A stretch of 64,000 bases of DNA from Sphagnum magellanicum (taxonomy: Eukaryota; Streptophyta; Sphagnopsida; Sphagnales; Sphagnaceae), in NCBI GenBank assembly GCA_021904315.1, contig CM038917.1, positions 3,332,041 to 3,396,040 on the forward strand. The letters are read 5' to 3'. Both the position numbers and the translations under genes were made by a program. The notes beneath the pieces were generated by a model. That model was not told the DNA's origin. It saw nothing but the letters and a program-made list of their open reading frames with translations, and did no database searches. Positions 1 through 64,000 of this stretch are shown one piece after another; positions within the stretch are counted from its first letter, which is position 1; each line of letters starts with the position of its first letter.

Positions 1-2021
1 CCTCTTTGGACAAGAGGCACTAAACTGATTGCCTGGTTTCATTTCTTTCGACTCCTCTAAAGACAAAAGACTTAGTGACCTTTTGTGCTTTTGTGAACAT
101 GACTTGTTTTGCTGCTTTTGAAGATGAAAGGTCCTGTCTAGTCTTCTTAAGAGCCCATGTCCATGTACGAAAGGTTAGGTCCTTCAATTGATTGTTCCAA
201 CCTCCTTTCCGTATTTTTGCCCATTTTAAAATGCGGGATGGCGCCTTTTTATTTTTTTTAGAGAAGCAGGCCATCTGCTTGCCAGGACCCCAGCTATTTT
301 CATCTCGAGAAATAGAACCGATCTGCTAGCTATGTGCACGAGGCCAGGCTGACTTTTAGGTTTAAATTTGATTTTGAGAACTGCGCAATCTTACCTTAGA
401 TCTTTTCGACAAAATTTCTTAAGCCCACGGCGATACTGAGTGGAAATTTTTCCGCATAGCATACCGCACCTTCACCAAGCCCGTGTCATCGTAGATTTTA
501 GGTAGCAGGGGCCAAACAGGAAAGCCAATGAAAAATCTAGGCTGAAAAGCAAAAAAAAAAAGGCCGCAGGGTGCCAGCTCTCTGCCCATGAAGGCAGAGG
601 GCACAGCAAAAAAAAGATTTTTTTGCTGCGCCCTTTCTTCGACTTCTTTAGCTTTCCAGGCTCTTAATCTCACCAACATCGCTTTGTTCCCGCAATAAGC
701 TCGTCTCTCTGCTTCCAATATAATGATAGCTCTCTTGTACTCTGGGTTTGGTTTTCGTTTGGTTTGGAAGGTGTTGAAGGTTGGATCTTTCTTATTTTTA
801 GGTTTGGCTTGTCTAGGTAAATGTTACAAAGTAGGGGTGGACGCTATTTTGTAGGATTTCCGCCTCAGGCGAGAATCTTACTCAGTCAACACAAAAAAAG
901 AAAATAGACCTGCCACCTGCAGCGGCCTTTACCTTGAACAGTTCTAATATCAAATCAATAAACGATCATGGATTTCTTCTAGAAAAATGAAAACTAGGCG
1001 CTGCCGGTCGATCGTGCCATAGCACTTTTTAATGTCAAATTTCGGAAAGCACTTTCCATCCAAGTTTTTTTTATGGTCTCGAGTGCCGTATGGTATCCTT
1101 ATGACAGACGGAATCTATGTAAGGAATTGGAAAAAAGCGGCTCATAAAATTTATCGAAAATCATACGCATTGCCTCCCGTACAATCTGGTCTTTTGGGTT
1201 TCCTATGCGTTCTCTGACGTGCAGCAGAAAAGAAAAAGAAAAAAAATATAGATTTTTTTTGCTCTGCCTCTTTCTAGTTTTGCTATAATCACTCGTCTAA
1301 CCGATTAAAACACATAAGATCCCTGGCTCTCTTGGGCTTTATAGAATAATTATGGGCTAATACCTTCTAGTGTTTTCACTATCAGGTCCCATCCCCATTA
1401 TATTACCCGGATTTGACTTCACTTATTGTAAGCCGCTATCAGTACATTTAAGTCTGATATTATCTCCATTAGGTTCTTATACTTCCCATTAGGTCTACGC
1501 GTAAGATTGCTTTCTTTCGCCAGGCAAGCAACATTAAAAAAAATATTTTTTTTTGCTCTTTTTTCCAAGAAAAAGCCGGAACTGCATTCCTCACCAGAGA
1601 AAAAATAGAGACTTGCGGCCTTTTCTATGGGAGGTTTTCCATCCATCCCCGAATGTATGTCTTTGTCACCAAGATTATCATCCTTGTAGTTGTCATCCTT
1701 GTCAACCCGCCCAACTTGTTTAGTGTCCTCTATGCCTAACCGACATAAGTCGGCGACCACAGGTCGTTCATCCCCCCCTAGGGGCTCCCTTTTACCGTCG
1801 ATTCTCAGTGTACTTGAGTAGGGGTGGCAACCTATAATGAAAATAATATCCCCTAGTTTATAAGAGCAGCCATTGTCGAGATTCGTCTACCTACACTTAA
1901 ACAAGCCACTTTCCTAACTCCGCGGCATCGCCTCCCTTGAGGAGTTGGCGGGAGTTAGATTACTGCCCAAGGCCCGGCAGGATGCAAAGCGTCATCGGGT
2001 TTCAGATGCGAAGCTCCGCAC
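1..2021 (-). pseudogene. Group II intron atp9i95, 5' part, with decayed maturase
   Basis: The intron starts with GTGCGGAGC directly after the 8-nt atp9 exon, a group II 5' end. Inside, a reverse transcriptase/maturase can be followed in pieces on the minus strand: the piece ending at 1419 contains NLTRRPNGKYKNLMEIISDL, typical of the maturase N terminus; 1215-1050 reads NPKDQIVREAMRMIFDKFYE and then GYHTALETIKKTWMES, RT motifs 0-2, broken by a stop; 718-419 and 274-20 hold further weakly recognisable pieces. Frameshifts and stops separate them, so no working protein is made. The 3' half of the intron and the last atp9 exon are not in the window. A/T palindromes at about 603-628, 1221-1267 and 1534-1559 interrupt it. 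Confidence 0.6.
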
Positions 2022-2029
2022 ATCGAAGA
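2022..2029 (-). CDS. atp9: atp9 exon 3, 8-nt microexon
   Basis: The eight bases TCTTCGAT lie between the 3' end of one group II intron (domain V at 2064-2097, intron end CCCTATCGGAAT) and the GTGCG start of the next. They match atp9 coding nt 88-95. Too short for any gene finder; assigned from flanking intron structure and the fixed positions i87 and i95. Confidence 0.85.
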
Positions 2030-4556
2030 ATTCCGATAGGGTTCTTATCCTCCCCCTCAGTCAGAACCACACGTGCAAGTTTCCCTGCATGTGGCTCGTC
2101 CATGGTAATTTCTTCAGCTTCTGCAATTTTTCGCCTTATAAATGATACTAGTCCCCCTTGCGTGGGGACGCACGGCTACTATGCAATTTTCCCTTGCGCA
2201 CTTTGTAACTATGGCATTTATGGTATAATGTAATTTACTCTTTAAATTTGACTATGGCTGCCTCAGCAAGAGTCTTTAGCCTCCTTCAGGATATATTGAA
2301 AAGGTCTCAAGTGAGATATTTAAGCTGCTTTGTGCTATCGCACAATTTGCATTCATCCTTAAGTTGTGAGTAGTTTGCTTGCTTTATCTACACTTCACTC
2401 CATCATAAGGTTTATCAAGTATAACTACCTCACTAACTAAGAGGGGCTTTTCTCTTGTGTGAAATCCCAGAGTTTTCGGAGAAGTAAAGTAGTATAGTAA
2501 GGCTACCCCCCCCCCCCCCCTCTGGTCTTTTATTGTGATTTGCAAGTTTGGACCTCGTGGAAAGCAGCCTTAGTCGATTGTAGGCCATTTTTTCTGGCTA
2601 AAGTTAGAGCGCAAGACTAGATGGACACGACAGGGAAGAACATTTTTTCACAAATAAATAGTAGTTAACAATGTCGTGTATTATCAATGAAAAAGAAATT
2701 ACAATGTTTTTGTCTTCTAGGGCCGCCAATCGTTGATTGGAGGTTGCTTGGGCTGATCTTTTGGCGTTTTGTTTTGCACATTGACGTTCCAAGGCTCTAG
2801 TTATTAAGTCCTTAATAAAAACAATTAATCGTAAACGTTTTATCGATTGAAGTCCGGTTGTTTTGATGTGACCTTGTCAGTGCTTAAAGTTTCCATAACA
2901 CTTCCGGTACCGTAATATGTTACTAATGCGCCTAAGTATTTGGCCATTTCGGACTTTGCGCTTAATATCGGACCTTTTCGATCCTTCATGTCTAACTTCA
3001 ATTCTTCCTTGATAAAGTTTTGCACGGCCCTTTGGATCTCCAAGGCATCTTGTTTGCTACCTATAACACCTGACATGATGTTATCTACATATCAAAGATA
3101 TTTAAGTCTTTGAAATCCTCTAGGGTCCGGTTTGCAGTCAGGTTTATTTGTTTCAATTTACCTACGATGTTTGAAGGCAAAACTGGCCAGTTCTAATTAT
3201 GGATCCTTACAAAAGGCATTGTCCTTTGGATTAAGATGAAGTCTCCTCTTATATTTTGCTAACACAGGATGCATATCCCCTATAATGTATTTGGGTATTA
3301 GTTTGTTTTCGATATAGCAGTTTAATTTATATAATAAAATATTGGCATGAAGCGGAGATATTATAGAGTCCCTTAAAGCCCCTATGTTGTATTGCGTTTG
3401 ATCTGTAAGGTTGTATATATTGACATAGCCTGCGTTAAGTAGCTTTCGCATAAAATCCTGTAGTGCTTTGGACCGCAATACTAGTTTGATTTCCTTAATA
3501 AGCAGATTATGATGAAGTCAAAATTTCTCAATATCGATTTGTATAAGCCAAGGCATTACCGTCTACGAATATCGAAGGTCTCAGAGGGCTTGGTGACAGC
3601 TTTTCTCAAGACGAAAACTGTGGCTTTATTTTTTGAAGAGAGGCTCAAATAAGGGTTCTACTAGTCTTTTCTAAAGTAGATTGCACGACTTTGTCAACTG
3701 TCAAAACAAGAAAAAAGGGCCTACTCCCACCATCTAGTTCAGAAATGATTATTTGTTTGGCTGGTTTTCGAGAAGTCTGCCTTATCAACTCTTTAGATAG
3801 TTTTTCAAGGCCTTTATCAGTCATTTTTACTTTGCTTTTACCGTCGTTTTCTAGGGCTACATTACCTTTTAGTCTCTTGTAGCCTTAAGGTTATCTATGT
3901 TTTAAATGTCTTCATAGAATACGCAATTGAGCGCAGGAGGCGCCACCGGTCTAGATTTACCTTTATTGGCGTTAGTTTCACTAGTTGCTTTTGCTGATTT
4001 TACTACCCTTTCTAGCCGCAGACACGCCGCATTTATAAGGGGGGGGGTAGCCCATAACCTACCATCTACAACCCTTCCTTTATAGTTTTTCACATTACGA
4101 GCATCATCGTATGCGCGACTTGGTTTGCCCAGTGTATCCTTTATAATACTTATGGCTGATCTGTCACCCATTTCCTTTTTAGTTATACTTCGGTCCCTTG
4201 GTTTTTTGCACCTAGGTGTTAGTCCCTTTTGGGGGGTCTATTAGGGTGATCCCTTGCTTTTACGTTTGGGTGTTTGCTTATTGTTTAGGTTGGTGAGCGT
4301 TTTTCTATGCTCTTTGCAATTTCCCTCGGAGGGTTGTTCGCACCAAGGTTTTAGTTGGGCCTTGGAGCCTTCCGGGCCACCCTTTGTTAGAAGGGGTAAC
4401 GCTTGACCCTGATGCATTCATGATAACTGTACAACAAAACTTGACCAGACCCCATGCTATGGTTCCCTGCGGTCTGTTTCCACTACAGGTTAGAGGACTG
4501 CCCGTACGATAATCTGTTAACCTTCACTAATCCAAACGCGTTCTGGCAAGGCGCAC
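2030..4556 (-). other. Group II intron atp9i87 (maturase-bearing)
   Basis: About 2.5 kb. It opens GTGCGCC after exon 2 and ends with domain V at 2064-2097 (GAGCCACATGC, GAAA-type loop, GCACGTGTGGTTC) and domain VI. Its last 72 nt (2033-2104) differ at only two sites from the 3' end of nad2i156 (10074-10145), and the 5' ends are also alike, so the two introns are paralogues. It carries a decayed maturase at 2840-4171. A run of 14 C occurs near 2507-2520. Confidence 0.85.
2840..4171 (-). pseudogene. Group II intron maturase relic in atp9i87
   Basis: Pieces of an intron reverse transcriptase/maturase run along the minus strand in order. The N-terminal piece (4171-3902) begins MGDRSAISIIKDTLGKPSRA and includes KSRPVAPPAL. 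The middle (about 3880-3480) is full of stops but retains VEPLFEPLFKK. The piece 3478-3197 carries ALRDSIISPLHANILLYKL, the RT motif 4 region usually starting GTPQGSIISPLLAN, and ends KYKRRLHLNPKDN. The last piece (3076-2840) carries GVIGSKQDALEIQRAV and SAKSEMAKYLGALV, the RT motif 6-7 and thumb start. Frameshifts and stops rule out a functional product. Confidence 0.75.
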
Positions 4557-4622
4557 ACTAAATATGTTTCCAATACCTACAGCAGCTCCCACTAAAGCAA
4601 TGGTAGCTGCTCCTGCTCCAAT
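4557..4622 (-). CDS. atp9: atp9 exon 2
   Basis: 66 nt with no stop, encoding the first membrane helix and glycine-rich ring-packing motif of ATP synthase subunit c. The 5' edge follows an intron end reading GGTTAAC; the 3' edge AGT is followed by GTGCGCC. It is in frame with exon 1 and with the 8-nt exon 3. Confidence 0.9.
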
Positions 4623-6107
4623 GTTAACCTAAGCTACTCTATTGCTAGCGCAGCTTGGCTTCCGAACCATACGTGAGCCTACGGCCTCATACGGCTCTTT
4701 TCATCATTTTTGTATCTCTGCGAGTTCTGGCTATGTAAAAGATAGTGTTTATGCAACAATTGAAAGTTTGTTTAAGTGTCCTGCTATGCTCTCTGCTTCC
4801 TTTAAAAGTAATACGACCTACTTCTACTAAATCCCCGACATTAATAACCTTCGGCACTAGTTAAATAGGCCTCCTTGCACCTTCAAGAGCCTAAGCTCTC
4901 GTTGACTTAGATGCTTTGGCGGTCTTACACTCCACTTAGTACATCGTATTACCATCGAAGAGTTCTAAAATATATATATATATATTTTTGACCTTTCCTC
5001 TCTTCGCAACTTGGTTTGCTTGGCGAACTAAGGGCGTGTGTTAGTAGACAATAAGTTAGCAAAGAATGAAAAAATATTTCTTTTTTTTGTTGGCTAAACA
5101 AAAGCCGAAAGGATGCGATGCATAGGTTGTGCACCTCCATTCAACTGCAATGTTCACGCCATCTCCAATCCCGGCTTTTCGGTGGTGATAGATAATAGTA
5201 TTGTCCACTTTGCCTGCAGCCCGCCTTTGTTTGACGTACTGCACAACTATCAATCTGGTCTGTACTCCAGCCGTTAGCCATTTTTTTTCAGAATGCATGC
5301 TTCCTCCTTTTTATGGTCATTTCATCGCAAAGCCTTATAAATCCTGGATTGTGATCTGAACACATACCCTTCGACCTTTGGCTAGGGCGTAGCGTGTTCA
5401 GGCTGCAAGTAAAAAATAAATATATTTTTTTCGCAGGTTTTCTTCCTTGCTTTTGGATATTCATAGAAATACCACTTTAAAAATATATATATATTTTTGA
5501 TGCACCCAGTTTTTTTTTCAAAGTTATGAGTCTCCAAGTGGGCATATCACGATCATTTATCATCGCGCTTTCACTTTTTGGAGAATCCCGTTACCAGTAA
5601 ACATGTGGCCTAGCTAGCTTACCCTACGATTATTCGTTTGGAGTTCAAGGTAGTTACCCCGTTCCCAAGTCGGATTGTTGCGAAAACCTGAAAGACAAGC
5701 AATACTACGGGAGGTGGAACACGAATGTAGAACATAGTAAAAGCAACTACTTTCCTGGCCTCTCTTTTCGTATTCCTAGAATGCTTATGATTAGAAATTA
5801 AGCTAATCATATTGTTCCTCATTGACTTGTAGTCTAGCCCCCAGTAAGGTTCAGCATACTGAAGGTGATCGGGCACCGAAGCTTTAACTCGTTTACGAAA
5901 GTGTTCCTCTCGGTTTTCTTCCTACGACCATTTTGCTATGAATTTTGGGGTTGCCACTTCCATGTAATGATCGAGAGTTTGCGGGACATTACCGCGTAAC
6001 AGGGATTACACCTGTATCCGACAAGAGTTAGAATAATAAGTTTTGGCCAAAATTTTTTTTTTTTTTTTTCAAAAGTACTTTTAAGCTTATAGGCCAACGG
6101 GTCGCAC
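4623..6107 (-). other. Group II intron atp9i21
   Basis: 1485 nt, starting GTGCGACC after atp9 codon 7. Domain V lies at about 4664-4697 (GAGCCGTATGAGG ... CACGTATGGTTC). No maturase was recognised; open frames at 5056-5298 and 5619-5876 on the minus strand match nothing I know. A/T palindromes lie near 4968-4990, 5068-5095, 5408-5440 and 5477-5500. Confidence 0.8.
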
Positions 6108-6128
6108 TAATTTTGCACCTTCTAGCAT
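6108..6128 (-). CDS. atp9: atp9 exon 1
   Basis: 21 nt encoding MLEGAKL from ATG at 6128, the invariant start of plant mitochondrial atp9, followed at once by the intron start GTGCGACC. The ATG is preceded by an A/T-rich leader. Confidence 0.9.
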
Positions 6129-6357
6129 AATTATTTTATTTTTATTTATGTCAAAACAATGACCATTCAAGGGCTGATCAATCAAAATGGGGCCAACCCA
6201 ACCATTTAGCCTAACCTAAAAAGGGGTGATGTCATGCCCATTTCATGTGGTTGGAACACAAATGAAGGCTTGAAGATGTGTTTTATCTACATAATCTCCA
6301 CTAGTGTACCAGTAGAGCAAAGATACTTTTTGGAGTCGTATGGTTAAGAGTTGCATT

Positions 6358-6693
6358 TTATACTGTAAAATGTATTCCCTGCAAATCTTTGACTCCTCGA
6401 ATACAATGGTATTTCACACCTGGCAAATCTTTAACTCTACCTCCTCTAACCATAACCACATAATGCTCTTGCAAATTATGACCTTCGCCAGGAATGTAAG
6501 CAATTATCTCATTTCGATTGGTTAAACGCACTTTGGCTATCTTGCGTAAAGCCGAATTAGGTTTTTTTGGTGTTCTTGTTGAAATACGCAGGCATACTCC
6601 CTGCTTTTGAGGACATTGAGTCAAAGCTCGAGTACGTTGTGTGCGCCGTTTTGACTCTCTACCATGACAAATCAATTGATTTATTGTAGGCAT
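6358..6693 (-). pseudogene. rps12: rps12, mitochondrial ribosomal protein S12, 3' end replaced
   Basis: S12 sits in the decoding centre of the small mitochondrial ribosomal subunit. The frame starts [17 protein letters not shown] and carries the invariant [17 protein letters not shown] and [12 protein letters not shown] blocks. At residue 107 (KDLQGI) similarity stops and four unrelated residues (HFTV) lead to a stop; the family continues for about 15 residues with a basic tail (PGRRRGRSKYG type). A Cys replaces a usual Arg at residue 9, one C-to-T step. Start ATG 6693 is the family start. rps7, often next to rps12, is absent here. The tail loss looks like a recombination breakpoint near 6375. 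Confidence 0.85.
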
Positions 6694-7183
6694 ATTTCAT
6701 TTACTTTGTTCTTTTAAAGTTGCATAAAATTTTTTTTTCCCCATTTCTCATGTTTTATTTGCCATGGAAACAAAGCCTTTGGCCACTGCTATGCCCTGCG
6801 GCCCTTCATTGCTATACTTCTCATTATCCTTATTAACAATAAGAAACGAGAAAAGTAACAAAAAAGGACAAAACCAAAATAAAGGGCAAAGAGACAGAAA
6901 AAAAACTATTTTTTTTTCTCGTAGATTTTTTATGCTCTTTGAGTTTTATTTATCCTCTCTTTGCGCCATTTACTTCTGAGTAGCACATAAGCACCTGCGG
7001 CCATTACTAAACTGGGCGGAGTCTTCGTATGCTAAGTAACGAAAGGAAAAATAGTTTTTTCAAAAAAAAATATAGATTTTTTTTTTGCTTTTGCATCCTT
7101 TTTTAGATAATCAAATTTCCACGCGCACCAAAAAGCCCTTTTCACTTGGCTTTCAAAGCAACCATAGTAATTGTAAGCAAGGC
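6694..7183. other. Spacer between rps12 and trnE
   Basis: A/T-rich spacer with poly-A/poly-T palindromic tracts near 6895-6930 and 7061-7090. I see no gene. Open frames here are low complexity. Confidence 0.5.
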
Positions 7184-7256
7184 TATCCCTTACGAGATTT
7201 GAACCCGTGTTCTCGCCATGAAAAGACGATGTCCTATACCCCTAGACAAAAGGGAC
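7184..7256 (-). tRNA. trnE: tRNA-Glu (UUC)
   Basis: Acceptor arms GTCCCTT and AAGGGAT pair, with a G-T at the first position. The D arm contains GTCTAGGGGTATAGGAC, the anticodon loop CTTTTCA has anticodon TTC, and the T loop reads GGGTTCAAATC. No CCA is encoded, as usual for plant mitochondria. Confidence 0.88.
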
Positions 7257-7881
7257 AAAATTTCAAAGAAAAATGTCCGGCCAGAGCTGCGCTGCAAGAA
7301 AAGGAAGTGGCACAATCTGCGGCCTGTGGCTCATTTATGCGCCACTTTTCCTTTTCATCTACGATAATTTATGACACTTCCAACCAAAAAAAAAAATTCA
7401 ACATTACACCGAAAGCGGCCTTTAATAACGTCTGCTTCTCCCCTTTATCCATAAAGCCAATAAAGTGGGAGAAATGAGCAAAAAAAAATAGATTTTTTTT
7501 TTTTCGTTTTTAACAGTAAAACTTAAATGCAAGCTAGTCAATTCTTGATCACAAAAATCTTCTTCAAACCTTATTACTAGCGCGTTATAACCTATGGGAC
7601 CAGACTACATAACTGCAGTCGAGATGTTGAATGATTTGACTATACTGCTATGACGGGAAACTTTCTCAGATCACACACAGAAAGCACAAACGCTTAATAA
7701 TGCAATACAGTAGTAATGGCCTAATTTACAATTTTGGTAGTATACTACCGCCTAGGCAAATAAAGTCAAACAGGGTACAACATATATATATTTTCTCATT
7801 TTTAAAATATTTTTCCATATATGTCTTTTCCTCGTAGTGATCTAGCATAGATGACACATAGTACTTAAGAATAATCAACTT
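7257..7881. other. Spacer between trnE and trnR
   Basis: Non-coding mitochondrial spacer with a strong A-run/T-run palindrome at 7480-7506. A 130-codon open frame on the plus strand (7085-7477) crosses trnE antisense and is not credible as a gene. Confidence 0.5.
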
Positions 7882-7955
7882 GTGCTTGTAGCTCAATTGG
7901 ATAGAGCACCAAACTACGGATTTGGGGGTTGAGAGTTCAAATCTTTCCAAGCATG
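7882..7955 (+). tRNA. trnR: tRNA-Arg (ACG)
   Basis: Acceptor GTGCTTG pairs with CAAGCAT (one G-T end pair). The D arm is AGCTCAATTGGATAGAGC, the anticodon loop CTACGGA gives ACG, and the T arm carries GAGAGTTCAAATCTTTC. It lies opposite in strand to the protein genes around it. Confidence 0.88.
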
Positions 7956-8059
7956 AGCCTATCAATCGAATTGTACTAGGAAAATACGTCTGATAAGTTG
8001 AAAGTAAGTAGTTCTAATCAGACGTATTTTCCCTCTATTTTATTGTTTTATTGGAGCTG

Positions 8060-8131
8060 GCGGAAATAGCTTAATGGTAGAGTATAGCCTTGCCAAGGCT
8101 GAGGTTGAGGGTTCAAGTCCCTTTTTCCGCT
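8060..8131 (+). tRNA. trnG: tRNA-Gly (GCC)
   Basis: Acceptor GCGGAAA pairs with TTTCCGC allowing for the T-rich 3' strand; D arm AGCTTAATGGTAGAG; anticodon loop TTGCCAA gives GCC; T loop GGGTTCAAGTCCC. It lies 104 bp after trnR on the same strand. Confidence 0.9.
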
Positions 8132-8756
8132 TAGTTTTTTATTTACTGGGTCTTCTTCCGTGCTTTCACAAAGACAAAGTTGTTGTGGCCGCGAAGCAGG
8201 CTAAGGGTAGCACCAAAAGAAAATGACCAATAAAATTGGGGGCCAAGTTGCTTGGCCTCAAGGCCGCAGGCTACAGGAGGGCACAACTTTAAATATTGAG
8301 GAGAAAAATTAAAAAATATTTTTTTATTTGCTCCCACCTGCCACGCTACAGCAGAAAGATAAATTATTTGTCATAATTTAGGGCGCAGGTGCACTCATCT
8401 TTTTTTGTGTTGTGGGGGCCATTGCCCTGCAAAACGCAGTAAAACTAGTGCTGCGCCCACATTATTTACATAATAAATGATGGAGGCTGGCTGGAAACTG
8501 GGGGGACGGAATAAGAAAACGGTACGGAGAGTCATTGAAGGCACAGTGCTTTCCTTGTTCTTAGCAAAGGCCAAAAAAAATACCTGCGAAATTTTATTTT
8601 ATTTTTTTTATCGTGGCCCACAAAAAGCTACGCTCTGCGGCCCTACTCGAATTCAACCTCAAATCCAATTCAGACTTGTAGATTATGCAATTACTATGGT
8701 GAACTTACAAAAAAAAATTTATTTATTTCTTTAAAGCAGCAAAGAAAACATACAAT
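8132..8756. other. Spacer between trnG and the 3' end of nad2
   Basis: Non-coding. It contains GC-rich mitochondrial motif pieces (ggccgcagg, gcccac) and A/T palindromes near 8310-8330 and 8705-8730. Confidence 0.5.
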
Positions 8757-11229
8757 TTACAAACATAAACTTAGTGCCATTTGATGAGTGACTAAAAAGA
8801 AGGGGGAGGGATATAGAAAGAAAAAAGTAATAAAAAATAAAGTAATTGCTAATAGTAAGGATTTTTCGCGATCCATAGGTTTATATAAAATCCATGTTTT
8901 AGGTGTATCAAAATACATTATTTTCACAAAGCGTATATAGTAAAAGCAACTGATAACGCTAGTAACAACTCCTATTAAAGCTAGTAAGTAAGCCCCACAG
9001 CCTAAAGCAGCAAAAAACAAATAAAATTTGCTACAAAATCCGGCTAACGGGGGTATTCCTGCATATGAAAACATAGTAATAGACAAGGTAATAGCTAAAA
9101 TAGGATTGGTTTTGGCTAAAGCACCTAAATCTGCTATATATTTGAAACGGTTTTGACGTAATGCTAAAACTATGGCAAATACATTGATGGTCATTAATAC
9201 ATAAATAAAGACACCAATTAATAACGATTGAATTCCCTCTATGGTTCCACATGAAAAACCGATAAAAAGATAACCTACATGTCCAATAGAACTATAAGCT
9301 AAAAGTCTCTTGACTTTGTTTTGGGCCATGGCAGCCAGTGCTCCTAAGATCATAAAAGCAATGCTACAAAAAAAGAATAGTTGTTGCCATGTTGGATCAT
9401 AGAAACTGTAAATAAAAACGCGTACCATATTGGCAAGAATAGATATTTTAGGTGCAATAGAAAAAAATGCTGTAACGAGAGTTGGTGAACCCTCGTATAC
9501 ATCAGGTGCCCACATATGGAAAGGAACTGCTGTGATCTTAAATAAAAAACCTACAGCAATAAATAAAATACCCATAAAGATACCACTAGATTAAGCACTG
9601 AACAAAGTTATTTTATATCCAGTGAAAATCTTAGCTAATTCCTCAAAGTTGGTAACTCCAGTAAATCCATAAATCATAGAACAACCAAACAATAAAATTC
9701 CAGAGGAAAATGCACCTAAAATAAAATATTTTAAGCCGACTTCTGTGGAAAATTCAGAGTCTCTTTTTAATGCTGCAATTACATAAAAACATAAACTTTG
9801 AAGCTCGATAGCTAAATACATGGCAATTAGATCATAAGCCGAGATCATTAAAAGCATACTGCGAGTAGAGAGTAAAATTAAGACAATAGATTCAAAAGCA
9901 TTCAAACTCTCTTCTTTGAAGTAATCTAAACACATAACTATAGTGCTAGCCATACTTAGTAATAGAAAGATTTGGCAAAAATATGTAAAATTGTCTATTA
10001 TTAAATTGTTATAAAATAAATTGGCAACGATTAGGGGTGCACTAGCAGCGAGCAATAGGATGGTTATTAGATACCGATAGGGTTCTTATCCTCCCCCTCG
10101 GTCAGAACCACACGTGCAAGTTTCCTTGCATGTGGCTCGTCCATGATGACTTCTTCGAGTTTACAAACCAAGACCCCCTAGGGCCAGGCCTGCATAAGCG
10201 AAACATAAAACTGATTATGTTCAGAGTTGGTGTCATGCCATATTGTCTTTTACTTTGAAAGGGTTTATTGATTATGTTTGTAAGTAAATTAATTCAATTT
10301 GCTACTTTGCCCAGTTGTTACCTCAGTCCTTCACCTAGGGTTGCTATATCAGCGTAGCAAGTCTTATTAGTATGAGGCTGAAAGTGGCATTCAGCGAAAA
10401 AAATAATTTATCTTTCCCACCCAGTCGGCCCAGCCAGCCTCTAATGGCATTATCCCAAATCGCTTCTCTGATTCTACTATACTTTCCAAGCGCGGCACGC
10501 GTTTGCGTGTTTTAAGTACAGCGCGTTATCACCTACCTCCCTTTCTTCTGAGCTCTTCACTCTAAAGGGCATCGTCGTATGTTCGATATTTATTGCCCAG
10601 TGTACTTCTCAGAATACATATGGAAGGATCTGTCACCCGTCAATTTCTGGCCAAAGCTTTGGTCTCCAAGGAATCTTCAAGAGTATTTTTATCGTAGCGA
10701 TATTTTTTCTTTTTGGCTACGCCCCACTTTTCTTGCTGGTCCCTATAGAGTCTATTTGGGTGATCCCTAGTTTTCGCGTTTGGTCATTTGCTCGCCGTTT
10801 AGTTACGTGTACGACTCTTCTTGTTTGTTACAATTACGTCCGGAGGGTTGCTCGCACGTGAGTAGCATTCGAGCCCATGTGCCTTCGGGCCCCGCCTCTC
10901 TATAAGGAGGAGGAGAGTTACCTTATCCCTATGCGTACAATTGTCCTTGCGGCGAAACGCAGATAGTACCCATGCTATGGTTCCTTGCAGTCCGATCCCA
11001 CACAAGGTTAGGGAGTCCACCCGAGCAATTGCTTTCAACCTTCGTTTTCCCAAACGCGCCCTCCTAGGCGCACAACACTAAGTAAACCGAGCCAACTCAC
11101 ATTACGCACTAATGGTGGATAATCATATTTTTTAGAGGTACTAAGTACAACTCCATAGATAAGCAAAATGATGGTTGCATTAATAAGAAAGATCTCTGGG
11201 AAAGGCGCTAAAAAATCATGTTCAAACAT
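8757..11229 (-). pseudogene. nad2: nad2, NADH dehydrogenase subunit 2, with one in-frame TAA
   Basis: ND2 is a membrane proton-pumping subunit of respiratory complex I. Exon 1 (11074-11229) encodes 52 residues from MFEHDFLAPFPEIFLINATI. Exon 2 (8757-10070) encodes 437 residues, giving the normal family length of about 489. The intron sits after nt 156. Blocks such as FHMWAPDVYEGSPTLVTAFF and KRLLAYSSIGHVGYLFIGF are complete. In exon 2, codon 212 is TAA (9591-9593) where the family has Gln CAA, in the context LFSA-stop-SSGIFMGIL. This is one C-to-T change: either decay of a nuclear copy or a site needing U-to-C editing. The introns at 542, 709 and 1282 seen in some other plants are absent. The next gene upstream, nad4, ends 17 bp away. 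Confidence 0.93.
10071..11073 (-). other. Group II intron nad2i156 (ORF nearly lost)
   Basis: 1003 nt, starting GTGCGCC and ending CCCTATCGGTAT. Domain V is at 10105-10138. It is a paralogue of atp9i87, with 70 of the last 72 nt identical and related 5' ends. At about 10,565-10,655 it keeps a remnant of the maturase start (GGGTGACAGATC ... GTACACTGGGCAA ... CATACGACGATGC) that matches the MGDRSAISI start in atp9i87. The rest of the maturase is deleted. Confidence 0.85.
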
Positions 11230-11246
11230 TTCTTCGAACCTCTTTT

Positions 11247-13490
11247 CTATGTTTTATAATCAAATTTTCCATGTTGCACTAAGTTACCTATGGAAGTATG
11301 CATACACTCTAGGAACACTTCAGGGTAAACACCCATCCAAATAATTTCGACAACAAAAGGTAAAAATATTAGAACTTCTCTTCTATTTAAATCAGAAAAT
11401 TTTTGGAGGAATTTAGGTTTGAAATTCCCAAAAATCACACGATTATATAGCCAAAGAGAATAAGCTACACCTAAAATCATCCCAAGTGCTGCTAATGTGG
11501 CCACTAGGCTATTTCTTTGGAAAGCTCCTACTAAAATAAGAAATTCCCTAATAAAGCTACTAGTACCAGGTAAACTCATATTGGCTAAAGTAAAAAATAA
11601 GAAAATAGTAGAGAACATTGGCATGGTGCTGACTAGACCTCCATAATATTTAACAAGTCGAGTCTTGTGTCGGTCATATAGAGCACCAACACATAAAAAA
11701 AGGGCTGAAAAAACTAGTCCATGACTTAACATAAGTAAAATACTACCTTCAATTCCCTGTATGTTTAGACTAAACATACCAATAGTCACAAAATTCATAT
11801 GGGCTACTGAGGAGTAGGCAATAATTTTCTTCAAATCAATTTGTCTTATTGTAGTCAAGGAAGTATATATAATAGCAATCACACTTAAAGCATAAACAAA
11901 GGGAGTGAAATAAAGTGTCGCTTCAGGAAACATGGGTATGGAAAATCTTTAAAAACCATAGGTTCCTAATTTTAAAAGAATTCCTGCCAAGATTACAGAT
12001 CCAGCCGTAGGTGCCTCTACATGAGCTTCAGGTAACCAAATATGAAATGGTATCATAGGCACTTTTACAGAAAAGGAAGCAAAAAAAGCAATCCATAACA
12101 AGATTTGGCGCCGTTCACTAAATTCTGTGGTTAATAATATTTGTAAATCAGTGCTTCCTGTTTGAGAAAGAATAAATAAAATAGCTAAGAGCATGAAGAC
12201 AGATCCAAGTAAAGTATATAAGAAGAATTGATATGCTGCTTGTATTTTTCTCTGTCTAGAACCCCATACTCCTATGATAATAGGAGAGTAAGGGATAGGC
12301 CGTCTGCTTTATCTCCCCATGATGAGTAAGTTAAGAAAAGGCTCCTGTAGGTACCCACTCCCTTCTCAGAGAACCGTACGTGATAGTCTCCTATCATACG
12401 GCTCCATCTTGAGATAGCCGACTTGTAGTTTTATTGGGCGAAAAAAAGGATGAAAGACAAATATATAGTTTTAAAATATATATATAGTTTTGTTCTGGTC
12501 CTCTCTTTAATTCCAGCAACTCATCTTACGGCCTCGCTAATTGTTTTCGGAGGAACCGACCTGAGGCCTTCTCTCAAGACCAAGACGGTTATCCCTGTCA
12601 ACTTAAAAGGTAGCTAACAAGTTTACGTCCATCCTCGGGCGTCGAGTACAGTGCTCTTCCCCGCCACCCCTGTAACCGTCATCTGTAATTCGCGCAAGTG
12701 TGTCTGCACTTCTCGGACTTGACGAAATTTTTTTTCTCGCAGCAAAACTTCATTTTCCTCTGCCTAGGAGCACCCTTTTCTGCATGTTCATACAATACTC
12801 AAGTAGGCGAGGTGAAGTTTTACAAGGTACCCACTCAGAATACCCTCCCCAATCCCAAATAAGTCATCCGACGAGTTCGACCAAAATGCTATGCTTACAC
12901 ACAAGACTACCCTTCTTCGAAAGCTTCACAGGGACTACTCAATTTAGATCTGCCCGAAAGGGTTTACTGCACAAGGCTCCTGCAGAGGCGACGCTTCGCA
13001 CCGCGAATATCAGATGCTCAGCTCCACACAACATAGGGATTAAAACGCTTTCAAAGAAAACATAAAATAGTAAGAGATCCAGCATGCAAAACACAACAAT
13101 CATGAAAGATTCACAAATTAAAAATGCTATCATATACTCTCTTTTATAACTCTTGATACTAGACCAACCTACTAAAATGCAAATAGGAATTAAGAATGTG
13201 GTCAAAACCACAAAAAATAAAGAGATACCATCTATACCTATATAAAAATGAATATTTGGATAAGGAAGCCATCGAATGGTTTCCACAAATTGAAATTTGG
13301 CTGTAGAATTATCGAATTGTATCCAAAAAAAGAAAGAATACAGAAAAATAATCAAAGAGGTGCACAAACCAATACCTCGTATCAGTCGTATTCTTGAATC
13401 AGGGATAACGGAAAGAATAATGCTTCCTAACAAAGGACACAAAATAAGACCACTAAGATTAAAATAAAATGAAGCTAAAAATTGTAACAT
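11247..13490 (-). pseudogene. nad4: nad4, NADH dehydrogenase subunit 4, with one in-frame TAA
   Basis: ND4 is an antiporter-like membrane subunit of complex I. Exon 1 (13030-13490, 461 nt) starts MLQFLASFYFNLSGLILCP. Exon 2 (11247-12282) resumes in frame at FIIIGVWGSRQRK and runs to GNLVQHGKFDYKT. Total length is about 498 residues, normal for the family. Codon 265 (11949-11951) is TAA in the context LGTYGF-stop-RFSIPMFPEA, where the family has Leu. This is not explained by U-to-C editing, which would give Gln. Downstream blocks (IDLKKIIAYSSVAHMNFVTI, LVSTMPMFSTIFLFFTLAN) are intact. Introns at 976 and 1399, usual in ferns and seed plants, are absent. Confidence 0.93.
12283..13029 (-). other. 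Group II intron nad4i461
   Basis: 747 nt, starting GTGTGGAGC after coding nt 461. Domain V lies at 12371-12404 (GAGCCGTATGATAGG, short loop, TATCACGTACGGTTC). No maturase frame. A mixed A/T palindrome lies near 12455-12490. Confidence 0.85.
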
Positions 13491-14125
13491 AAATGTTTAC
13501 TCTTTTTCCAATAAATCCCGAAAACGCAGCTCTCTTCGCAGGCCGGAGCAGGTCTATATTTTTTATTGGCTTTCTAGCCATAGCGGCCGTATAAGTAAGT
13601 ATATCACCATGCACTTTTGTACATAATGCCCTTAATAATTGCATAACTTGATGGGCTTTTGTATGCACATACTATGTAATTGCATACTTTGTTTTTTATT
13701 GCTTTGCCTAATGCTTTAGGGCCTGCCTGCTACTATGACCGGCCCCAGTCAAGGCCGAAGAGATAAGAAGAAGTTGATTGGGCAAAAAAAAATTGTCTTT
13801 TTGTTCTATGTTTTTTTTGTTTTTTTTTTCTTCGACCCTTAATCTATCATTCCATCATTCCAACCTTTACTTCCTTCTTTCCCCTTTTGAAATTCCTTAT
13901 AAGCCCAAACCAATATCGTGCTTTATTTGAGGACTCATGTTTTCATGACTCACTGTAGATGGACTGCAAAAGCGTAGCTTGGGCCTTGGGCTCCAAAAAA
14001 AACGATTTTTTTTCGCTTGTTAGGTGGGCGCCCTCTCTTCCAGCAGAGCCCAAAAAGGGGCGTAACACTGGCTTATCATTGCGTCCCTTAGAGTTCTGTG
14101 ATATTATATAAGGAAGTATGGGCCC
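13491..14125. other. Spacer between nad5 and nad4
   Basis: 635 bp with A/T palindromes near 13785-13830 and 13994-14016 and a GC-rich fragment. No gene recognised. Confidence 0.5.
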
Positions 14126-14701
14126 TTAGTTCGTGCTAATGTTTCTTTTGAAATGAATAAATAGAAAACTCACTATGTAAATAAAATACAATCGATTATC
14201 TACCCAAAAAGAAATAAAATCCCACAGACCTATTATGGTAATAAATATGGTTAAGCCAATCAACATCACAAAAGCATAATGATAAACAAAACCACTTTGA
14301 AGTTTATTGATTTGCTTGGCTAATTTTCGAAATGTGTACGAAATCCCATAAGGCCCTAAGATTTCAATAGCACCCTTGTCTAAAACTTTAAATGAGACTT
14401 CATATCCAAAACGCAAAAACGATTTAACTATAAAATCATTAAAAACTTTATCAAAAAACCAGCGCTTGTTTAGAAAGCAATATAGTCGATTACCCAAAGT
14501 ACTAGTTTTTAAAGCGAAAATAAATTGATTTGCTACAAAATTTATATTATACGCCACAAAAGCACCTAGAGTACTAAACAAAATAGGAATTAGTTTGATA
14601 ATTGTTGGAGTAGCAAACTTAGATTCGGCAATAATTTCATTTTTGGGTAGTACGAAGAGGGAATTAGCCCAAAAATTAGTACCTAAACCAATCATCATAT
14701 C

Positions 14702-17382
14702 GGTCCCTAAGCCGTTCTGTTGCTGGAACGGCTTGGCTTCAAAACCGTACGTGAGGCTTCCACCTCATACGGCTCCTCTCAGGATTTTTCCGTCTCCCCG
14801 CTCATTTTCAACATGGCAGTGCTTGTCTAGGAGTTGAAGTTTGTTTTATATAAATACTCAAAGATTCCACTTTGATGTGGTCTACTTCCATGTCTTTGTG
14901 CTTTCTTAATATCTTTAGGCAATGTACTCAAGAGCCTTTTTAGGGGTTTGGCCACCGTATTTAGAGCCTTGGATTTTAGTAGATGGTATTTTCGTCAAAA
15001 GTGCACAGTAAGACAGAGAAGTCGGAACAGAAGAAAAAATATAGATTTTTTTACTGTTGCGCTCTCTTCTCACTTGGCTTGTAGTTTGATTGGGCCCTTA
15101 TCTTGTCCCACCTCAATGTGCTTATGGCTAGCTATCCAACTCAGTTTGACCAGGTAATATTCTTTTTTGACCTTAAAGGCCGTTGTGTAAGAGTCGTACA
15201 AAATCCAGTTATCTTGGTGTGCTTTCCCCCGAAATATCCAGCTTTTATTTTTGGGGAAGTACTTTTGTTTTATTTTATCACGACCCCATGTTGGGTGCCG
15301 TCGGTATACCCATGCTCGGATCTTTTGAAAGATGTCATGGTCTAGTCTTCGAAATACATTGCTGCATTCAGAGTATTTAAAGTAGTTGCCCCATTTTACT
15401 ATTTTGGGTACCAGGATTGCAATGAGTTGATAGGCCGCCTTTCCTTTTGAGAGTTGAATGGCCCGTCGAATTTCTTCAAGAAATCTCCGACGAGACTCAC
15501 GAGACGGAGTTATTAAAGTTTTCACTCTGCCCCATTTCCAGATATGATTGATTGAGGACCCTATAAATTGAAACCCAGATCTAGTGTTGATTATCTGGGT
15601 TTTATCTGGGTGCAATTTCAGTCCCATGCACTTTAACCATTCCTCCAAGAATGTCTGAGCCTGTTCTATGACCTCCCTGGATTGGTGAAGTACAACAAAG
15701 TTGTTGACATATCTAACTAGTATCGGAGTCGGTTTTTTAGGGTGTGCTTTTAATGCCCACTCCCTCAAAGCTGTCTCCATCCCATGGAGAGCCATGTTGG
15801 CTAGCAATGGAAAGAAGATAATGCCACAGGTGCCCATATTTATGATTTCCATGTACTGAGGATTATTTCCCAATTTAGTCATGATGTCGACTTTAAGCCA
15901 GGCTTTTACCTGTTTGGCTAGACTAGGCAGAGTTTTGAGTTTGTTTAAGAGGGCTTCGTGGTTGATGCAATTAAGACATTTGGAAATGTCTACATTCAAA
16001 ACATACTTAGGCTTGGCTCGAATAGCTAAGAATATGGCTTTAATGGCGGCATCTTGGCAGTTCCGTCCAAGTCTAAATCCATAGGAATTGGATTCAAAGT
16101 AGGCTTCCCATTCAGTTTCTAGGGCCAAATTGGCCAAAGCTTGCTTGGCTTTATCTTCAATAACGGGGATACGCCAAAAAAAGGAAGAGGCGCGAAGTGC
16201 AATTCGAAAAAAAAAATCTATATTTTTTTTTGCTTTACGTCTTCTGGGCGCAAAGTGTGCTTGGTTGACTCTATGTTTTCTGGTGCGCGGCGCAAAAAGA
16301 ACGCAGCAAAATCTATATATTTTTTCTGCCTTACGTTTTATGGCTTGTAGTTTTCTTGGTCGCTCTTCCTCTTTTCGGAGCTTTAATATCCTCATTTGAT
16401 GAATGGGCGTAGTCTTCTCATCTAATTGAAGACCTCTTGCCATCTTTCTTTTTCGTGGCCTTAAGGTCACCATCTTCTTGTCAATGCCAGAGTTTTTTTC
16501 TTTTAGGTTTTCTTGTGTAACTTGTCTTACGGCTAAGGGTCTGGTGTATATATTTTGTATAAGTCTAGATTGTAAAGCACGCATCTTGTCCATATTGTTA
16601 AAGCGAGGGGCTTGGTAAATCTTAGTTTGAGGTCTAAAAACAACTGCCTCGACCTTAGGCCGAGAAATTTGTTCCCAAGGTATCGTTTGGGTATCTATGT
16701 AGAACCTACTCATAACTTATTTTCCTTTCCAGTTTTTACTGAGATCCTAAGTCTCCAAGTGGGCATAATAAAAATGCTACGGGGAAAAATCTATTTTGGC
16801 TGGCTGTGCCCCGTGGCCTTAGCTTTTTAAAGAATCCTACTCTCGTGGGGCTTGTAGCTCAGCAGCCCACCTTAAGGGAGCCCTATTGGAGTCTTCCAGT
16901 TTCAAGTGTATAAGATAGTTATAGCGGCCCATAGGCGCAAAATGTACTTTGCGGGGCGGTCCCCTGGACATAGTCCTTTTGGACAGTGGCCGTTTAGTCC
17001 ATGGTCCATTGGATGTTCAGTGCAAGACCAAAATTTTGCACTGCAAGTACCCCTCGTTCCTGCCTTTCGCTCTAGGGTCCGTCCCTCAGTGTGGTTAGTA
17101 CTAGATACTATCGGGCAGCAAAGCTTGCACTAATTTACTTCTGATGGTTCACCAGGGCTTCTTTCCTCTCCCCTTTTTTGTTTGCTTCTAACTCAAAGGC
17201 TGCCAGACCTCCTACAAAGGAAAGAGAGTCGACTAAACATCTCAGCCATTGGCGGGAATTTCGCCCGCATCCAATTTTTAATTGTTGTTCACCTAACACG
17301 AAAAGAAATATATATATTTTTTGTGTTAGGGTTGCAACAGCCGCTTTGTCACAAGAGTGACTTATAGGCTAACAGGTCACAC
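14702..17382 (-). other. Group II intron nad5i1455 with maturase ORF
   Basis: About 2.68 kb, starting GTGTGACC after Lys-485 and ending GGGACC before GATATGATG. Domain V lies at about 14740-14774 (GAGCCGTATGAGGTGG ... CCTCACGTACGGTTTT), followed by a 12-bp stem (AACGGCTT) near 14708-14735. It hosts the 547-codon ORF at 15070-16713. Confidence 0.87.
15070..16713 (-). CDS. Intron-encoded reverse transcriptase/maturase in nad5i1455, catalytically dead
   Basis: A continuous 547-codon frame inside nad5i1455, of the group II intron RT/maturase family that helps splice its host intron in mitochondria. RT blocks are recognisable: about 183-230 (IPVIEDKAKQALANLALE, NSYGFRLGRNCQDA), about 240-262 (VDISKCLNCINHEALLNK), about 293-310 (MGTCGIIFFPLLANMALHG) and about 334-342 (RYVNNFVVL). 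The maturase X/thumb region is at about 400-470. The catalytic YADD is YVNN, the second Asp of motif 1 (usual CFD) is CLN, and the usual TPQGGIISP block is altered and shorter. RT activity should be gone; a splicing role could remain. Residues about 128-178 are encoded by two A/T palindromes plus filler (16,200-16,335) that replace the usual motif-0 approach. No DNA-endonuclease domain is seen. Confidence 0.8.
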   Translation of the reverse strand: MSRFYIDTQTIPWEQISRPKVEAVVFRPQTKIYQAPRFNNMDKMRALQSRLIQNIYTRPLAVRQVTQENLKEKNSGIDKKMVTLRPRKRKMARGLQLDEKTTPIHQMRILKLRKEEERPRKLQAIKRKAEKIYRFCCVLFAPRTRKHRVNQAHFAPRRRKAKKNIDFFFRIALRASSFFWRIPVIEDKAKQALANLALETEWEAYFESNSYGFRLGRNCQDAAIKAIFLAIRAKPKYVLNVDISKCLNCINHEALLNKLKTLPSLAKQVKAWLKVDIMTKLGNNPQYMEIINMGTCGIIFFPLLANMALHGMETALREWALKAHPKKPTPILVRYVNNFVVLHQSREVIEQAQTFLEEWLKCMGLKLHPDKTQIINTRSGFQFIGSSINHIWKWGRVKTLITPSRESRRRFLEEIRRAIQLSKGKAAYQLIAILVPKIVKWGNYFKYSECSNVFRRLDHDIFQKIRAWVYRRHPTWGRDKIKQKYFPKNKSWIFRGKAHQDNWILYDSYTTAFKVKKEYYLVKLSWIASHKHIEVGQDKGPIKLQAK

Positions 17383-18083
17383 TTTGGCCAAGTATCCTGC
17401 AAAAATACTTCCAAAAGCTAAAAAGATTAAAGGAATTGCCATGAGAATGGGCGCATCATGACATTGTAAGATGTCTTGCTTGAATGAATTTGTTGGTGCT
17501 AAAAAGGTTAAAAAAAGTAAACGAAAAGAATGATAAGAAGTAAAGAAGACAGAGACACTTCCCAACCAGAAAGCAAAGTTACCACTAATTGTATATTTAG
17601 TATAAGCGAGCTCTAAAATAACATCTTTAGAATAAAATCCAGTACAAAAAGGGAAACCTATTAAAGATAGGCTGCCTATAAACATCATAGCATAAGTATA
17701 AGGTAACAAAGAAGCAAGCCCTCCCATCTTACGCATATCTTGCTCATCTGACATGGCATGAATCACTGAACCTGCATTCAAAAAGAGTAATGCTTTAAAA
17801 AAGGCATGATTCATTAAATGAAATACGCTAACAGAATAGTTGAAATGCCGCAAGCAAAGATCATATAACCTAATTGACTACAAGTTGAATAGGCTATGAC
17901 CCTCTTTAAATCGTTCTGTAATATTCCAGTAGTTGCCGCAAAAAATGACGTCATAGCTCCTACGAAAGTAATAACAATCAAAGCATTGGGTGGATATTCA
18001 AATAAAGGAGAGCACCTTGCTATCATAAAAACGCCTGCTGTTACCATAGTAGCTGCATGAATTAGAGCAGATACTAGAATGGG

Positions 18084-18941
18084 CTACTCTTCAAGCTTTT
18101 ACGCTTCTACAAGGCCAAAAAATAAAGATTTTGGAGTATTGGGTAATGAGCTGGTGAGCTTAGCAAGACTAGGGACTAGATCTTCCACTTATGAAATAAA
18201 GACTCTCCCAAAAATCTGTAAGATGGCCACTGTGCTCTTAACAACTGAGATGTTCTTTATCTTTTATGCATAAATGCATTTGATGCCATCTCAGCCCCAT
18301 TCTAACGCTTTTTGAAAATAGATTTTGCAAAGCAAAAGAAATTTTTTTGAGCTTTTTCAAAGTAAATCCTGGTAGATCGATCCGGCGTGCAGTGCTTTGG
18401 TAATGATGATGATAAGACTGGGCTCGAGCTGATAATTTGGCCTTGTTAGAATGGAACACCAGGTTGCGCTGGAAAAATATATATATATATTTTTTCCGCT
18501 CCCTCCAAGTGAAGCTTACAAGCAAAATGATGAGTATTTGATTTGATATAAGGTTCCTCTACATGCCCGAAACTTGTACAGATCCTTCCATTTTCTAAGA
18601 CTTGCACATCTAGACTATATAATCTAAAAAAAAATGACCGAACCTTCATGACAAAATAGTGCTTCGTACCTCAGGTAAATCCGACCGGCTTCTCTTTCCA
18701 AGGATAAGATTTATTTCAAATAAGAGGTTTCACGTACAGTCTCTGAGGATCCTATAGAGCAGAGCTCCCTTAGCCTTTTTTGCTAGGTAGACTTGGCCCT
18801 CTCTTATAGGTTTCCTGCTGATTGGTCAAAATGAGATATTTTTCCAATAGGGACTCTCACTCGGTCGACGATTCCAGCATACAGTGAGATTGTTGGAATG
18901 TACCTAATGGCACATGAGAGCCCTCAAATATTTATTCAAAA
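18084..18941 (-). other. Group I intron nad5i753
   Basis: 858 nt between Gly-251 (GGT) and Pro-252 (CCC). The upstream exon ends in T and the intron ends in G, as group I introns require. A Q-like element AATCAGCAGGAAACC lies at about 18,809-18,824, and an R/P7-like CCTCAGAGACTGTACGTG at 18731-18748. Position 753 is the classic group I site in liverwort and moss nad5. No homing endonuclease frame was recognised; an AT palindrome lies at 18471-18497. Confidence 0.82.
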
Positions 18942-19462
18942 ACCCTCCATTGCATCAGGTAACCAAGTATGTAATCCTATTTGTGCAGATTTTCCAACAG
19001 CACCAATGAAAAGTAAAATACAAATAATAGTCATGGCATGAAATTTCATATTGCAAAAATTAAATAATGATAAGGTTCAGAATAGGCACTAACACAAGCA
19101 AAAAGAGTCGAAAAGTCTACTGTTTGAAAAATAATAAAACGACCCATAATCCCAAGAGCTAATCCAAAATCACCTACTCGATTGACAAGCATAGCTTTTA
19201 TAGCTGCTTTATTGGCCTGAAGCCGTGTAAACCAAAAATTAATTAACAAATATGAAGCAAGACCTACTCCTTCCCATCCTAAAAATAATTGAATAGAGTT
19301 ATCTCCGGTAACCAGCATTAACATAGAAAAAGTAAAAATGGATAAATAACACATAAATCGAGGGCTATGTGGATCTTCGAACATATATGAAATAGAATAA
19401 ATATGAACTAAGATACTTACAAATGTAACCACAATTAACATAATTACAGTCAGACTATCAAA

Positions 19463-20337
19463 CACAAAGTCAAAAGTTTTACTTCACTAGGGCCTTTATT
19501 TTGCAAATTAAGCAGAAATTTTTTTTCATACCGCAATGCGGCCATTCACCCAAGTGAAATAATAAAGTGCTCTCCAAACCGTGCAAGATGGTTACCCATC
19601 ACACGGCTCACTAACTTCAGATTGTGGTTAAGGCTTAAAGTAAGCACCGTGTGTCCGAGCAGGCCGCAGCAAAAAATTGATTTTTTTTCTGCTCCATCTT
19701 ATTTAAGGCTACGATGCCGCTTACCTTTGCCACTCAAGCGTACGACATCTGCCGACTTAGGCCCCTTCCCTTCTGCCGATCTCAGTATTTTCCCTCTGGC
19801 AAGAAAATAAATCGCAGTAAAATAATTTGAAAATATTTGAGGCTGCGCCCTTTTAAGTAAGCGAGTACTACGAGCCCTCTGCCCCACGCACCAGTGGGCA
19901 GATGCGTGGTTCACTGGTTCCACCAAATACTTTATTGATGTCGAGACATAGGTGCGCTTGAAGTGGTGTGTTGTCCTTATCGAACTCAGGCCCCCCATTT
20001 GTCCGGGCATATGCGCCCTTTTGCTGCCCATATGCGGGAGGGAGCACCGCGTTATCTAGCCTTTACATGGCATGGGACCTTGCCTGATGCACCAAGTTTG
20101 GGATACCTCCTCCACCTTACGTTTGTGACCTATGGTCTCACCTGTGTCTCGAAGACACAGTCAAGGCACGGCCAAGGATATTTTTGGCTACGTTTGGTAT
20201 GCCTCTTTCTTGACATGCTATGGTGCTCTAAGGGAGTTCGTTTCATAGAGTGAGTCGAGTCCGTTTCGCCGCAGAGCAACTGCAGCGTCCAGATAATCTA
20301 TCTATCCAGCAATTCATCCGGTGACTTCACGGTCGCC
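19463..20337 (-). other. Group II intron nad5i230
   Basis: About 875 nt between the WGFF and FDSLTV codons. Domain V is at about 19575-19609 (GAGCCGTGTGATGGG ... CATCTTGCACGGTTT). The exact 5' cut is uncertain by one base because the junction is a T run followed by GGCGACC instead of the usual GTGCGACC. A palindrome framed by GCAGC lies at 19666-19693. Confidence 0.8.
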
Positions 20338-20568
20338 AAAAAAGCCCCAAGAAGCATCAAACATCTCCGAAAAAATCCATGGAGCCATTTTTATATAGCA
20401 AGCACTGGCTTCCAATGCAACTTCATAAAAAGCAATCAAAGATAAAATAAAAGATAATGAAACACACGTGCTTGTGACTATAGCAGTTCCTCGTGAACTA
20501 AGAAAACGACCAAAGGCACCTGCTACACAACTACCTAGCAAAGGTAGAGTTACAATTAATAAATACAT

Positions 20569-21720
20569 ACATAAATCATTTTTTTTTATTGTGACCAAAA
20601 TATAATCAATTTGGTAGATAATTAATTGTATTTTGGGCGACAGCTATACGAGCCAAGACTTAGATGAAGGCTCTCCTAATAAATTGACAACACAGCCCAA
20701 CAAAGCGAGTTTTTAACGCACCCAATAGAGTTTACCGTATGCCATTACGTAGTAATGGCATAATTGAAAGATGGGTCATCTTGGATTATTCTATTTTAGT
20801 AATCTACCCACCATCTGCAACGAGTGCCAAAAATAAGAGAGTTTTTTTTGCTAAGTGCCTCCGGAAAAAAGTTTTTTTTTCGCACAGCGGGCAGAACAAG
20901 CTTGGCTACGCTGCTGTTATCATTCTATCGGTCTTTGTGAAAGCCGCCAATGGCATATGCAATCGATATTTTGCTCAGCAAAAGCTCACGAGGCCATTTA
21001 GGTGATGGAAGGAAATAAAGTAGACGAAAAAAAAATCTTTTTTTCCCATCTTGTTTGCAGAGCAACTTAGCAGAAAAGAAAAAAAACCCCCTGGCTAGAC
21101 GAAGCCTTTATTTGCTTGACAAAGACGGTGGAAGATAGAAGGCTAAAGCCTCCAGCTTTAAGCATAGTTATTGCAGGACTATAAAATGAAAAAAAAAATA
21201 TCTTTTTTTTGATTTTTTTGCTAACCTATTTTCTCTTACTATATCATATTATATAGAGAGCGAAACGTAAAACAAAGCTCAAAATTTTTTTTTGCTATGC
21301 ATTTTTTATTTTCATTTTGAAACTTTATTACTTTTCTTCAGCCTTCAGCAAGGAAAAGCATTTTCTTTTTTTAGATAGAGTAAGGAGAGGACCCTTTTAT
21401 TGAAGTATTTTCCATGTCGTGCAAAAGTCATTGCCATTGCCAAGGCTTTTGCGACCATGGTCAGATTAAATTAAGTCATTTTTTCGGCACTATCTCGGAT
21501 CTGAGATAGATTGATATAAATCAATAAAGAGAGGGCTTTCCACGCTTTAGGGCAGAGAGCGCAGCAAAATATATATTTTCAAATATTTAGAAAAATGCCG
21601 CAAGTCCAGCCAAGCCAGGGTAAGCCTCGCATTGCAAGCCGAGAGTGTCTAAAAAAGAAAATGGCAAAAATCAAACAGAACAGAAAGATTGTGTCTCCGC
21701 TCTGCGCTTTGCTTCCTTAA
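20569..21720. other. Spacer upstream of nad5
   Basis: About 1.15 kb. It contains three palindromic A/T hairpins and a purine-rich run, with no recognisable gene. A nad5 promoter would be expected here but I cannot identify one. Confidence 0.5.
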
Positions 21721-21800
21721 ACTTACTTGGTGAAAATGGTAAACACGACATACTTAAAATCTGTTCCTATGGGTTATCGGTTCAAGTCCGATAGTGAGCA
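21721..21800 (+). tRNA. trnL: tRNA-Leu (UAA), slightly degenerate
   Basis: Class II tRNA with a variable arm (CTGTTCCTATGGG region). The anticodon loop CTTAAAA gives TAA and the T arm is ATCGGTTCAAGTCCGAT. The acceptor ACTTACT/AGTGAGC has an A-C end mismatch, and the anticodon stem ACATA/TCTGT has one T-C mismatch, so this copy may be decayed. Confidence 0.82.
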
Positions 21801-21801
21801 T

Positions 21802-21881
21802 ACTTGCTTGGTGAAAATGGTAGACACAACAGTCTCAAAATCTGTTCCTATGGGTTATCGGTTCGAATCCGATAGCGAATA
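21802..21881 (+). tRNA. trnL: tRNA-Leu (CAA)
   Basis: Lies one base after the first trnL and is very similar to it. The anticodon loop CTCAAAA gives CAA. The T arm is ATCGGTTCGAATCCGAT. The anticodon stem ACAGT/TCTGT has one mismatch at its base. The tandem pair reflects duplication followed by anticodon change. Confidence 0.8.
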
Positions 21882-21909
21882 TCCTAATGTCTAAATTGGA
21901 AAATAAAAG

Positions 21910-21984
21910 GGCGAGTATAACTTAATAGGTGAAAGTGTCAGATTGTGAATTTGAAAACACGGGTTCAAATCCCGTTATTCGCTA
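21910..21984 (+). tRNA. trnH: tRNA-His (GUG)
   Basis: Acceptor GGCGAGT pairs with ATTCGCT (two G-T). The anticodon loop TTGTGAA gives GTG. The T arm is ACGGGTTCAAATCCCGT. A G precedes the acceptor at 21909, consistent with the extra G-1 of tRNA-His. Confidence 0.83.
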
Positions 21985-22313
21985 GAGGAACAAATCATCT
22001 ATTAGCTTAAATCTTGACAATCTTCGGGAGCGCTGCTTTTCGCAGCAAAAAGGATTTTGTAGGAATTTTCCAATTTTTGCTGTGATTTTCCAAATGGGAA
22101 AAAAAGCTTTGCTATAAAGTGCCCCAGCTCTATCGATCAAGCTTGTGGCCTTAATTAGCAAAGCGAGCCCCTTAGTTATTGGGTGGTTATCCTTTGGTGA
22201 CTAAGTCACCCTATTAGATCCTTCCGTCTCTTGTCCTATAACAAATCAAACATAAAAGGATAAGGCCACATTGCGCCCATGCTCGGACATCATCAGCCAT
22301 TTTTGCCGATAGA
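21985..22313. other. Spacer between trnH and rpl10
   Basis: Contains a GC-framed hairpin (GCGCTGC TTTT CGCAGC) at about 22030-22050. Nothing coding seen. Confidence 0.5.
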
Positions 22314-22847
22314 TTACTCTGCTTGTATTGGCTGATTTAAACAAAAACATAAAGAATTATACGGATAAAAGATAAGCTCAAAAAGTTGTTGAAATACTGA
22401 TATTGTTTCTAAATCAACAGCTCTTTTTATATCCATATGATTAACTAAAGTAGATTGGAGTTGTCCGTATAATAAAACTAGATTTTGCTTGTAGAAGGCT
22501 AGAGGTAACAATTGTGACCATGTATTGTCTGGTGTTTTTCTAATTAAGTACAAGATACAAGTGGGACCTGCGCTAAAAGCAAACTGTGCAATAAAACCAC
22601 CTTGGTTTTTTTTATATGGTAGTTTTCCTCTGCAACTCGGTTGAAACAAAGTTCTACCTTGAAAAGTACACAATATATTTTTGAGTTGTCGCCATTGTCG
22701 ACTTGTCAAGCCACTACAATGAAATAAAAGAATATATGGAGATTTTTTTTCAATCTCTTGGGCTTTTTTCCATATAATAATTTGTTTTATTAGCATAGGA
22801 TCATTATTACTATTTTTTTTTAGTCTTTTTCCTCTCTTTTTCAACAT
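22314..22847 (-). CDS. rpl10: rpl10, mitochondrial ribosomal protein L10
   Basis: L10 anchors the stalk proteins on the large ribosomal subunit. The 177-codon frame begins MLKKRGKRLKKNSNNDPML and includes CSGLTSRQWRQLKNILC, KNQGGFIAQFAFSAGPTCIL and a tail rich in aromatic residues (QLFELIFYPYNSLCFCLNQP). It matches the plant mitochondrial L10 family first named as an unidentified ORF in bryophyte chondriomes. Length is normal and there are no stops. It is the only long protein gene in this block without visible damage. The start is the first ATG; a second possible start follows at Met-18. Confidence 0.8.
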   Translation of the reverse strand: MLKKRGKRLKKNSNNDPMLIKQIIIWKKAQEIEKKSPYILLFHCSGLTSRQWRQLKNILCTFQGRTLFQPSCRGKLPYKKNQGGFIAQFAFSAGPTCILYLIRKTPDNTWSQLLPLAFYKQNLVLLYGQLQSTLVNHMDIKRAVDLETISVFQQLFELIFYPYNSLCFCLNQPIQAE

Positions 22848-25300
22848 ACCTTAAATTCAAGTAAGTGATGTCGGTTTTTTTTTTTACATTAAACAAATGG
22901 TATGTTTGTCAGGTTTTTATTTCCTAAATAATAAAGCACAGAGCACAAATAATGTAGGTCGACCTCGCATCGTGCTACACGACAATTCTGTTAGGACCTT
23001 ATTTCTAGCAGTTGCCTCCCGTACTGGCAGCTTTGACAAAAAGATTCCTTTGGAAATCAATTCGTCTTTAATTCATCAAACTAGGGTTTTAAGAATCGTA
23101 TGATAAGACATTGGTTCAAATAGCTAGCCAAGAGGAAGCTTAGTTAGTTTATAGACCTACAGGTGATGTGTACTGTGTAAGAGAAAAAGAGTTATTCTTC
23201 GAACCTCATATCTTCAGTCATATAAATTGGCCCTTCTCGCTTTTTCAAACCTTCGGCTAAAAGACATAGGGCTCAGCCCCAAACCCCCTATTTTAGCCTA
23301 TTTCCGGGGAGCATTTTTACGTTTTCTGATGATGAAATGGAAGTCTGCGTGCTTTGCTGCGCCCTTCGGCCTGCCGCCCTCATCAATGTCAAGAGGCCGA
23401 AGGGCGCAGCAGCCTTCATAGACGTAACTGGATTTTTTTATTATTATATTTCTTTTTAATAGGAAATTTTATCGTCAGAAAATAGCATATCGTCATATTG
23501 ACAAATATTTCCAGTCGGGCTAAATAACTTGACCAAACCCTTAAACACTATAGTCAGTTTTCGTCATTATGTTGATAAAACGTACTATTTCTCTCTACGA
23601 TAGTCTAAAGACTCCGTAGTATGAAGCTCCAAAGCTTATAAGACATAGCATAATCTATCTGATTTCATTAGCCTTTTTATTTCAAAAACAAAGTAATTAA
23701 ACTACTTACTGCTATTGCAAACAAACTTTTGCGCCAGCAGGCAATTATTTACCTAACCCTTTTCATGCAAAAGATTTGGACCTCCGTTCTTTTGGCGCAA
23801 GCGTTGTGTAGGTTTATAAATTTATTTATTTGTAGCACATTTTCGCATTACGAAAGTCGCTATACGGAAATGCACAAACTGAGCATGTGCGTAACCAAAA
23901 ATTTTAAGAAATATTGGTTGCGCCCTTTCTGAGTTTTTCCTGCTCCTATCAATAATAAATCCTTTGAACTCCATCTTCAACTTCCTGATCATTATAAGAA
24001 TGCCTTAAGAGTTCGTCTCAAATCTGTTGAATTATTTTATACTAGTAATCTTACCCATTCAGTACCAACTCTTACTTTTCAAAAAAAAAGGCTATGTCTT
24101 TCAAGATTTTAGCCAATACCGTTTTTATCAAAAACTGCTTTGCCCGGCTATGCTCTGATTTCCGAGTCCACAAAACTAGGTCTAAATCCTACTCTTTAGA
24201 CCCCTCTGAGCCTATAAGCATTTTTATACTCAATCTCATCTCAAAAAGATTTCGTAAATTCTTTTTCTTTACATAAAAAATCTATAAGGTCTATTTGGAT
24301 CTTCCACAGATTAAGGATCCCCGTTACCATTTCTATATAACTAAAAATTATATTTGGATAGATTTTTTTGGTGTTATTTTATTCAACAAGCGCACTAAAA
24401 AAAAGTCTTCGGCCTCAATAAGTATAAAAAGTGGGTTGAATTTCTTCATTATCTGCCAAGGTTGAAACTACCTGTGCGGGCCGAACTATTTAACCTTTAC
24501 TTTGCTTTTACTCACCCCGTCTTTTTGTACAGAAGCCCTATCCTCATTACCAAATACTATGATATGTCCTTGCTACTTCTTTTTATCCCCGTTCTTCTCA
24601 AAATAAACCTTACTCAGTGGGTGTCTTTTTCTTGTCTATGGCCAATAATGTGTCACGTTCAAAATTATTATGACATTTTACAATTTTGGGGCTTTAGCCC
24701 AAAACAAAAGCTACCTGCCCTTTTCATAACAAAAAAAAGGGTAGCCTAACCTTTGTATCATACATAAGCCACGCCACCACCCACCTGAGCTTTAAGCTTT
24801 TGCCAATAACAGGGCCTGCGTTATTTGTAAATACTGCAAGCCCTCTCCCTTAAAACTACTATATCTCCCTTCTTAACCTAATAATGCCGCAAATAGCCTT
24901 TTTTTATTGCTCAAATAACAGATACGATAAAAGGGTGCTATATTGATATATATGATGATTTATAGGATTTCTTTTTCAGGTCTTCAATCAACAAGCTTGA
25001 AGTCCAACCAATCATGGATTTTGCATGAGTGTACTTCTTTTAGCCTAGTTTGTTTTATTTTATAGCAGAGCAGTCTTTGCTCCATATTACTTTATATAAC
25101 GGTTATATGTCATAAAGTAGACAATTTCATCATCACCACTATGAAATGGCCATGTTTAACTTGTCTGATTTTTTGGCAATGACAAGAGCAGAGGCAAAGC
25201 TGGCCTGCTAAAAGGCCAGCTCATCTTTATAATCAAGTATCTAGCTTCTTTTAAGTTTTTACGAGGTTATTTTCTAAGTGTACTCCCCTATTTATTAAGG
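22848..25300. other. Unassigned mitochondrial-like sequence up to the transposon junction
   Basis: No identified gene. GC motifs such as GAAGGGCGCAGCAGCC near 23,400 are like those elsewhere in the mitochondrial block. On the plus strand a broken reading frame can be followed at about 23,935-24,090 (FPAPINNKSFELHLQLPDHY, then KNALRVRLKSVELFYTSNL) and 24,270-24,450 (VYLDLPQIKDPRYHFYIT, then KNYIWIDFFGVILFNK). It looks like a decayed protein gene, which I do not recognise. Confidence 0.45.
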
Positions 25301-27497
25301 GTCTAGTTTTGATCTCTTCTCATTAGGAACATGCACGTATGCAATGCAACCAAACACTCTGAGGTGTGAAACATCGGGTTTCTTGCCTGTGAATTTTTCT
25401 TCAGGTGTCATGCCATGAATCGCCGCTGTGGGTGTTCGATTCATGATGTAGACTGCAGTTGCTACCGCTTCTGCCCAAAAGTAATTTGGCAAATTCTTCT
25501 CATTCAACATGGCATGTGCTATTTCTGCAATGTGCCTGTTTTTCCTTTCAGCAACTCCATTCTGTTGTGGGGAATAACTACATGAGTATTTCCTTTGAAT
25601 CCCATGCTCCTTCAAGTACTCATTGAATTCATTTGAAAAATACTCTCCCCCTCCATCGGACCTTAGGCATTTGATGCTCACACCCTTCTCCTTCTCCACC
25701 ATTGCTTTGAAATGCAAAAAATGTTGAAACACTTCACCTTTGTGTTTCATGAAGTAGACCCACACCTTCCTTGTGTGGTCATTAATGAAACTCACGTAGT
25801 ACTTGCATCCTCCAATGCATTCTGTCTTCGTGGTCCACACATCCGAGTGGATCATTTCCAAAGGTTTGGAACTTACATGAGTTGTTTGAGTTGGGAATGG
25901 ATGCCTAGCTTGCTTCCCCAATTGGCATGCTTCACAAACCTTTGACATCACCTCTTCTGCTCCAAATTTGGGAAGACCTCCAACAAGATTTTGTTTCTCC
26001 ATGAGCTTAAGACGTTGGAGACTAACATGGCCAACCCGCTTGTGCCAAATTCCAATGTCTCCAACTCCTTTTCCATGTGTGAATAACATGGAATTCACCT
26101 CAGGCATGTTCACATCCAAGGTGAACATTCGTCCATTCCTTTCTCCTTTTGTAATCAATTTGCCTTGGTTCTTCATGTCTTCCACAAAACATCCATTTGG
26201 GTTAAATGTCACCTGTAAACCTTGTTCCACCATCAGGCCTACAGAGACCAAATTTTTTATTATGGTTGGAACATGAAGTACATCTTTCAGGTACTTTGTT
26301 TGCCCATCTTGCATGGACAATGGCACCTTGCCAATTTGTGTGATGGGATGTGTAGTGTCATCACCAGTTTCCACAAACCCTGGTGTCTTCAAATCCTGGT
26401 GTCTTCAAATCCTTTGCGTTGCTAAACCATTCTCCATGGCTAGTCATGTGGTTTGAAGCTCCAGAATCCACATACCAAACATTGTTGTCTGATACACCTC
26501 CTATCATTGAATTTGCCATGTGCTGCATCACAAATAGTTGTTCATCACCTTCACCTTGATTGCTAGTTGATGCATAATTCCCTTGTTACAGCTTTCCACT
26601 TCGTGCATCATGCTCCCTTTGATAACAGTTCTTGGCCATGTGCCCAGGTTTCCCGCAGTAGTAGCAGTTTGAATCATTATTTGGTTGTTGACCTCGATGG
26701 CTTCCACCACGACCTCCACGACTTCCTCGACTTCCTCTTCCTCCAAAGTTTCCTCGTCCACCTCCATGAGCTTGACCTTCATGTTGATAATGTCCACCAT
26801 GCGAGCTTCCGTGTCGACCTCGAAATGAGGTTTTACCACCTCTACCTCTACCTCTATTGGTATTTGAGTAGAAAGCACTTTCTTGTGATCCTCCATTGGA
26901 TGAAGTACCAACAATTCTCATCTCTTCACTTATAAATAGTGTTATTAAATCTTGGAAGTTGGGAAATGTTTCTCGAACTGCAATTGAAGTACGGAACTGG
27001 CTATAGTCTTTTCCAAGTCCATTTAAGGTCATGGCCACTAAATCTTCATCATCTACAGGGGCTCCTATAGATGCAAGAGCATCTGCAAGGTTTTTCACCT
27101 TTGTAGAATAGTCATTGATGTTCATTTTGTTTTTCTGGAGATTATGCAACTCTTGCTTGAACTGCATTTTGCGGGCTTGTGTATTGGTGCTATACATCTT
27201 CACCAATGTATCCCAAGCTTGCTTGGGTGATTTTGCATCTTGAATATGCACAATCATGGAATCGGACACACTCACAGAAAGCCAATACAAGACTTTCCTT
27301 TCTTTTTCATGCCAAGTTTTATTGGCTTGAATTTGCTGTTGTGTGGGGTTTTCTGGGAGAGGAGGTTCTGTCTCATCACCAGTTATGAATTCCCAGTAGC
27401 CTTTCCCCATCAAGAAATTCATAATCCTAAATTTCCACAATTGGAAATTGTTCTTGTCTAGTTTCTCAATTGCAATTTGAGAAAGGTCGTCCGCCAT
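25301..27497 (-). mobile_element. Ty1/copia retroelement fragment: gag, protease, integrase
   Basis: Reads on the minus strand from 27497. Gag (27497-26586) starts MADDLSQIAIEKLDKNNFQLW (first 20 shared with plant copia gags) and contains the UBN2-type domain, an RG-rich stretch and a zinc knuckle CYYCGKPGHMAKNC. An in-frame TAA (Gln CAA in the family) follows SGKL. The frame then continues to protease (VWYVDSGASNHM). A 16-bp tandem duplication shifts the frame, and integrase follows (26392-25301) with GAG-pre-integrase HxxxH/CxxC (WHKRVGHV, CEACQLGK) and DDE residues (HSDVW, RSDGGGEY, GVAERKNR). The element stops abruptly at NEKRSKLDP, where mitochondrial-type sequence begins. No LTR is present on this side. 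Confidence 0.9.
26381..26412. repeat. 16-bp exact tandem duplication in copia protease region
   Basis: TGGTGTCTTCAAATCC occurs twice in a row. As 16 is not a multiple of three, it breaks the copia polyprotein frame; removing one copy restores SNAKDLKTPGFVETG. Confidence 0.9.
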
Positions 27498-27559
27498 TTC
27501 TCAAGGCACCACTCTATGTCTTCTTGGGGTTTCACAATGATTTTAATTCCTTCCTTGGG

Positions 27560-27630
27560 TTTCTAGGGTTAGGGTTAGGGTTTTCCTTCCTTAGGTTTCT
27601 AGGATTACGGTTAGGGTTAGGGCTGAACCA
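27560..27630. repeat. Short interstitial telomere-like repeats
   Basis: Two clusters of GGGTTA units (CTAGGGTTAGGGTTAGGG, then GGTTAGGGTTAGGGC) lie just upstream of the copia gag start. They are TTAGGG-spaced and short, so they may be ordinary leader sequence. Confidence 0.5.
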
Positions 27631-28149
27631 TATGGACCTTGCATATGTATGTATGTCTTGAGTATTATACGAAATTCTATACTATACATATGTTTTACGT
27701 ATAGGTACGTATCTCGTATAATATTTCGTATGGTATTAAGTACATGATTACATACCACACTTTTGTACGAAGGTCTTGATAATGTATTTGCGCTTCCTAA
27801 TCTCCAAACTCCTTCCTTCAAGTTCTCCCAAGATATATTTGCTCCACTTCAAAACTTTGCTTTGATGTCTTCTCAAAACAACTTTTGTCACAGTAACTTT
27901 GCAAAGCTACTCCACACACATATGACCTTGAATCGTTCTGAAATTCTGGTGAAACATGAACAACTATGTCTACTAATTTCTCTCAAAATTTCAGCTCATT
28001 TAACTTCATAAAATGGGAGATCTTGCTACTTCTTTGAAGTCACCTCAAACTGGGACCTGAACACAAAATGACTTACAACTTGCTCTCAGCAACTCCAAAA
28101 TCCTTGATATTTTGGGAGACACATAAAATATATGTCTTCTATATCTGTT

Positions 28150-29424
28150 CAACTATAAGAGCAATCATTGCTATGGCAGCAGCAAAAGGATGGTCTTTAC
28201 ATCAAATGGATGTAAAGAATGCCTTTCTTCATGGAGATTTACAGGAAGAAGTGTACATGGAACAACCACCAGGTTATGTGGACCAAACACATCCTAACTT
28301 GGTTTGTAGGTTGAAGAAAGCTCTGTATGGCTTGAAGCAAGCTCCTAGAGCTTGGTCAGACAAGATAGGTCAGTATCTTGTCACAAGTGGATTTCAAACA
28401 TCCAATGCAGATTTTTCACTATATGTGAAAAAGACAGATCATGGGATTGTAGTCATAGTCATCTATGTTGATGGCTTGATTGTCACAGGAGATAGTGATG
28501 CAGACATCTCTGATTTGAAAAAGCTTTTGAAGCAAAAGTTTGAGATGAAGGATTTGGGAGAGTTGCGTTATATCCTCGGCATTGAGGTAATCAAGTCCCC
28601 TTAAGGGATATGGTTACTACAAAGGCAATATGCCTTGAACAAATTGGCCGAATATGGGATGACGGGTTGCAAACCCATTTCAATTCCATTGGAACAAAAT
28701 GTGAAGTTAAGTGCAGATGAAGGAGACCTCGTGGAGGATATCACTATGTATAGACGCATAGTGGGGAGTTTGATTTACATGACCATCACAAGGCCAGATT
28801 TGAGTTATGCAGTTGGAGTGGTGAGTCAATTCATGTAAACACCACGAAAGCCACATTTGGATGCAGTGAGGCGATACTGAGGTACATAAAACATACCTTG
28901 CAATGTGGAATTTTTTATGAAGCCAAGAGCCAGTTACAAGTACATGGATACACGGATGCTGATTGGGCTGGCAATGTTTCAGATAGAAGATCAACCAGTG
29001 GTTTCATGTTTTCTTTTGGAAGTGGTGCTGTTAGTTGGAGTAGTAAGAAACAACCAACAGTTGCATTATCAAGCACGGAAGCAAAATACAGAGGTGCAAC
29101 AATTGCTGCATGTGAAGTAGTTTGGTTACAAAAACTACTCTCAGATTTGGGACAATCGGTGGATGCTCCTGTTGTCATTTATTGTGATAACATCAATAGC
29201 ATACTACTTGCTAACAACCCAGTCTATCATGCTAGGACAAAGCACATTGAGGTGCACTACCATTTTATTAGAGAAAAAGTTCTAGCAAAAGAAATTGACC
29301 TTATTCATGTTAGTACTGATGATCAGGTTGCTAACATTTTCACAAAGGCTTTAGGTACAGACAAGCTAAAAAAGTTTCGAAAAATGCTTGGTGTACTAGA
29401 AGTGGATTTGAGCTTGAGGGGGAG
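28150..29424 (+). mobile_element. Ty1/copia fragment: reverse transcriptase and RNase H
   Basis: Plus-strand copia pol from RAIIAMAAAKGWSLHQMDVK through ALYGLKQAPRAW, then RNase H (HGYTDADWAGNVSDRRSTSG, ALSSTEAKYRGAT) to KFRKMLGVLEVDLSLRG. Damage: in-frame TAA at 28600-28602 and 28837-28839 (both Gln CAA in the family) and a frameshift near 28875 (DAVRRILRYI region). The RT active site YVDD is YVDG. The 5' end is cut at the start of RT. It lies opposite in strand to the gag-integrase fragment 0.65 kb away, and between them they make one near-complete set of copia domains. Confidence 0.9.
29413..29424 (+). promoter_or_regulatory. Polypurine tract of the copia fragment
   Basis: TGAGGGGGAG directly before the LTR start TGTTGAGAATTC; this is where plus-strand DNA synthesis is primed in LTR retroelements. 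Confidence 0.75.
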
Positions 29425-29708
29425 TGTTGAGAATTCAAGCTCAACTAGTTAGGTTCCATTAGTTACTGGAGTAGGATTACTTTCTTTACTTATTTTAGTT
29501 TGGTTATTTGTGGTTTGGTCTTGTAGTTAAATACCTTGGTGTTGATGGTTTGTTTCTCTTTTCTTCATTACACAAGTTTGTGTATTTCTTGTGACAAGAA
29601 CCTTGGAGAGTTCTTGATGTTGTGTTTTGTGTTGTGAGCATTATGTTGTAGTTTCCTTTCAATAAAGATTTATGTTTGCACTTGAGTAGATCTCCTATTT
29701 GTTAACAC
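29425..29708 (+). repeat. 3' LTR of the copia fragment
   Basis: Starts TGTTGA after the polypurine tract and ends TTAACA, an imperfect terminal inverted pair of TG...CA type. It contains AATAAA near 29661. No matching 5' LTR is found within the window. Confidence 0.65.
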
Positions 29709-29809
29709 AATTTGCCCAAAACAATGAAACAGTGGACACCTTAGGATTTGTGATTTATTGTACTTGTAAGGGTTTACTTTTCCAACTTCTATATGCAAAT
29801 GAACCATCC

Positions 29810-30170
29810 TATCTTATCCTCAGATATTGACACAAATATCAACTTCGATTTCTTACTTCATTGTAATAATAAGAATTGGCCCTTTCCAACATGTAACAAC
29901 ACCAAGTGTGGTCCACAATAGTTATAGATGAATATGGTCACATAATTCCCAACAAGATGCATCCAAGGAAAAAATACTTTCAACATTATCGATTGCATAG
30001 AAAACTTGACAAACACTAACCATGATTGGCAGTTGCAACATAGGCAATAATTAATAGCCTAAGAGCACAGGTGGGGGGAGAATTGCAATTTGACTGACTC
30101 TTTGATTTTGATAGGGCAATTACATGATATACGAGCAATGTGTGTACATTCAATTAATATTCACAAATTT
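29810..30170. repeat. Direct repeat A, copy 1
   Basis: About 350 bp that recurs at 31504-31853 with roughly 90% or better identity (for example CTTTCCAACATGTAACAACA and GATTGGCAGTTGCAACATAG are shared). The two copies flank the GIY-YIG ORF in the same orientation. Confidence 0.85.
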
Positions 30171-30227
30171 TAGAATATCAGATTGGGCAAGATTAGAGAC
30201 CACATATGCACCAACAGGAGAATTAAG

Positions 30228-30940
30228 CTAAAAAAAAACAAAAGAAACATAAAGGTGAAGGACCCCACTATGATTTGGTTGCACATCATCAGAAGGAGAA
30301 CCAATCTCCTCAGAAATTGGCAAAGAAGGAGGAGGTAAACTTGTAGCAACATTAGGAAGAACATTGACAAGAACCCAAATTTTGTTATTAGGATGAGCAA
30401 ATGAAGGCTTGATGCCCTTTCTCCACAACATTGCAAAAGCTTTATGTACCCTAGGAAAACGTCTATTGTTTGACTTACCTTCTAGGTTATAACCTCTTGG
30501 AAAGAAAGTGTGTAAAATATTCATCCATTTTCTTTCCAATTGAGAGATAACAAACTTAAACAAGTTTAGAGCAAAACAGCCTTCAGAATCAAAGAAATTC
30601 CCATCTACTTTTTCAATAGGAAAAACTCTGAAGGAATGGAAACCCTTTTTGGCAATGGCAACATATAATGGCTTAAAATCAAAAGACAAACTAGCAAGCT
30701 CAGACAGTCTTTTAGCTTCTCTTATATAATCTTGGAATCTCTCAAAAGCAAACTTACATGTTTGACCAACATATAACATTTTACTATTATTGACATTGTA
30801 AATAACATAAATTACCCCCTTATCTAAAAATGGACAGAAGCTACTTGAAGAATTAAGGTGTTTTTGCCTAAGCCTTCTAAGTATGTTGAGAGACTTAATG
30901 TTGAAGACAAAAAAATGAATATAGCAATTACCTTTTTAAC
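30228..30940 (-). CDS. GIY-YIG endonuclease-like protein, probably from a retroelement
   Basis: Open frame of about 235 codons after a stop near 30,945. The catalytic layout is complete: KGVIYVIYNVNNSK (GIY), MLYVGQT (YIG), the conserved Arg in FERFQDYI, the metal-binding Glu in QLERKWMN and the Asn in PRGYNLE. GIY-YIG nucleases nick DNA; in Penelope-like elements such a domain follows the RT. A preceding segment (FVFNIKSLNILRRLRQKHLN) has no clear match. No RT is visible on either side. ATG at 30779 lies inside the domain, so the true start must be upstream, perhaps through splicing. The C-terminal 60 residues are Pro/Ser-rich and unlike the family. Organellar MSH1 and plant ET factors also carry GIY-YIG folds but do not resemble this sequence elsewhere. 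Confidence 0.65.
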
Positions 30941-31345
30941 TGGGCCCCATTTTATGCTTCCATTTCCAAATTTTTGGAGTTTGTTTAAGTTACACCGAGC
31001 CAAAAAAAAAAATCTATCAAATTAAGCGGACCGAATAGCATAATGGAAATTTGCAAGCTCTCAATTTAAGGGACAATTTCCAGCTCAAGCAAAGGTCCCC
31101 ACTCTTGATAAGGACTCAAGATGCCCCCTTTTGTGCGAGAGGGCTACTCCTAAGCAATAGGGAAGCCTAAAAAGACATTACTTGTTACGAGTCAAAGATC
31201 ACAGTGCCGACACTTGCAAAGAGTCACCTGCAACAAAGCCAAAGAATGCCTTATGGCAAACTGGGACTCTGCTCTTGACCTAAAAAAAGAACAAGAGACA
31301 AAAGAACAAGACAAGAAGAAATAAAAAAACAGAATAAGCACACAA

Positions 31346-31498
31346 ACAAGGAAGTACATGAATCTGCTACCAACCATGAGTTAAAAGGGAGATCTAGAAC
31401 AAAACAAAACAAAACAAACAATTTTTGGTAGAATGCTAACAAACATTACTGCAACTCAATACGGACTGGCAAGGTTCATAGGACTAGTCACAAATTTC
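31346..31498. repeat. Direct repeat B, copy 1
   Basis: About 150 bp starting ACAAGGAAGTACATGAATCT, repeated at 31956-32104 with a shorter AAAACA run in the second copy. It lies just before repeat A copy 2. Confidence 0.85.
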
Positions 31499-31503
31499 TA
31501 TTT

Positions 31504-31853
31504 TATCCTCATATATTGAACAAATATCAACTTCCATTTCTTACTTCATTGCAATAATAAAAACTGGCCCTTTCCAACATGTAACAACATCAAGTGTGGT
31601 TCACAATAATTATAGATGAATATGGTCAAATAATTCCTAATAGGAAGCATCCAAGGAAAAAAGACTTTCAACATTATTGATTGCATAGAAAACTTGACAA
31701 GTACTAACCATGATTGGCAGTTGCAACATAGGCAATAATCATTAGCCCAAGAGCATAGGTGGGGGGCGAATTGCAGTTTGATTAACTCTTTGATTTTGAT
31801 AGGGCAATTACATGATAAGAGCAATGTGTGTACATTCAATCAATATTCACAAA
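31504..31853. repeat. Direct repeat A, copy 2
   Basis: Second copy of the repeat at 29810-30170, lying immediately after repeat B copy 1. The order A-ORF-B-A-B suggests a tandem duplication whose second unit lost the 1.1-kb centre with the nuclease ORF. Confidence 0.85.
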
Positions 31854-31955
31854 ACTAAAGGCAACCATTATTAAATCAACAAAAAACGAACACATTCCCA
31901 CATCGACAAAGCTCCCAACCTTATGGCTAAGAGGCTTTTGATTTTAAGGGGATAT

Positions 31956-32104
31956 GAACAAGGAAGTACATGAATCTGCTACCAACCATGAATTAAAAGG
32001 GAGATCTACAACAAAACAAAGCAAACAATTTCTGGTAGAACATTCACAAACATTACTACAACTCAATACGGACTTGCAAGGTTTATAAGACCAATCACAA
32101 ATTT
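31956..32104. repeat. Direct repeat B, copy 2
   Basis: Second copy of the repeat at 31346-31498, about 100 bp after repeat A copy 2. Confidence 0.85.
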
Positions 32105-32178
32105 CACAGATATTGTGCATGTAATAATGTTGTTACTTTTAGTATCTTGACATCAAAATGGACCTCACAAACAATATT

Positions 32179-32553
32179 TCAAAATGGGGGGGGGGGGTAC
32201 ATTACATTTGGTGTGGGGGTCCATTTGCTAGGTGCCTTATTATGTTCCTTCTTAACTGAAGATGCAACTGGCAGCTCAAAACCTTCTAACTCCTCTCCTT
32301 TTGAGTTGTAGTTGCTGCTATTAGAAGCGTCACGTTCATTAGATGTTGCTAATGCCAACAACCCCTCTTCTTCCACCACATGACGATGTGGTTTTCCAAC
32401 ATTCATAGTGCTCCTCCTATTGCTTTGGTGTCCAAGTGTTCTCCCATCCACCACATTTTGGGTGGACTTCTTATTTGTCTTCTTCCCCCCTCGCATGGTT
32501 GTTGAGTTCATGAAGTGATGACTGCCAAGTGACCCAATGTTTCCAAAACACAA
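32179..32553 (-). CDS. Hypothetical Ser/Asn-rich ORF, unrecognised
   Basis: 124 codons with a basic N-terminal half (GGKKTNKKSTQNVVDGRT) and an acidic middle (SKGEELEGFELP). No motif recognised. The C terminus is read from a poly-G tract (32185-32196), so its end is unreliable. It could be an exon of a transposon-encoded protein or chance. Confidence 0.2.
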   Translation of the reverse strand: MCFGNIGSLGSHHFMNSTTMRGGKKTNKKSTQNVVDGRTLGHQSNRRSTMNVGKPHRHVVEEEGLLALATSNERDASNSSNYNSKGEELEGFELPVASSVKKEHNKAPSKWTPTPNVMYPPPPF

Positions 32554-32599
32554 TGAAGGTGCAATTAGTTTGGACTAAGACTGTCTCAATAAACATATG

Positions 32600-34980
32600 A
32601 CCATTAACTAGCATACAAACCTAATTTTAAGCTATGTATGTAATAAAAGATCACCAGAAACTCTATTTCATGGCAACGCCAAAGACATCGACTTCAAACC
32701 CTAAACCCTAACCCCATGAAGAATTTAAAATAGTTTGGAATTTGGAAAGTAGCTACAACCTAACACTAGAACAAAGATTATTGAAGAATGTTCAAACTAT
32801 TTGGCAAGTGTATACACAAAACTCATGCACATAACCAAACTTCCAACTCTTTCATACAATGCAAGTAATGGAGATTGCATGATCCATTATAGAACTATGT
32901 ATGGGCCTTTCCATTTATGCATGTGAAGACAAGTTTTAAAAACTCACAATTCTTGGGCATTTCCTTCAACTTTTGCAAATTGTTGTTTGAATTAAGTAAC
33001 ACGCATGTTATGTGCTAAAACGTAGGGATTGGGTGTTGTTTCTATGGGATCAGCATCCATTGCTGCTTCATCGTGACCCACTGTACCATCATCATCACTA
33101 ATGACTGCATTTTCGTCATGCTCCATCTGTACCTTACTCAAGCAACTAGCCTTCTGTTGGTCTTGCCTTAAAAATGTTAATTGTTATGGGATGCCACAAG
33201 CCTCCCCAATGTTTCTACTATCGATGTGTAACATCACTTTCCAAGTCTAGAAAAGTTGGCTTTTAGGGAAGGCCTAACAACCTTTGCACTTTGAACTTGA
33301 ACATGTTGAGCCCACAAACATTTAGTAGCTGCAAACTCCCTAGTATAGTACAAACCCTCATTTACTCTGAGGTACCTTTTAGATAGTTGCAACCAATTTT
33401 ATTTCTTTATAAGAGTGTGAATAGGAGCCTAACAAGGAGCATATTTTGCACATTAGGCTGATACTTCTAATTTTTCAGTCTGCACATCTATTTGGTCTAA
33501 GTAAAGTTCATGCAGTTTGCAGCAAAATTTAGCACATGTATTAGTATATGAAATGTGTGAGTCTAGGTGTCGCAACCCTACTTTGAAAAGAGTGTGAAGA
33601 TGAAACCCACATTCTCGAAATTGGGACTTGGGAGTCGTTCGGGACTCCCAAAACTTCAGAGTTCGATTGTAGGGGTCAAAACACCTCACATTGAGGCGTT
33701 CTTTATATCATTGGAAAGCTATCGAAGTATAAGTGTCGAAAATGGGCTCGCATGGGCCATTTGGACATCTGCAGCACCCATTATGGCAAAAAGAAGGGCC
33801 GAGAATCAAATTGGCAATTTGACTCTCAACCACTAAAAGTCAGGAATTGACCCGGCCCCGGTCCATTCTCAAAGAGAGCTACAAGTTTGATTGAGACCTC
33901 ATCCTAATTGGAGGTCTGAGCAAAGAGTTATGACCTCACAAAATCCCAGGAGTCCAAACTAGGACAATTTCATAACTCCTTGGGAGTCCCGGGACAAAAA
34001 ACCATTCGGATGTAGGTGCCATGGAGAAACGCAAAGAATATTACATGGGAAAAGGTGGTGACTTCCCGTAAATCTGGGCCATGGTGAGTATGGGGGAAGG
34101 TGGTGGCTTCCCCCGAATTCAAGCCATGGTGAATCTTGTGAGTCCAAAGTTGCCCGTGGCTTGTCCTAGCATTAAAGGTGCTCTAGAAAGTGAACTAACC
34201 AACTTGTTGGTTGGTTTGATGTAGGTTCAAGTAAGTAACTAAAGCTTGTCACTCTTCTTAGTCCCATCTCGGAACTTCAACACGCCCCTCTACCCCTTCT
34301 AGTGCTAAGAGTTGGGAGCGTGCCTCGAGTTCCTCACAATTCTGCTATTTCAGTAACTTAGACCCATCTTGGGTCTAATTAGGAACTTGGGAGTGCGTCA
34401 CTAGGGTTAACAATGACTTCATGATGTTTAAACATAATGCTAACATTTGTTGTGCATTGGAGGTATGATCTCCAATGTGCAGATTTGTCTAGTTCAAAAA
34501 ACATAACTCAAAAATCACTTCAATGTTAAAAATCAATACTTGGCAAATAAATTGGAGGTGGCATATGCATTGGCTATTTGTCAAAAGAAAAAAGGGTGTA
34601 TGAACATGGTTGGACATTAAACAATGGTCAAGTTATAAAATCACAATTTTTTTTATTACCATTAGTTAGCCAAAACAAGCCAAAATAATACAATGCACAT
34701 GTTGTAATTTGTAAGATATTTTGTCCACCTCATACTTAAATGACTAAATTACATTTTAACATCACTTGGGCTCATTTGCATAATTGTACTACAAGCCTCA
34801 TACTACTTCTAGGATCCAAACATGCAATTGACATTAGATCTTTGCCTTCACATGCCCTTGGTGCACTGCCAAGTGATTGGATAAAGGTATTTGACACTTA
34901 CATATGCTGATTGAAAGTTCACTTGAAGACACCCTATGCTTCTGAAGTCCTAACCTAATTCAATTTTTTTTACCCAATCA
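32600..34980. other. Intergenic, no gene recognised
   Basis: AT-rich with a GC-richer patch at 33,560-34,330 that lacks a convincing frame and resembles an old transposon remnant (GGAAAGCTATCGAAG and similar repeat-like phrases). A telomere-like CCCTAAACCCTAACCCC occurs at about 32,698-32,714. Confidence 0.4.
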
Positions 34981-34987
34981 TTCATTA

Positions 34988-37767
34988 TCATACAACATTG
35001 TCTTGTAACATGGGACTGATGGTCCACCCACCACATTGTAGGCCTATATCATTGGCATGTGCTCCTACCACTAGGACCTTCTTGGCATCTCTATTAAGTG
35101 GCAGTAGCGGTGAATCTTCATTCTTTCCATTCTTCAACAACACAAGTGACTTCCTGACTGCTTCACGGGCTAATGATCTATGTGCATGTGCATACTCCAA
35201 TGATAAGGTTAAGCAATTGTGGACCAGTGCTGGGCATAAGTACAAACTATTGAAATTTCTTGAATTCATGAATCATGAGGGCAGGTGATTACTTGCTGGT
35301 TGATAAATGATTTAAGCCCCTTGTTGGCATGAGGGTGTTCAAAGAGACCTGTTTCAAATTTGACCTGAAAAATTCTAACAACATCATCAATCCATGACAT
35401 TGGGATGTTCCCATTTTTAACCTCATATGTCAAGTTGTTGATGAACTGTTCATACATATAGGGCACCATTACCTGCAATCCACCAGAGATATCTACTAAA
35501 TACTGCAGAACAAACACTTAGGTGCAACATAAATTTCAAATAGTGGATGGAACACATTAAAAGTCTTAACAGTGAAAGGGGCTGCAGAGATAAAAGAACT
35601 CAAACATAAGTCAGAAAGAAAACCCAAAAAAGCCTTACGGTAGGGAACATTTTTTCTCTCCCTCTGATAAAGCAGAGTACCATTCAAAATGAGGAGATTG
35701 AATACCCATTGTAGGAATAATGCCACCGGTGACTCAAGAGGCAAATGTCACCATTCATAATACGAAGCCCAGTCTATCAGGAAATAATCCAATGGTGTTT
35801 TTGGTTTTGATGCATAAAATCAACAAAATCCCTTCGAGTTGAAAGATTATATCATTGATGATGAGGCAATTTTAGAATGTAACACTTAATGTTGTTGTTA
35901 TTGTTGTAATACAGTTCATCAGATGTAATACTTCTACAAGGGCACAAGCTTGATGGTAAATGCCATCCTTCCATCTCTACACCAATCCTTGCCATCCTTC
36001 ATACCAATAGTAGCCCATCAGTACTTCCTTGCAATTTGACAACATGGAAAAAATCATCTTAGTGCTCATTGCACTATGTCCCTTTCTCCTGTGACCTAAT
36101 AGACACAGTATTTGCAACATCCACATACAGATACCACTCGCAAACACACACACACAATTGATTTTTTTCCTCTCATGCTATGCGTTTGGGGAAGGAGATT
36201 AAGGCCAGATGATTTGCAGTTTTTACCAAAGCTCTTGGCAAATCTACAATCACACACTGATTTCCACAAACCTTCACCATGAACACCACAACTCTCAAGA
36301 AAAGAGCATGTAATTACCATTCCTATATCCACCTATCAATCAAAGTAGGTTTGAGTTATTTTAGTTGGGGCAGATCATAGTGCCCACCATAGAACGCACT
36401 TCTTTAACCAAGATTAACATATAAAAGCTCTTGTGAACCTTAAACCCTAAACCAGAGACTGCAAAAATAGTTAGAAAAAGAAATGCAAATTGCATCCATA
36501 TCAAACATAAGAAATTCAAGGAAACACACATGCATGCATACACACCATGTAAGTGGTTTGCCTTGTAAATGAGAAAGGAAAGTCATTAAAAATTGGGGCA
36601 CATTGCATATGTTCTGCCATTCTTGCACAAGCTTTTGCATGCTCCTCCACCCAATGAGCTTTCTTTCATACCCACCCACAATAGTTTGCTACAGGCTTCA
36701 TGGGACCAGCAAAACAGAAAACATAGCCACACACTAGTCTAGCAGCTGGGTCCTAAAAAAGCCAAGGGTGTGATCTATCACGCTTTAAACAAGGAGTTGA
36801 TTTTGGAACTAGGAGAACAGACCTATGAGATTGTAAAGAAACTCCACAATTAATAAATACTTTGAAGGTAACTGTTGTTTCATGCTAGCAAAACCAAAAC
36901 AACACTAGAAAAGTGAGTGTAGCCACAACTTTATGAGAGTCATTCACAAAGAATCAGAATATCACCTTCATTTAAAGATTTATGGCAGTGGTTAATTGCC
37001 ATTGCTCCCACTGACTTCACAACCCCCAACACTGAAGGTGCTAGCAAAAAAAACCCATTAATGGTAGTTTCTATCATCTACAAATAACTTGGTATGTTGG
37101 CATTGTGAATAGCACCTGTTTAAGTTGATCAAAATATCCTACATTTAAAAGGTTACGCTTTTCTCAGAATGTTTTAAATAGGAGCCAAAGAGACTAGAGG
37201 GGGAGATCAAAGCTGTATATGAGAGGAGGGCTTACACCATCTTGTGCAACTTGAAGTCATTGGGTTCAAATCCATGATCTACCTGAGTAAGCAATTGGCC
37301 AAGCTTTCTAACCTACCCTTGATAGTTGAAGCTCCTAATCAATTGCATGGAACCATGATATTATTGAAAAAAAGTGAATTCAACACCTCTAGGCATATGG
37401 ACTAGAGAGAAATCTTACCATGTCAATTCCAACATGAATGCTAGCAAGGATGGAGAATGTGTAATTTGCATCAGGTGGGGTAGTAATGCAGTCAATGCCT
37501 TGCCAGTCAAATATAATAAATCCTTTGAAGCCCAATTGACCCTTCAGGACATTAGTCAGGAGGAAGCGATTTGCATGCATTTTCACCCCATTCCAACTGC
37601 TGTAAGAAGCCATAATTGATGACACGCCTTTGGTGATGGCATCAAAATAGGGTCTCATGTGGATAGAAACCAGACCATCATAACTAATCACATTATCATT
37701 TTCATTGATACCCTTTCTTGTTCCCCCAACACCCACAAAATGCTTGGCACATGCAACCACTTTGTTG
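34988..37767 (-). pseudogene. GH3-family beta-glucosidase gene fragment (three internal exons)
   Basis: Glycoside hydrolase family 3 enzymes of plants cleave cell-wall beta-glucans and related glucosides. Three exons follow family order. Exon a (37419-37767) begins [12 protein letters not shown] and carries [13 protein letters not shown], holding the nucleophile Asp; the usual SDW is FDW, one C-to-T step. Exon b (35293-35472) spans VMVPYMYEQFINNLTYEV to LFEHPHANKGLKSFINQQ. Exon c (about 35014-35194) has [18 protein letters not shown] and [16 protein letters not shown]. Splice sites are canonical at CAG/exon a, exon a/GTAAG, GCAG/exon b and exon b/GTAAT. The N-terminal third and everything after GGWTI are missing. 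The intron between a and b is about 1.95 kb. A real gene with other exons lost or displaced, or a captured fragment, are both possible. Confidence 0.82.
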
Positions 37768-38368
37768 CTGCAAAAGAGCATACAAACCCAAGGAATCAGA
37801 CATCTGCACCTGGCCCCTTGAAATTTTAAGACTATTACATGTTGAGCATATTCATTGCACATGTAGGGGGTAAATTATATAAAACGTTGATCACTATTTT
37901 ATATAATTACCATTGTTGGAGAGGATTGAAGCCCTACAAAGTTGAATGTCAAGGGTCAATTTTGCACTCAACCTCAATATGGCAAAGCATCCAACTGACT
38001 GACTATTCCATACTTGAGTAAATCAAAACCAAGATTAGATAGTTTACTATGATAAGAAATAGTGATGAGACTTGGGTAAATACATGGTTTTCGATAATGA
38101 TGCCACCAAGCCCCTACTAACATGTTCATGCTCAAGGTAATCCATTAACATCACCAGCTGGAACAAACTTGTTGCACAATTGAGTTATGCATCTTCTACC
38201 AAATAACAAGCTTGGCGTAGACCTCTTCACATGACCAAGTCCATACACTTGAATAACATGGCAACTTCAATAAAGTACAAACCTACCCTTTTCACAAATG
38301 AACCAAAGGGTTAAATATGGCCAAATATGTTGTGAATGCATTCAAACATATCCAACTCAAAGCCATAT

Positions 38369-38984
38369 TTAGAGATTAGTGACCACTTGCACAACCTCCA
38401 ACAAGATGCCATGCTTGCTACCACTGTCAACCTGAAACATAAGAGCAGTAGCCACAATGAAGACCTTAGAACCTGACAAGGGTCAACAGATCGAGATATC
38501 ATGCCAAAAACTGATGACTCTCACAAGAACATATGAAAAGAAATAAAAAAGGATATTTAGCTGGTCGACCCTAATAGGAAGAGCAAAGGACTTTCAATAA
38601 ACCTTCGACTTTCTTACGCATGTTCCTGAAACGGCTATCAAAAAAATTGTTGCAGAGAAAGAAGCAAAAAAGATAGGATTCTGCAAGAGGAGTTCTTCTT
38701 ACCTTCACTAAAGTCACATCCTCGTATGTGTCATTGTCCACGACAACTCTGAAACCAACCAAGATGAGATATGAGATGATGAGTGTTTCATTAGGGAATG
38801 GCTGAAGGAGGAACTCCCCAAGGGTTATTGCCTAGAGTTGGCGGAAAAGTCACGGATACAAAACACACACAGAAAGGTCAATGCAAGATGATTTTGACAT
38901 TTTGCTTGCATACCATGGTGTACTGACATGCATCCCGATGGTTTCATACTCCAGGTCGAAATAAGGCCAACTTCTTGTCTCCAT
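38369..38984 (-). pseudogene. ACT-domain-repeat (ACR) protein gene, first three exons, broken
   Basis: ACR proteins are plant ACT-domain proteins thought to sense amino acids. Exon 1 (38914-38984) begins METRSWPYFDLEYET; exon 2 (38703-38748) reads VVVDNDTYEDVTLVK; exon 3 (from 38431) reads VDSGSKHGILLEVVQVVTNL and then TAA at 38369-38371. The joins use GTATGC, TTTCAG, GTAAG and TTTCAG sites. With these joins the exon 1/2 codon is TGA where the family has Arg (CGA) before VVVDN, one C-to-T step. Only the start of the first ACT domain remains. It lies 0.6 kb upstream of the GH3 fragment on the same strand. Confidence 0.68.
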
Positions 38985-38999
38985 GGTTGAAGACAATAT

Positions 39000-40270
39000 C
39001 GAGAATAGTATTACCTAGTACACACAAGTATGACACAACTGAGACAGAGTTCTAAGAACTGAGCAATTTGCAGCACAATGATGTATGTAACTGTTCTTCA
39101 GAGGACTAGCGAGATCGAAACAAATTACCTTAATACAATATAAGTGTGTCAAACGCATCACAACTACTAAGATTTGGAAAGCCAAACTCATCACCAAGTT
39201 TAGGAGCTATGTACTCGACGCAGAAGAATGAAGTTCAAAATCAAGAAAACAGCAAATGGACAGGTAACAGGGATTGCTATCCTAGGAGCAAGAGGGCAGT
39301 TAGCAGAGTAAACTACACAAGCCTTAAGAGGTTTCATTTCTAGATCTTTATCATGTTTTTCCATACAGTAGATGCCTTCTAGAACTGGAGGCAAAAAAGT
39401 TTACCTTTGCCTCTAAAGTCTCGCCTTCAGTCTTGTAAACATGCCAACTTGCAAAACACTGAGGTAGAGCACTTCAGCACCAACGTGCTACTGACAGTGC
39501 GCTCGTAACAAACACTTCAACAGCAACAATGATTCCTCCAACACATCACATCTGTTATGATAATATCAATGCCATTCCACTTACAGCAACAACAACAGTC
39601 CTCTTTCCTTCTGCCACATAAGAAGTTCATATCTTCCAAGATTTGCGCTGTCCAAAAATATTTTTTTCACCAGATCAGAAACTTGAGCGTGCAATAGTGG
39701 GTGGTTGATGCTCAGAGTCTCGCAACGAGGCAGGCAAACGACGAATGAACTACCAACATTTTCAATGCATTAGAACACGAAAGTTCAATGCAAAACTAGA
39801 TTTGATTACCAATTAAATCAAATACAAATCAAAACAAAACTTCCTCTCAAGGAACTGCAAAAATTTCTTCAGTAATTGAAATGAAGTTCTAGATTCTCCA
39901 CTCAAGGAGTAAGCTATTTGAAAAAGTAAAGCACGACATCAAAACACCCACCACAACTCAAGGACTCCCCTGTAGCAATTTATATATTATTGAATGGAAA
40001 AAAACAATAGCCACAATCCAACAATGGACTTTGCCAATATATGACGTTCAAAAACTTTAGACGCACCTAAGTAGTTTTTCCACCAAAAACTAGATGACAT
40101 GTCTATACAATGCAAACCCATTTTATAAAAATGTGACTATTAGAGTGTTAATACGGTTAACCTTTGCACACTCGTCAGGCAACTCTGTATAAAAAATTAG
40201 AATGTTAAAAAAATCATGGCTGTCAACTTTAGTGCCAAGTTTGTCAACCATATATTGTGTGTTAGCCAGA
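39000..40270. other. Upstream of the ACR fragment, nothing recognised
   Basis: AT-rich, without a supported gene. Part may be former promoter or leader sequence of the ACR gene fragment. Confidence 0.4.
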
Positions 40271-40272
40271 TC

Positions 40273-41075
40273 CTAACCATTAGACAGTTGTATGTCCATG
40301 ATTTGCACGTCCAACACCTGACTGTTGGATAGGGGACCATGACCCCTTTGATTGCCTTCTTGGTCATTGGGTTTGCATGTATGTACAAATCTCGCTGGTC
40401 GTTTTACAATGCCACCATCCAAAGCTACCACTAACTTTTGGTGTGGCTTCTGGCAAGGTGTAGTCACACCCATCTTGTTTGATGCTATCTCCTGTAATGG
40501 TATTTTGTTTGCTTTGATCTCCCATAATGGTAGAGGAGGGTCCTTACATGCATGTGACTCACCCTTGGTTTCTAGGTCTCCACATGTGGGACCAACCATT
40601 GCCCTTTCAGAAGTAGGTTCAAGTGGTTCCCATGATGGAAAAAACCACCTTATAACCTCTGCAACTATCTTTGGATTTGCACCAAGGTGGCTGGGTTGTG
40701 TAGGCAAGGGAACTGATGAACTAGGTAGTGCAGTTTGGCATACCTCTTTCAGCTCCAAGGTCATTGCATTCATCTTTTCTTCAAGCGCACATATTCGAGC
40801 CTCTAATGCATTGTACTTTTCTGCCCAATTTTCGCTACCTTTGTTTAGGATTGTAGTGTTTTGTGTAGGTGGTGGGTGGTTTACCTATCAAGACCAACCC
40901 AAGTTAGATCACAAGTCTATTGCTAACTACAAAATGTGCATATTGTTTTACACATATGGCATTTTTGTCACAAAGTATGAAGATTAAAAAACACACACCT
41001 CTTCTTTAACAATTGCCTTTAACTTGTCCCAGTCAGTCCCGTATTTTGTGTTGCACCCAAGTTGCATTCAATGAA
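40273..41075 (-). pseudogene. Plant transposase-like exons (En/Spm-associated type), tentative
   Basis: An upstream piece (about 41,005-41,075) reads MQLGCNTKYGTDWDKLKAIV followed by KEE and a possible GTGTG donor. After a possible intron, 40,880-40,273 reads NTTILNKGSENWAEKYNALE into a coiled coil (ARICALEEKMNAMTLELKEV) and then a low-complexity tail. The WA.KY..LEARI...E layout is common at the end of plant En/Spm-associated transposase-like proteins. No DDE region is seen. Low certainty. Confidence 0.35.
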
Positions 41076-43078
41076 TGTTCGTAGCCTTGATAAATTTGAT
41101 CTCCAACTTGGTTTTCAAGTAGGCATATTGACACTCTACATGGATCACCTACACAATCAAGGTGTGGGAGTTAACCTAGTGAGCAGCCTAGGCACATTAG
41201 TAATGTGCTTATCCTTCTATTGTAACACAAATGGCATAGTTATAATTAGTTACCTTGCCAAACAAGGGGAGTTGTAGAATGCACGGCAATGGCTCCCTAA
41301 GATTAATGACCAAAGTTAGCTGCCAACACACATTCTAAAGGACCCCAATTAGTGCATGTATGCCCATACAAAAAATATTGCATATTATACATAAATATGA
41401 TTGTAACATTTGTATTGTCAATTGACATCAACTATGGTTTAAACAAAAACATTATAACGTTTTTTCCATGTCATCATCAATATCTTTGCTTGCAGCTTGT
41501 AATGTCATCACCTTTATACATATAGAAGTTACCCTTGTTTGCTCTAACCAAAATGACATCACTTGTCTTCTAGTCTTATTGCTACAAGTGACATTAAATC
41601 ATAACATCCAACATCTTATATGACCTTCTAATTCATATATCACACCTGAAAACATACAAATCAATAGAAGCCCAACTAACATACAACCAGACTATTAGAG
41701 AAACAAAATCAAGGTCTGGGGGTAGATAGAACTTGGAACATACAATGTGTTCATTGAAATGAACTTTCACATCTTCTTCAACTGCCTTTGCCAAAATATA
41801 AACCACAACCAAACTAGTTGTTTGGTACCATTCATGCCTGCCACAGCCAGGTAGATGCCTAACCACTTAAACAAAAACAATCCTAAAAGGAATTTTCTAC
41901 TTCTGCATTATCCCCTATAGGTTATTCCATGTTTGATGGAGCACGAACTCTTGTTAAGAAAACCCAACAACAACCATTGTAACGTAATGTAGTTAAATGA
42001 AGCCCACAACAACCATATGCAAGTTCACCATATAAAAATCACCAAGCAACGAGCTTTGTTCTATACAACATTTGGATTCTATGAGAGCCCTTGCTATAAA
42101 TACTTACTTGAATTTGGCTAGTGGAGCCTATGGTGGTGTAGGGGACACCATTTCAACCAACTTGGTGTTTGGATTAGTAGATGCAAATTGCAATCCCTTC
42201 TTAACAACCTTCAACTCCATCTCAACACCCATTTGTGTGTCCATCTCACTTTAGCAAGGATTAATAATTCTTAGGGTTTCTTCTTAACATGTTATGTTTT
42301 CTTTTTGAGCTTGAACGTCAATAGTGAATTTGGCTCGTGGTAAGGACCTTGTGAATTGTGACCAAGACAAAAGCTTGCATCAGCAGTGCTCAATACCTGC
42401 AAAGTCCCCCATAGTCCCTCCATCACCAACTAGGTTATTAAAATCTACTAACCCACTGTGTGAATTCTGAGCAATTGTGTATTCTAAAATAAACATCATT
42501 AGTTTCTAACATAAAAGTTAGAGGTAGTTAAAAAGGATCTAAAAACAAGGGAACAACTCTATATCACACTTGGAAATTCACCTCTATGAAGTTGAGCTTC
42601 TGAACAAACAACAACCTTTGTGCTACTTAATCATTCACAAATCTTGGGATATGCTTGCATTTCAATTAACCATGAACACCATACTAATCCAGACATATTT
42701 TGTGCCATTTGAGATATACTGGATGCTCTCGAGAAGGTCGACAACAAGCGTCTAAATTACTTTTGAAATGCTCAACCCGGAATCCTAGTGGTACCTCTGA
42801 ACTGCCAAGTTTAATGTGACATTGCTTGAAAGCACACTTGATGTAAGCAACAGTCTTTTCTTTGTCGCATCCCCATACAGATTTCGTCATAATAAGTAGT
42901 CAACATTTTCATAGAGGGTCATTTAAAAGACTAGCCAATACACTAAAATTGGGTGTTTTTCGTGGGCAGATTTTTGTCAAGTTCAGGTGACAATAGAGGT
43001 GCATGTACATTTGGTACAAACTACACACTTACTTTAGACCCTAATGACTTGGCTCTTAAACCTTTAACCCTTCAAACC

Positions 43079-43137
43079 CCATATACCTCATAAGCACTAT
43101 TTTTTTGGCCATATACCTCATAAACACTATTTTTTTT
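43079..43137. repeat. Tandem duplication of about 29 bp
   Basis: CCATATACCTCATAA and GCACTATTTTTTT recur directly, with one base change and a T-run length difference. Confidence 0.8.
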
Positions 43138-44355
43138 AGGAATGAATTATCTATTTTTCGTCAAAAAAATCCAAGAAATTTTAGACAATGTCATTTTCTA
43201 ATTTAATTTCAACCAATTTTGCTATTTTTTAAGCAAATTTTGAGGAAATTTGAACATCATAGATATGGAAAAAAGAAACACTACTAAGTTTCAAAACAAA
43301 ACAATAATTATTAGAGGGTGAATTTGCCTACCGTCAATTAGAAATTGGAAATAAATGAAGATAGATATGAAAAGATTGGAAATCCTTGGTTTGTCTATGT
43401 GAATTCTTGAAGATAAGAGCACCAAAAAGGAAGAAGCTAGAGTTTCTAGACTAAATCCCTGTGGTCATGGAAATAAGCTATGGATTAACCTAATTGTTTT
43501 AATATCAATCCAAGAATTCTTTCTTTAAACCCTTCGAATAAATTATTTTTGTGAAGAAAACATTTCCTTTTCAAGAGTAGTTTATTTCCAAATTGAGAAA
43601 TTCTACATTAATTATGTACTCAAACAAACATGTGTGGAAGCTACCAAGATACTAAGGTCATTAATACCTAGGCATAAGGCATATACCAAAGGACCTTTGG
43701 CCCTTGGGTGACAAATTTAATTTTGTGAATTAGAGACATGTCAATTATTAATGGATTCAATACAAATATCCAACTTGAATTCATTCAATTAAAATATAGT
43801 TGGTTGATGCAAACATTCTAACATCACCTTGAAACGTCCTTCATCTCTCAATATTTTATTTGTTAAAAAAAATAAGGAACTTGAAGAAATTGAAATACCC
43901 AAAGGTCAAGGGCCAAAGCTCCCATTGATTTTGTTTAACCACATGTCAACTTGCACAAAAACATCTTATAAATTTGTTGATGTTCCAAGAAGAAAATTGT
44001 GCAAAAGAAATCACATTGTAAGTGTCTCAAACCTTAATCTTTACTCTCTTTTGTGTAGGCATCAAAATCTACCATGTACAATATGCAGATGATAAGGTAA
44101 TGGGAGTTAATGTAATTGGAGTCATGTGTTTCCAATTTGTTGCCGGCATGAACTAAATGGGACATAAATAGTTGCAAACTTTTTTCATCTTTTTTGGTCG
44201 CTCCTCCGACCCATTACCATTGGGTTTCTAGATGTTCTTATGCTTTTGGAAAATACTAGACATTCCACAAGTTCCATATACTCCAATGAATGAATGAACA
44301 TTCCACAAATAAAATATGTGGAAGAACCACATGCTTTGCTCATTGAAAAACATAT

Positions 44356-44460
44356 GGAGATCCAAGTTGGCATAACATTGTGCATTGACAAATCACAATT
44401 GGAGATCCAAGTTGGCATAACATTGTGCATTGACAAATCACAATTGGAGATCCAAATTGT
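44356..44460. repeat. 45-bp tandem repeat, 2.3 copies
   Basis: Starts GGAGATCCAAGTTGGCATAA at 44356, again at 44401 and (partial) at 44446. The unit length is a multiple of three, so a plus-strand frame (44294-44533) repeats LEIQVGITLCIDKSQ. The ORF itself has no recognised function. Confidence 0.9.
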
Positions 44461-47400
44461 CCTAAAAATTTTCGAAGAAATCTTTTGGACATTTTTTTCC
44501 AACAAAGATTGGGAAAATCTTGGAATTTATTGAATTGTAAATTCAAATAATTTTCTATTTCACATCACAATTTTTTTTTAAAGGGAGAGGGGGTTTGGGG
44601 GGGGACCTTGTTGTGTGCGATGATAGCACTATTACATGCTTTTAGATTTAATCACCAAAAATATTTTTTTCTTGTATTTTCCATGACAACACCCACAATT
44701 ATGAGCACATCCAAAAATCATGAAGTGAAAACAAAGAAAAGGCTAGCATGCAAGGTTATGTTTAGGTGAAAAAACTTCTCCCCATCCAAAAACAATTAAA
44801 AATGGTTCTAGCATAATGTATTGAACAAATAAAATAAGGTACCTACTTAGGCACCCAATGGGGGTTAGAAGAAAGTAGGCAGTAGTTAAGTAGGAGGTAC
44901 ATGCTTGGGTGGGGGGAAGAAAACAATCATAGTTTGGGTGATCATTATTGAATCCATAGGTCACAATAACCATGGTAGGTGTTGTCTTTCCCTCAATAGC
45001 CAAGGAATCCTTCCCTAAATTCATGGGATCTTTTTTAAATTATTTTTTTGGTTCACCCACACGGGAACAAGGTATTGTTGTTTTTAGTTGAACAACTTAC
45101 AGCGGGAAAAAAAGTGTTTGACACATGGAATAACAACAAAAAAAAAAAACCCTCAAGGAGAATGGAATTGAGAAACATTTTGTCATAGTCATGTGAAGAG
45201 TACCTTGAATGGACTACCACTTGTGTTGTGATTGGTATACCATAATGACCTTTTTTTGAATGACCATCAAACAAATTAGGAGTTAAAGGTTATGTCAACT
45301 TAGGAAATGTTCTAATTGGCAATTTGCCGTCCTTGGGAGGTTTTCAATAGCCAAATGTGACAAAAAATGGGCAAAATTCATTGGGTTTCAAAATAGAGAT
45401 TTTGTCCATCTATGAAATGTTGCTACCCACAAAAATTCTTACATAATTTCTAATTCCTCATGCTCTAGAAGTGCATGGAAAGTCCAAAATTGAACTACAT
45501 AACCAAATGCCATCTAGATTTAAACCATGGGTTTGAATGCCGCATTTTGGTCTATCATAGAAACACCTGGTGGGAATTCTTTTAGTATAGTTAGGAGGCA
45601 TTTTGGGAGGTTCGACATACATGTGCACACAAAATGGTAGTAAACAAAATTACTTCCTGGTGATAATAGGCAACCCACCAATATTCCTAACTTTTTCCAA
45701 TAATGGTGAGAGCCACCACATCCAGTTTGTAAGTAGAAACTAAGTCTTAAGGTAGATGGAACTTTGAAATTACAAATTTTGATTGCCACATCTCTAGTGC
45801 CAAGCATATTTTGAGCAAATAGAAAGACACCCATGTCCATAGTATTCATACAGACCAAACAAATTTGCCAATGTATTAATAGCAATGAAGGTGATGTTTC
45901 AATCATGATTTGGCCTGGTCAAAGGTGAATGGCATTGAGACTTTGAGTTACTTAACTTGTAAGTGGCTTTGGGAGGGGATGATAAGTAGTTGTGAAGTCA
46001 AAACAAGTGGTAACTCTACCATCCACCAAGCAATGGTTTTTAAAAAATATTTGGTGTTAGTGCATTAGTGGTGATCATCCCAAAAACAATTTAGCATTCA
46101 TGGTAACAAGGATTGGGAAAACTGTCAAAACTACAAAAAAATTTGGCAAGCAAACTTGCATGAACTAGCCCCTGAATACTACACATGGGTGCAATGTTGG
46201 TGAAATTTTGGCTAAATTTTAGGTAGCAACAAGGCAATAATATTTTTGGGTGTTTTGCCCCAGTTTGCCAAAAAAAACCACTACCAAGTACAATGGCTTG
46301 TCATATATATCCTAGACCCTAGTCCTAGTGCTTGGGCTGACCCACAAAAGCAACTCTGAGCTTACATGTTGTCGTTGTGGCTGCTGGCAAAAAATTCCAA
46401 AAAGGGCCATTCATGTGAGGAAGTTCAAAATTACAATTTGGGTTTGTGCTGGGGGGCAAACTATGTCAGATTTCCTTGATGTGTTCCTAAGACATGTTTA
46501 GTGCCTTCTGAAAGTTGGCTATTGGGGCCCATATCATGTTTTGTCTTAGGCATCGAGTTATCTAGGGTCATGGGGAACCAATATATAATTTTAATCCATA
46601 ATTTTTACATAAGCCTATGCTACATCCAAAAAGGCCATCCATGAAGGCATGGTGATATTATGAATTTTGGCTTAAGCTTGGAATATTTTCTTGGCTTGGA
46701 ATCCAAGACATGTTCAATACATGGGGCATGTCCTACAAGGGGTGTTAAGCCACCATGTCCAAGCCACCTCCAAGTAACCGAAGGTCATTTTGTTGGAGCC
46801 CCATGCCACCATGTTCTAAACACCATGTTGATCTGTCACCTAAGGAATACAAAAATAGCCTTATTGGTTATTTGTCCTGGACTAATGCATGTGTCTTAAG
46901 ACTGAACTCCAACATACACCTATTATGTAATCACGTAGACTTGGGCTTGGGAAGACACTAGCTTGAATACCCCAAGGCTTGACGTCAAGGTGTACAATTT
47001 GATTCTTCCACAACCCAAAGACATTAGGTAGAACATGATGGATTAAGAGACAATTACATAAAGCCTTGTAAAATTTTCCTTCTTCCAAGGGCCTAGGACG
47101 CGAGAACATAGGGAAATGAAGACATGTGGTAAAGCATAAAAATTTAAAGACATGGGGACATGTCAGGGGACATGATGGCCTAGGATGTGAGGACATGTCC
47201 TTGTGTCCTCTTTGCATTCTAAATCTCCTCTTTTAGGTCAACTATCATAATCAATCTCAAGATGTAAATAAGGCAGGGATATTGTGACACAAACCATTAT
47301 AGAATATATTAGCTTCAAAGTACTTTGGCCCAATGTAATAGGGTGTCTTGTTCACAATCTAAAGAATTAAACTTGACAAATGAAAGGTCAGATATTGCAT

Positions 47401-48084
47401 TCCTAACTTGAATGAAAATAAGGATGTTGCCTTTTACATAGATGTTCATGTTTATATTTTATTTAAAAAACCAAAACTGAATTTTTGGTTTTAAAAATAA
47501 AATAAGATCAAAGGACCAACCAGTTTCAATTCTTTTGTAAAACTCAAAAAAACCAATGATTCTGCCGATTTTCATGAAAAAACTGGCAAAAAATTAATAG
47601 TTGTTTGACTCTTTAAATTAAAAGTTTGTGTATCGGCAATATAAACAAATGGTAGTTTTTTATTTTGAGAATCGCCAATTAAGTGTATATATAACTATAC
47701 AAAAACCTACCTAAGAACTATATGTGCTTTGAAGAACCGGCCAACACTAGAATACTTGTTTGTTCTCTCCTGACATTGTGTCTTAGTACTGCAAGTGCCT
47801 TGGTAACTTGGCCACATGTTTGTCTAATAATTAGTTAATTATGAAATTATCATTATTACAAATAAAATATTCTTGAAGATTTCAATGTTTGCCCTTCAAA
47901 AGAAATTATTTGAAAAAAATAGTTGAGATGTGGTTGACAACTTAGTAACAATGGATTTGACTTGGATTAAATTATTTTCAACATTCTTGATTTTATAAAA
48001 AAATATTTACTAGATTTTACAACAAATATTTGCTAATAATATGCAAATTAAAAATAATTGGATTTTGTTCATCATGAGGTTTAA

Positions 48085-48350
48085 ACTTAGGTCTACATGC
48101 AAAGTGTTCAACCAAGGCAAATTGACCCCCACATTGGGATCATGGTAAAGACCCCAAAACCCATTTAATTTGCTTATAAATATTCCAAACATTTATGAAT
48201 ATCATCTCCATAGACTAAATCAGGGCCAATGTGTCCAAATCTATAATTTTCGGGGCCTAACATGACCATTTGAATGGGTTTTGGGGTTTTTACCATGATC
48301 CCAATGTGGGGGTCAATTCGCCATGGTCAATATGTTCAACACACGTTAGG
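48085..48350. repeat. Fold-back hairpin (MITE-like inverted repeat)
   Basis: Left arm at about 48,108-48,170 (TTGACCCCCACATTGGGATC, then CCCCAAAACCCATT) is nearly the reverse complement of the right arm at about 48,272-48,332 (AATGGGTTTTGGGG, then GATCCCAATGTGGGGGTCAA). The spacer is about 100 bp. Weaker complementarity continues outside both arms. No ORF within. Confidence 0.8.
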
Positions 48351-48934
48351 GTCTACTAAACACATTAAACTAGTGGTACATTTATGATAAGATTTGTATT
48401 TTGATAGTAATATTTCTATGTCGAAAACTTCATAAATTCTACACATACAAAATTCAAATTTTTAAATGAATTTATTAATTGACAAACACTTGCCAAATCC
48501 ATTTGGGGACTATGAAAATCCACATCATAATGACAAGTGGAGAGTAAATGATATCAGTTGGCTTTGAACCTGTAGTATTTTTTTCTCTAACTACATTACA
48601 TAGAGAAATAAAATAAGAAAAAAAGAAGGATTAGGGAAGGGGGGGGGGGGTTTGCGATCATATTTTCGGGAAACATTGTGATTTATATATATTACATACC
48701 ACTAGGTAACCATGTCTTTTTTCTATTTTTTTTCTTTTTTAATTTCATGGTTTCAAAACTTTTGGATTGCTTTTATGTCGAATTTATAAGAAAACCGAAA
48801 TTTTACAACTTTATATTTTTTTTTCTATAGAAACAATGTAAAATTTGGCCAAGAAAAAATTCACTAGTAGGTAAACTAAATAAATAAACAAATATATATA
48901 GTCAAATTTGGTTTATGTCATCCTGCTGTAGCCA

Positions 48935-49725
48935 AAAAGAGAGGGTCCAGAATCCTAACAACACATGCACTCTCCTGCGTGGACCCTGATGTCCATGTTC
49001 TGCAGATCGATCTCACCCTTACTGACGCCTAGACATCTTCAAAGCTCATCCATGCCTTCCTGATCGCTCAGATCCTCAATGATTCAAAGACTGTCATACA
49101 CAACAACACAACAATGACACAACACACATCTCCTGTCCTGTATTTCCACACTGATGCAACTCGGAGAAAAAGGAATTCGTGTATCTTATTCACAACACAT
49201 ATACATCCCCGAAAGTACAAGCGTTTCTTCCAGCAAATTCACGAGAACAGTCTGAAAGTTCCTTCAGCTTCCTCCTCTCCGTCTCTCTCTCCAATTCTCC
49301 TGCAACTGAAGCTCAGCTCTCCGTTAGACGCAGCGGAAGATTACTAACACGGCTAAACTCTCTTCTACCCAACTTCTCCTCCTAAAAACTTTTCCTGCTT
49401 CTCCCAAAATAGCCCTCCTGACCTTTTTCTTTCAAGAACCCCGTTCATTTCCTCCCGAAGTTTCTTTTCAGGAACGCTCCCAGACCGCCATTTCATAATT
49501 GCAGTGTCGACCCAGATCATAACGCTGGAGTCGCCATCTAGCCTTCATTCAATAGCAGCTGTCCAACAAAATCTCCCAACAAAAATACCCCACACCGACC
49601 AAATGGTACTCCCCATGCAGATGTAATGCAAAGGCAGTCATAGAGACAAAACGGCTCAACTAACTAACAGCCCACTCCCTGATTAGTGACACCCGGAAGT
49701 TGATGTAACCTAATTTAGGGTTACA
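48935..49725 (-). repeat. LTR of the gypsy element (3' in element orientation)
   Basis: About 791 bp, from AAAAGAGAGGGTCCAG to TTTAGGGTTACA on the plus strand; element-sense start is TGTAACCC. Matches the LTR at 55938-56731. Confidence 0.92.
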
Positions 49726-49745
49726 TATGTAGCCCCTCCCTTCTT
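49726..49745 (-). promoter_or_regulatory. Polypurine tract of the gypsy element
   Basis: On the minus strand AAGAAGGGAGGGGCTACATA lies directly before the 3' LTR start TGTAACCC. Confidence 0.75.
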
Positions 49746-49770
49746 AAAAAGCTGAGTCCCTCAGCTCTGT

Positions 49771-50820
49771 TCAATCTGGCTGCATGTGGAATATTTGTAG
49801 GTCCCTCCTAGATCTCTCCCATTGACGCCCATCAGCATCCTGGACAACACATAGACGACAGCCTTCTTCAAAGTCATAGTTGCCTTTCCCATCCACATGT
49901 CCAACAAATCGGTACGGGCCTTCCCAGCTTGCGGCCAACACGCGCCTCTTGCCGGGTTTCTTCATTTTGACCATGGTTTCTCCAGCAGTGAAACCTTCAA
50001 ACAGGTGCTTACCTTTCCTGTTTGCATATGCAATTAGTTGTTTATTCTGTGCCTGTTCTACGTTGAGCAAGATGTTCTCATGTATGCTTGCTATGAGCTT
50101 CACCTTCTCCAGAAACTGTGTTGCAATCTGCTCAACATCAAATCCATCATCCACAACTCTAGTCAGTGTACTCAGATAGTTGTCAGCTCTGAGTCTTGGT
50201 GATCGACCTGTCAGAACCATGAATGGTGAGAACTTGGTGCTCGCCTGGACCTCACACCTGTACCCAAACAAAACTTTCGCCAGGTGTTCATCCCAGCAGT
50301 CAACATTTGCAGGATTCGTGGCCAGAACCGTGATACCATGCTTGATGGTTTTGATCATGCGTTCTGCCATACCGTTGCACTGGGGCCACTGAGGTGCCAT
50401 GCGCTGATGCTGTATAGCATAGTCCTTGCACATGACTTCAAACTCTGCACCCCACTCCCCTCCATTGTCAGTTAATATGAAACCAGGTACTCTGTACCTA
50501 CAAATCAAATCGTCCTCAAGGAACCTGGCTGCCGTCTTTGCACCATGATCAGCCACGGCCTTGGCTTCACACCATTTGGAGTAATGGTCGATGGCCACAA
50601 GTATGTATTTGTTTCCTGCCTTGGTTTCAGGCAGTGGTCCAGCAGTGTCCATCGCCACCCTGTAAAACAGATCACAGACTGGGATGCTTTTGAGACTCTC
50701 ATCCCCAGATCGGACGCTTCCTTCATTCTTGACGAGCTGACATTGCTGGCAACTTCTGACCACCGACTTGACTTCTTCAGTTCGATTGTGCCAGAAGTAC
50801 CTTTGTCGAACCTCTGCCTA
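49771..50820 (-). pseudogene. Gypsy integrase
   Basis: Reads from the CxxC of the zinc-binding domain (VRSCQQCQLVKNEG) through the DDE core: Asp in VAMDTAGPLPETK, Asp in FILTDNGGEWGAEF, Glu in CNGMAERMIKTIKHG. The C-terminal region has the GPYRFVGHVDGKGNY beta-barrel motif seen in gypsy integrases, without a chromodomain. A TAG separates it from the preceding frame near 50,818. Confidence 0.9.
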
Positions 50821-51294
50821 CGTCCGTTGCTCTCCAAAGTGCCCCAGGTCTTCATACATCTGTCTCACTAGAGATTTGGGCACGAGTAATGCTTTGAAGA
50901 AAAGCTTCTGCTCTTTCCAGCAATAGTTGCTTGCCCTCTTTCTGATCCTTTTGGCTTCTCCATAATCTACTGCATCAGGCAGTATGCCTTCCTTTAGAAG
51001 CATTAAGCAGTTTGCGTCCTCCCATATGTCAACATAACTTGACCTTGCTTCGTAATCTTCCTCATCCTCGGATTGTGTAGGGCTCAATTCATGGTCCCCA
51101 AACTCAGACAATTCCTGAGCAGCCAAAACCAATTCCAATTGTTGCCGCTTGTCAAAGTACTGAGGCACTCTTCTCTTCAGTGCCACTCGTACTCCTCCAC
51201 ATTGCTCAGGTTTGTCTCCCGCTGACACTGCTCCCTCTTCTGGAAAAGGTTCCTCAAACAGATCTCCTGTTGATGTACCGTTGAGCATATACAA
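50821..51294 (-). pseudogene. Gypsy pol linker between RNase H and integrase
   Basis: Continues pol after a TAG at about 51,295. Contains an acidic stretch (SPTQSEDEEDYEARSS) and, near the end, VRQMYEDLGHFGEQRT, the start of the integrase HHCC domain. Only part of the HHCC histidine pair is evident. Confidence 0.8.
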
Positions 51295-51777
51295 CTAATG
51301 GGTGTCGACACGCTTCCAGTCTGTTTCCTCCCTTGCCTTGGTACAGAGAAGCTCTCCATCAGCTAGATTACCTGCAATGTCTTGGATCTCTGCACCAAAA
51401 TCATCGTCATCTGCAGCTGATCCAACCGGGTTCCTGCTCAAGGCATCCACATTCGTGTGCCTGAGTCCTGGTCGGTGTACTATCTTGAAACTAAAGTCCT
51501 GTAGCATGCTGACCCATCTGCCTCTCCTACCATGTGCATCAGATACAGTTGCTAACCACTCTAATGGCTTGTGGTCTGTGCGTAGGATGAAGTGCTTCAT
51601 GTGCAGGTACTGCCTGAAGTGCATCACGCCCCAGATAAGAGCATAGCATTCTCCTTCCATCGGATGGAATTTCCTCTGAGCCTCAATCAGGCTCTTGCTG
51701 GCGTACGCTATAACTCTTTCGAACTTCCCTTCCTTTTGTGACAGAATGGCTCCAACTCCTTTGGTCAACCAATCCAC
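51295..51777 (-). pseudogene. Gypsy RNase H
   Basis: DWLTKGVGAILSQKEG, VIAYASKSLIEAQRKFHP, ECYALIWGVMHFRQYL, LRTDHKPLEW and DALSRNP are the RNase H blocks of Ty3/gypsy pol. The frame linking it to RT (51,780-51,900) is broken by a frameshift and a TAG. Confidence 0.9.
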
Positions 51778-51902
51778 GTCCAGCCAGAAGGTCTACTTGA
51801 AATTTGGTCGTGTGAGTATTGGCGCATCCACCAGTGCTGCCTTTAATGCCTGATATGCCTATTCATAGCGCATATCCCATACAAATGCAACGTCCTTTTT
51901 CG

Positions 51903-52740
51903 TTAATTCAAACAAAGGACTACCAAGTTCGAGTATCCTCTAATATACTTGCGATAGTAACCGGTCAGACCTAAGAATGATCTGACACTTGGGACATTCT
52001 TTGGTGTTGGGAACTGCAACACCGCTTCTATTTTTCCAGGGTCGGGTCGAATACCCTCCTTGCTCACTACATGACCCAAAAAGGTGATGGTCTTAGCAGC
52101 AAAGGAACACTTGCTAGGATTGAGCTTTAGATTTACTTCCCTTAGTTTGCTGAGTATTGCATCCAAATGCCGAATGTGGTCGTTCCATGTTTCACTGTGG
52201 ACATTGAGGTCGTCCGCGAACACCTTCAGAAACGTGTTCCCTAAATCCTTGAAAACCTCCGACATGGTTCGAGTGAACGTACTCGTCGCATTCTTGAGTC
52301 CGAATGGCATCACAGTCCAATCATACAATCCAGTTTTGGTGATCAGCGCTGTCTTCTTCATATCCTCTTGAGCCATGCGTATTTGCCAAAAGCCAGATTG
52401 TAGGTCGAGAGCAGTAAACCATACTGACTTGCCTAGCTGATCAATTACATCCTCAACAAGAGGCATCGGAAACATGTCACGACGTGTTTAAGCGTTTAAG
52501 GGTCTGTAGTCCCCACAAAAACGCCTACTTCCATCTTTCTTCACTGGCAGTGTTACCCTATAGGCATATTTTGAGTTGCTAGGTCGCATCTTGCCGAGGT
52601 CAACCAGAACATCAATCTGCCTCTTGACTTCAGTCTCTTCCCAGTAAGACAGTCGTCCAGGAGACGCATTGCAAGGCGGGAATCCCTGCGTATCAATGCT
52701 ATGCTCACCGATGGTGCAGCATCCCAGTTTGCCCTTGTTC
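51903..52740 (-). pseudogene. Gypsy reverse transcriptase
   Basis: Upstream part (about 52,740-52,490) reads KMRPSNSKYAYRVTLPVKKDG; a TAA (Gln in the family, LNAQTRRD) interrupts it near 52,487. The main part begins MFPMPLVEDVIDQLGKSVWF and has TALDLQSGFWQI, VMPFGLKNATSTFTR and the catalytic FADD (52209-52220), then FLGHVVSKEGIRPDPGKI and RSFLGLTGYYRKYI. The catalytic Asp residues are intact; only frame damage disables it. Confidence 0.92.
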
Positions 52741-53399
52741 TAAGCAAAGACGTCCTTGTATTTCTCAAGGATTGCCCAGAGTTGTTGCTGCCCATGCTCA
52801 TCCAAATCGGCGTCGATCTTGATCCGCTCGCAGATCTCCCTCCATCTAATCTCTGATTCAGAGTGGCTGCACGATGTGCACCCCTCATTGGGCTTGAGAT
52901 CGGGTTCGTGAGTTTTGGCCTGGGTGGCTTGAAGTATGATTGGAATCACAGAGTCACGATTGGGCTTGTGCTGCTGTAACAGTACTGGGCCAAGTACATC
53001 ACGTGCAGATTTACATACGGATAGCCTGTTCTCTTTTGCATCCGCTGACCACTTAATCCAGTCGGCATAGTCATCCCCATCCAAGCTCTCCTTCGTCATG
53101 ATTCCATCAGTCTGCTCTTGCAACATTAGTTGCAATATTCCCTGTGGTTCTTCTGAGTTTATCAGTTCCTCAAACTCAACATCCACGAACTCGTCATCCG
53201 AATCGCTCTGCTCCAGAGGAGTAGATTTTGAGTCATGAAACTCATCATTGTCACTTTCATCGTCAGAGTCTGAAACGAATGCGTCATCACCTCCTTCGAT
53301 TACCTCCTGAGCTTGATCAGATTCCACCTTACCCCCCTGATTGGCAGGCGCGTCCTTTAGACAGGTTGCCGTCCCACTCCTTATTGGACCCGTGCTCAC
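52740..53399 (-). pseudogene. Gypsy pol: acidic linker between protease and RT
   Basis: 220 codons, strongly acidic (DDAFVSDSDDESDNDEF, SDSDDEFVDVEFEEL), ending LWAILEKYKDVFA just before RT, the usual RT lead-in. A TAG follows where the family has Trp (TGG). The acidic block is unusually long for this position. Confidence 0.8.
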
Positions 53400-53402
53400 T
53401 CT

Positions 53403-55049
53403 CTACAGCAAATTGGCCACCGTGAGTGGCAAGATTTCCACATGGGTGCCAGGTCCATGCCTTACTTGAATTAATCCTCGTTCCACATCAACCACAGCTC
53501 CGATTTTCATGAGAAAATCCAGACCCAGTAACACGTCGTATCCATCCGTGTCCACTACCATAAAAGTCATGGCACATTGGATGCCCCCGATTTTCACCTG
53601 TACTTCATCAACCCGGCCTAGTGCCCGAGTGACTACTCCCGATGCTGTCTTGTAACTCTCATTCCCTGTCACAAGATGCATCGTACCTAATTCTCTCACT
53701 ACAGCAGCAGCCAAAACTGACATGGATGCTCCTGTATCCACTAGCCCCTCAATAATGCAGTCGTTGATCTCTACAGGTAAGTGCAGAGTTTTATTCCGAT
53801 GCGTCTTACTAACATAGACCCTTCGGAGCGATGGGGTTGCAGAGACCACGGAAACCTGATTTTCGGTGGTCTCCGAATCCCTTTTCCTTCTTGCGAGTTT
53901 CACTAAGCTTTCCAAGTGTTCCAACTCACCAGGAATCATAAGAACAGTCTCCATAGGAGACAAAGAAATTTTTCCTTTTATGAAATGCGAGAGTATTTTG
54001 GACTTCACAGAAACGTCCCTACTCATACCAGTTCCCTCCCTCTCAACTTCAGGAACTGGTGCAATTCCTCCTAGCGTTACATCAACATGAGTTCTTCTTC
54101 TCGGCACCCGAGTGTAGGAAAATGCATTCTCATTTCCACATAGCCTGTTGAGTTGCTGTTCGGTCGCCGCCTCATCATCAAGCATTACCTCTAAGAAATT
54201 CGCTGCCCCAGCTGCTGATTTCCCATCCTTGGGCTTCTTCCAGCACTTATCTTCAGAGTGACCAAGTCCTGTACAGAAGGTACATTTGACACCACAGTTC
54301 TCTGTCCTATGCGGCAGATTGCACTTTGCACATTTTGGCCGTGCTTCATTTAGCCTCGGACAGGTAGTGGCCATATGGTCCTTGCCCTTACAGAGTTGGC
54401 ATCCCCCAAAAGCATTGGAAGAGGATGTTGATGCTGAATCATGCGAATTCCCTTTGAAGAAATTAATGAGGGTGTTGTTTAGTGCAGCAACCTGCTTCTC
54501 CACAGTGTTCTCAGATGTATGCTCCTCCTGTTCCTCACGAAGAGGTTCGTATGGTGTCTCCCCGAGTTCGCCAAGAACTCTTTCCACCTTAGTTGCAGCC
54601 CCAACCAGTTCTTCGATGTCTGCAAACATCCTTACAACGCACAACTTCCGGATTTCTGGCCTTAGTCTAGCCAGGAATCTCCTCCTTTGCTCCACATCCT
54701 GTATCTGGCCCTTCCGAAACAACTTATCCAATCGTTCGAAATACCTTTGCACTCTTTCCTTTGGCTCTTGCTTGATGGCATCCATCCTCATTCGGATGTC
54801 ATCAGCATCGACGTTCCCATATTTTTGGACCATCAAAGTCCGCAGTTCGATCCAGTCGGTAGGCGCAGGTTGAAGCCTCTAAAACCACTCCTTCGCACGA
54901 CCACGTAGATTTAGCTTAGCGATCTTGAACAATTTGTTGGGAGTGAGATCACGGACCTCGGCAGCCATGGTCAATTGCTCTGCCCAATCAGTGATATCTT
55001 CATACTCACGTCCCCAAAATAAATCGTCCAAGCCTTGTGGACTCGCCAT
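53403..55049 (-). pseudogene. Gypsy gag and protease
   Basis: Starts at ATG 55049 (MASPQGLDDLFWGREYED). A TAG at 54879-54881 replaces Gln in the gag core (EWFQRLQ). Three zinc knuckles follow in a row: CQLCKGKDHMATTC, CAKCNLPHRTENC and CTFCTGLGHSEDKC. The protease active site is VDTGASMSVLAAAV, with the second-loop YDVLLGLDFL. The frame closes with LTVANLL and a stop at 53403. Confidence 0.9.
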
Positions 55050-55925
55050 CGCCTAGAGGTCCTGCAACACCACAAGAACGTAGCAATTCTCCTCCCACAA
55101 AGTTTTTCAAACAAAAATACAGTTGCAGACAAAACGGATCAGAATCTTAGCTTCTGTGACTCAGTTCTGATCACTGCAATGCCAACATAATATCGTCCAA
55201 GTCATACAGCAAACTCGGACTGTACTCCTTCATGTATCGGCCTCAAAGGCTCAAGATTGGACGGAACAGTATCAAAATTTTGCTCATCCGTAGATTCCTG
55301 TTGGAATCTCCATCCTCCATCCTGGTCCTTCCAGATTCTCCAGCTGATCAAACGAGATCTCGATCCGCCATGCTCCACCCGCAGTAGACGATCTCCCTCT
55401 TGGAATAAGTCCTCCACACCAGGAATATACAATCTCACGAAATGGTTAGGTGACACTGCCGACTTAGGAATCCAGACATCCCCTAGCCTTGGCACTGCAC
55501 GCTACCTCTCAGCATATGCGGGAGCTACCCTACGCAAGGTAGGAGGTGAAGTAGAAGTTGGTATGTAAGTCTGAGGTCGACACCCACCCTCTTGCTCCAT
55601 CGACCACCTTCAACCAGACTCGTGCACGAGTATAGAAACCACTATGAGCTACCTCTACAGCAATGTCTCCTACTCGCGCTTGGTCAGGGTATATTCCTAC
55701 AAGTCTTATTACTCCAAAACCTAGGAAACGCAAAATCACTGCTCCTATCTGTGGACCATTCTAAACAGTGAGGAAATCGAATCTACCAACAAGTTGTTGC
55801 TTTCTGATCTCTTGGGTCACCTCTTCCACAGGAATCTCCTCGCCACTAGACGAAGACATGGCTCTCAATAATCATTCTACCTAAACATCCACAAGTTCTA
55901 CCAAGGTTGTAGACACGCAACCTAA
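55050..55925 (-). other. Gypsy 5' leader between primer binding site and gag
   Basis: About 870 bp, long for a leader. Minus-strand frames at 55202-55495 and 55530-55739 show no recognised motif, though SRLISWRIWKDQDGGWRFQQ in the first hints at an old coding segment. Confidence 0.5.
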
Positions 55926-55937
55926 GCTCTGATACCA
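55926..55937 (-). promoter_or_regulatory. Primer binding site, initiator tRNA-Met
   Basis: TGGTATCAGAGC on the minus strand is complementary to the 3' end of plant initiator tRNA-Met and directly abuts the 5' LTR. Confidence 0.9.
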
Positions 55938-56731
55938 AAAAGAGAGGGTCCAGAATCCTAACAACACATGCACTCTCCTGCGTGGACCCTGATGTCCATG
56001 TTCTGCAGATCGATCTCACCCTTACTAACGCCTAGACATCTTCAAAGCTCATCCATGCCTTCCTGATCGCTCAGATCCTCAATGATTCAAAGACTGTCAT
56101 ACACAACAACACAACAATGACACAACACACATCTCATGTCATGTACTTCCACACTGATGCAACTTGGAGAAAAAGGAATTCGTGTATTTTATTCACAACA
56201 CATATACATCCCCGAAAGTACAAGCGTTTCTTCCAGCAAATTCACAAGAACAGTCTGAAAGTTCCTTCGGCTTCCTCCTCTCCGTCTCTCTCTCCAATTC
56301 TCCTGCAACTGAAACTCAGCTCTCCGTTAGACGCAGTGGAAGATTACTAACACGGCTAAGCTCTCTTCTACCCAACTTCTCCTCCTAAAATTTTTTCCTG
56401 CTTCTCCCAAAATAGCCTTCCTGACCTTTTTCTTTCAAGAACCCTGTTCATTTCCTCCCGAAGTTTCTTCTCCGAAACGCTCCCAAACCGCCATTTCATA
56501 ATTGCAACGCCGACCCAGATCATAACGCTGGAGCCGCCATCCAGCCTTCATTCAATAGCAGCTGTCCAACAAAATCTCCCAACAAAAATACCCCACACTG
56601 ACCAAATGGTACTCCCCATGCAGATGTAATGCAAAGGCAGCCGTCATAGAGACAAAACGGTTCAACTAACCAACAGCCCACTCCCTGATCAGTGACACCC
56701 AGAAGTTGATGTAACCTAATTTAGGGTTACA
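55938..56731 (-). repeat. LTR of the gypsy element (5' in element orientation)
   Basis: About 794 bp, matching 48935-49725 with about 30 substitutions and a 3-bp insertion (GCAGCCGTC against GCAGTC). Confidence 0.92.
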
Positions 56732-58430
56732 CTGCCACTTTTTCAAGTTCATTATTTGCATTAAAAAAAAAATTTATGGTGTAACAATTTTCTTCTAGCA
56801 AAAGTATGTGACATAATGTCCACCCATGTCACTTTTCCTTCACATCACAAAGTCCCCCAAAATTTTATGTTATGTGGGAATTTTACTATCCTTAGTAGGC
56901 TACCATGGCATGCAATTTTGGCACTAATTATGATATTTTCATCAATGATGCAATTTTCACCCAAAACCGATCTTTGAAAGAAAAAAAACATTTTGTGAAG
57001 GAAAAGATTGAACCTTGAAGAATATGTCCCATTTGTCAAAATGAAAATGTCACAATTGATTAAGGATTTGATGAACATTTGTCTCAAAGCTCACAAGGTA
57101 TTACGTATTAGAGAGTCGGCACTAGGAGTTATGCAGTACAATGGGAAAAGAGAAGGGTGTGGGGCAATGTTTTTATTGCCCTTGCCTTGTTAGGCAAGGA
57201 TATTATGTTCAGATTCATTATAGAGTATAGTAGCTTAAGGGGTTTTGGCCCCTAGGTAATAATAGGCCTATTTTAATATGAGGATTTTTGAAAGATGATA
57301 TTTTGGCTTGTGTTGAAACTTGAGATTAGTTACAGAATTATAATATCTGGAAGCATTTTGGTTTCTTGTAGAGGATTTTTTGTAAATTATATTTTGCATC
57401 TTAAAATATTTGAATTTCCATAAGTCTTGTTTTGCTTTAAGATACTTTTGAATGTAAATGGGAAGGCCATGGTGTGAAACCCTCTTGTCTTCCCTTGGAA
57501 AGAGACAAAAAAACTCGTCCAAAATGACTAAAAGGAGCATGACCTGTAAGCCTTGCCTTGGCATGGAAGGTTTGATCATTATAATTCGGTTTTTTCCACA
57601 ATTATCTGTCTTTGGCCTTTTGAGCCAGACTTGTAAAGCTTTGCTGGTGGGCATTCATTATTGAGCCAAAAAAATGAATGACAATAGGGGGTGGATTCCT
57701 GTCTTATTTAGGTGTCTCTCACCCCCAATGATTCTGTGTTAGGCAAGAATATAACAAGCAGGGGTTAGGCATTGTGGATGGAGTTCAATCACATATCAAT
57801 GCATGAATATAGCAAGTAGGTGTTAGGCATTGTGCATGAAGCTCAATCGCACAAATGTCAAGGCAAAGGCTGGTAGCCTGGACTAGCATGAATTTAGAAG
57901 AGGTCAGCATTCCACAATTGTCTGAAGTGTGATTATTATGCCTAGTTTTGTGTTGGGGACTCTGTTAGTCAAGGCAACACACTTCTTGGTTTACATGCTA
58001 GAGGTGTGTGACGTTTCCATTACTGACATTTGCAAATGTTGACATCTCCTTAAACCCTAACCTGCATCCTATAGAGAAATGAAAATATGTGAAGTTAAAG
58101 AGGAAACTAATGAAACATGGGTTATGGTGTGTTAGAATATACTAATAGTGCAATGCACAACGGTTGGTGTGAACATCCACGATTGTATGCATCTGTGAGG
58201 CAACTTTTGTCCCTCTACCTCCGGTTCTACAAGGTGACTATGCTTGAAAGCACAAATGCTACCGATGAAGGACGAATGCGAATGTATGTCTAGTTATTAG
58301 GTTACGTTTGTAGATGAAGTTAATTATTTTGCCTTCCAAGCATCATTCACAATTCAACATTGATAGATTCGTTATTTAGATTCACACATTCCAAATCCCA
58401 GAACCTTATATCAAATTGTCATCCCTTTTA
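56732..58430. other. Intergenic, AT-rich, with one 58-bp tandem pair
   Basis: No gene recognised. A diverged 58-bp direct repeat (AATATAACAAGC... at 57748 and AATATAGCAAGT... at 57806, both with GTTAGGCATTGTG) is the only clear structure. Confidence 0.4.
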
Positions 58431-58830
58431 ATGAACACTTATGGACTCAACACCTTCTTGAACTTGGCGACAACCAGCAAGCCTTTGAACTATTGTTTCT
58501 AACACATAGGTTGTCCAAATCTCGCTTGCTTTAGCTCTTTGGAAAGCTAACCACTAGGCGCACCTTCCCACCAAATATCAAGATCTGCAGCTAAATAACT
58601 AGGAAGTTATGCTACGAAACCTGAGAGGGTTTTGCAAAGGAAATTGGTCCAACTCGACTGCAGACCCCCAGTCACTTGGAGAATTGTTTCTCCCACATAC
58701 GTTGTCCAAATCTAGTTTGCTATAACTCTTTGGAAAGCTAGCAACAATTCGCATCTACCTACCAAATCTTAGGCTTTGCAGCTAAATAACTAGGAAGTTA
58801 TACTACGAAACCCGAGAGGTTTTTTGTGAA
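58430..58830. repeat. About 190-bp tandem modules, two copies
   Basis: Phrases AACTCTTTGGAAAGCTA, ACCAAAT..., CAGCTAAATAACTAGGAAGTTA and CTACGAAACC.GAGAGG recur with an offset of about 190 bp (58,520 and 58,711). Related, more diverged modules lie at 63,080-63,600. Confidence 0.75.
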
Positions 58831-59056
58831 GTTTCTTTAAATTCTAACCTTCCAACCTCATCATTCCTCACCCCCATTCCTTAAAACTACTACAAGATCT
58901 TCCCTCCACTCCTTTCCTTCTTCCCTCTCCTAAGTCTCATCCCCATTCCCTTCAAAAAGCTTGTGAAACAAGTATTCAAGGAAATTCTCCCAGGCAAAGA
59001 GAGACCCCCCCAATCATCCGAGCCGCCTTTTAAAGAGAAGGAGAAAGGAGGAGGGA

Positions 59057-59441
59057 GGATCCCATGCTTGGTGGTCAAAGAAGATCCTTTGCTTGGTGGT
59101 CAATGAAGATCCCTTGCTTGGTGGTCAATGAAGGATCCCATGCTTGGTGGTCAATGAAGGATCCCATGCTTGGTGGTCAATGAAGGATCCCATGCTTGGT
59201 GGTCAATGAAGGATCCAATGCTTGGTGGTCAATGAAGGATCCCATGCTTGGTGGTCAATGAAGGATCCCATGCTTGGTGGTCAATGAAGGATCCCATGCT
59301 TGGTGGTCAATGAAGGATCCCATGCTTGGTGGTCAATGAAGGATCCAATGCTTGGTGGTCAATGAAGGATCCCATGCTTGGTGGTCAATGAAGGATCCCA
59401 TGCTTGGTGGTCAATGAAGATCCCTTGCTTGGTGGTCAATG
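59057..59441. repeat. 26-bp satellite, about 15 copies, with 130-bp higher-order period
   Basis: The unit contains GGATCCCATGCTTGG and TGGTCAATGAA. First, second, third and last copies are variant (GATCCTTTG, GATCCCTTG). The variant GGATCCAATG appears at 59211 and again at 59341, exactly five units apart, showing amplification of a five-unit block. Embedded TTGGTGGTCAA is conserved in nearly all units. Confidence 0.95.
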
Positions 59442-59599
59442 GGAGGAGAAGAAGAAGGTTCCTTGCTACCTATTCCCACTTCCCTTTGAGTAACTTATTT
59501 GAACCTTCATTTTATTTTATTTTTTATCCTTTGACCTTAAATTTTTACTTTACCACGGTCCTAGGCCATCATTTACACCTCCTCTTCCTTTCCTCGGCC

Positions 59600-59606
59600 T
59601 ATAAAT
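59600..59606 (+). promoter_or_regulatory. TATA-like box upstream of the 59.7-kb ORF
   Basis: TATAAAT in the context GGCCTATAAATCATG, 90 bp before the ATG at 59696. Position and sequence suit a plant core promoter; not proof of use. Confidence 0.45.
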
Positions 59607-59695
59607 CATGACCGCAAAACTTGATGTCACAAGTCCACCCCACCTCCATTGTCAATTTGATTTTGTTGAAGATCTTTCCTCTCTTCCTTGAAAGT

Positions 59696-60118
59696 ATGGC
59701 GTTGCGCACGGTCACATCCTACGGGCCCCAAGCCGCACAAGCGAATGCAGAACCGCCTTCGGAGTCATCTTTAGATCTAACCCTAACGCAGCATCCTCGC
59801 GATGAAGAACCCGAACCTCGCGAAGTGCGCGCTCGTCTCGAAGTTGAACCCCCTCGAGCTTGGTACTATCATATTTCGCCAAACTCCCGCACCCTGGTGA
59901 TCTTATTACAAGTTGACCCCGCTTCTGGTGACGAACCCGAAACTGTCTGCGAAGGTTGTTATGAAACTGAAGACACTTCTATCCTCGCTTGGTCTTTAGT
60001 TCCCGGCGTTGGACACTATCATTGGTTGCACGGTCCGATTCGTCGACTACCTCCTAATAGCAAAGCGGACTACCTAGTTCGTACCACTCGACGCATTCTA
60101 GACTTCCTACAGTTATGA
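59696..60118 (+). CDS. CpG-rich ORF of 140 residues, unrecognised family
   Basis: Runs from MALRTVTSYGPQAAQANAEP to RTTRRILDFLQL. It contrasts with its AT-rich surroundings: many CpG dinucleotides (CTCGCGATG, GAAGTGCGCGCTCGTCTCG) and balanced codon use. The N-terminal 45 residues are Pro/Glu-rich; then a compact, hydrophobic part (PPRAWYYHISPNSRTLVILL) holds CEGCY and GVGHYHWLHGPIRRLPP. I recognise no family. A TATA-like box lies 90 bp upstream and AATAAA at 60183-60188 follows the stop by about 65 bp, giving a compact unit right after the 26-bp satellite. It could be a young orphan gene, a retroposed gene, or a piece of an integrated element. Confidence 0.5.
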   Translation: MALRTVTSYGPQAAQANAEPPSESSLDLTLTQHPRDEEPEPREVRARLEVEPPRAWYYHISPNSRTLVILLQVDPASGDEPETVCEGCYETEDTSILAWSLVPGVGHYHWLHGPIRRLPPNSKADYLVRTTRRILDFLQL

Positions 60119-60182
60119 GCTAAAGCGTAGCTTAGGACTTGACATGTACTTGTAGCTCCTTGCTGAGCTTGCTCATAATCTA

Positions 60183-60188
60183 AATAAA
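60183..60188 (+). terminator. Polyadenylation-like signal after the 59.7-kb ORF
   Basis: AATAAA in ATCTAAATAAACATTT, about 65 bp after the stop codon. Confidence 0.35.
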
Positions 60189-60199
60189 CATTTCAGTCC

Positions 60200-61500
60200 T
60201 CATGAAACTCCTATTATCATTGGCACACTGTCACATCGTTTATTTAATCATTAAGCTGATTTGAATCAATCCTTCACTCCTATGGGTTGAAGATTGCTCT
60301 AGCTCTATTGAGCCTTTCACTAACCCCCTCACCCTACTTCATAAATTCCTAGCGTTCTTGCTACTTGCCAACTACTAATACTAGACCAATGTTTTGTCGC
60401 ACACCATGAACTCTGGTGTTTGTTTTTCTTTCCCCAGCCTTCTAGAGATTTCTCATCCCTACTTCCGCCAGTAAGGTTCCAAAACTATGGTTTATCCACT
60501 CTTTGCTGCAGAAAAGAACTAACCCAACTAATATCATATTTTAGATAACTAAACCCCCCCCCTCACACCTTGTGCTCACTCATCAACCCCTATTCTAACA
60601 CAAAGTTGTTAAACCCCCCTAATAACTTCACCACACTCACATATTCCTAACCCAATTTTTAAATATTGAGACTACTAGCCATGGCCATGTCGGTAGAGCT
60701 CACAGCATCTTGCATTACCGATGGTCATATTCTTTCTCCCTTCATTCTCCATGTTATTGTTGTTGACATGGGTGCAATTTTGTGCCAAATGTGATTTTAC
60801 AAAGTGGCTAAGTTTGAGATTAAAGCAATACATTGCATCTTTGGGGCAGCATGGACAGTTTTGACCAAGTGAATCTCTGAGCCCCATGTAGGGTAAGGTC
60901 ATTTCATCACAGAAAACCCAAGGTATTGTGCTCCAGGTTGGGATGGGTGATGACAGATGATTTAATGCATGTTACAACCCACATTCTACTGAAGGTGTGG
61001 AGGGGGCCCTTCCATGTGACTATACTGGTGTGGCATATTGTGTGAGTTGAATTTGGGCCAATGGTAAGTGAACTGCTACACAATTTGCATCTTTATTTAT
61101 ATTAGATCATGTTGGAGACTCTCTACTTGTATCCTAGACATAGGAACTGCAGAATTTGTATTCCAATAATTTGCCCAAGATTGCCTTGGATGTATTACAA
61201 TTATTTAAAGACATTGTCATCATTTTTTATTAATCGCAAGATGCATCACATTCAAGGCCACATATGACATATGATGTATATGTGAATTAACATAATCATG
61301 CCCACATATGTCTAGACCCATGTGTTGAAGAACACTTGAGCTCATATTGAATAATTATTAGTCAACATCATCTCTCTGATATGATCTATCAAAAATTTGT
61401 TGATTTTGTCAAACTGTAAACAGCAAAGGCCTACTACAAACAATTTGAACCAAACTTGTCAAGCAACATCATACACTGAGGTTGAGACGGATGCTTGTAA
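60200..61500. other. Intergenic, nothing recognised
   Basis: C-rich at 60,200-60,660, then AT-rich. No supported frame. Confidence 0.4.
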
Positions 61501-61549
61501 GGTATTGATCATACCCCTCAAATAATTTCATTGTTTTGGCACAAAACCC

Positions 61550-63060
61550 AACCTTCCATTGTTATCCATTTTAAATGTTTGACATGGTGCATTAAAAATG
61601 GGAGTTGGGTTCTTATTAAAAACATCTTGGAGCGATTCAAATATTGGTGGATTGCCAACTGACTATATCATTTGGAAAGTTGATGGCCTTTATATAAAAT
61701 GTGGTGAATAGTCAGTACTAGAAAGGTAGTACCCATTTTCTCTAAAAGACTTGGGATTCTATATAAAATGTGGTGTGATTTTTGTGAAGTTTAAAAGGCA
61801 AAGGACCTAGGCTTAACCCAAGGTTGGTGGCATCATTATTGAAAGCAGAGCTGTGGTGGCCTCATTATTGAAAAACATGAACTTTCCTGACAAGAAGGTT
61901 GGTAGATCCCTTTTCTTTGAGCAATTTGGACTATTTTTAGTGGGTGCCCTTGTTTTTTGATATGATCTAGATACATTAGTGGTTTCCTTTGTGATTTGAA
62001 CTTGACTCTTCAAAATGCACATGATTTTTGGGATTATCATCAATATGTTTGTAGACTCGCAAATTTTTCATACATTTGAATTAGGTTTGGTGTTTTGGTG
62101 GGGAACCTTTTGTTGGTCTCCAATTGAGTTAAGGGACAATGCTGTGTAGTGCATTAAAATTGGGAATTGGGTTTTTATCAGGGGCCTATTACATGGAGCA
62201 TCAAAGAAAACCATTTGAAATGTAAACAACTCTGTGCCATTTGTTGACATTGATGGATTACCTCGTGAAGCTAAGGTATTAGTAAAGGCTTGGTGGCATC
62301 ATTATTGAGAAACATGAATTGTCGTAACAAGAAGGTTAATAGATCCTTCTCTTTGATTAGCTTGAACTATTTCCAGTGAATAACTTGCCAACATGGTCAG
62401 GAGACATTTATGCTTTCTGCTATGATTTGAACCAAACCTTTCAAGGCGCACATGATGCTGGGATTGAGAACAATCTTAACTTGCAATTTTTTCATACATT
62501 TGAAATGTGCATATAGTTTTGGAAAGAAACCTTCCATTGGGTTTGCAATTGAGTTGAGGAACAACGATGTCTAGTTCATTGAAACTGAAAACTATGTTTA
62601 TTAGGGGCCTACTACATGGATTACCTCATGAAGATAACAAAACCCTTCTTCATCAAGGGGACTTCCTCTTGTTGCATGCTTTCTTTAGTCTTTCCCATGT
62701 TATGGTAAACAACTATTGTTATTTCTGGGACTAATAGATCCCCACAGTTGAACAGAAGGTCTCACTCCATGAATATGTCCTTTTAATGAAACATGTGTAA
62801 GCTTATATTAGGGTTAGCTATATTGGATATATACTGAGGAAATGCCAAGTTTTTTTTTATGGGGTATAACTTTAGTTTGAAAGTGATTGGAATTTGAAAC
62901 AGCTTGATTTGTTTCGGGCTCTTTGTAGCTTTTGCAAGGAAAATGGACTATAATCAGTCATTCTTGCAATTGGGAATGCATCAATGTGGATTTGATCCTT
63001 TCCTTTGACCACCTTGAACTATTTCCAGTGAGTGACCTGCCATTGAGGTGATCCAGACAT
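61550..63060. repeat. Diverged direct repeats of roughly 0.4-0.6 kb
   Basis: Phrases recur in order: GTGCATTAAAA.TGGGA.TTGGGTT near 61,585 and 62,150 (a weaker match near 62,575); TTGGTGGCATCATTATTGA near 61,825 and 62,290; GAACTATTTCCAGTGA near 62,365 and 63,015. Old tandem copies of one non-coding unit. Confidence 0.6.
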
Positions 63061-63079
63061 ATTAATGGTTTCTTGAGTG

Positions 63080-64000
63080 AGTTCAACTAGACTATTCAAG
63101 GGGCATCCAAATCTAACTTGCATTAATTCACTAGAAAGCTCGTTACAATGCACACTTGCTTACCAAATTTCAAGCTTTGCACCCAAAGCAGTAAAAAGCT
63201 ATGCCATAGAACCCGAAAGGGTTTCATAAAGGTAGGAAGTTTAACTTGATAGTAGATCTCTAGTCATTCAAAACATTTTCCCTATCACATAGGTTATCTA
63301 AATATAGCTTGCTTTAGTTCATTGAAAAGCTAGCTATAAAGCACATCTGCTCACCAAATTTCAAGTTTTGCACCCAAGTTAATAAAAAGTTGTGCCATAG
63401 AACCCGAGAGAGTTTCATGAAAGCAGAAAGTTCAACTTGACAGTAGACCTCCAATCACTTAAAATATTATTGCCATCCCATAATTTATTCAATTCTAACT
63501 TGCATTAATTCATTGGAATCTAATTATAAGGCGCACCTACCTATTAAATCTCAAGCTTTGGACTTAAATAAAAAAAAAGTTATGCTATAAAACCCAAGAG
63601 ATATTTTGAAATTTCTCTAAGATTTCAAACTCCTAAAACTACCCCTACTCACTTCCATTCTTTCAAAGGTACTAATATCATCTAATCTATATATTTCTTT
63701 CCACCATCTACTAAGACTAATAATTTTTTTCCTCCCAAGAAAAGTTGTAGGAACAAGTTTTTGAAGATTCAAATCGAAAATTATGTCCGGAAAAGAAAGC
63801 CCAAATGATTCAAATCCGTGCCTTTAAAGAAAAGGAGAAGGAAGGAGGTGAAGGAAGACCCCAACTTGGTGGTTAATGGAAGGTTTCAATGTTTGGTGGC
63901 CCTTGGAAGGTTCCAAGTTTGGTGTCCAATGGAAGGTTCCAATGCTTGATGGCCTTTGAAAGGTTCCAAGCTTGCTGACCCTTGGAAGAAGAAGGAGAAA
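63080..64000. repeat. Second, diverged copy of the satellite-bearing element (runs off the window)
   Basis: Three ~190-bp modules (AGCTTGC...TTCATTGAAAAGCTA; CAAATTTCAAG.TTTGCACCCAA; CATAGAACCCGAGAG) followed by a segment like 58,830-59,056 (CCTTTAAAGA.AAGGAGAAGG.AGGAGG) and then degenerate 27-28 bp units (GGAAGGTTCCAATGCTTGATGG). Same order as at 58.4-59.4 kb. Confidence 0.7.

Follow-up and report, generated by a model that had tools for sequence, protein, structure and literature searches.

A GIY-YIG open reading frame between direct repeats in the moss Sphagnum magellanicum is very probably a decayed fragment of a multi-copy Penelope-like element

The window, i.e. the whole 64-kb stretch of Sphagnum magellanicum DNA analysed here, contains an open reading frame with a GIY-YIG domain between direct repeats. 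With high confidence, this frame is identified as the decayed remnant, shortened by an internal deletion, of a multi-copy Penelope-like element (PLE) of the permuted Naiad/Chlamys kind, in which a GIY-YIG endonuclease, a CxC linker and a reverse transcriptase (RT) follow in that order, and the flanking repeats as an unrelated local tandem duplication. The family appears to be new and its kind, judged by its features, is the already known one of PLEs with an N-terminal endonuclease. A preliminary description of this DNA was right to suspect a plant selfish element of Penelope-like type, as the sequence is multi-copy and a copy elsewhere in the genome (L014) holds a GIY-YIG...CxC...RT frame; its suggestion of a new kind of element falls to this domain architecture, which is that of known N-terminal-endonuclease PLEs.

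The window copy

The frame occupies 30228-30935 on the minus strand and was defined by ORF calling, Pfam and NCBIfam searches and a 7-row alignment; it is open throughout its 235 codons from stop to stop, and its first ATG would give a product of 183 aa. It matches Pfam PF01541 (GIY-YIG) with E 0.0018 and 19 bits, under the gathering score of 22.6, and NCBIfam TIGR01453 (group I intron endonuclease) with E 2.4e-6 and 27.7 bits, under the cut-off of 56. As previously described, the expected residues are present (IY..YVG, R, the E in QLERKW and the N in GYN), presumably those usually counted as catalytic in GIY-YIG domains, and in the 7-row alignment all are invariant except the N, which is T in L021 and lies outside the part covered in L011. 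No CCHH motif was seen by eye in the endonuclease in the same alignment. The GIY-YIG domain can be taken from these matches and residues to be weak but real. Structure prediction from the single sequence of the ORF gave a pLDDT of 39 and was not used.

When the 439-Mb assembly (31 contigs) was searched with the ORF DNA, 71 candidates came up and 40 matches were scored, one of them the window copy itself; of the 39 remaining places, 20 were compared, with three more added later. When window positions 28000-34000 were aligned to those 20 loci by blastn, the matches covered, whole or in part, a fragment at 30165-31354 on the minus strand, with its 5' side near 31354 and its 3' side near 30165. 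The main matches are 82-92% identical and four loci match as far as 31351-31356. Several of the ORF matches start at one query position (447). The family is multi-copy, and the window ORF is one decayed copy of it.

The fragment is interrupted by a deletion junction at 30251-30253 (minus strand). Each of the 12 loci with matches on either side of 30251 has extra sequence there, 0.87-0.95 kb in 11 of them and 0.73 kb in L026, and the deletion is therefore private to the window copy among the loci compared. The piece beyond the junction, 30165-30253 on the minus strand, belongs to the coding part upstream of the RT; the RT and the true 3' end are missing. A tblastn search of the whole 64-kb window with the family RT found no RT domain, its sole match being the fragment itself, which bears out the earlier observation that no RT is present. 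The RT is absent because of the private internal deletion together with the loss of the 3' end; longer copies encode one, so the lack is decay of a single copy and the idea of a non-autonomous element loses its support.

The private differences of the window copy fall 7, 9 and 4 at codon positions 1, 2 and 3, without codon-position bias, and from these 20 differences it would seem that chance, rather than selection, has kept the frame open. The copy differs by 8-14% from 14 other copies, two of which (L012 and L016) go back to a single insertion by duplication. Summed over pairs of those 14, the differences amount to 1568, 1633 and 2067 at codon positions 1, 2 and 3, a slight surplus at the third position, as would fit a family once under some constraint. 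Judged by its sequence, the window copy is dead: it has neither RT nor 3' end, bears no sign of selection and would be unable to move itself.

Direct repeats and surroundings

Repeat A occurs at 29809-30167 and 31498-31853, 91.4% identical over 359 columns, in agreement with the approximately 350-bp direct repeats noted before, while repeat B, absent from that description, occurs at 31345-31498 (the end of the first unit, with ~10 bp ambiguous with the element edge) and 31957-32105, 88% identical over 154 columns. All four copies are given on the plus strand, as is a 103-bp spacer at 31854-31956, and self-comparison of the window places the matches far beyond chance (BLAST E 2e-142 and 5e-49). 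The order is A1-ORF-B1-A2-103 bp-B2, and A, the spacer and B form a 608-bp unit at 31498-32105.

Elsewhere in the genome the full unit is matched once, at C19:577101-577711, contiguously and with 87% identity; the remaining matches comprise parts of the window itself and four short stretches, and since the search skips very common words, 'low-copy' for A and B is no proof of rarity. The C19 place (L032) aligns to window 29708-30167, 31498-33565 and 34401-34883, and has A-103 bp-B once, with no element. Homology to this paralogue thus spans 29708-33565 on the plus strand, the duplication and the element excepted; approximately 0.8 kb at 33566-34400 is missing from it, by insertion here or loss there. 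Among the 20 other element loci, matches to short parts of B and to the stretch 32055-33567 occur in L026 only.

The direct repeats are best explained by tandem duplication at a low-copy locus, because the unit is single and without element on C19 and A is absent from the other element loci (0/20 by blastn). In this light the ORF and the ~360-bp repeats are two unrelated things, and the element fragment occupies the place of the 103 bp in the first A-103-B unit, the spacer being retained in the second unit and in the C19 paralogue. The fragment would have entered the first unit with loss of the 103 bp, either as a retrotransposed copy that then lost its 3' end or as DNA filling a break.

The preliminary description had read the A copies as the pseudo-LTRs of a non-autonomous, RT-less GIY-YIG element, a reading that suits the long direct repeats around the ORF and the missing family RT in the window. 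It is very unlikely to be correct, given that A is unmatched at the other element loci and stands with its spacer and B on C19 without an element, and that other copies have an RT and different, true tandem ends. As for the genome search for A together with the ORF that had been proposed, the ORF proved multi-copy and A was not found at the 20 other loci compared. Similarly, the alternative raised at that time, a single-copy exon beside an unrelated dispersed repeat, holds for the unrelated nature of A, although A is not dispersed and, within the reach of the search, is low-copy, and fails for the exon, the ORF being multi-copy.

Mitochondrial nad-like genes were recognised by eye at 8757-19611 and nearby, with group II introns, tRNAs and a maturase-like frame at 15070-16716; either a nuclear contig has taken up a large piece of mitochondrial DNA here, or the assembly has joined the two. 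At 25295-29452, minus-strand frames for Copia-type gag and integrase lie beside plus-strand frames for RT and RNase H, by eye one rearranged element or two elements, and the C19 homology starts just past this stretch, at 29708. Direct repeats 96% identical (48932-49725 and 55935-56731) surround gypsy-type frames, assigned by eye to the minus strand, in an LTR element that looks young, and a short tandem array at 59056-59441 has repeat copies 94-96% alike.

Coding capacity of the family

The preliminary description had advised looking for full-length relatives with an RT, and the longest copy read, L014, does encode one. It has a single frame of 951 codons with GIY-YIG at the N-terminus, a linker with CAC (CxC) and the RT at the C-terminus, and was recovered again when the genome was searched with protein. 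Because the remaining long frames are truncated or broken, the full order in one unbroken frame is seen in L014 alone; further long copies likewise have GIY-YIG upstream of the RT and on its strand. The CxC was found in eight of ten translated loci (L009, L010, L011, L014, L017, L018, L021 and L027); it is lost in L026 and missing from the printed frames of L025. The three loci fetched among the ORF matches that start at query position 447 (L029, L030 and L031, on C2, C12 and C1) hold rearranged element pieces, with 3'-end pieces beside an internal part, in a larger shared unit.

The RT carries the motifs SFDFSTLYT (A), GIPMGTNCAVYLANFYLFTYE (B), RFVDDLF (C), FLDL and DIFDKR, which were recognised by eye and are presumably PLE-type RT motifs. 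The long stretch between motifs A and B would fit the insertion-in-fingers domain. Pfam and PDB searches with the RT part left the RT unrecognised, and Pfam on the whole 951-residue L014 protein gave no match at E <= 1, GIY-YIG included; the GIY-YIG part alone reached E 0.0013, under the cut-off. Compared with a provisional metazoan Naiad-type RT sequence, the family RT is 33% identical over 217 aa (E 1e-29), and this provisional sequence itself matches Pfam RVT_1 with E 2.4e-5, under the gathering score. As bait in genome contigs, the provisional RT brought up two relatives (L072 and L073) among 30 pattern matches; their contigs are titled marine symbiont MAGs and are probably host DNA. The moss RT matches the PLE-like fragment L072 at 26% over 126 aa (E 1e-6) and L073 at E 0.003. 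Because Pfam and PDB are blind to this RT, its identification is built on the motifs, the weak L072 match and the comparison with the provisional Naiad-type sequence. Family searches for the element also covered PDB and PHROGs; plasmids searched with the RT gave a single chance match (E 4), and viral contigs searched with the GIY-YIG part, the RT part, the RT alignment and the provisional Naiad-type RT gave no relative.

These results bear on two other origins for the window ORF. A canonical PLE with C-terminal GIY-YIG, such as Dryad, could be 5'-truncated to the endonuclease alone, in keeping with a review in which the land-plant PLEs listed are conifer Dryads and EN(-) PLEs (PMC9033089). This is highly improbable when GIY-YIG precedes the RT, within one frame in L014 and on a shared strand in further long copies, and when a hammerhead was found at E <= 1 in none of five loci. 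A host gene (e.g. of the plant EFFECTOR OF TRANSCRIPTION kind) or a GIY-YIG homing endonuclease that stands alone, of organellar or viral origin, would account for TIGR01453 as the best curated family and sit well with the mitochondrial-looking genes elsewhere in the window. There is scarcely any likelihood of this either, since the ORF is part of a repeat whose copies are dispersed and often 5'-truncated, its GIY-YIG frame continues into an RT in L014, the searches of viral contigs gave no relative and the window copy's private differences lack codon-position bias. A decayed permuted PLE is consequently the preferred origin.

Probable mode of retrotransposition, target sites and known relatives

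Copies of the permuted family compared with one another have a common sharp 3' end, which lies past the 3' limit of the window copy, and 5' starts that vary. A genome protein search with a 900-residue query scored the best 51 of 1066 candidates, giving 58 stretches, some of them pieces of one copy; 34 of the 58 reach residue 889 or later, six start at residue 1, and stretches 97-98% identical to the L014 protein are present. Exact direct repeats of 12-20 nt, i.e. target-site duplications, were found at both ends in five of ten copies (L010, L015, L018, L026 and L027), that of L026 lying 17 nt ahead of its assigned 5' start. Terminal direct repeats of 9 and 8 nt occur in L009 and L014, L017 and L019 have only 8-9-nt matches ~420-530 nt upstream of the assigned start (in L019 by an upstream fragment), and L021 has no target-site duplication within the 900 nt searched. 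Near-identical head-to-tail junctions, ATATT followed by TTTTCCAGTCA, are present in L017, L019, L021 and L055, with L019 slightly different ahead of the junction, and these partial tandems are the family's real pseudo-LTRs.

The 3' end, truncations, duplications and tandems can be regarded as the signature of target-primed reverse transcription, combined with tandems of the PLE type. A single protein could perform both steps, its GIY-YIG domain nicking a T-rich target and its RT copying the element RNA from the nicked end. Such target-primed copying would produce a fixed 3' end, frequent 5' truncation, target-site duplications of 12-20 nt and head-to-tail partial tandems. A purified Anolis PLE cleaves AT-rich DNA and begins reverse transcription within its own RNA (PMC11167929).

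Target sites were examined with a 3'-end probe, for which the best 40 of 580 candidates in the genome were scored. Of these 40 places, 39 were fetched (the 40th being the probe's own) and L055, a tandem junction, was dropped, leaving 38. With the T directly after GATAT taken as the element's own last base, T occupies flank positions 2, 3, 4 and 5 in 25, 24, 23 and 20 of the 38, position 1 in 10, and positions further out (7 to 39 in an earlier numbering) in 8 to 18. No microsatellite is common to the 38 flanks, L058 alone beginning in a TTC run, and T-rich target sites are what seems to remain of a site preference.

Two other preferences were considered and rejected. Targeting of intron 3' ends (3' splice sites) was raised by CAG within the first 25 nt in seven of the first ten copies, vs 0-5 of 10 in control windows; in 38 further ends CAG occurs in 17, vs 10-21 in outer control windows. 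The mean best acceptor score of the 38 ends, under a model with generic acceptor values, is marginally the highest of all windows (3.63 vs 2.08-3.49 in controls), with scores >= 5 in 13 of 38 vs 6-12, an excess that is weak because a T-rich start alone lifts the acceptor score. The flanks of L009, L010, L014 and L015 contain, by eye, host-like frames on the element's strand (PRA1-like, psq/CENPB-like, coiled-coil and zinc-finger), and sense-strand insertions in introns may be common. As for a subtelomeric preference, L024, L020 and L028 lie 1.7 kb, 15 kb and 0.2 Mb from contig ends, and L024's contig end has no telomere repeat. L020 and L028 (C6 and C4) have 4.6 kb and 2.1 kb in common at 97% identity, most of it flank, and L023 and L024 also share flank, so that the clustering near contig ends is largely due to segmental duplication.

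Naiad/Chlamys PLEs have an N-terminal GIY-YIG, a CxC linker and a PLE/telomerase-type RT with an insertion in the fingers, lack a hammerhead and show a microsatellite insertion bias that is not a strict requirement and was not seen in the 38 moss flanks. The Chlamys endonuclease has no CCHH motif, and its hosts are green algae, spike mosses and slime molds. By these features, Chlamys resembles the moss family in having GIY-YIG at the N-terminus, a CxC linker and the RT at the C-terminus, in its pseudo-LTR tandems, lack of hammerhead and CCHH, and presence in the green lineage, and differs in its microsatellite or rDNA targets, vs T-rich sites here, and in host, here a moss. Naiad, of invertebrates, shares the domain order and the RT similarity to the provisional sequence given above, but has a CCHH zinc motif unseen in the moss endonuclease, and the moss host is a plant. 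Dryad and other Penelope/Poseidon PLEs likewise combine GIY-YIG with a PLE-type RT, 5' truncation and tandem copies, in the opposite domain order. The permuted clade was reportedly described by Craig et al. in 2021. Group I intron GIY-YIG homing endonucleases (TIGR01453) have a similar catalytic domain, whereas the moss one is part of a retrotransposon and not free-standing. Anolis Poseidon has a hammerhead motif (PMC11167929), unlike the moss loci searched, and a 2025 report places Chlamys PLEs in the brown alga Ectocarpus (PMC12477816). Meanwhile, no report of a bryophyte PLE appeared among the matches listed in the literature searched on Penelope in mosses and bryophytes, which is no proof of absence in print.

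It is conceivable, at somewhat below an even chance, that a lineage of permuted endonuclease-bearing PLEs has been amplified in a bryophyte to probably hundreds of copies, partly recently, and primes reverse transcription where the target is T-rich, perhaps through short base-pairing between the nicked, A-rich strand and the U-run that would follow the 3' end in tandem transcripts. The 580 first-look 3'-end candidates (40 scored), the 97-98% identical stretches and the T-rich flanks point in this direction, and the priming step is a supposition added to them.

The data place an abundant permuted PLE in a moss, a group for which the literature searched holds no PLE report among the matches listed. 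Furthermore, such elements are easily mislabelled as a 'GIY-YIG gene' or an 'unknown repeat', because the domain models used miss their RT, and an unrelated local duplication is able to imitate pseudo-LTRs. If the amplification proposed here is true, the moss family would be an amplified endonuclease-bearing land-plant PLE that is not owed to transfer of the conifer kind.
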